Positions 1-26,573 of a stretch of DNA of 26,573 nucleotides are shown piece by piece. The stretch comes from a virus. The number at the start of each line of letters is the position of its first letter. The stretch's first letter is position 1. The stretch spans positions 1 through 26,573 of the IMG/VR virus record IMGVR_UViG_3300037117_000244, one strand, 5' to 3'. The notes below the pieces were generated by a model. The model saw only the letters and a list, made by a program, of their open reading frames with translations. It was not told the DNA's origin and made no database searches. Position numbers and translations under genes: made by a program.

Positions 1-826
1 ACTTATCGTGGGCCTGCTTGATCAGCTGGATCGTTCTCTCCACGTCGCCGTCGTCAACGATGAGGACGGTCAGCCACGGTTCGCCCCACTGGATTCCCTG
101 CAAGTATTGCGGCCAATTCTGCTGCGTCCAGACGACCCGCTGTTCGTACACTGATCCGTAGGCGTTGGGCCAAATCCCCGTCTCGCGATACAGTCTTTCG
201 AAGCTGCCCGAGCCGCGCCGGTAGGGATGCAGCTTCTCCTTCACGACGTGCACCACGATGCCTGCCTCCAGCCACTGGCAGGCCATCTCGTTATCGTCGG
301 CGCCCCAGCCCGGCTCACCGAATGGCCCTTCCTCGGAGAAGCGCAGGCCATCGAACGCCGCATAGCGCGCCAGGCAGTAGTGGGTTTGCGACAAGCATCG
401 GTTCCAGTAGGTATCAACGTCGAGAATCGGTTCTGCCCAGTCCGCTGAGGCTTTGGCTTCTTCAGTGACGGTGTCGGAGTGGTCCACTCCTATGACCTGG
501 GCATCCGGGCGGCGTTGCAGGTAAGCCAGCATCTGCTGTGTCCCGCCGCGTAGCGGAAGGATTCCGCCATCGAGCATCAGCACAAAGTCAAAGCGGGAGG
601 CGGCGTCGAGCCCAGTGTTCCTGCCTGCGCCGGCGCCCTGGTTCTCGCGGTGGATGACGTACAGGTCGCCATTCTCCTCTGTGCTCAGCCACTCCCCAGT
701 CCCGTCTTCGCAGCCGTTATCGACGACGATGATCTCGTCGACCAACGGATCTGCGCGCAGGATGGACAACTGCCGCTGCAGCAGCGGCAGGTTGTCGAAT
801 GTCGTGATGACCGCCTTGAGAATCAT
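1..826 (-). CDS. GT-A family 2-type glycosyltransferase, cut by left edge
   Basis: Probably transfers a sugar from an activated nucleotide-sugar donor. The minus frame is open from an ATG at 826 to the window edge (275 codons), with no stop seen. The N-terminus has the GT-A Rossmann pattern (ILKAVITTFDN, then EIIVVDNGCEDGT). It continues with NQGAGAGRNTGLD, an LDGG segment in the position of the DXD metal/nucleotide site, and GWGADDNE, which resembles the acceptor/catalytic segment. The last visible residues (TVLIVDDGDVERT) look like the start of a second GT-A domain, so the full protein may be a tandem glycosyltransferase. The ATG overlaps the epimerase stop as ATGA, implying translational coupling. 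The family call is firm; substrate and acceptor are unknown. Confidence 0.85.
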   Translation of the reverse strand, partial: MILKAVITTFDNLPLLQRQLSILRADPLVDEIIVVDNGCEDGTGEWLSTEENGDLYVIHRENQGAGAGRNTGLDAASRFDFVLMLDGGILPLRGGTQQMLAYLQRRPDAQVIGVDHSDTVTEEAKASADWAEPILDVDTYWNRCLSQTHYCLARYAAFDGLRFSEEGPFGEPGWGADDNEMACQWLEAGIVVHVVKEKLHPYRRGSGSFERLYRETGIWPNAYGSVYEQRVVWTQQNWPQYLQGIQWGEPWLTVLIVDDGDVERTIQLIKQAHDK

Positions 827-1809
827 GCAGCACCTGCTGCACATGCAGCACCTGCTGCTATGGAGCCGATGATGCGGTGCAATGATGCTTCCAGGGAAAT
901 CTTGGGCGCATACCCGGTGAGCTGATGCAGCTTGGCGATAGCCGGGACGCGCCGCGCCATGTCCTCGAATCCTTCTTTGTAGGCCGCGCTGTAAGGCACG
1001 AACACGATCCGGGATTTCGAGCCCGTCATCTGCTTGATCTTCTCGGCCAGCTCCAGAATCGTAACCTCCTCGCCGCTCCCCACGTTGTACACCTCGCCGT
1101 TGCCGTCGGGGTGTGCCGCTATGCCGACCAGGGCATCGACCGCATCGCTCACATCGGTGAAGCAGCGGCTCTGCGTGCCGTCGCCGAAGACCCGGATGTC
1201 TTCGCCGGCCAGCGCCTGCGCAACAAAGGTCGGGATCACCATGCCGTAGCGGCCAGTTTGTCGCGGGCCAACCGTGTTGAACAAGCGCGCGATAACGGCG
1301 GGGACTCCGCGCTCTTTCCAGTATGCGATGGCCAGGCATTCGTCGATGGCTTTGGAGCAGGCGTAGCTCCAACGGGCCTTGCTGGTAGCTCCCAGCACCA
1401 GGTCATCGTCTTCGCAAAAGGGGACATGGTCTTGCTTCCCGTAGACCTCCGAGGTGGACGTGATCAGCACGCGCTTGCGCTTCTTCGCCGCCAGCTCCAA
1501 GACGATCTGCGTGCAACCGATATTGGTCTCGATGGTTCGCACCGGGCTGTCGAGGATCAGCCGCACGCCCACGGCCGCGGCCAGGTGATAGATGACATCC
1601 GCCAGGTCCACCAGTTCGGCCATCAGGCGTGTGTTGTTGACGCTATCGATGTAATAGGTGAACTGGAGATCGCCCTTCAAGTGCTGAATGTTGGTCATGG
1701 AGCCGGTCGAGAGGTCGTCGATGACGCACACTTCGTCGCCAAGCGCGAGGTGCCGTTCGGCAAGATGCGAGCCGATGAATCCAGCTCCGCCTGTAATTAG
1801 GACCTTCAT
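823..1809 (-). CDS. NAD-dependent sugar epimerase/dehydratase (extended SDR)
   Basis: Predicted to interconvert or modify a nucleotide sugar (UDP-glucose 4-epimerase or UDP-glucuronate decarboxylase type), probably to supply the adjacent glycosyltransferases. The 328-aa protein has the N-terminal NAD motif TGGAGFIGSH, TSTSEVYG with the catalytic Ser/Thr, YACSK giving the catalytic YxxxK pair, RLFNTVGPRQ, and the C-terminal FGDGTQSRCFTDVSD pattern typical of extended SDRs. I chose the ATG at 1809 (MKVLITGG) rather than an upstream in-frame start because it overlaps the preceding stop as ATGA. The C-terminus is a low-complexity Ala/Gly tail coded by an 18-bp tandem repeat. The exact substrate cannot be read from the sequence. 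Confidence 0.92.
   Translation of the reverse strand: MKVLITGGAGFIGSHLAERHLALGDEVCVIDDLSTGSMTNIQHLKGDLQFTYYIDSVNNTRLMAELVDLADVIYHLAAAVGVRLILDSPVRTIETNIGCTQIVLELAAKKRKRVLITSTSEVYGKQDHVPFCEDDDLVLGATSKARWSYACSKAIDECLAIAYWKERGVPAVIARLFNTVGPRQTGRYGMVIPTFVAQALAGEDIRVFGDGTQSRCFTDVSDAVDALVGIAAHPDGNGEVYNVGSGEEVTILELAEKIKQMTGSKSRIVFVPYSAAYKEGFEDMARRVPAIAKLHQLTGYAPKISLEASLHRIIGSIAAGAACAAGAA
824..859 (-). repeat. 18-bp tandem repeat at epimerase 3' end
   Basis: Two copies of an 18-bp unit (824-841 and 842-859, differing at the last base) encode the Ala/Gly/Cys tail of the epimerase and provide the AGGTG-like ribosome-binding site of the next gene. A partial third copy (GCAGCACCTGCT on the plus strand) lies at 1811-1822, at the preceding gene junction. 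Confidence 0.8.
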
Positions 1810-2828
1810 TGCAGCACCTGCTTCCATCCTGCCCAGCACTTCTCGGGATTGATGAGCTGCTCCAAATGTTTGCGGCCGTTCTCCGCTACCCGGCGATGCT
1901 CGGCCGGATCATGCGCCAGCATGCTGGCGATAAAGCTCATCTCGTCGGAGCTGGAGGCCATGTAGCCGGTCTCGCCGTGCACCACCAGTTCGGGAAACGC
2001 GAAGTCGCGCTCCACGATTGGCACCACTCCGTGGGCATAAGCCTCAAGCAAAACGCGGCTGTAACTCTCGCGCGAGCCGCCCGTCTTGTGGATCATTGTG
2101 TCGATGCCGTTGTAGAACTGGGCAGCAGGGATCGCGTTCGAGTTCCAGACCAGCAGATCAAAGCTGCCATCCACTGGGGCCTTGCCGGTCTTCACCAGCG
2201 CATTTGGTCCATAGCCCAACACATAGACCTTCTTCTTCAGTCCGGGCGGCAGCAGCACGCGATCGAAGATGCGCCACATGTCGGCCGGGTATTTGGCCTG
2301 GTCGTCACGCGAGATGCGCCCCATCCGGTACGACCCATCCCACTCGCGATAGCGCCGCTCGATGCGCTCAGCGTTGAAGTACGGCGTGCAACGAAAAGCA
2401 TTGACCGGCCGAATGGCTTCCAATTGCGGGACCAGCATCTTCTGCTGGTAGTCGCTGATGTAGCCGAACAGGTCAATCCAGCCCTTGGCGTGCGCTTCTT
2501 TCTCCGGCTCGAAGAGCCAGGTCATGCAGTTAAACCAGATGACTTTCGCCGGCCGGCCGTGTTGCATGATGAGCGGCAGCTTCTTCAGAAAAATGTCGTT
2601 GCAGAAGCTGACCACCATCTTGCCTGCGAAGATGTTGTCGCAGTATTCGTGAATCCGGCAGCCCCGAGCCAAAACGCTTTGCTCCGCCACCGGGTCGCGA
2701 TCGCCCATCGGCACCAGGTGGACGTCGACGCCGAAGCGCCGCCACAGGTCGATGTTGTGATCGAGCTCGGTGTTGGCCCCCCCGCAGTATCCGGGGAAGC
2801 CCGCCACCCATAGTTCGCGGTTTGCCAT
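1806..2828 (-). CDS. GT-B fold glycosyltransferase (GT4-like)
   Basis: Predicted retaining glycosyltransferase of 340 aa. The N-terminal domain begins with GGANTELDHNIDLWRRFGVDV, a GT-B-like nucleotide-fold opening. The C-terminal domain contains GGSRESYSRVLLEAYAHG followed by PELVVHGETGY, the spaced Glu region and donor-binding loop characteristic of GT4-type enzymes. It is the first gene of a three-gene coupled sugar module. The start at 2828 lies 18 bp downstream (in transcription order) of a small phage gene, with only a weak Shine-Dalgarno. Its place directly downstream of virion genes suggests modification of a phage product, though host surface modification is also possible. Confidence 0.82.
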   Translation of the reverse strand: MANRELWVAGFPGYCGGANTELDHNIDLWRRFGVDVHLVPMGDRDPVAEQSVLARGCRIHEYCDNIFAGKMVVSFCNDIFLKKLPLIMQHGRPAKVIWFNCMTWLFEPEKEAHAKGWIDLFGYISDYQQKMLVPQLEAIRPVNAFRCTPYFNAERIERRYREWDGSYRMGRISRDDQAKYPADMWRIFDRVLLPPGLKKKVYVLGYGPNALVKTGKAPVDGSFDLLVWNSNAIPAAQFYNGIDTMIHKTGGSRESYSRVLLEAYAHGVVPIVERDFAFPELVVHGETGYMASSSDEMSFIASMLAHDPAEHRRVAENGRKHLEQLINPEKCWAGWKQVLQ

Positions 2829-2846
2829 GGTCTTTTCGCCGGTAAA

Positions 2847-3122
2847 TTACGGGGTAATCGACAGGCTGACGTTCTGGTAAGCCCCAGCCTTCGTGGTGTA
2901 GCCCTCGGACCCCATGTGTCCACTCGCGCTCACTGAAACAGTCTTTTGTGGGTCAAACGTCCCAAGGCATTGTTCAATCGTCTCGGCAATTAGCCGAACC
3001 GTCTCGCGTTCGCCATCGTCATTCAATCCGGCAGGCTTCTCGGCCAGCGGGCCTTTGAACTGTTCACTAAGTCGCCCACGAACTTCTGCGGGGGTTCCGG
3101 ATGCGCTTACACTCCAAGACAT
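2847..3122 (-). CDS. Small phage protein of unknown function
   Basis: A 91-aa protein that I do not recognise. The N-terminus (MSWSVSASGTPAEVR) and C-terminus (VSVSASGHMGSEG) both carry a V-S-A-S-G segment, so it may be a small beta-rich protein with a central helix (ETVRLIAETIEQCL). The ATG at 3122 has an AAAGAGGAAC ribosome-binding site. It lies between the tail tube gene and the sugar module. Position suggests a tail-associated or assembly role, which is inference only. Confidence 0.7.
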   Translation of the reverse strand: MSWSVSASGTPAEVRGRLSEQFKGPLAEKPAGLNDDGERETVRLIAETIEQCLGTFDPQKTVSVSASGHMGSEGYTTKAGAYQNVSLSITP

Positions 3123-3134
3123 AGTTCCTCTTTT

Positions 3135-3165
3135 CTGGCTACTGACAACTGGCTACTGGCTACTG
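3135..3165 (+). repeat. Heptamer repeat tract 1
   Basis: Four consecutive heptamers (CTGGCTA, CTGACAA, CTGGCTA, CTGGCTA) plus a trailing CTG fill the short gap between the tail tube stop and the ribosome-binding site of the next gene. Confidence 0.9.
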
Positions 3166-3173
3166 CCCTGCCC

Positions 3174-4319
3174 TTAGTGGCTGCTGCTGCTGCTCGACGA
3201 GCTGCTCGAACTGCTGCTACTCGACGAGCTGCTTGAACTGCTCGATGAGGAGCTGCTGCTGGAGCTGCCCTCCTCGTCCACCCCGGTCAGATATGACGGC
3301 ACGGAATTCTGCACGGTCGCACTCAGCGCATCCACCGGACTGTCCCCCACAACTTTCAGGGCCGAAGTCTCGTCCACCTCGATGTCCCAGATCACCATGT
3401 TGCCGTCGACCCCGATCTTGTTGGTCTTCAGCTTGAACTTTGGGATCGAGATCCCGAGGATCGAAGGCAGCAGCCCCGAGGTGGTGGTGATGTCCATCTT
3501 GGCCATGGTGTCGTTGTTCATCAGGGTGCGAACGTCGTCGGTGTCTTTGGCGGCGATGCGCGCCTGCAACGAGAATTTGCGCAGCCCGGTGCGCATGAAG
3601 ATGCCGAACTTGCCGCCGCCGGGAGTAACGTGGCTCACCACTCCGGAGGAGATCTTCAGCGTCGCCGACATGAAGCGGCCGGTGTAGTCGGCCAGGCTTC
3701 CCGCAAAGGGAGCCAAGCGAAACACCGTGTCGGAATTGAGCAGGTAGGCGTTGGTGGGCAGCGCAGGCAGCGACGCCATGGCTTCGTCCAGCCAGCGGCC
3801 GGTGCTGATCAGCCCTACCTCGAAGCCCACTGAGCCTTTGGCCGTCCAACTGATAGTGACATCACTGACCGCGAAGTCCGGATACTTGGTCTTCACGTCG
3901 TTGGTGTCTGCCATGTAGATGTTGGTCATCTTCGCCTGCGTGGTGCTTTCGTCGAAGGCGATGGCGTGGGTGAACGGCGGGAACAGGCTGCTGGAGCTGC
4001 TGCTGCCAGCGGTGACCACCTCTTTGCCCATGACGAGGGCCAGCGCCCAGCCAGCGATAAAGTCATTCATCTCGGCCTTCAGGCTGCCCTTCAGGTCCCA
4101 GTTGGTGAGCTGGTTGTCGGTGGCGAACTCAGTGCCCTTGCCCGACATGTCCTTGTCGGTGCGGCGCGTGGCTGCCAGTTCGAAGATGGCGCCCCCATCG
4201 AAACGCTGGCGGCGGGTTAGGCTGGCGTCGGCGAAGATCTCGCCGGCAGCAATCTGGCAGTAGGGGCTGATCACCAGCTCCCGTGCCGATTTTTTCTGGG
4301 ATTCAAAAGCACCTGCCAT
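3174..4319 (-). CDS. Phage tail tube (major tail) protein with C-terminal poly-Ser tail
   Basis: Predicted to polymerise into the tail tube of the virion. The 381-aa protein opens with MAGAFESQKKSARELVISPY. Its RFDGGAIFELAATR segment and later Thr/Ser-rich beta segments (SDVTISWTAKGSVGFEVG, IPKFKLKTNKIGVDG) fit siphovirus tail tube proteins, as does its position after head-tail joining genes. The remarkable part is the C-terminus: Gly, 29 consecutive Ser (coded at 3180-3266), His, stop. The serines use AGC, TCG, AGT, TCA and TCC, so this is not a simple codon microsatellite. A second run of six Ser lies at residues 106-111 (3987-4004), probably a surface loop. Start: ATG preceded by AAGGAG. 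Tail tube is my best call; a sheath protein is less likely because no separate tube gene is seen. Confidence 0.72.
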   Translation of the reverse strand: MAGAFESQKKSARELVISPYCQIAAGEIFADASLTRRQRFDGGAIFELAATRRTDKDMSGKGTEFATDNQLTNWDLKGSLKAEMNDFIAGWALALVMGKEVVTAGSSSSSSLFPPFTHAIAFDESTTQAKMTNIYMADTNDVKTKYPDFAVSDVTISWTAKGSVGFEVGLISTGRWLDEAMASLPALPTNAYLLNSDTVFRLAPFAGSLADYTGRFMSATLKISSGVVSHVTPGGGKFGIFMRTGLRKFSLQARIAAKDTDDVRTLMNNDTMAKMDITTTSGLLPSILGISIPKFKLKTNKIGVDGNMVIWDIEVDETSALKVVGDSPVDALSATVQNSVPSYLTGVDEEGSSSSSSSSSSSSSSSSSSSSSSSSSSSSSH

Positions 4320-4320
4320 G

Positions 4321-4671
4321 TTATTTCTCCTTCACCGCCGCGATCGCGGGGTGGCGTTGCACTCCGAATTCAGGGGGAAGCCCCGGACCCATCACTGGGC
4401 CATGGGCCGGGTGAACCACAACTCGCGCCGAACTGGACGAAGACGAGGTCGCAGGCGCTGCTGCTGCCGTCAATTCAAGAATGGGCTGGCCCTGGAAGCG
4501 TTCGTTCTTGAGCAGCACGTTCCACTCGTAGGCTTTAGTCACGCGCTGCGATTGGCCAACCACAAACACGAAGCTGCCACGCCCGGCGGTAATGCGCACC
4601 TGTCCACCGGTGCCAGCCATCTTCACTCCGGCGGCGCTCAACTGAATGTGGACAAAATCCTCGCCTGCCAC
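4321..4671 (-). CDS. Tail-region protein with Ser6 run, unknown function
   Basis: A 116-aa protein with no family I recognise. It starts with GTG directly after the upstream TAA, with AAGGAG eight bases before it. The first 60 residues look like a compact beta domain (FVHIQLSAAGVKMAG, GSFVFVVGQSQRVT). Then come an Ala-rich linker, six consecutive Ser (coded at 4429-4446 by TCG, TCT, TCC and AGT) and a Pro/Gly-rich C-terminus. It sits immediately upstream of the tail tube gene, so a small tail or neck component is plausible. Confidence 0.65.
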   Translation of the reverse strand: MAGEDFVHIQLSAAGVKMAGTGGQVRITAGRGSFVFVVGQSQRVTKAYEWNVLLKNERFQGQPILELTAAAAPATSSSSSSARVVVHPAHGPVMGPGLPPEFGVQRHPAIAAVKEK

Positions 4672-5154
4672 TTACGACTCCTTCGCCCCGGGGAACTGCG
4701 CGATCCCCGGCACTACAACATGCACGATGTAAACCATCCCAAACGGGATGGCAATGAAGTCTGTCACCCGCCAGATGCGCACTGGCTCAGAGCTCGAACC
4801 ATCACTCAACGGCAGCCGCGCTCCCGCCATGCGCGCCAGCACCAGCCCGGCCAGATCAACCGAGTCCTGACGCTGCTCCGTTTTGCCGCGCAGGTTTTCG
4901 ACGTAGCACCACAGCTCGATGACGTGTTGCACATCCTGATAATTGAGCTGCTGGTTTTCGTCGCTCTTGTACACCGGGCTCCCGGCATAGCGCGTACGCA
5001 CCATCGGCTGGTCAAAGACGAGCTCGTCGTCGTCGTTGATCTCCAGCTCGCCGATCGAGCCGATGTTCAGCGGCGTACCGTCGCCCAGGGTCAAGCCTTG
5101 CAGCAGATCCTCGATCGCGGCTACCGCATCGCCGGGTAGAAATTGGGAGGCCAT
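4672..5154 (-). CDS. Putative head-tail joining / tail terminator protein
   Basis: A 160-aa protein that I cannot assign by motif. It has a helical N-terminus (AVAAIEDLLQGL), an acidic stretch (ELEINDDDELVFD) and a central segment QHVIELWCYVENLRGK. A short DGSSSEP serine run lies before a hydrophobic C-terminal strand region. Gene order (virion morphogenesis protein, small basic protein, this gene, unknown gene, tube) matches where siphophages carry tail terminators or minor joining proteins. That role is inference from position. It ends with TAA abutting the GTG of the next gene. Confidence 0.6.
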   Translation of the reverse strand: MASQFLPGDAVAAIEDLLQGLTLGDGTPLNIGSIGELEINDDDELVFDQPMVRTRYAGSPVYKSDENQQLNYQDVQHVIELWCYVENLRGKTEQRQDSVDLAGLVLARMAGARLPLSDGSSSEPVRIWRVTDFIAIPFGMVYIVHVVVPGIAQFPGAKES

Positions 5155-5259
5155 CTACTTGCGCCTCCCGCGTAGTTTCTTTTGCAGGAACTCACGCATC
5201 TGCGCCTTGTCGCTTTTGCGCGGGGGCACACAGCCCAAACTGTAAGGACAGTCGCCCAT
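5155..5259 (-). CDS. 34-aa basic phage peptide
   Basis: A short ORF starting MGDCPYSLGCVPPRK and ending in a Lys/Arg-rich tail (LQKKLRGRRK). Its ATG overlaps the upstream stop as TGATG and its TAG is followed directly by the next gene's ATG at 5154. That tight fit is the main evidence that it is translated. The two Cys residues seven apart and the basic tail could suggest metal or nucleic-acid contact. Function is unknown. Confidence 0.55.
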   Translation of the reverse strand: MGDCPYSLGCVPPRKSDKAQMREFLQKKLRGRRK

Positions 5260-5861
5260 CAGTTGGCCTCCAGTCCGGCCTGGCGCGCGCGCGCGCGGAT
5301 GAAGAGGCTGGTTTCGCTCACCATGCGCTGCGGATCCTCGGGACGAAACACCATAAACGGCCGCGGGGGAATGTTGATCTGCCGAGAGAAAGCCTTCACG
5401 CTGACGCGACCTCCCGGCCCTTCGATCTTCCGAGTGATAGTTTGCTTTCTACCCAGCTTGTTGGTAATTAACAGCCGTCCGGTCCCCATGCGGCGCGAAT
5501 AGCTGTAGGGCGCGACTTTCTGCGTTCCGCTCCACCCGAAGTTCTGGATGCGCCCGCGTTTCAGGCTGCTCACCAGGGAAACCGAATCCGCACTGGCCAC
5601 TGGGTGGATCTCGGCGCGCATCTGCCCGGTGTCTTGCAGCAGCTTGTGCCCCGCAGAATACTTTTTCCCCATCCAGCCCTTCGACGAGAAATTGAGTGGC
5701 AACCAGCCAGGGCCTTCCTCATCAAAAGTTTTGTAGATGCTGGATAGCTGCCCGGCGCCCAACACGTCCATCAGCTCGCGGCGGTCCGCGATGCCCATGC
5801 GAAATTGCGCCAGCCCGATGGTGGCTTTTGCAGCATCGACTTTGACAATGACTTCGGGCAC
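5259..5861 (-). CDS. Phage virion morphogenesis protein (Mu gpG-like)
   Basis: The 200-aa protein resembles the virion morphogenesis / tail completion family that includes Mu gpG. Supporting features are a helical N-terminus (IADRRELMDVLG), a GWLPLNFSSKGWMGKKYS segment, a mid-protein LLQDTGQMRAEI stretch (the L.dtG.l...i pattern of the family), and C-terminal IPPRPFMVF (the pPRPF motif common in this family). Start is GTG at 5861, overlapping the DUF1320 TAG by one base and preceded by AAGGGG. It acts in completing heads or tails before joining. Confidence 0.78.
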   Translation of the reverse strand: MPEVIVKVDAAKATIGLAQFRMGIADRRELMDVLGAGQLSSIYKTFDEEGPGWLPLNFSSKGWMGKKYSAGHKLLQDTGQMRAEIHPVASADSVSLVSSLKRGRIQNFGWSGTQKVAPYSYSRRMGTGRLLITNKLGRKQTITRKIEGPGGRVSVKAFSRQINIPPRPFMVFRPEDPQRMVSETSLFIRARARQAGLEAN

Positions 5862-6316
5862 TAGAAGAACCCCTTCAACTGTTCATCGCGAAAGCGCGCA
5901 TCTTTGTCTTCGGGCACGCTCCCCGTGGCGGCGACTACCGGGCCGCCCAGCGCGCTCTGCGGCACTGCGCCGCTGGGCTGGTCGAGTTGCGCCTTGCCAG
6001 TGGAGATGTCCTTCAAGAAGTTCATCGCCTCGTCGTAGCGCGTCTGCGCCGTCTCGGCCATCTTGATGTTGCGGCGCCGGCTGAACAGCAGCCAGGTGGC
6101 AATGTCGAGGCAGAGGCCCTTCACCGAATCCGATGCTTGCAGCGGAGTGGCATAGCGGTTGCGACAATAGGAATCGATCTTCCCGCTCGCCTCTTCCAGC
6201 GCCGCGGTCACTACTGCAGTGTTGGCCTTGCCACTGGCGGTGTCGTCAGTGAGCTGCACCAGTTCCTTCTGCGTGATGCGCAGCGGGACCAGGTCGGATT
6301 GGGTCGCGTAGGCCAA
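5861..6316 (-). CDS. DUF1320 head-tail protein (Mu gp36-like)
   Basis: A 151-aa protein matching the DUF1320 pattern: N-terminal MAYATQSDL, then ALEEASGKIDSYCRNRYATPL and a following helix (CLDIATWLLF). Family members are small structural proteins found between capsid and tail genes of Mu-like phages. The start is TTG immediately after the upstream TAG. The conserved M-Y-A-T N-terminus makes this start secure, with GAAGG upstream as a ribosome-binding site. This start codon lies in the loop of a perfect 10-bp hairpin (6302-6326). The C-terminus is Pro/Gly-rich and variable. Confidence 0.85.
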   Translation of the reverse strand: MAYATQSDLVPLRITQKELVQLTDDTASGKANTAVVTAALEEASGKIDSYCRNRYATPLQASDSVKGLCLDIATWLLFSRRRNIKMAETAQTRYDEAMNFLKDISTGKAQLDQPSGAVPQSALGGPVVAATGSVPEDKDARFRDEQLKGFF

Positions 6317-6326
6317 CTACGCGACC
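6302..6326 (-). promoter_or_regulatory. Perfect 10-bp hairpin enclosing a TTG start codon
   Basis: GGTCGCGTAG (6302-6311), a 5-nt loop, and CTACGCGACC (6317-6326) are exact inverted repeats. In the minus-strand message the loop reads UUGGC and holds the TTG start of the DUF1320 gene; the stop codon of the upstream gene lies in the stem. It may set coupling or limit initiation. The structure is seen directly; the regulatory role is inferred. Confidence 0.6.
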
Positions 6327-6511
6327 TTCGGGTTCGGCGCCTCGAACAGTTCCGCCTCAGCGGGGGCGACCACGATGTACCCACTCCGCAGAAAGCCAGC
6401 AGCATCTTTCTCCGGTGCCTCGAACACAGATCCCGGGTAATGGACCTGCTTACCGAAGGCGACCGTATGGACAGCCTGGTACTTCTTGACCGAGCCATCA
6501 TTCTTCGTCAT
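6317..6511 (-). CDS. Small phage structural-region protein (Mu gp35-like position)
   Basis: A 64-aa protein (KYQAVHTVAFGKQVHYPGSVFEAP) that resembles short beta-rich proteins often found just before DUF1320 genes in Mu-like phages. The ATG at 6511 has a strong AGGAGG site. Its TAG is immediately followed by the TTG start of the next gene. Specific function is unknown. Confidence 0.65.
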   Translation of the reverse strand: MTKNDGSVKKYQAVHTVAFGKQVHYPGSVFEAPEKDAAGFLRSGYIVVAPAEAELFEAPNPKVA

Positions 6512-6614
6512 TGGTTATCCTCCTAGAAATTGGGCCATCCAGCGGCTCCAGCCAGATGGCCCTCGTATCAACGTCGCTGCCCTTACGGGAGCCGGACAGT
6601 TTTCGGTTAATTCG

Positions 6615-6890
6615 TTATTCCTTGACCGTGGTCTCCTTGACCGTGGTCTCCTTGACCGCAGTGCCCGGCGCGGCGGGGTGCGCTTCCATTCCCCACCTCC
6701 GGTCCACGGCCACGTCCTGGCTGGCGGGCTTGCCGGGTTCTCCGGTCTTGCCCTGGTCTCCGGGCTTGCCCTTCTCGCCAAGCTCGCCAGCTTTTCCCTG
6801 GTCGCCGGGCTTACCCTGATCGCCGGGTTTGCCCTGATCGCCGGGCTTGCCGGGTTCGTTGTTCACTTTCACGTTGACTTCATCTGTCAT
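6615..6890 (-). CDS. Collagen-like Gly-X-Y repeat protein
   Basis: A 91-aa protein made of a short N-terminus (MTDEVNVKVNNEP), about 14 Gly-X-Y triplets dominated by GKP and GDQ, then a non-collagen tail ending in repeated KETTV units (15-bp DNA repeat near 6620-6660). Start is ATG at 6890 behind AGGAGAAACTT. Phage collagen-like domains generally form trimeric fibres or stalks. Its position directly after the major capsid gene suggests a head fibre or capsid decoration, but this is inference from placement. An in-frame upstream start was rejected because this ATG has the ribosome-binding site. Confidence 0.75.
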   Translation of the reverse strand: MTDEVNVKVNNEPGKPGDQGKPGDQGKPGDQGKAGELGEKGKPGDQGKTGEPGKPASQDVAVDRRWGMEAHPAAPGTAVKETTVKETTVKE

Positions 6891-6949
6891 AAGTTTCTCC
6901 TTTGCCGCGGCTATCGTTACGTTAAGAGGCCCAGATTGCTCCCCTGCTA

Positions 6950-7948
6950 TTACCCCACCGTCGGGGCTGCGATCGCGCCGAAGGCCGGGACGGTGACCGT
7001 GTTCTTGAATAGGTACGCCGTCTCTGCGGCCGTGACCTTGGTGTCCCAGTACCAATCCACCGACTCCCAATCCGTCTTCGCATCCAGGTACGGGTCCGGA
7101 AATTCCAGCACGCCGTAGCCGCCTGCCGTCATCGGGGCTGCCGCCCAGTTGAAGGTCTTCATGGCGCTCACATCGTCCATGGTCGGCGCCGGCTGGGTGT
7201 AGGTCAGAACAGCGTCGCCGCCCCAAATCCACGAGCCCACATTGCTCTTGTCGAGGACGATGGCGGCGGCTTCGGTAACCGGGACCCCAAACACCTGGCT
7301 CAATTCGGCGAGGCCGATCGCGCCAGGCGTGGTGTACTTGAAGCGGTCGATGATGTCGGGATGGTTGCGCAGATTTTTGTAAACCGGTGTGCTGATGATG
7401 AAGGCGTTGGCCAACACTCCGGACTGTTTGATCAGGTCCTTAGCGTTGTCGACATCCACGATGGGATGCGAGTGCCCGACCTGGTAGTCGTCCCACGGAT
7501 AGACGCTGCCGCCGACACTGAGATCGCTGTAGTTGGTGAACTTGGTGTTGTCGCGGGCCAGGCTGGCGACATAGACCTCGCGGGCCAGGTTGATGCGATC
7601 GATCAACAGCTTGGTCGCATTCTGCTTAGCCGAGAAGCCCAGGCCGAGAGCGTACTGTTCTTCTTCGAAGGGCACCGAGGCAGCCAGCGCATGCGACTTG
7701 CACATGTAGGTGTCGCTGCTGTAGGTGCGGCGTACGGTTTGCGGGCGAGCGCCGGGCGCGCGCAGGACGTCGCGATCGTTGCGCTGGTTGGCGCGATCGA
7801 AGATGACGTACTGGAACGACTGCCGCGCCACGTCCACGCGCGGCGCGATCAACTCGGAAACGAAGGCATTATTGCGGTACGCCTTGGCGTAGTTCGACAA
7901 CGCCACGTTGAGTGTGCCGAGCGGTTGCAAACCAGTGAATGCACCCAT
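6950..7948 (-). CDS. Major capsid protein
   Basis: A 332-aa protein in the expected place after the scaffold/protease and decoration genes. The N-terminal region (LGTLNVALSNYAKAYRNNAFVSELIAPRVDV) contains the F-V-x-x-L-x-P-x-V pattern seen in major capsid proteins of this class. The RANQRNDRDVLRAPGARP segment, the NAFIISTPVYKNLRNHP segment (the usual 'allow selection of a subunit by index' helix) and a C-terminal beta region also fit. It forms the icosahedral shell. ATG at 7948 has a GGAGGAAGG ribosome-binding site. No poly-serine is present here, in contrast to the decoration protein. Confidence 0.82.
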   Translation of the reverse strand: MGAFTGLQPLGTLNVALSNYAKAYRNNAFVSELIAPRVDVARQSFQYVIFDRANQRNDRDVLRAPGARPQTVRRTYSSDTYMCKSHALAASVPFEEEQYALGLGFSAKQNATKLLIDRINLAREVYVASLARDNTKFTNYSDLSVGGSVYPWDDYQVGHSHPIVDVDNAKDLIKQSGVLANAFIISTPVYKNLRNHPDIIDRFKYTTPGAIGLAELSQVFGVPVTEAAAIVLDKSNVGSWIWGGDAVLTYTQPAPTMDDVSAMKTFNWAAAPMTAGGYGVLEFPDPYLDAKTDWESVDWYWDTKVTAAETAYLFKNTVTVPAFGAIAAPTVG

Positions 7949-8031
7949 TAGAACCTTCCTCCTCCGCGTCTCGCGGACTTGCTTTCAATCTCTCGCTGGG
8001 CGGCCGCCCCGCCCACTCGCCTTCTCGCGCT

Positions 8032-8502
8032 CTAGTGGCTGCTGCTCGAGGAGCTGCTCGAACTGCTGCTGCTCGAAGAGCTGCTGCTGCTGGAGCTGCT
8101 GCTCGAAGAGCTGCTGCCATAGAACTCGGTGACCTTGGCGAGGATGTAGTCATTCGCATTCGAGCCCGAGCTGAGCGCCTTGGCCACGATGTTGTCGGTG
8201 ACTGCGGCAGTCGGGATCACCCGGCCGCTGCTGTCCGTCTTTAGGAACTGTCCGATGGTGATAGCCGCGCCAATCTTGGCGATGAACTCGCCGTCCTCGA
8301 TGATCGAGATGGGATCTTCGGCGCTGATCGTGCTCTCCTCGATGAACCCGATCACCGGGACGTTGGCGCCAGCGATCGCCACATGCTCGTCATCGGTGAC
8401 GGGCACTACCGCCAGACCGCGAGTCATACTGGCCGCGCCGGCGTGGTAGGTCCGCTTCTGCGGGTTACCGATTACGCCTTTGGTTGAGACTGCGAGTGTC
8501 AT
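8032..8502 (-). CDS. DUF2190-like capsid decoration protein with C-terminal poly-Ser tail
   Basis: The first 125 residues fit the small capsid cement/decoration family (DUF2190-like): TKGVIGNPQKRTYHAG, MTRGLAVVPVTDD, VIGFIEE, then GAAITIGQFLKTDSSGRVIP and a closing YILAKVTEFYG. The C-terminus is Gly, 26 consecutive Ser (8038-8115), His, stop. All six serine codons are used. The same Gly-Ser(n)-His ending occurs on the tail tube protein. Start is ATG at 8502 with AGGAGAAACGACG before it. Decoration proteins cover the outer shell, so the tail should be displayed on the virion surface. Confidence 0.75.
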   Translation of the reverse strand: MTLAVSTKGVIGNPQKRTYHAGAASMTRGLAVVPVTDDEHVAIAGANVPVIGFIEESTISAEDPISIIEDGEFIAKIGAAITIGQFLKTDSSGRVIPTAAVTDNIVAKALSSGSNANDYILAKVTEFYGSSSSSSSSSSSSSSSSSSSSSSSSSSH

Positions 8503-8547
8503 CGTCGTTTCTCCTGGCCGCGATCGGCGCGGCTAAAACTTTCTTGA

Positions 8548-8585
8548 CTGGCTACTGGCTACTGACTACTGACTACTGACAACTG
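8548..8585 (+). repeat. Heptamer repeat tract 2
   Basis: Five consecutive heptamers (CTGGCTA twice, CTGACTA twice, CTGACAA) plus CTG sit in the gap between the protease/scaffold stop and the decoration gene ribosome-binding site. This matches the location type of tract 1. Confidence 0.92.
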
Positions 8586-8592
8586 CTTCTTG

Positions 8593-9267
8593 CTAGACCG
8601 CGCCCGCGGCCATGCCGCCGGACACCGTCAATTCCGGATGCTTCGAGGCGACCTGCATCATCGCCTCGCCATATTCGACCTTGGGATTCTTCTCCTGAAA
8701 TTCCAGGATCAGCGCGTGCAATTGTTCGGAGTTCTGGTCAACCACGGTCTGGCCGCGTGTCGCCGTCGGGCGCGCGCTCGAAAATTCAATGACCTTCTTG
8801 CCATCGACGGCGGTCCCGCCCGGCACAATCTTCGGCAGTTTCTCCAGAAAATTGGTCAGGAGGTCGAGCGGCAACACCTTCGCCTTCTTGCCGTCTTTGT
8901 CGGGCTCGCCGAACTCGATGGTCTCGGTCACCTTCGCCAGCTCGGCGAACACAACCTTCAGCCCCATCTTCTCGAACGCCGGGACCCACTTGCCGGCCGA
9001 GCGCAGTTTGTTGACTGCCTCAGCTACCAGGCCCGAGTGCTCGCCCGTGACGAGCTTGCGCTCGCGCTCGGCAAAGTCAGTGGCCTGCTTCGCCAGCTTG
9101 GTTTCCAGCTCCGTGTTCTTCGCGGCCAGCGGGGCGACGGCGGTTTCGACGAGCCGCTTTGCGTCGGCCTCGCTGAACTGCGCCGCTGTGTTCTTCGCGC
9201 CGAAGTGCTCCTCGAAGAACGCCTTAAATTGCTCGGCAAAAGTCAAAGTCTTTTCCTGCGCTGCCAT
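8593..9267 (-). CDS. Nested scaffold protein from internal start
   Basis: An in-frame ATG at 9267 (MAAQEKTLTFAEQFK) is preceded by GAGGAGG (plus-strand 9273-9279), the best Shine-Dalgarno in this gene, with 5-6 bases of spacing. It would give a 224-aa scaffold lacking the protease domain. Nested scaffold genes inside the protease gene are established in Mu (I/Z) and lambda (C/Nu3), which supports the call. Expression is inferred from the site. Confidence 0.65.
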   Translation of the reverse strand: MAAQEKTLTFAEQFKAFFEEHFGAKNTAAQFSEADAKRLVETAVAPLAAKNTELETKLAKQATDFAERERKLVTGEHSGLVAEAVNKLRSAGKWVPAFEKMGLKVVFAELAKVTETIEFGEPDKDGKKAKVLPLDLLTNFLEKLPKIVPGGTAVDGKKVIEFSSARPTATRGQTVVDQNSEQLHALILEFQEKNPKVEYGEAMMQVASKHPELTVSGGMAAGAV

Positions 9268-9708
9268 CGAACCCTCCTCGAAGACGACCTCGGCCGTCTC
9301 GAAACCTTCTTCAAACTTGATCGCCGCCAGGCCCTTCACCTCGGGCGGCTGCGCTCCCAGAAATCCGATGTGCCGTAACTCCAACCCGTCCGGCTTTTTG
9401 TAGAAGGAGACGCTGCGTTTCTTGAAGAGCCCCTTGCGCACCATCTCTTCAAAGTTCGGGTCGGTATCCTCGCCCAACTTCGCGAACAGTTTCCCTGCGT
9501 CGTACTTCACGGCTTTGGCCCAGCCATACGCGGGAGCATTCGTATCAGGGTGGCCGATCACCGCGGGAGCTTCGTGGAAGTCGGGGTTGTAACTGTCGGC
9601 GACGTGCTGTAGGTCCTGCGCTGTGTACTCGCCTTTATCTCCGTAGCTGCCGGCGCGAAAGATCTCAAACCAGTCGCGTAAGCCTTCGGCATGGTTACTG
9701 GTTGCCAT
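8593..9708 (-). CDS. Phage maturation protease with C-terminal scaffold (Mu gpI-like)
   Basis: The 371-aa protein has an N-terminal protease-like domain and a C-terminal scaffold region, the arrangement of Mu gpI. Visible features are GHP at residues 52-54 (likely catalytic His), KRSVSFY around 98-103 (likely catalytic Ser) and LRHIGFLGAQPPEV around 111-124. A Glu/Lys/Ala-rich coiled-coil stretch follows from about 150 to 215. It would assemble with the capsid protein and then process the prohead. I place the start at the ATG at 9708; a TTG nine bases upstream is also open and neither has a clear ribosome-binding site. It contains an internal scaffold start (see 8593-9267). Confidence 0.8.
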   Translation of the reverse strand: MATSNHAEGLRDWFEIFRAGSYGDKGEYTAQDLQHVADSYNPDFHEAPAVIGHPDTNAPAYGWAKAVKYDAGKLFAKLGEDTDPNFEEMVRKGLFKKRSVSFYKKPDGLELRHIGFLGAQPPEVKGLAAIKFEEGFETAEVVFEEGSMAAQEKTLTFAEQFKAFFEEHFGAKNTAAQFSEADAKRLVETAVAPLAAKNTELETKLAKQATDFAERERKLVTGEHSGLVAEAVNKLRSAGKWVPAFEKMGLKVVFAELAKVTETIEFGEPDKDGKKAKVLPLDLLTNFLEKLPKIVPGGTAVDGKKVIEFSSARPTATRGQTVVDQNSEQLHALILEFQEKNPKVEYGEAMMQVASKHPELTVSGGMAAGAV

Positions 9709-9787
9709 CGCTGGCAATCATCGGCGGCGGGATGGGGTGGATGCGGGAAATATAGTCAGGCGTGGGAATACTGGCAGATTCCGGCCT

Positions 9788-10612
9788 TCAGGCGGCGAAG
9801 ACTTTACCGAATCCGGGCTGCGGAACCAGCAGCCGCGCCAGCAGCGGAAGCCGCTCATTGCCCGGCTCATCCGCGCCTTTGGGCGCTTCATCGGAGAGCA
9901 CGGGGATGACCGAGCAGCGGCAGTTGAATCCGTTGGGCGGATAGATCTTCATCCACACCGGATCGTCGGCGCGGGCGGTGAACATGTGCAGCACGCGGTG
10001 CTCAGGACGCACTCTATCGTCGCCCACCGTCCAATACTGCCAGTAGGGCAGCACCGCCTTGGTCATCGGGGCGGACATCTGCTCGAAGCGTCCCAGCGAG
10101 TACGCCCGCTGCATCGCTGTGTTGAATGCGGTGTCGAGCGTGAAAGCGTTCAGGTCAGCTACCCCGGCTTCATTGGTGAGCTGCTTCACCGCGGCTTCGA
10201 AGTCGGCCTGACTGCCACCCTTCTGCTGCACGGCGACGAGCTCGTCGCGAATGCGCTCGATCAGCCGCTGATCGGCCACGCCGGCCAACGTGAATGCTTG
10301 CGCCTGATACTGAGAGGTCATGCCATCGAAGATGTCTTTGGTGACGGGAACCAGGTTGCGCAGATAGTCGGCTGCGCCTTCGTTGGGGAGATCGAAGGAG
10401 AAGCCCATGGTGGCGTCGGTGGTATCGCCTTCGGCGAAGTGGGAATGGACGACCAGCCGCGAGCTGGTGGCGATCTCGACGCGCTTGCCGGTTCGCTTGT
10501 GGACTTCGCGGACGAGCTGCGCGCGGCCCAGCAGATTGGCGGCTGCCAGATGATGCGCCAGCAAGCTGCCCAGGCGATGCTGGATGCCGATCGCGCTGGC
10601 GACGGCCGTCAT
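9788..10612 (-). CDS. Head morphogenesis protein (Mu gpF / SPP1 gp7 family)
   Basis: The 274-aa protein ends with the family signature: WQYWTVGDDRVRPEHRVLH (Arg and His206 region), then DDPVWMKIYPPNGFNCRCSVIPV (the W..iyPPng..CrC pattern, Cys231 and Cys233). The mid region (DIFDGMTSQYQAQAFTLAGV) fits the helical part of gpF-like proteins. The family is a minor head protein associated with the portal. The ATG at 10612 overlaps the upstream stop as ATGA. A gap of about 80 bp follows before the protease gene. Confidence 0.88.
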   Translation of the reverse strand: MTAVASAIGIQHRLGSLLAHHLAAANLLGRAQLVREVHKRTGKRVEIATSSRLVVHSHFAEGDTTDATMGFSFDLPNEGAADYLRNLVPVTKDIFDGMTSQYQAQAFTLAGVADQRLIERIRDELVAVQQKGGSQADFEAAVKQLTNEAGVADLNAFTLDTAFNTAMQRAYSLGRFEQMSAPMTKAVLPYWQYWTVGDDRVRPEHRVLHMFTARADDPVWMKIYPPNGFNCRCSVIPVLSDEAPKGADEPGNERLPLLARLLVPQPGFGKVFAA

Positions 10613-10863
10613 CGCTCACTCTCCCAAGCGGCCAGCAGATGCGGCGCCAGCCGCTCGAAAGCGCAGCGGCAGCAGCAGAGGTTGGGGCAAGTGTGCCGCA
10701 TATTGCGGAGCGCAAGGAAGCGCTGCACGCAGGTACGCATCTCCATGGTCGGCTCCGACTGCTGGGGATTCGGCTGGAAGACCTCTTCCCCCAAGGCTGC
10801 GGCCTCAGCCAGTGTTCGTCCGTAGCGAATGTACGCAGTCTCAGTGTCTTCGGGGCGGCCCAT
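10609..10863 (-). CDS. Small Cys-rich protein between portal and gpF genes
   Basis: An 84-aa protein with an N-terminal acidic helix (DTETAYIRYGRTLAEAAALGEEVF) and a C-terminal cysteine cluster (TCPNLCCCRCAFERL). The cluster could bind zinc or form disulfides. It overlaps the gpF-like gene as ATGA and begins 6 bp after the portal gene ends. I do not know a function; position suggests a portal or minor head accessory. Confidence 0.6.
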   Translation of the reverse strand: MGRPEDTETAYIRYGRTLAEAAALGEEVFQPNPQQSEPTMEMRTCVQRFLALRNMRHTCPNLCCCRCAFERLAPHLLAAWESER

Positions 10864-10869
10864 AGCGGT

Positions 10870-12327
10870 TCATCTCCGGCCGCGCGCGGCAGCGTCCACA
10901 ACTTCTTTCACCCGCTCCTTCATCAAGTCGAGCGAGTCGCCTTTCAGTTCGGCAAACACTTTGTCGAACTCCGCATGATCGTGCTTCATCTCCGGCGACA
11001 TCAGCATCGCTTCGGCGAAGGTGGACACATCGCGCGCCTGCAAGGCCACCTGCGGCGCATTGACGTTGGGCACCAGCACTTCGGGTTCGCCGTCGACCAT
11101 TGGGATGCCGTACTTCTCCGACACGTAGCTGGTCGGGACTGATTTACCCATCCGCTGCGCTCCAGAGTCCGTCACGATGGCCTTAGAAAGGTCAGCTGCC
11201 TCCTTCGTGTCGAATTGCCATATCGGCATGGGGGCATCGGGCCCATAGTTCCATAGCACGAGTGGCCGCACGACCTGCCGATTCACTGCCGTCGCAACGG
11301 ACTTGGCTAGCTCGACGCTGCGGTCATTAAAGGTTTCGGCATGTGTGTCACCCATGGAGCGTGACCCTGTGCCGCCTTCATTGCCAAAGGAAGTCAGGGT
11401 CTCGCCCTTGATGCGGCGGGCGATGCTGTATTGCATCGCCTGGAAGAGCTTCACGTAGACCTCGGGTGAAATGGGCCGCGCCTTGGTCAGTAGGTCCACG
11501 TCATAATTAAAGTTCTGCGGGACAGCCACCGCGCTGCGTTCCACCAGCGCCTTGGCGAGTTCGGCTGCAAGTTGCTTTTGCTGCTCACTATCGCTGTCGT
11601 TGTACTTGACCACGGCCGTGCCGGGGCCTTTCTCCCCGTACTGCAGCCACATGCGGAGATCGTTGCGCTTGAACCATGAGGGCCAGAACACGTTACGCAG
11701 CAACGGGCGGCCCATACGGTTCCCTGAGCGAGGGCGGTAAGTGAACGTGAGAAATTTTTGTTCAGGCATGACGTCGCCCTCCATTGCCCAGGGCGACGGC
11801 AGTAATTGAAGCGGCCCCACCTGCGGCCGGGAACGATTACCGAATAGGAACAGTTCCTGGGGCCGGTCGCGCATGTCTTCCAGCTCGACCTGGCCTTCAG
11901 AAACATCGAAGATCATCTCAGCCGTCGAAAATCCGTAACCGGGAGAGTCGAGGATGCAGTCCAATATCGAATGCAAGTCCGGTAGGTTCTGCAGTTGAGC
12001 GTCAATGAAATTAGCGACCTCGATCGCTTGGCTGCTCTCGTCTGCCGGCGACACCTTGCGATCGCGCTTCAGAACCGAGAGCTTCAACTCATCCAAACAA
12101 TTCCCTACATCGTCATCTTTGTCTTCCAGTTCGCGGTAATAGAGCATGGCAGTGGCTTCGTTGCGCGACATCGACGACCAGATCACCGATGGGTTGGTGG
12201 TGCCGCCAAAGGCTAGGGTGTTGCGCCATTGCGAGATCTGGGTCAGGTAGAGGCGCTGCTCGTCCACGATTTCGCCCGGCGGCGGCGCCGGCGGCATCTC
12301 GGCCAACATCTCTTCTTTAGCAGCCAT
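10870..12327 (-). CDS. Portal protein (Mu gp29-like, DUF935)
   Basis: Predicted dodecameric portal through which DNA enters and leaves the head. It is 485 aa from the ATG at 12327. Typical DUF935 features are YYRELEDKDDDVGNCLDELKLSVL near the N-terminus, AVEVANF-like spacing before LDCILDSPGYGFS, FTYRPRSGNRMGRPLLRN in the middle, FWPSWFKRNDLRMWLQYGEK, and VYVKLFQAMQYSIARRIKGETL. I prefer 12327 over the ATG at 12336: it overlaps the terminase stop (TAATG) and places GAGAGG nine bases upstream. The C-terminal third is charged and helical. Confidence 0.9.
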   Translation of the reverse strand: MAAKEEMLAEMPPAPPPGEIVDEQRLYLTQISQWRNTLAFGGTTNPSVIWSSMSRNEATAMLYYRELEDKDDDVGNCLDELKLSVLKRDRKVSPADESSQAIEVANFIDAQLQNLPDLHSILDCILDSPGYGFSTAEMIFDVSEGQVELEDMRDRPQELFLFGNRSRPQVGPLQLLPSPWAMEGDVMPEQKFLTFTYRPRSGNRMGRPLLRNVFWPSWFKRNDLRMWLQYGEKGPGTAVVKYNDSDSEQQKQLAAELAKALVERSAVAVPQNFNYDVDLLTKARPISPEVYVKLFQAMQYSIARRIKGETLTSFGNEGGTGSRSMGDTHAETFNDRSVELAKSVATAVNRQVVRPLVLWNYGPDAPMPIWQFDTKEAADLSKAIVTDSGAQRMGKSVPTSYVSEKYGIPMVDGEPEVLVPNVNAPQVALQARDVSTFAEAMLMSPEMKHDHAEFDKVFAELKGDSLDLMKERVKEVVDAAARGRR

Positions 12328-13808
12328 TACAAGCATCCTCTCGATTGGTCAAACGAACTTTCCGCGCTGGGGGTTGTCATACCCAACTCCAGCGGCGATA
12401 CCCGGGCCGCGTAGTCAGCCAACGCCGCTGCCCAATAACGATCAGCGTGGGCGTAGATTTTCTTGCGCTCGCCGCCGGCGATCGCAGTGTCTACCTGTAT
12501 CTGCGGAGCATCGAAGGTCACCCCCGTGGCCGTCGGCTGTTTCTTGATGGACTGAAACTCCAGTCGGATTTCCGGGTCCGCAGGAATGCGAAAGTGCCCC
12601 GACTCCAACGATCGCTTAAAGCGAATCGACAAATCAACCTTCATCCGGACCGCGCCATCGGGAACGCTTTGCCCCGATCTCGCCTCTTGCTGCTGTTCGC
12701 GCCGCAAGCGGCTGGAGCCGCCGAAGTTCACTCCCATCAGGCGACCGCTATGCTTCACATTCAGGATGTCGAAGAGCCCGATGCCCATGCCGGTGGAATC
12801 CATCGCGGTGCAGGCAGTCATGGCGATCAGCGGTGAAAGGATTTCCGCCTGCTGCACAAACCCCATCGAAGCAATCGGCAGAACCAGGCGGGTCATGGTG
12901 ATTTCTCCGATGCGCTCGTTCAACCAGAAGACCGTCTGGTTGCGATCGCGGGCAACGTCCATCCCGCCATAGAGCAGGCCGCGCGGTTTGAAGTTCGGCG
13001 GCAACTCGGTGGTGGCAAACTCATCCTCGCAGCTCAGTATCAGCTCCAGCGGTAGCCACGCGCCGGTGACCTTCAGGAAGGCGCAGAGAAATTCCTGCGA
13101 AAAGGTTTCATCATCTTTGAAAAGGTCGCGCATCTCCGCAATGCTGATGGGGCAGCCGTCTGCGACAGCCATGTTGATATCGACCCAGTGGCCGCTCCAC
13201 GCGCCTTTCTGTACATGCCCGCCCGGAGGCGGAACCCCATCGGTGAGGCCCAGGTCGCGGGCCAGATCAAAAAACTTTCCGATCTCGCCGTTGGGCGTCG
13301 ACTCGGAGAGCAAGCGGTGCCCGAGCGCAACCTGGCGCGCGACCGCAGCCCAGATGGCATAGGCGTCCTGAAAGTGAGCGTGCTCGGTGAGGATCACATT
13401 GCCCGGATAGCCGCGGGCGGTACGGGGATTGGCGGGCAATGCGATGATGCGTGCGCCGTTGGCCAACTGCATTCTGGTTTGGCTTTCACTGCTGACGCCC
13501 AGCGCATCGGCGAAGGGCTCCTCGTACACTTCTGCGGTGAAGCCCATGAGCTGGCGAATCTTGTGCGCAGCTTCCATGGCCTCGATGGCTTGCGCTTTGG
13601 CGGCGCCGAGAACGGTCCAGGTTGTATTGGGGAACTCCAGACAATCGATACAAGCCTTGGTCATGCTGCCGAAGGTAATGCCGATGCGGGCGCCCTTCAC
13701 CATCAACTGAAAGCGACTGGGTTCATCGATCCAGCGCTGCTGATACGGCCGGATCTGCATCACCGCCGGCAGTTTGATCTCGCGTTTGGGAAACTCAATA
13801 CTAGGCAT
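12327..13808 (-). CDS. Terminase large subunit (Mu gp28-like)
   Basis: Packages phage DNA with an N-terminal ATPase and a C-terminal RNase H-like nuclease. Visible parts of the 493-aa protein: QIRPYQQRWIDEPSRFQLMVKGARIGITFG (adenine-binding Gln region and Walker A-like 39-46), VILTEHAHF (Walker B position 138-142), SESTPNGE (coupling motif 168-175), GGMDVARD (nuclease Asp284) and AMDSTGMG (Asp337). The Walker A lysine position is non-canonical, as in other Mu-type terminases. The Walker B residue before Glu142 is Thr instead of the usual Asp. Start ATG overlaps the small subunit gene by 8 bp. Confidence 0.9.
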   Translation of the reverse strand: MPSIEFPKREIKLPAVMQIRPYQQRWIDEPSRFQLMVKGARIGITFGSMTKACIDCLEFPNTTWTVLGAAKAQAIEAMEAAHKIRQLMGFTAEVYEEPFADALGVSSESQTRMQLANGARIIALPANPRTARGYPGNVILTEHAHFQDAYAIWAAVARQVALGHRLLSESTPNGEIGKFFDLARDLGLTDGVPPPGGHVQKGAWSGHWVDINMAVADGCPISIAEMRDLFKDDETFSQEFLCAFLKVTGAWLPLELILSCEDEFATTELPPNFKPRGLLYGGMDVARDRNQTVFWLNERIGEITMTRLVLPIASMGFVQQAEILSPLIAMTACTAMDSTGMGIGLFDILNVKHSGRLMGVNFGGSSRLRREQQQEARSGQSVPDGAVRMKVDLSIRFKRSLESGHFRIPADPEIRLEFQSIKKQPTATGVTFDAPQIQVDTAIAGGERKKIYAHADRYWAAALADYAARVSPLELGMTTPSAESSFDQSRGCL

Positions 13809-14505
13809 GGCTCACCGGGGGCAGTCCGAAGACGCGCTCGCGCAAGCGGTTGATGTCGTCGACCGTGATCTGCTTGCCCTTGCCCACCTTCACTGAGAGC
13901 TTCTCCATGTCCTTCTGGAAGCGCTCGCGCTGGAGCGCGGAGGTCTTCGTCCACTCGTCGACGCGCTGTTGCTCTGTCGCGGCCAGTTGCTCGCGCACCG
14001 TGTTCTTGCGCGCCTCCTGCGTTGCCTGGGTCAGCGCCAGCAGATACTTGGCCCGCCTTTCTGGCGGCTGCGACTCCAGCATGGCGAAGATCACGTTGGA
14101 AGCACCCTTGAGGGCGGCCTCGTCTAAGTGCTCAGTGCCGCCCGCGGCGAGGACCTTCACAATCTCCTTCGCCTTTGCAGAGATCTTGAGGAACTCTTCT
14201 CTCACCTGCTCGTACCGCAGATCGTACCAACGCAGCAGGGTGGACGCCGGCAACCGCCGCTTAGGGAAGAGCTTCAGCACTTCGGCATCGAGCGAACCCC
14301 AATCGACAAATCCAAAGCTACCCAGATGGCCCTTCCAGCCCTTGTTATAGGGAAGGGCTGAAAGGCGCTCGATCTCCGGCCAGGTCATCGGATAGTCGGC
14401 GCGCAGGTCCTTGATGGCCTCACCTACCGACGGAGGGAGCGCGTCGATGGTCAAGCGTTGGCGCTTCAGCCGCGCCTCTCCGACTTTGGGTCGATGCTTT
14501 GCCAT
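13801..14505 (-). CDS. Terminase small subunit (DUF3486, Mu gp27-like)
   Basis: A 234-aa protein with the DUF3486 profile: basic N-terminus, LTIDALPPSVGEAIKDLRADY, then MTWPEIERLS, and a long central-to-C-terminal helical part with ERRAKYLLAL and a coiled coil. Small subunits recognise packaging sites and regulate the motor. It directly precedes and overlaps the large subunit gene, the standard arrangement. Starts at ATG 14505 with only a weak ribosome-binding site. Confidence 0.85.
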   Translation of the reverse strand: MAKHRPKVGEARLKRQRLTIDALPPSVGEAIKDLRADYPMTWPEIERLSALPYNKGWKGHLGSFGFVDWGSLDAEVLKLFPKRRLPASTLLRWYDLRYEQVREEFLKISAKAKEIVKVLAAGGTEHLDEAALKGASNVIFAMLESQPPERRAKYLLALTQATQEARKNTVREQLAATEQQRVDEWTKTSALQRERFQKDMEKLSVKVGKGKQITVDDINRLRERVFGLPPVSHA

Positions 14506-14508
14506 AGC

Positions 14509-14826
14509 TTAGAGAATTAGCACGAGCGGGTCGCCCGTGTACCCCTCCAGCAGGCGGCGTCCGGCAGTCGTGAGCTCGATGCGCTCCATCCACTTTGTGC
14601 CCTTCCGGTTGTCAACTTTTTCCTGGTACTTGACGTAGTCAGCATCCCTCAGCTCCTGGAGCAAGGTGAAGACATAGTCCTGGGACACGGTGAATCCCAT
14701 CCTCGTCATCAGGGTCCAAAGGGTCAGGTCGTCCATGTGCGAGCGCTGGGCGAAGTGGTTGTTGCGGATGAACTGCATGATCACCCCACGGTGGCGGGCT
14801 AACTGAGCGGTTTCAAGGGCATCCAT
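14509..14826 (-). CDS. Winged-helix phage protein (Mu gp26-like position)
   Basis: A 105-aa protein resembling the short winged-helix proteins found just upstream of DUF3486 in Mu-like phages. It has helices around LARHRGVIMQFIRNN and TLWTLMTRMGFTVSQDYVFTLLQELRDADYV (helix-turn-helix), then a wing ending in WMERIELTTAGRRLLEG. It probably contacts DNA. ATG at 14826 overlaps the preceding TAA as TAATG. Confidence 0.75.
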   Translation of the reverse strand: MDALETAQLARHRGVIMQFIRNNHFAQRSHMDDLTLWTLMTRMGFTVSQDYVFTLLQELRDADYVKYQEKVDNRKGTKWMERIELTTAGRRLLEGYTGDPLVLIL

Positions 14827-15287
14827 TATTTAGTCCCCGGTTCTATAAGACAGACCCGCGCTGAGCATCTCCGCAGGATCTCTTCGACGTGCTCCCCCTG
14901 CTCGTGGATCGCCCGCAGTACCGCTTCTCCCTGACGCGCGTTGAACTCGGTCAAGTTCTGTAGCTGCTCTGCGTTGCGGTCGTCTTTGGCGGCCAACTGG
15001 GCCAGGGCTACCGCCGCCTGCTTCACCCCGTCCGACATCGCCGCCATTTGCGCGATCACCATCTTCACCAACACCCAGGCGAAGTAGCTGAGCACGACGG
15101 TCAACAGGGGCCACGGCCCCCAGTCCCGCAGCAGCCCGAAACTCCGATCCGGCTGCGCCGTGAATGCCTGGTAGATGTAGTAGGCGACGACGGCCCCTAA
15201 TCCGACCCCGGCCGGAAATAGCAACTGAGGCACGGTCTTCCCGAGCATTGAGCTCGCGACGGCCGGTTTTTCGTCAAAAAGTGCCAT
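14826..15287 (-). CDS. Two-helix membrane protein with coiled coil (DUF2730-like position)
   Basis: A 153-aa protein with two hydrophobic segments: LLFPAGVGLGAVVAYYIYQAF (about 23-43) and WPLLTVVLSYFAWVLVKMVIAQM (about 59-81). A soluble helical part follows (VALAQLAAKDDRNAEQLQNL). Position just upstream of the winged-helix and terminase genes is where Mu carries gp25 (DUF2730, one TM plus coiled coil). A lysis role (holin or spanin) is the alternative. No endolysin is visible nearby. Confidence 0.65.
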   Translation of the reverse strand: MALFDEKPAVASSMLGKTVPQLLFPAGVGLGAVVAYYIYQAFTAQPDRSFGLLRDWGPWPLLTVVLSYFAWVLVKMVIAQMAAMSDGVKQAAVALAQLAAKDDRNAEQLQNLTEFNARQGEAVLRAIHEQGEHVEEILRRCSARVCLIEPGTK

Positions 15288-15295
15288 TTTCCCCT

Positions 15296-15583
15296 CTACC
15301 CTACCTTCTTCCGTATTTCCTGCACGTTGGAGGGTGCGATCGTCTCGTCAGATGCCTGTAGCGCACTGCGCGAAGGCTCTACATCTGGCTTCGCGCGCAA
15401 CCGATGGCCACACCACCGACATTTGTACTTAGCGAGCACCTGGCGCTTCTGGAGGCGATATTCGGCAAAGCACTCCGGCGAGCAGGTGACGGCGCCCCGT
15501 CTTACCCTCAATTCGGGGATATTCCCTTGGCAGATCCCCTGCTCCAGTCGTTCGGTGGTCGCCATGATGCAACGAAATTCCAT
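15296..15583 (-). CDS. Small zinc-ribbon-like protein
   Basis: A 95-aa protein with paired cysteines: CQ near residue 18, CSPEC at about 34-38 and CRWC at about 55-58, flanking a basic helix (YRLQKRQVLAKYK). This fits a zinc-binding fold such as a DksA/TraR-like or ribbon domain, though the first pair is incomplete. ATG at 15583 is preceded by GAGGTG. It may be a small regulator or assembly factor; function is unknown. Confidence 0.6.
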   Translation of the reverse strand: MEFRCIMATTERLEQGICQGNIPELRVRRGAVTCSPECFAEYRLQKRQVLAKYKCRWCGHRLRAKPDVEPSRSALQASDETIAPSNVQEIRKKVG

Positions 15584-15710
15584 AGGCTCACCTCGCTTTC
15601 TCCGGCTTCATGGTCCGGGCCAGGGGAACAGGCTGCTTTACGCGGACAGAGAAGCCGGAGGACCCCGTCTGTCGCAAACCTGTTCCGCTGGCTCAGACCA
15701 CTTCATTGGC

Positions 15711-15730
15711 CGGGAGCCCGGAGGCTCCCG
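15711..15730 (-). terminator. GC-rich hairpin, terminator-like without T-tract (copy one)
   Basis: CGGGAGCC and GGCTCCCG pair as an 8-bp stem around a 4-nt loop. It lies downstream of the 92-aa gene in the direction of transcription but has no following T-run, so it may be an attenuator or RNA-stabilising structure rather than an intrinsic terminator. Confidence 0.35.
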
Positions 15731-15965
15731 AGACAATGGCTCTGGCGATTCTCCGCGACCTCCTTTCCTCACTGAATTACAGTTTGGCCGGGGCTGCAGC
15801 CGCAGTTTTTTTCTTGAACAGCGAAAACAACGTGAAGGCCAACGGCACCAGGCTCGATGCCAATTGCGCGGCAGCCATGGAATCTTGCTGCTTTACGCGG
15901 ACAGAGAAGCCGGAGGACCCCGTCTGTCGCAAACCTGTTCCGCTGGCTCAGACCACTTCATTGGC

Positions 15966-15985
15966 CGGGAGCCCGGAGGCTCCCG
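15966..15985 (-). terminator. GC-rich hairpin, terminator-like without T-tract (copy two)
   Basis: Identical to the hairpin at 15711-15730, shifted by the 255-bp duplication. It lies about 50 bp downstream of the stop of the 92-aa gene. Confidence 0.35.
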
Positions 15986-16031
15986 AGACAATGGCTCTGG
16001 CGATTCTCCGCGACCTCCTTTCCTCACTGAA

Positions 16032-16310
16032 TTACAGTTTGGCCGGGGCTGCAGCCGCGGTTTTTTTCTTGAACAGCGAAAACAACGTGAAGGCCAACGG
16101 CACCAGGCTCGATGCCAATTGCGCGGCAGCCATGGAATCTTGCTGCACGGTGGTGTCGCTGCTCTCGGCTGCCACTCCGGCGCCGAGTGCCTGCAGCACC
16201 TCCTGGGTCGCAGCAACGTGGTCTGTGCTGTACTGCTGCAGCGCTGGGGTTATCACTTGGGCGATCTGCGCCCCCGTCGAGATCTTCTGTAAGAGCGTTG
16301 CGAAGTCCAT
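16032..16310 (-). CDS. Small membrane-associated protein, 3' end duplicated
   Basis: A 92-aa protein starting MDFATLLQKISTGAQ, mostly helical, with one hydrophobic segment near the C-terminus (LASSLVPLAFTLFSLF, about 65-80) followed by KKK and an Ala/Pro tail. ATG at 16310 has AGGAAGG seven bases upstream; the longer in-frame ORF was rejected for that reason. A single C-terminal helix with a positive flank could anchor it in the inner membrane. It could be a holin-like or tail-anchored protein. Its last 36 or so codons lie in the 255-bp duplication. Confidence 0.65.
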   Translation of the reverse strand: MDFATLLQKISTGAQIAQVITPALQQYSTDHVAATQEVLQALGAGVAAESSDTTVQQDSMAAAQLASSLVPLAFTLFSLFKKKTAAAAPAKL

Positions 16311-16333
16311 GATGGTTCCTTCCTGAAACATAT

Positions 16334-16367
16334 TTGGCGCGCCGGACTGTGAGATACAGCGCGCCAA
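16334..16367. repeat. 9-bp perfect inverted repeat upstream of 92-aa gene
   Basis: TTGGCGCGC (16334-16342) and GCGCGCCAA (16359-16367) form a 9-bp stem with a 16-nt loop, just upstream of the 92-aa gene's ribosome-binding site. It could shape the 5' leader of the message or be an operator. There is no T-tract in the leftward direction. Confidence 0.4.
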
Positions 16368-16439
16368 GGCCGAGCATAGGGAGTGGATTGCCGCCGAGAG
16401 TGGAAATACAGTCAGGTCTGGCTATTCAGGCAGAAAGAA

Positions 16440-16481
16440 CAGTTGTCACTTGCCAGTTGTCAGTTGCGAGTTGTCAGTGGC
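16440..16481 (+). repeat. Heptamer repeat tract 3
   Basis: Six consecutive heptamers in the CAG orientation (CAGTTGT, CACTTGC, CAGTTGT, CAGTTGC, GAGTTGT, CAGTGGC). The tract supplies the stop codon and last residue of the 95-aa membrane protein gene. Confidence 0.88.
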
Positions 16482-16761
16482 CGGGGGCGTTCATCACAAT
16501 CAGGGCTACGATGGCGGCGAGGACAATCACCCCAGCGACAACGAGGGCAGAAGTCCATCCTTCATTCGGAGCCCGGGCATCACTGCCGGTCGGCGGCGGG
16601 TCGGGGACGTTACTCTCAGAGATAAGCGGGAGCTGCATCGGAGCGCGGCCATTCTGCTTCACCAGCGTCTCCAGCAGGCCGCGGATAGCGAAGAGCTGGC
16701 ACTGGGCAATGATCATCACGATGCAAACGATGAAGGCAACTAAATAGATGACGAGATCCAT
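16474..16761 (-). CDS. Small two-helix membrane protein
   Basis: A 95-aa protein with an N-terminal helix (LVIYLVAFIVCIVMIIAQC, about 3-21) and a C-terminal helix (ALVVAGVIVLAAIVALIVM, about 72-90), joined by a Pro-rich hydrophilic loop. ATG at 16761 has AAAGGACG upstream. Two helices with a short loop fit a holin or similar lysis-related protein, but no partner endolysin is seen. Its stop lies within a heptamer tract. Confidence 0.65.
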   Translation of the reverse strand: MDLVIYLVAFIVCIVMIIAQCQLFAIRGLLETLVKQNGRAPMQLPLISESNVPDPPPTGSDARAPNEGWTSALVVAGVIVLAAIVALIVMNAPGH

Positions 16762-16796
16762 GTTGCTATCGTCCTTTCTTCCGCGGGCGCACGGCT

Positions 16797-17120
16797 TCAG
16801 CCGCGCCCGTCCAATTCCCTGTGACATCCTGGGCACAGCCAGAGTACACGATCCAGGACGCTGTTTCTGCGGAATCCTCGGTCTAGGTGCGCCAACTGGC
16901 CAGCGAAATACGGCTGGTCCAGCCCGGGAAAGAACGGCGCATACTTGCCGCAATTCTCGCAACAGTCGTGGGCCATGCTTGCCCTGGTCCGCCTGAGTTC
17001 CGTGTACGGCTTGCCGTAGAGAATGGTCCGCGTCTTGGTTTGGCGGCTGCGCGGCTTCCAGCGGAGCCACGCCTTGCGGCGCAGCGGAGTGTGGCGTGGG
17101 ATGGGAGCGGAGCCGATCAT
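16797..17120 (-). CDS. HNH-like nuclease
   Basis: A 107-aa basic protein whose second half shows an HNH/zinc arrangement: CCENCG (Cys54, Cys57), QLAHLDRG (His78), then VLWLCPGCHRELDG (Cys96, Cys99, His100). The two CxxC pairs bind a structural zinc in this family, with His78 and His100 as likely catalytic histidines. Small HNH proteins are often linked to phage packaging or recombination. ATG at 17120 overlaps the preceding gene's stop as ATGA. Confidence 0.75.
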   Translation of the reverse strand: MIGSAPIPRHTPLRRKAWLRWKPRSRQTKTRTILYGKPYTELRRTRASMAHDCCENCGKYAPFFPGLDQPYFAGQLAHLDRGFRRNSVLDRVLWLCPGCHRELDGRG

Positions 17121-17275
17121 GGGAGCCTGTGATCCCCTTCCGTTTCGAGTTTCACTTTGCCTTTTGGCCGCGGCCCTAATTCGTAAGCCTGAAGTGCGGC
17201 AGCATGCCGCTGCTGCTCCTGCTCGATCTCTTTGTCGAGGCGCCGGATCTCGGCCTTCTCCTCTTGTATGGTCAT
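17117..17275 (-). CDS. 52-aa coiled-coil peptide
   Basis: MTIQEEKAEIRRLDKEIEQE begins a strongly charged helix of about 30 residues, followed by a basic Pro/Lys tail (GPRPKGKVKLE). It overlaps both neighbours by four bases (ATGA at each end), which makes translation likely. Function is unknown; a coiled-coil partner for the zinc-finger protein upstream is possible. Confidence 0.6.
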   Translation of the reverse strand: MTIQEEKAEIRRLDKEIEQEQQRHAAALQAYELGPRPKGKVKLETEGDHRLP

Positions 17276-17757
17276 GCTGCGCGCCTCATCGTCGCCGGTG
17301 CGCGCTTCTTGAACGATCCTCGGCGCTGCTGCATCTCATGCACCGCGCGGAACAACTGCCTCACGCTTTTGGCCGCCTGCGCCCGGGCGCGCAGCATCTC
17401 CTCCGCCGGAAGGTCGCGCTTCACATATTCAGAGGCGAGCACCAGGGCTTCAGCAGCTTTGGCGATCTTGTTGATCGAGGTCATCCAGCTATTGTTTTGG
17501 TTGTTCACCTTCAGCCTGCAGGCATCGCATAGCCGGCGCCCTTCGACGGGCGCCGTGCGGCAGTGGCTACAGCGCCCAAGCCGGGCGAGGTAGCGGGCCT
17601 CTTCTTGTGAGCGGTACAGCTCCAGGCAGGCGTCGCAGGATTTGCGATCGAAGCGCTGCTTCTCGCCGCCGCAGCGCGTGCACAGCCCGAGGGCCTGAAA
17701 TCTGGCGCGGCGCTTCTGCCCGTAGTCTCGGCCCTTGACTTTGTTCTTCCAGGTCAC
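17272..17757 (-). CDS. Zinc-finger protein with four CxxC pairs
   Basis: A 161-aa basic protein with four cysteine pairs in its first half: CTRC, CDAC, CSHC and CDAC (residues about 26-80). A helical, basic C-terminal half follows (INKIAKAAEALVLASEYVK). Two tandem zinc ribbons would suit nucleic-acid binding. The start is a GTG with no clear ribosome-binding site. It lies next after the repressor on the same strand, so it may be an early or regulatory gene of the leftward arm. Confidence 0.65.
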   Translation of the reverse strand: MTWKNKVKGRDYGQKRRARFQALGLCTRCGGEKQRFDRKSCDACLELYRSQEEARYLARLGRCSHCRTAPVEGRRLCDACRLKVNNQNNSWMTSINKIAKAAEALVLASEYVKRDLPAEEMLRARAQAAKSVRQLFRAVHEMQQRRGSFKKRAPATMRRAA

Positions 17758-17814
17758 GTCTGCGATGATGCGGCGGCCTGCGCGGGGGAATCAACGGTAA
17801 AGGCGGAGAAAGAA

Positions 17815-18186
17815 TTACCAGCAAGCGGCAGGCGAGTCGGCTTTCGGCTTCTTACCGTGCGGCTGGGCAGCACGTCTCTTGTCAGCCTCGGCGACGGCGC
17901 GCGCTACGCGTTGGGGATCGATGCCAGCAGCCGACCAAAAGTAGATTGCCTGTTCAGGGTCAGGGGCTATGTCCCCCATCCTTATGTAATTCTCAGCGGA
18001 GGGCGGGTTGTCGCCGTTCTCCCAGTTCCACACTGACTGGCTGGTCAGTGGCCTTCTTTTCCTGCCAAGGAAGTGCTGGGCGAACTCGCTCGGGGCCAGC
18101 CCGAGTGACTCGCGCAAATGCCGGATTCGCGCCCCGCGTTCCCGTTTTGCAACTTTTTGGGCAGGGCTATCTTTTTCACTTGACAT
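17815..18186 (-). CDS. XRE-family HTH repressor, likely immunity repressor
   Basis: A 123-aa protein from the ATG at 18186, with a basic HTH domain at residues 19-62 (RIRHLRESLGLAPSEFAQHFL, then SQSVWNWENGDNPPS, the typical XRE recognition helix and ENG turn). A helical C-terminus ends in a Lys-rich tail. It is divergent from the Ner-like gene, the usual place for the phage repressor. No Shine-Dalgarno is seen before this ATG. The longer ORF upstream is rejected because it runs across the divergent promoter. Its start codon abuts the -35 of the rightward promoter. Confidence 0.8.
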   Translation of the reverse strand: MSSEKDSPAQKVAKRERGARIRHLRESLGLAPSEFAQHFLGRKRRPLTSQSVWNWENGDNPPSAENYIRMGDIAPDPEQAIYFWSAAGIDPQRVARAVAEADKRRAAQPHGKKPKADSPAACW

Positions 18187-18206
18187 TGCGTCAGTGCGAC
18201 TGTAAT
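18180..18206 (+). promoter_or_regulatory. Rightward early promoter (TTGACA, 15 bp, TGTAAT)
   Basis: A perfect -35 (18180-18185) and a five-of-six -10 (18201-18206) separated by 15 bp. Transcription would begin near 18213, about four bases before the ATG of the Ner-like gene, giving a nearly leaderless message. The spacing is shorter than the optimal 17, so it may depend on an activator. The -35 ends next to the repressor start codon. Confidence 0.55.
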
Positions 18207-18248
18207 GTGCTGCTGTATGAGCAACACTGTTGCGCGCATCCGCACTGA
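18191..18248. promoter_or_regulatory. Candidate operator repeats in the divergent switch
   Basis: TCAGTGCG (18191-18198) and CGCACTGA (18241-18248) are exact inverted copies flanking the -10 and start of the Ner-like gene. Between them is the palindrome GCAACA-C-TGTTGC (18221-18233). These are likely binding sites for the repressor or the Ner-like protein. Assignment of protein to site is not possible from sequence. Confidence 0.45.
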
Positions 18249-18435
18249 TCGTAGCCAACGCCGGACTTTTAGTAAAGCCATCCTCTATCAGGGAATCCTG
18301 TCCCGCGTCGCCCAACGGTTGGGGCTGAGCCGCTCGCATGTTTACCGCATCGCGATCGGCCAGCGGCAGAGCAGCCGCGTAGAAGCGGCCCTGCTGGCCG
18401 AGATGAAGAAGATCGAGCGGAAGTGCGCTGCTTAA
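18217..18435 (+). CDS. Ner/Cro-like HTH regulator
   Basis: A 72-aa basic protein with an HTH at residues about 27-46 (GILSRVAQRLGLSRSHVYRI) and a C-terminal helix (ALLAEMKKIE). It is the first gene of the rightward arm, in the position of Mu ner. I use the ATG at 18217; an ATG at 18205 overlaps the -10 and is rejected. It likely represses the divergent promoter region. The palindrome at 18221-18233 lies within its first codons, so it may autoregulate. Confidence 0.72.
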   Translation: MSNTVARIRTDRSQRRTFSKAILYQGILSRVAQRLGLSRSHVYRIAIGQRQSSRVEAALLAEMKKIERKCAA

Positions 18436-18473
18436 CACGCGGTAGATGATGCGGTGGTTGTGCCGCAAAATCA

Positions 18474-18920
18474 ATGGACAATAGCCCCAAAAGATTGACC
18501 CCGGAACGCCAGCTTGCCCTGCTCGAAGCAGCCGACGCCGAAGCCTCCGGAAGTATGAACGATGGGGCGCTCATCCGGGGACTGCTGGTAGAAGCCATCC
18601 GCAACAGCGATAAGAGCCGCGCCCAGATTGCCGACGAGATGACGCGACTGGTGGGCCGCGACGTTACCGAGCGGATGTTGAACGCCTATACCGCCGAATC
18701 CAAGGAAGAACACCGCTGGCCAGCCGAACTGACGCGATCATTTTGCTCCGCCACCGGCGATGACCGCCTGCTGCGCGTGCTGGCTGAAGCCGCCGGGCTG
18801 CGCGTGATCAACGCCTCCGAAAGCCGTCTGCTGGAGTTGGGGCGCAACCATTTGCAGCGCTCGCGTGCCGAGCGCGCCATCACCACGCTGGAGCAACGCC
18901 TGGAAGGAACTGCCCTATGA
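18474..18920 (+). CDS. Phage regulatory protein, HTH-like
   Basis: A 148-aa protein with an N-terminal helix (TPERQLALLEAADAEAS) and a central HTH-like part (KSRAQIADEMTRLVGRDVTERMLNAY). Next comes TRSFCSATGDDRLLRVLAEAAG, an arrangement seen in phage regulators of the CII/toxin-control type. A C-terminal charged helix ends the protein. I recognise the layout but no specific family. ATG at 18474 lacks an obvious ribosome-binding site. It begins the tightly overlapped operon. Confidence 0.6.
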   Translation: MDNSPKRLTPERQLALLEAADAEASGSMNDGALIRGLLVEAIRNSDKSRAQIADEMTRLVGRDVTERMLNAYTAESKEEHRWPAELTRSFCSATGDDRLLRVLAEAAGLRVINASESRLLELGRNHLQRSRAERAITTLEQRLEGTAL

Positions 18921-19246
18921 GGCTCCAACCTTTTCTTAATGCTGCGCGCGTCGCTGCGATCGTTTACCTCGGAGGCCGCCCGCGATTTCACCCCAATCCC
19001 AACGAGGTGGCGCGGAGGATGTACCCCACCCGCGTTCGATTCAAGCGTGAACACAGCGCCGTCCTCGTGAAAGTAGCGGAGGAGCTCGGCATTACGATCA
19101 GCACCGTTTCCGCCGTCGTGGACGGCGGCAGTTCGGTCCGCGTACAGCAGGCGTTAGAGCGCGAGTTCCGCGCTGCCGGGATCGATTGGGCGTGGGAGCC
19201 GAGATGGCAGCGCCAACAGCGTGCCCGAGAAGGAGCACCGCAATGA
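18917..19246 (+). CDS. LacI-like HTH small protein
   Basis: A 109-aa basic protein with a clear HTH near residues 52-80 (SAVLVKVAEELGITISTVSAVVDGG), resembling the DNA-binding helix pair of LacI-type proteins. No ligand domain is present. ATG overlaps the upstream stop as ATGA. It probably acts as an early transcription regulator. Confidence 0.6.
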   Translation: MRLQPFLNAARVAAIVYLGGRPRFHPNPNEVARRMYPTRVRFKREHSAVLVKVAEELGITISTVSAVVDGGSSVRVQQALEREFRAAGIDWAWEPRWQRQQRAREGAPQ

Positions 19247-19389
19247 CCTGGCTCCCCTTGTTCCTCCTCGCGGCCATGGGCCGCCGCCCCGACCTGATTT
19301 TCCCCATGATCGCGCTGGTGTTCGTCTATGGCGCGAACCTCTCACTCTTCTCCTTTATAGCCCGCAACTGGAAAGGCGACATCTTATGA
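19243..19389 (+). CDS. 48-aa two-helix membrane peptide
   Basis: Starts MTWLPLFLLAAMGRRPD with a short hydrophobic helix, then a second (LIFPMIALVFVYGANLSLF, about 17-35), and ends with a basic IARNWKGDIL. ATGA overlaps on both sides support translation. It lies directly before the M50 protease gene and could be its partner or substrate. That is inference from adjacency. Confidence 0.6.
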   Translation: MTWLPLFLLAAMGRRPDLIFPMIALVFVYGANLSLFSFIARNWKGDIL

Positions 19390-19799
19390 CGACACTGCTG
19401 GCTGTGCTGGGCGCGGTTGCGCAACTGCTCGCTTGCTGGATGCTCGCCATGGTGCTCCATGAATGCGGTCACGTTGCGACCGCGCTCGCGCTGGACGTGA
19501 AGGTGCTGCGCGTGGGCGTTCGCTGGCGCGGCCTGTACACCATGTTCCAAACGGACACGCCGCTGCGGACCTTTCTGATCATCCTGGCCGGCCCGCTCTC
19601 CAACCTTCATCTGGCGCTGATTTTCGCCGGGCGCCACTGCGAGGTGTTCGTCTTCTTCAATCTGCTGAACGGCGTCGCCAACCTGTTGCCCGTTCCCGGC
19701 AGCGATGGATGGCAGGCGGGAAAAATCGTAAAGCAGTTTCTCCCGCCGCGGCGGGCAAGTTTCCGGTTTCGAGTAAAAGCTGCTGGAGGCGCGCGATGA
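19386..19799 (+). CDS. Miniature M50-type (site-2-protease-like) membrane metalloprotease
   Basis: A 137-aa membrane protein carrying the three hallmarks of peptidase family M50: HECGH (HExxH zinc site, His25, Glu26, His29) at the end of the first helix; LAGPLSN (67-73, the GPxxN motif) in the second; and NLLPVPGSDG (99-108, the N..P....DG motif supplying the third zinc ligand Asp107) after the third. Such proteases cut substrates within the membrane. It is far shorter than typical family members. The start overlaps the preceding gene as ATGA, and it lies between regulators and the transposase. Its phage role is unknown; release of a membrane-held regulator is one possibility. Confidence 0.85.
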   Translation: MTTLLAVLGAVAQLLACWMLAMVLHECGHVATALALDVKVLRVGVRWRGLYTMFQTDTPLRTFLIILAGPLSNLHLALIFAGRHCEVFVFFNLLNGVANLLPVPGSDGWQAGKIVKQFLPPRRASFRFRVKAAGGAR

Positions 19800-19957
19800 C
19801 TATGCCGTGGTGGTTACGTTTCCGAGGGATGTATCTCGCCTATTGCATGCTCCGGCTTGAGCGAGAAGTGCAACGGGCCAAGATCCAACTCCGCCTCGCG
19901 CTGGAAGAAAACCAAAACCTCAAGTGGATGGCCGCGCGAAAAAAGGGCAACCACTAA
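19796..19957 (+). CDS. 53-aa basic peptide with amphipathic helix
   Basis: Starts MTMPWWLRFRGMYLAYCML, then a long charged helix (REVQRAKIQLRLALEENQ) and a basic end. The N-terminus is aromatic and hydrophobic and may touch the membrane. ATGA overlap with the protease gene; its TAA is followed directly by the next ATG. Function unknown. Confidence 0.55.
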   Translation: MTMPWWLRFRGMYLAYCMLRLEREVQRAKIQLRLALEENQNLKWMAARKKGNH

Positions 19958-20167
19958 ATGAGCTTTCCGGCCACAGAAGAAGATGCGCGGGCGCAGGGCT
20001 ACAGCTTCGCCTACCGCACGACGTATCTGTTCTGCGATGCGCCGATCCGTTTTTTCAAGACGCCGAAGGGGAACTTCATCGCGGTGGACGCGGGACGAAA
20101 GTTCGAGCGCCACAACTGCCTGGGCGCGTCGGCTGAGGCGGAGATGTTGGGAAAGGCGGCATCGTGA
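19958..20167 (+). CDS. Small phage protein, degenerate zinc-ribbon-like
   Basis: A 69-aa protein with FCDAPIRFFKTPKGNFIAVD followed by HNC. This matches the pattern of small phage zinc ribbons (C..C-A-P-I..., T..G....D, HfatC) but keeps only one cysteine of the first pair. It may therefore have lost metal binding. ATG directly follows the previous TAA. Function unknown. Confidence 0.55.
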   Translation: MSFPATEEDARAQGYSFAYRTTYLFCDAPIRFFKTPKGNFIAVDAGRKFERHNCLGASAEAEMLGKAAS

Positions 20168-20403
20168 GCCAGGTTGATCTCGATCTCGCGACCTTCAGCA
20201 AACGGCTGGCGGCGCTTGAGCTGAAGCCGAAGTCGCTGGAGCGCACCAGGCAGGCACTGGCTGATCTGACGATCGAGATGCTCGAGTGCCTCCCGGGCGT
20301 CACCGTGGCGCCCAACAGTAAGTTCTATGTGAAAGGGGTGCTGTTGGCGCTCCTGGATCGTGCCGCAGAGTTTGAGCCGATGGAGAAAGGACGGCCGCAG
20401 TGA
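20164..20403 (+). CDS. Small helical phage protein
   Basis: A 79-aa protein that I do not recognise. Helices ATFSKRLAALELK and RTRQALADLTIEMLECL are followed by a hydrophobic SKFYVKGVLLALLDRAAEF. Start is GTG in a GTGA overlap with the preceding gene. Function is unknown; early operon position suggests a role in replication or host takeover. Confidence 0.55.
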   Translation: MSQVDLDLATFSKRLAALELKPKSLERTRQALADLTIEMLECLPGVTVAPNSKFYVKGVLLALLDRAAEFEPMEKGRPQ

Positions 20404-21029
20404 AGTTCATGCGCAAAGCCGACCTCCCAGCAAAGCATTTGTGCCGCGCCTGCGGAGAGGAGAAGGTCCTCGACGAGATGATCTTGATTCACCGCCGCAG
20501 CGATTGGGCTTGGCTGCTGCGATCGCGCTGCAAGGATTGCAACAACAAACATGAACGCGGCCATCGCCGGAAATGGAAAACCGCCTACCTGCGCGGCTGG
20601 CGCTTCCGCAACCCGGAAATCAGCGAAGAGTACTGGCGCAAGCGCAACGAGAAAGACCGCGCTGTAATCAATCTGCGCGCCTACTGCCGCTTCCGGCGCG
20701 AGCACGGCGCCATCCTGATTCAAGGCCGGATGCGGCGGCATGGTTTTCGTATCAGCCTGGTGGAAGCTAAGCGGCTGTTGAAGCGGTTTGGCCGCTGCTA
20801 CCCCTCGCGCTTCGGCCTGACGCCAGGCGGCCTGAGAGAAGCCGAGCGGCTGCGTGCTGGGCAGCGCCGGAGCGGGAAGAAGATGTTCTCGCTCTTCGAA
20901 ATTCGGATGATGGTCTATGAAGATGGCCACTTCATCAGGCCCTCGCGCCAGCCGGTGCCGTACAAGCGATCGTCGGAGAGACTGCGGTCCTGGCAGGCGA
21001 ACCGGAGACAAGAAAGGTTGGCGGCGTGA
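20400..21029 (+). CDS. Basic zinc-finger protein, possible nuclease
   Basis: A 209-aa Arg/Lys-rich protein. N-terminal zinc motif CRACGEEK (about 15-22) and CKDCNNKHERGH (about 44-55) give a four-Cys arrangement like small endonuclease-VII/HNH-type zinc domains, with His residues after the second pair. The remaining part is very basic (about 57-209) and probably binds nucleic acid. GTG start overlaps the upstream gene. No complete HNH catalytic set is visible, so nuclease activity is uncertain. Confidence 0.6.
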   Translation: MKFMRKADLPAKHLCRACGEEKVLDEMILIHRRSDWAWLLRSRCKDCNNKHERGHRRKWKTAYLRGWRFRNPEISEEYWRKRNEKDRAVINLRAYCRFRREHGAILIQGRMRRHGFRISLVEAKRLLKRFGRCYPSRFGLTPGGLREAERLRAGQRRSGKKMFSLFEIRMMVYEDGHFIRPSRQPVPYKRSSERLRSWQANRRQERLAA

Positions 21030-22888
21030 GCGAGCGCGACCTATCTCCGATGGCTGAGACGTTCGCCCTCTCCTGCTCGCCGGCGCCCGAGCCGAAGAAC
21101 GAGTCGCTGCAACTGGCAACTGGCAACCGCCTACTGGCTACTGCTCACAAAGTTTCCCTCTCCCCCGAAGAAGAAGCCCAGTCCACTGCCCGCCTCGCGA
21201 TCATTCAGCCGCTGGTTGACTTCGAGCTTGACCAGGGCATCGTAGTCCGCGGGCAACTTCATCTCGACTTGGGGCTCCGCCTGGCGGATGGCCGCCGCGT
21301 GACCAACGCCACTCGCATGGTCGAGTACCTGGCGCACACGCACGAACTTTCAGAGAGCACGCTGTGGGGCTGGTATCGCGCCTATCGCAAGCACGGCAAG
21401 TTTGGCCTGGCGCGCGACACGCGCGCCGACAAAGGCAAGTCGCATTTCTTCGAGCACCATCCCAAAGCTGCAGCGGTGGCGGCGGCGCTCTATCTCGATC
21501 AGCACCGGATGGGCATCCAGGGCATTCATCGGCTGCTGCTGCAACAGCGCAAGGTGCTGCACATCGCCGACGCCGATCTGCCGGGCTACGGCACCGTGTC
21601 CCGATGGCTGAAGACTTGCCGGGAGATCACCCCGGCCATGCGCATCATGGCGCGCGACGGATTGCGCGAGTACGAGAACCGCGTGGCCCCGTACATGTCG
21701 CGCGGCTACAGCGATATTTTCGCCAACCAGATCTGGGTTTCTGACCATAAAATCTGCGACGCCGAAGTCCAAAATGATTGCTTCCTCGGGCTGCCGTTCG
21801 GGACGCCAATGCGCATGCGCTTCAGCGGCATCATGGACATGCGCTCGCGCAAGATGCTGAGCTTCGCCTTCTGCGTGGAAGGCAGTTCGATGTCGATCGT
21901 GACGGCGATGCGGCCGGCGCTGCTGAGCTACGGGCCGCCGGAAACTTTCTACGTCGATAACGGCCTCGACTACCGCAAGGTAGGCCGCGAGATTTGTCCG
22001 CTGCTCGGTATCGCGCCGCAGTTCTGCATGCCGTACCACGGGCAATCGAAAAACATCGAGCGGCAGTGGCGCACCATGAAAGAGCACCTGGAACTGCTGT
22101 TCGCTACCTATACGGGGGGCAAGCCCGAGCTGCGCCCCGATGCCACAGTGGTGGAGATGGCGCGCCATCGCAAGCTGCTGCGGCTGGGCGCGCCGCAGAT
22201 GTCGGCGCATCCCACGGCCAGCTACTTCATCCGCATCACCGCGGCCTGGGTCGACGAGTACAACTCCACCCCCGGACACCGAGGCCGCGGCATGGACGGG
22301 CGCAGCCCCAATCAAGTTTTCTGGGACTGCCCCAATCCGGCACAGCGTCCGCCGTTTGAGCCCGCCGAGCTGGTGAAAACTTTTGTGGAACGGCAGCAGC
22401 GCAAAGTGCGCGAGTGCGCGATCACGCTGGAGAACCGGCGCTACATCGGGGCCGACAGCGTGGCGGCGCGCATCCTGCACGATCGCTCAGGCTCGGATGA
22501 CGAGAACAACGACGTGATCGCCACCTACGACGCCAACGATCCCGAGCATGTCGCGGTGCTCGATATGGAAAACAATTTTCTGTGCTGGGCCAAGCCCGAG
22601 CAGTTGCTGCCGCACTCGGCGGCGGCCAAGCCTGCGATCGCGCTGGCCGTTGCCGAGCGCCGCCGGCTGCGCAATGGGACGCAGGACGCCATCGGCGAGA
22701 TCCAGCGCCTGGCGGCGGCGACCGGCGCCAGCAGTCCGCTGGAACTTTTGGAGCAGAAGGCGCGCGCCAATCCAATTGACCCGCGCGAATTCGTGAGCCA
22801 GCGGGCGCAGCGCTTGCGTCCCGACAACGCCGGGGCGGCCCCCACCTCAGCAGCGGAAGCGGCACGCCGGTTCTTAGAGGAGGACTAA
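21026..22888 (+). CDS. DDE transposase (MuA/TnsB-like)
   Basis: Catalyses integration and replicative transposition of the phage genome. The 620-aa protein has an N-terminal helix-turn-helix region (MVEYLAHTHELSESTLWGWY) for end binding and a RNase H-like core with Asp240 (IWVSDHKICDA), Asp311 (FYVDNGLDY) and Glu345 (KNIERQWRTM). A Mu-type C-terminal beta-barrel (LENRRYIGADSVAARI) and an Ala-rich tail follow. The second Asp to Glu spacing is 33 residues, closer to TnsB/retroviral integrases than to MuA. Residues 28-40 (LQLATGNRLLAT) are coded by a heptamer tract. Start is GTG at 21026 (GTGA overlap); an ATG at 21050 is an alternative. Confidence 0.93.
   Translation: MSERDLSPMAETFALSCSPAPEPKNESLQLATGNRLLATAHKVSLSPEEEAQSTARLAIIQPLVDFELDQGIVVRGQLHLDLGLRLADGRRVTNATRMVEYLAHTHELSESTLWGWYRAYRKHGKFGLARDTRADKGKSHFFEHHPKAAAVAAALYLDQHRMGIQGIHRLLLQQRKVLHIADADLPGYGTVSRWLKTCREITPAMRIMARDGLREYENRVAPYMSRGYSDIFANQIWVSDHKICDAEVQNDCFLGLPFGTPMRMRFSGIMDMRSRKMLSFAFCVEGSSMSIVTAMRPALLSYGPPETFYVDNGLDYRKVGREICPLLGIAPQFCMPYHGQSKNIERQWRTMKEHLELLFATYTGGKPELRPDATVVEMARHRKLLRLGAPQMSAHPTASYFIRITAAWVDEYNSTPGHRGRGMDGRSPNQVFWDCPNPAQRPPFEPAELVKTFVERQQRKVRECAITLENRRYIGADSVAARILHDRSGSDDENNDVIATYDANDPEHVAVLDMENNFLCWAKPEQLLPHSAAAKPAIALAVAERRRLRNGTQDAIGEIQRLAAATGASSPLELLEQKARANPIDPREFVSQRAQRLRPDNAGAAPTSAAEAARRFLEED
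21107..21143 (+). repeat. Heptamer repeat tract 4, inside transposase gene
   Basis: CTGGCAA, CTGGCAA, CCGCCTA, CTGGCTA and flanking partial units lie in the coding sequence of the transposase N-terminal linker, read in frame as LQLATGNRLLAT. Confidence 0.85.
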
Positions 22889-22914
22889 TGGCTAAGAGAG
22901 GAGCAAGACTGTGA
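22888..22914 (+). CDS. 8-codon mini-ORF bridging transposase and ATPase genes
   Basis: ATG GCT AAG AGA GGA GCA AGA CTG TGA encodes MAKRGARL. It has GAGGAGG upstream, its ATG overlaps the transposase TAA, and its TGA overlaps the GTG start of the ATPase gene. It may serve translational coupling rather than make a functional peptide. Confidence 0.4.
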   Translation: MAKRGARL

Positions 22915-23957
22915 GCCACCGAAATCCCTATGGACCTATCCCCCAGAACGACCGCGCGGTGCGCGCCGAGGCCCTGAAGCTATCGGCCCGCGAGAGTGGC
23001 CAGGTGCGCACCCGGCTGCAAGATTACCTCGCCTGTACTGGCCTGGCTGAAGCCGACTTCGCCAGCCGCATCAACTACGCCGCATCCTCACTACACCTGT
23101 TCTTGCGCGGCCGGTACGAGGCGGTGTCGGGTAACTCCCGCCCGATCTGCCAGGGCATCACCACTTTCATCGATGCCCATCCCATTGCGCCAACCACCGC
23201 GGCTTATGGCGAACTCTTTGATACCAGCAACGTCCGCGCTATGCGGCAAATCTTTCAGCAGTTGCTGCAGCGGCCGGTGGCTTACATGATCTATGCGCCG
23301 CCGGGCTCGCAGAAGAGCTTTGTGCTGGAGCATTTGGTGGCGGAGCTGAACCGCAAGGAATTGTCGCGCAACGGCGCCGGGCGCCGCGCCTACTACGTGG
23401 ACGCTGATGTGGACATGCGGCCCACCGGGATCATCAAGGAAGTGGCCACGGCGTGCGGCATCTCGTCGGTGGGCGATCGGGTGCGCTTGCGGCGCAACCT
23501 GGCGTTCGAGTTTCAGGGGCGGCGCGCGCTGCTGGTGGTTGACGAAGCGCAGCACTTGTCGCTGCCCTGCTTTGAAGCGCTGCGCATCCTGCTGGACCGA
23601 CCACCCCACTTCTCGCTGCTGTTTGCCGGGTCGCATGACTTGAAGCAAACCTTCGACCGCTTCTCGGCGACGCTGGAGCAATGGAATTCGCGCATCCTGG
23701 CCAAGATCAGGTTGCCAGGGGTCGAGCGCGCCGAGGCGGAAGCGATTGTGCGGCGGGAGCTGGCCGGCGAGTTAGGAGAGATGCCCCCAGACAAAGCGCG
23801 CAAGAAAATTGACAAATTGATCAGCGACGCGGATGCCCAGGACGCCTTCGAGTTGGACGCCAAGCGGCAGCCGCGGCACTACATCAACGTGCGCACCCTA
23901 ACCAACTCCATCGAGCAAATCAAGATGGCGCGCGCCGAAGCGCAGGAGGCAGTGTGA
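22911..23957 (+). CDS. AAA+ ATPase, transposition target selector (MuB/TniB-like)
   Basis: A 348-aa partner of the transposase that would bind target DNA and stimulate strand transfer. It has an N-terminal HTH (RINYAASSLHLFLRGRYE, about 53-70), Walker A APPGSQKS (129-136), Walker B LLVVDEAQH (207-215) and LLFAGSHDL (sensor I). A C-terminal region (RQPRHYINVRTLTNSI) follows. The Walker A has Gln134 in place of the usual Gly before Lys135. Start is GTG at 22911 with GAGAGGAG upstream. It follows the transposase as B follows A in Mu. Confidence 0.9.
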   Translation: MSHRNPYGPIPQNDRAVRAEALKLSARESGQVRTRLQDYLACTGLAEADFASRINYAASSLHLFLRGRYEAVSGNSRPICQGITTFIDAHPIAPTTAAYGELFDTSNVRAMRQIFQQLLQRPVAYMIYAPPGSQKSFVLEHLVAELNRKELSRNGAGRRAYYVDADVDMRPTGIIKEVATACGISSVGDRVRLRRNLAFEFQGRRALLVVDEAQHLSLPCFEALRILLDRPPHFSLLFAGSHDLKQTFDRFSATLEQWNSRILAKIRLPGVERAEAEAIVRRELAGELGEMPPDKARKKIDKLISDADAQDAFELDAKRQPRHYINVRTLTNSIEQIKMARAEAQEAV

Positions 23958-24118
23958 ACAAACAGTTGCCAGTAGCCAGTAGCCAGTTGTCAGTGAATAC
24001 CGACCGGATCGACCGCTGGGCCCAGCCGCTGTGCACCGCGCTGCTGATCCTGGGGGCGTCTTACGTTGTGGGACACCTGTTTTATGCCGCGTGGATGGGA
24101 AGGCTGGTGGTGCGATGA
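23954..24118 (+). CDS. 54-aa single-helix membrane peptide
   Basis: Starts with GTG (GTGA overlap with the ATPase gene). Residues 4-14 (QLPVASSQLSV) are coded by heptamer tract 5. The C-terminal half is hydrophobic (LCTALLILGASYVVGHLF), followed by WMGRLVVR. One membrane helix with a basic end. ATGA overlap with the next gene. Function unknown. Confidence 0.55.
   Translation: MNKQLPVASSQLSVNTDRIDRWAQPLCTALLILGASYVVGHLFYAAWMGRLVVR
23963..23997 (+). repeat. Heptamer repeat tract 5
   Basis: CAGTTGC, CAGTAGC, CAGTAGC, CAGTTGT, CAGTGAA: CAG-oriented heptamers within the first codons of the 54-aa membrane peptide gene. Confidence 0.9.
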
Positions 24119-24348
24119 ACTGGCTACTGAGAACCGGCTACTGGCTACTGAAGTGCTTCGGCTGTTCGCATCCGCAGCTGTCGCGGGTGTTCACCATGGG
24201 CAAGCCGCCGACGAAGCGCAGCTATCAGGTGTGTCTGGAATGCGGCGCCGAACTGGACTACGACCTGGTCGCCATGCGGCTGACCGGCGCCGACTCGAAA
24301 CTGGCCCGCCGCGGCGGGCGAAACTTGAAACTTGCGAGGGGAAACTAA
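24115..24348 (+). CDS. Small cysteine-rich protein with heptamer-coded N-terminus
   Basis: A 77-aa protein whose first residues (MNWLLRTGYWLLK) come from heptamer tract 6 and form a hydrophobic patch. It continues with CFGCSHPQ and VCLECGAEL, two CxxC pairs likely to bind zinc. The C-terminus (GGRNLKLARGN) contains a different 7-bp repeat (GAAACTT twice at 24320-24333). ATGA and TAATG overlaps at its ends support translation. Function unknown. Confidence 0.6.
   Translation: MNWLLRTGYWLLKCFGCSHPQLSRVFTMGKPPTKRSYQVCLECGAELDYDLVAMRLTGADSKLARRGGRNLKLARGN
24120..24150 (+). repeat. Heptamer repeat tract 6
   Basis: CTGGCTA, CTGAGAA, CCGGCTA, CTGGCTA and a trailing CTG make up codons 2-12 of the small cysteine-rich gene. 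Orientation is opposite to tract 5, which lies about 120 bp upstream. Confidence 0.88.
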
Positions 24349-24641
24349 TGAGCAAACCCAAGAAAGTCCTGACCACCGAAGAGAGCGTGGCTAAATATCT
24401 GCGTATCCGTGAACTGGGCAAGCACTGCTACGAGCAGGCCGATGTGATCTTGAAGGACCTCATCCTCGGCAAGCTGCTGCGGGTCGGGAGGCCGGTGCAG
24501 CTCGCCAACGGCGAGAGCTGGGTGCTGAAGAACCTGTACACCCGGAAGACCATGCAGGTGTTCCGCTCCCATGCCATCCGCCACTACGAGCTCGACCTGG
24601 TGAAGCCGCCAGCTAAGAAGGCGAAGAAGAAAGGCAAGTAG
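24348..24641 (+). CDS. Small basic phage protein
   Basis: A 97-aa protein with a helical N-terminus (ESVAKYLRIRELGKHCYEQAD), a middle VQLANGESWVLKN segment and a Lys-rich tail. I see no family motif. ATG overlaps the upstream TAA (TAATG) with GAGGGG before it. Likely an early accessory protein; not a recognisable Gam protein. Confidence 0.55.
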   Translation: MSKPKKVLTTEESVAKYLRIRELGKHCYEQADVILKDLILGKLLRVGRPVQLANGESWVLKNLYTRKTMQVFRSHAIRHYELDLVKPPAKKAKKKGK

Positions 24642-24869
24642 ATGGCGGACCGCAAACCGAAACCGAAACTGCAGCGCAGTGCTGCAAAAGTTGCAGCCGC
24701 AGGCAACGGCAATGGCGGCAGCTCGCAGCGCGTCTATGGGGAAAGCGGCGAGCGCTGCGGTGCGACGCTGGTGGTGACCGAGGAGCAGCTCGATCACATG
24801 TTCGTGAGCTGGCCGCTGGAAGACAAGCTGATGTGCGTCCAGCTCTGGCTCGACCGATTGGAGGCGTAA
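24642..24869 (+). CDS. Small phage protein
   Basis: A 75-aa protein with a basic, Gly/Asn-rich N-terminus and a helical C-terminus (TEEQLDHMFVSWPLEDKLMCVQLWLDRLEA). Unknown function. ATG directly follows the preceding TAG, and its TAA overlaps the next ATG. Confidence 0.55.
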   Translation: MADRKPKPKLQRSAAKVAAAGNGNGGSSQRVYGESGERCGATLVVTEEQLDHMFVSWPLEDKLMCVQLWLDRLEA

Positions 24870-25288
24870 TGGCTGCCGAGCTCTCACTCTACTCAGAGGT
24901 GAACCTGCAGGCGCACATCGACGATGTCCTGTTCGGGCGCGCCGGACCGTGGCCGCTCAGCGATAGCGAACGCAAGGTGCTGCACATGCTGCGCTATCGC
25001 CAGGGCGCGGCGAATGCCCGGCCGCTGGCCGAGCTGGCTAGCGAGCTGCAGGTGCAGCCGCGCTGGGTGAAGGCACTCGTGAAGAGCCTAATCGAAGATT
25101 TCGGGTTGGCTATTGGCGCAACCCGCCAGGAGCCGTATGGCTACTTCCTGTGCGTGACGCCGGGCGACATTGAAGACGCCATCCGCCCGCTGGTGCACGA
25201 GATTGTGTCGCTGGCGCGCCGGGTGCGCATGCTGGGCGGACCGGAACGAGTGGCTGAGATGTTTGGGCAGCTGCAATTGGAGAAGTGA
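24869..25288 (+). CDS. Winged-helix phage protein
   Basis: A 139-aa protein with LSDSERKVLHMLRYRQGA, then LAELASELQVQPRWVKALVKSLIEDFGLAIG, and a wing leading to YGYFLCVTPGDIEDAI. This is the pattern of winged-helix domains common in phage replication or regulatory proteins. A C-terminal helix (VHEIVSLARRVRML) follows. ATG at 24869 (TAATG overlap). It may regulate middle or late genes. Confidence 0.65.
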   Translation: MAAELSLYSEVNLQAHIDDVLFGRAGPWPLSDSERKVLHMLRYRQGAANARPLAELASELQVQPRWVKALVKSLIEDFGLAIGATRQEPYGYFLCVTPGDIEDAIRPLVHEIVSLARRVRMLGGPERVAEMFGQLQLEK

Positions 25289-25560
25289 TGGCGATGGCAA
25301 GCTTCGTAGAAGTGACAGATCACAAACACCACTGGGCCGCGAGCGGCTGTTACTGCGGCGCCATCCAATGCGATTACCGAACCCCGCGCACGACGACGCC
25401 GGCAGCCGGAACGACTGGCCGCACCGCGATGGCCGGATACAAATTCACGCGCAAGGTCCGACCGGTAGTCGTGCTGACCGACCGCTGCACCGAGGCGACC
25501 TTGGGGCCGAGCCCGTACTGTGAGGTGCATACAGGCATCGTGGAGTTGAAACACGCATGA
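25288..25560 (+). CDS. Small Cys/His-containing phage protein
   Basis: A 90-aa protein with HKHHWAASGCYCG, CDYRT, then later DRCTE and YCEVH. The spread of Cys and His suggests metal binding but does not match a family I know. ATG overlaps the upstream TGA (TGATG) with GGAGAAG before it. Unknown function. Confidence 0.55.
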   Translation: MAMASFVEVTDHKHHWAASGCYCGAIQCDYRTPRTTTPAAGTTGRTAMAGYKFTRKVRPVVVLTDRCTEATLGPSPYCEVHTGIVELKHA

Positions 25561-25934
25561 GAACAAAGCTGGCAAAACGCGAAGGGCAGCGCGGCGTGTT
25601 CCGCGCCACGTTCCAGCGCAAGGGACATCGCACCAACCAGTGGGGCACGATGCAGACGGCGCTGCTGGTGGACGTGCGCGACGAGTCGGGAGCAGTGGTG
25701 GCCGACCATGTGTGGTTCATTTGGGGCGACCGCATGCGGGCGCTGCAGTTGAAGCCCGGCGACCAGATCAGGTTTGTGGCGACGGTAGCGCCGTACTTCA
25801 AGCGCGCCCATGATTTCGATTGGACGGATGGCGACGTCGAGTTCGAAAAAGACTATCGCCTGCTCTATCCCAGCAACATGCGGCTGTTGGGCGGCAGCGC
25901 CGGCGTTGCCTTTATTCGGGGATTACATACTTGA
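25557..25934 (+). CDS. OB-fold-like phage protein, 3' end formed by cassette repeat
   Basis: A 125-aa protein with beta-rich segments GVFRATFQRKG, ALLVDVRDESGAVVADHVWF, and LKPGDQIRFVATVAPYFK that suggest an OB-fold. Its last codons (after VAFIR) and stop lie in the left inverted repeat of the inserted segment. The original C-terminus was therefore probably different. If the segment is removed at the direct repeats, the frame runs on into the downstream ORF at 26358. Confidence 0.6.
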   Translation: MRTKLAKREGQRGVFRATFQRKGHRTNQWGTMQTALLVDVRDESGAVVADHVWFIWGDRMRALQLKPGDQIRFVATVAPYFKRAHDFDWTDGDVEFEKDYRLLYPSNMRLLGGSAGVAFIRGLHT

Positions 25935-25944
25935 CTCGCTGTTG
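25922..25944 (+). repeat. Left 23-bp inverted repeat of cassette
   Basis: ATTACATACTTGACTCGCTG plus TTG; exact reverse complement of 26306-26328. It includes the stop codon of the upstream gene. Confidence 0.9.
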
Positions 25945-25993
25945 GCTTAACCCATAACCCGATTCGAGCTAAGGCTGAAATCACAGGAGGAAT

Positions 25994-26299
25994 ATGGAAA
26001 AGATAACAGCGGAACTGAGGGTTACAACCCTAAAAGTGCAACCGTTCTCCTACCGCGACGGAAAAGGAGAAATGGTAGGCGGGGAGTCGCTAGAGATGCG
26101 GGCGGCAGGTTTCTGGATTGACGATATCCAGAATCACTACCCGGTCTCGTTACACGCGACGGTTTACCCCGGTCACGGCGTTGTGCCAGCGATTGGTGAC
26201 TGCGTGCGGGTCACTGTCGAACGCCTGGACGATGCTAGCCAGCGGGAGTACGGCGAACGGATGGAAAAAGAGAAGGTCTCTGTAGAGCGCAGCAATTAA
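25994..26299 (+). CDS. Cassette-borne protein of unknown function
   Basis: A 101-aa protein (MEKITAELRVTTLKVQPFSY...) rich in beta segments, with LHATVYPGHGVVPAIGDCVRVTVERL possibly forming an OB-like barrel and a charged C-terminal helix. It has its own strong AGGAGGAAT site before ATG 25994, unlike its coupled neighbours. It is the only gene between the inverted repeats and uses more AT-rich codons. Function unknown. Confidence 0.65.
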   Translation: MEKITAELRVTTLKVQPFSYRDGKGEMVGGESLEMRAAGFWIDDIQNHYPVSLHATVYPGHGVVPAIGDCVRVTVERLDDASQREYGERMEKEKVSVERSN

Positions 26300-26305
26300 G
26301 TGGCT

Positions 26306-26328
26306 CAACAGCGAGTCAAGTATGTAAT
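26306..26328 (-). repeat. Right 23-bp inverted repeat of cassette
   Basis: Exact reverse complement of 25922-25944, beginning seven bases after the cassette gene's stop codon. Confidence 0.9.
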
Positions 26329-26357
26329 TCCTCTTTATTCGATCAGCAGGAGGCAAC

Positions 26358-26534
26358 ATGACGGTGCACCTTGAACTCTATAGCGCCGGCGAGCGGGTCA
26401 TCACGGAGACCTCGCGCGTCACCGTGCGTAGTCACCTGCGGCTCCCCGTGTTGGTGATCGGCACGCGGGGCAGCCGGGACTTTGAGCAAATCCCGATGGC
26501 GAAGATTGAATCGTTTTGGGTCGAGGAGGATTGA
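26358..26534 (+). CDS. 58-aa protein downstream of cassette
   Basis: MTVHLELYSAGERVITETSR begins a small, probably beta-rich protein ending ESFWVEED. ATG at 26358 has AGGAGG four bases upstream. It is in frame with the upstream 25557 gene across the direct repeat, so it may be either an independent gene or the separated C-terminal part of that gene. I cannot decide between these. Function unknown. Confidence 0.55.
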   Translation: MTVHLELYSAGERVITETSRVTVRSHLRLPVLVIGTRGSRDFEQIPMAKIESFWVEED

Positions 26535-26540
26535 CGAAAG

Positions 26541-26573
26541 CAGTTGTCAGTAGCCAGTCGTCAGTATCCAGTT
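26541..26573 (+). repeat. Heptamer repeat tract 7, running off right edge
   Basis: CAGTTGT, CAGTAGC, CAGTCGT, CAGTATC and a partial CAGTT follow the stop of the 58-aa gene and reach the window end. Confidence 0.9.

Follow-up and report, generated by a model that had tools for sequence, protein, structure and literature searches.

The 415-bp unit at positions 25918-26332 of the window (the entire virus record IMGVR_UViG_3300037117_000244, 26,573 bases) is very probably a transposase-less transposon of the IS1595 family, that is, a mobile insertion cassette that is mobilized in trans. Specifically, its matching terminal inverted repeats are of the GG-starting kind that bounds members of this family (20 of 22 positions at both ends), it is flanked by an A+T-rich 8-bp target-site duplication (CTTTATTC, 8 of 8 bases), and, as in mobile insertion cassettes, a cargo gene stands between insertion-sequence ends with no transposase beside it. 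A DDE_Tnp_IS1595 transposase is absent from the unit and present in elements with like ends; because the window element has none, we class it as an IS1595-derived cassette rather than as an IS1595 insertion sequence. In the mechanism we propose, both 22-bp ends would be bound by an IS1595 transposase produced outside the element, most likely in the bacterial host, and the 415-bp unit would have been inserted through a staggered cut of 8 bp in A+T-rich DNA, in this case CTTTATTC. Translation of the cargo gene, which is co-directional with its neighbors, would probably start from the gene's own ribosome-binding site, on a read-through transcript. We infer the mobilization in trans, the transposase responsible for it, and the expression and function of the cargo from sequence.

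The boundaries of the element follow from its own repeats and from those of its relatives. The initial annotation had described a perfect 23-bp inverted repeat within a range of 23 to 26 bp, and we recovered both lengths, with the perfect arms (Table 1) reaching 26 nt with one mismatch (25919-25944 and 26306-26331). It had also given a 9-bp direct repeat, of which the nine shared bases are indeed present (CTTTATTCG, 25910-25918 and 26333-26341), but the duplication proper is 8 bp long: related elements start with GGG and have 8-bp duplications, which here fixes the duplication as CTTTATTC and the element as the 415-bp unit, and the ninth shared base is coincidental. The terminal inverted repeats, GGGGATTACATACTTGACTCGC and AGGAATTACATACTTGACTCGC, are 22 bp long; the left end starts with GGGG and the right end with AGGA, the very first base differing on the right. 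Each scores 20 of 22 against the IS1595-type consensus GGGAATTACATACTTGACTCCC, compared with at most 15 of 22 elsewhere in the window and 16 of 22 in shuffled sequences; the position weights used for searching took in the window's own ends, whereas the consensus comparison is independent of them. For a direct match of 8/8 bases at a given position, the probability is about 2e-5. Further, the G+C content of the element (53.0%) is below that of the window (61.2%) and of the left flank (63.7%), in agreement with the lower GC first ascribed to the enclosed gene, and the element holds only one open reading frame, the 101-aa gene, which has its own AGGAGG, again as initially described. A recent insertion is plausible, given the intact ends and the exact duplication.

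Table 1. Coordinates of the cassette, its insertion site, and related features (window positions unless a locus is named)
Feature	Position	Strand	Remark
MuA-like transposase of carrying phage	21026..22888	+	not an IS1595 enzyme; context
MuB-like AAA ATPase of carrying phage	22911..23957	+	context
Upstream gene	25557..25934	+	3' end now runs into the element and stops there
Left target-site duplication copy, CTTTATTC	25910..25917	.	register taken from 8/8-duplicating relatives
Left terminal inverted repeat, GGGGATTACATACTTGACTCGC	25918..25939	+	20/22 against IS1595-type consensus GGGAATTACATACTTGACTCCC
Perfect 23-bp inverted repeat, left arm	25922..25944	.	
Conserved leader around CGATTCGAGCTAAGGCTGAAATC	25958..25982	+	possible small hairpin; folding weak
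Ribosome-binding site AGGAGG	25985..25990	+	
Cargo gene, 101 aa, beta-rich protein	25994..26299	+	relatives in three other phages; AlphaFold2 model
Perfect 23-bp inverted repeat, right arm	26306..26328	.	
Right terminal inverted repeat, AGGAATTACATACTTGACTCGC	26311..26332	-	20/22 against consensus GGGAATTACATACTTGACTCCC
Right target-site duplication copy, CTTTATTC	26333..26340	.	
Downstream ORF, 58 aa, own AGGAGG	26358..26534	+	in frame with upstream gene after element removal
Same-cargo cassettes	L003 2918-3251; L005 11334-11697; L007 about 4660-5017		

The carrying virus is, judging by its MuA- and MuB-like genes, a Mu-like phage. Window positions 17994-26469 are 100% identical to the compared part of contig PLBW01000019.1 (L013, isolate palsa_254), which was binned into an Acidobacteriaceae genome, and the phage-host link rests on that binning. 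Immediately upstream of the insertion, each of three successive ORFs (24833-25288, 25285-25560, and 25557-25934) shares 4 bases with its neighbor, so that the cassette does interrupt a tight gene chain, as had been proposed. The expectation that excision would fuse the flanking frames into one of about 184 codons likewise held: once the element and one repeat copy are taken out, 184 codons can be read through without a stop. The target could have been one gene or two abutting ones, given that the downstream ORF comes with an AGGAGG and a start of its own. The insertion model predicts an empty junction, GTTGCCTTTATTCGATCAGCAGG, with a single CTTTATTC. No empty site was found in a close relative, and a scan of the viral contigs with the upstream gene gave no relative of it. 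A relative of the upstream gene in another Acidobacteriaceae genome (G019; 48% identity over residues 2-114) was rejected as an empty site, as a different gene lies downstream of it. Elsewhere, the window holds a 255-bp unit with a tandem duplicate at 99% identity and repeated ORF segments (15632-16146), two predicted proteins with long C-terminal serine tracts (3174-4319 and 8032-8502, minus strand), and short degenerate CAGTTGTCAGTAGCCAGT-type repeats (8547-8585, 16440-16482, 23970-24150, and 26541-26572).

The window element has counterparts, with other cargos, in other viruses. The phage that carries one of the same-cargo cassettes (G004, the L007 phage) contains a second repeat-bounded unit (L029, viral contig IMGVR_UViG_3300043100_000006, 16944-17840), which has ends GGGAACTATATAnnTAACTCCC, the duplication TAAATTAG, and two ORFs, for an 83-aa zinc-ribbon-like protein and a 186-aa protein. 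Scanning viral contigs with the GGGAACTATATAnnTAACTCCC motif returned 26 stretches, mostly paired and with exact 8-bp duplications. A second search, for the motif TACATANNTGACTCSCT, which resembles the window's ends, returned 45; about one-third of these were units some 300-600 bp long that have GGGAATTACATACTTGACTCCC-like ends and, for the most part, 8/8 duplications. Counting only elements with such ends and a duplication of at least 7 of 8 bases, both scans together yielded 26 distinct viral elements, the window's included, of 296-1950 bp (median 557); the duplications are 86% A+T and match at 8/8 in all but one (25 of 26). A reversed motif gave 0 elements, and shifted flanks gave 0 of 312. 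Ends identical at 20 of 22 positions bound elements with exact 8-bp duplications in other viral contigs, bearing out the original reading, the insertion of a small cargo-bearing element that has no transposase of its own. The exact 18-base window end had no match in the viral contigs because the ends vary, and an inverted repeat in L047 (5480-5980) was set aside as a related unit, having other ends and no clear gene.

Transposase sequence is full-length in two of these 26 elements (L059 and L071), fragmentary in two (L058 and L081), and absent from 22; as the elements were found by an end search, these counts are a biased census of cargo-only versus autonomous forms. In the phage collection, only 2 of 50,697 records match the IS1595 transposase. 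The L071 unit (2206-4050) is an apparently complete IS1595 element, with a 307-aa transposase (DDE_Tnp_IS1595 at 4.7e-44 and a zinc ribbon; PF12762 and PF12760) followed by a Mom-like DNA modification gene (PF25680 at 1.6e-13; phrog_1384 at 2.3e-22). In L081, where a methyltransferase-like gene lies next to it, all that is left of the transposase is the first 120 residues and the last few; this unit is intermediate between autonomous and cargo-only forms and illustrates how internal deletion could give rise to the latter. The cargos of the viral units include a C5 cytosine methyltransferase (Dcm) and a D12 adenine methyltransferase, both in L079, a Dam in L117, methyltransferase-like genes in L073 and, more weakly, in L067 and L081, a cysteine-dioxygenase-like gene (L088), and the conserved phage protein phrog_12600 (L096, 6.3e-72). 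Rough ORF calling suggests that most cargos are co-directional with their neighbors.

Candidate sources of a trans-acting enzyme are common in the family of the binned host, with transposase matches in 189 of 300 Acidobacteriaceae genomes. Three loci (L126, L127, and L128) hold complete elements that have the family's ends and are flanked by 8-bp duplications, the L128 ends being GGGAATTATATACTTGACTCCC, and their transposases are 93%, 89%, and 69% identical to P0004, respectively. Together with the viral L059 and L071, they are the predicted transposase-bearing elements with window-like ends, and all carry IS1595-family transposases; none was found with exactly the window's end, the closest ends being 1-2 bases off consensus. 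At up to two mismatches, the end consensus occurs in 10 of the 300 genomes, the binned host being counted via the window phage, and one of these genomes (G201) has a 307-bp unit with end AGGAATTACATACTTGACTCCC and a 7/8 duplication. The binned host itself has six IS1595 transposase matches and an element (C162) with ends GGCAATTATTTACTTGACTCC and CTAATTAC repeats on both sides. The suggested search of the host for the terminal repeat was therefore borne out in part: related IS1595 elements are there, but no further copy of the exact end is. The host transposases make a trans-acting enzyme plausible. In another Acidobacteriaceae genome (G176), GGGAATTATATACTTTACTCCC, exact or slightly varied, occurs about 25 times; many of the listed copies are close to the end of a contig, where a multicopy element that disrupts the assembly would be expected to lie.

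The cargo protein is beta-rich in its AlphaFold2 model (mean pLDDT 78.8, moderate confidence). Comparison with Pfam and PHROGs gave no significant family, a protein search of phages and plasmids gave nothing significant, and a structure search of the model against the PDB gave nothing at E <= 0.001, the only resemblance, a weak one, being to single-strand-binding and MCM beta domains. Relatives of the cargo were found in three viral contigs (L003, 124.7 kb; L005, 176 kb; L007, 102 kb), compared with which the window protein is about 22 residues longer near its end, with a second VSVERS-like motif thereafter (26230-26299). The initial annotation had noted that related phages carrying the same gene without inverted repeats would speak against an insertion; in all three, the gene lies between inverted repeats of about 20-23 bp. 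It is also preceded in each by the strongly conserved leader CGAGCTAAGGC, an 11-base core that does not vary among the four cassettes that carry this gene, within a pattern, CGATT(n)CGAGCTAAGGCyG, that holds the same place upstream of the ribosome-binding site; RNA folding gave no consistent fold of the leader across the four. Among other candidates, a match at 30% identity in L014 was discarded, as it falls inside a long RecB/AddB-like gene without matching repeats, and leader-motif matches in L004, L006, and L008 are due to chance, with no cargo gene or matching repeats. When open frames were compared with six-frame translations, the cassette was the only thing in common between the window and G002 (the L003 phage) and between G002 and G004; the window and G004 shared it and a terminase-like gene at 31% identity. 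Given how little else these phages share, the cassette has moved between hosts-of-cargo that are otherwise unrelated or only distantly related, namely the phages compared here. Two cargo peptide patterns searched in 84,980 bacterial and archaeal species genomes returned only the binned phage copy and one chance match, and a cargo peptide search of 398 Acidobacteriaceae genomes returned only the binned copy of the window phage.

These three same-cargo cassettes bear on a different explanation, in which the inverted repeats are, or have become, a conserved mRNA or single-stranded DNA stem and the unit spread by homologous or illegitimate recombination, rather than by transposition. The cassettes of L003, L005, and L007 have neither GG tips nor duplications, yet their arms match within each cassette (23/23, about 20/23, and about 18/20, respectively) while differing from one cassette to another. 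In L003, moreover, all six departures from consensus are identical in both arms, which rules out independent decay. Simple transposition would not account for such tip-less but matching arms; possible causes are a transposase with other ends and a duplication that went unseen, correction of one arm by the other at replication, or selection for pairing. For the window cassette, however, tips close to the consensus and an exact duplication stand against a stem spread by recombination, as do the 25 other viral elements that combine other cargos with like ends and duplications, and we regard it as improbable.

A variant of transposition deserves more weight, namely that the element did transpose in but is now fixed, its transposase having been lost from the host and its gene being kept for its function. 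The absence of another copy of the exact window end from the binned host genome and the immobile appearance of the tip-less relatives both fit such a history, but the near-intact ends and exact duplication point to a recent insertion or a unit that is possibly still competent, and the host has several IS1595 transposases; we therefore consider fixation possible but doubtful. A gene cassette of the integron type, mobilized through site-specific recombination by a recombinase, would share with the window element the single gene per unit and has a precedent in the integron cassettes reported in phages (PMC9892861). This reading is disfavored and highly improbable, since the gene here is flanked by repeats on both sides, with ends that match IS1595 and an 8-bp target-site duplication, as opposed to a one-sided attC without duplication. 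Nor is the unit a MITE, for it is not non-coding: its 101-aa gene has relatives and is preceded by a ribosome-binding site. Finally, the repeats could be the product of chance in a G+C-rich phage genome, and the highest of 100 dinucleotide shuffles did contain a 22-bp perfect inverted repeat, probably owing to the low-complexity tracts of the window; yet the mean longest repeat in the shuffles was 13.7 bp, and the end sequence, the duplication, and the relatives agree with one another, the relatives in effect refuting chance. A transposase-less IS1595-family cassette remains our preferred reading.

Single extra genes between phage genes are mostly attributed to illegitimate recombination. Here, the units that hold such genes have exact transposon ends and duplications, at 24 viral loci from only two pattern scans. 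On balance, we lean toward the view that cargo-only cassettes derived from IS1595 offer environmental phages a general means of acquiring single genes between existing ones and of exchanging them, using a host transposase in trans, and that, given Dcm, D12, Dam, and Mom cargos, some would be movable anti-restriction modules. If true, the acquisition of morons by phages would gain a defined mechanism. Movement in trans, if it occurs, would also open the acquisition of single genes by phages to direct tests, with the end motif as a simple search handle. The small size of the cassettes would fit a packaging limit.

Several known systems frame these observations. The IS1595 family, described by Siguier, Gagnevin and Chandler in 2009 (as cited in PMC3129680 and PMC12561309), is known for GG-tipped ends, 8-bp duplications, and passenger genes (PMC8101967, PMC12561309). 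The window element has the same GG-tipped inverted repeats and A+T-rich 8-bp duplication, and its relatives with like ends encode the zinc-ribbon and DDE_Tnp_IS1595 transposase of a family in which passenger genes are known; it differs in that it lacks a transposase and resides in a phage. According to PMC9600943, which cites Leclercq and Cordaux (2011), transposable elements are rare or absent in phages. DNA transposons have colonized the genome of Pandoravirus salinus, a likeness that, going by the account in PMC4495683, concerns a eukaryotic virus. The integron gene cassettes of phages (PMC9892861) are likewise single mobile genes, with predicted DNA methyltransferases among them, but differ in mechanism and ends, whereas the window element has two-sided inverted repeats and a target-site duplication. 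Closest in design are the transposase-less mobile insertion cassettes, already known from MIC231 of Bacillus cereus (De Palmenaer 2004, as presented in PMC3129680), in which insertion-sequence ends likewise surround a cargo gene, with no transposase and with movement expected in trans; MIC231, as described there, has IS231 ends, whereas the window element has IS1595 ends, a phage location, and a phage-type cargo. By structure, the window element is an ordinary mobile insertion cassette, and what appears new is that it occurs in a phage and that the set carried by phages is so large.
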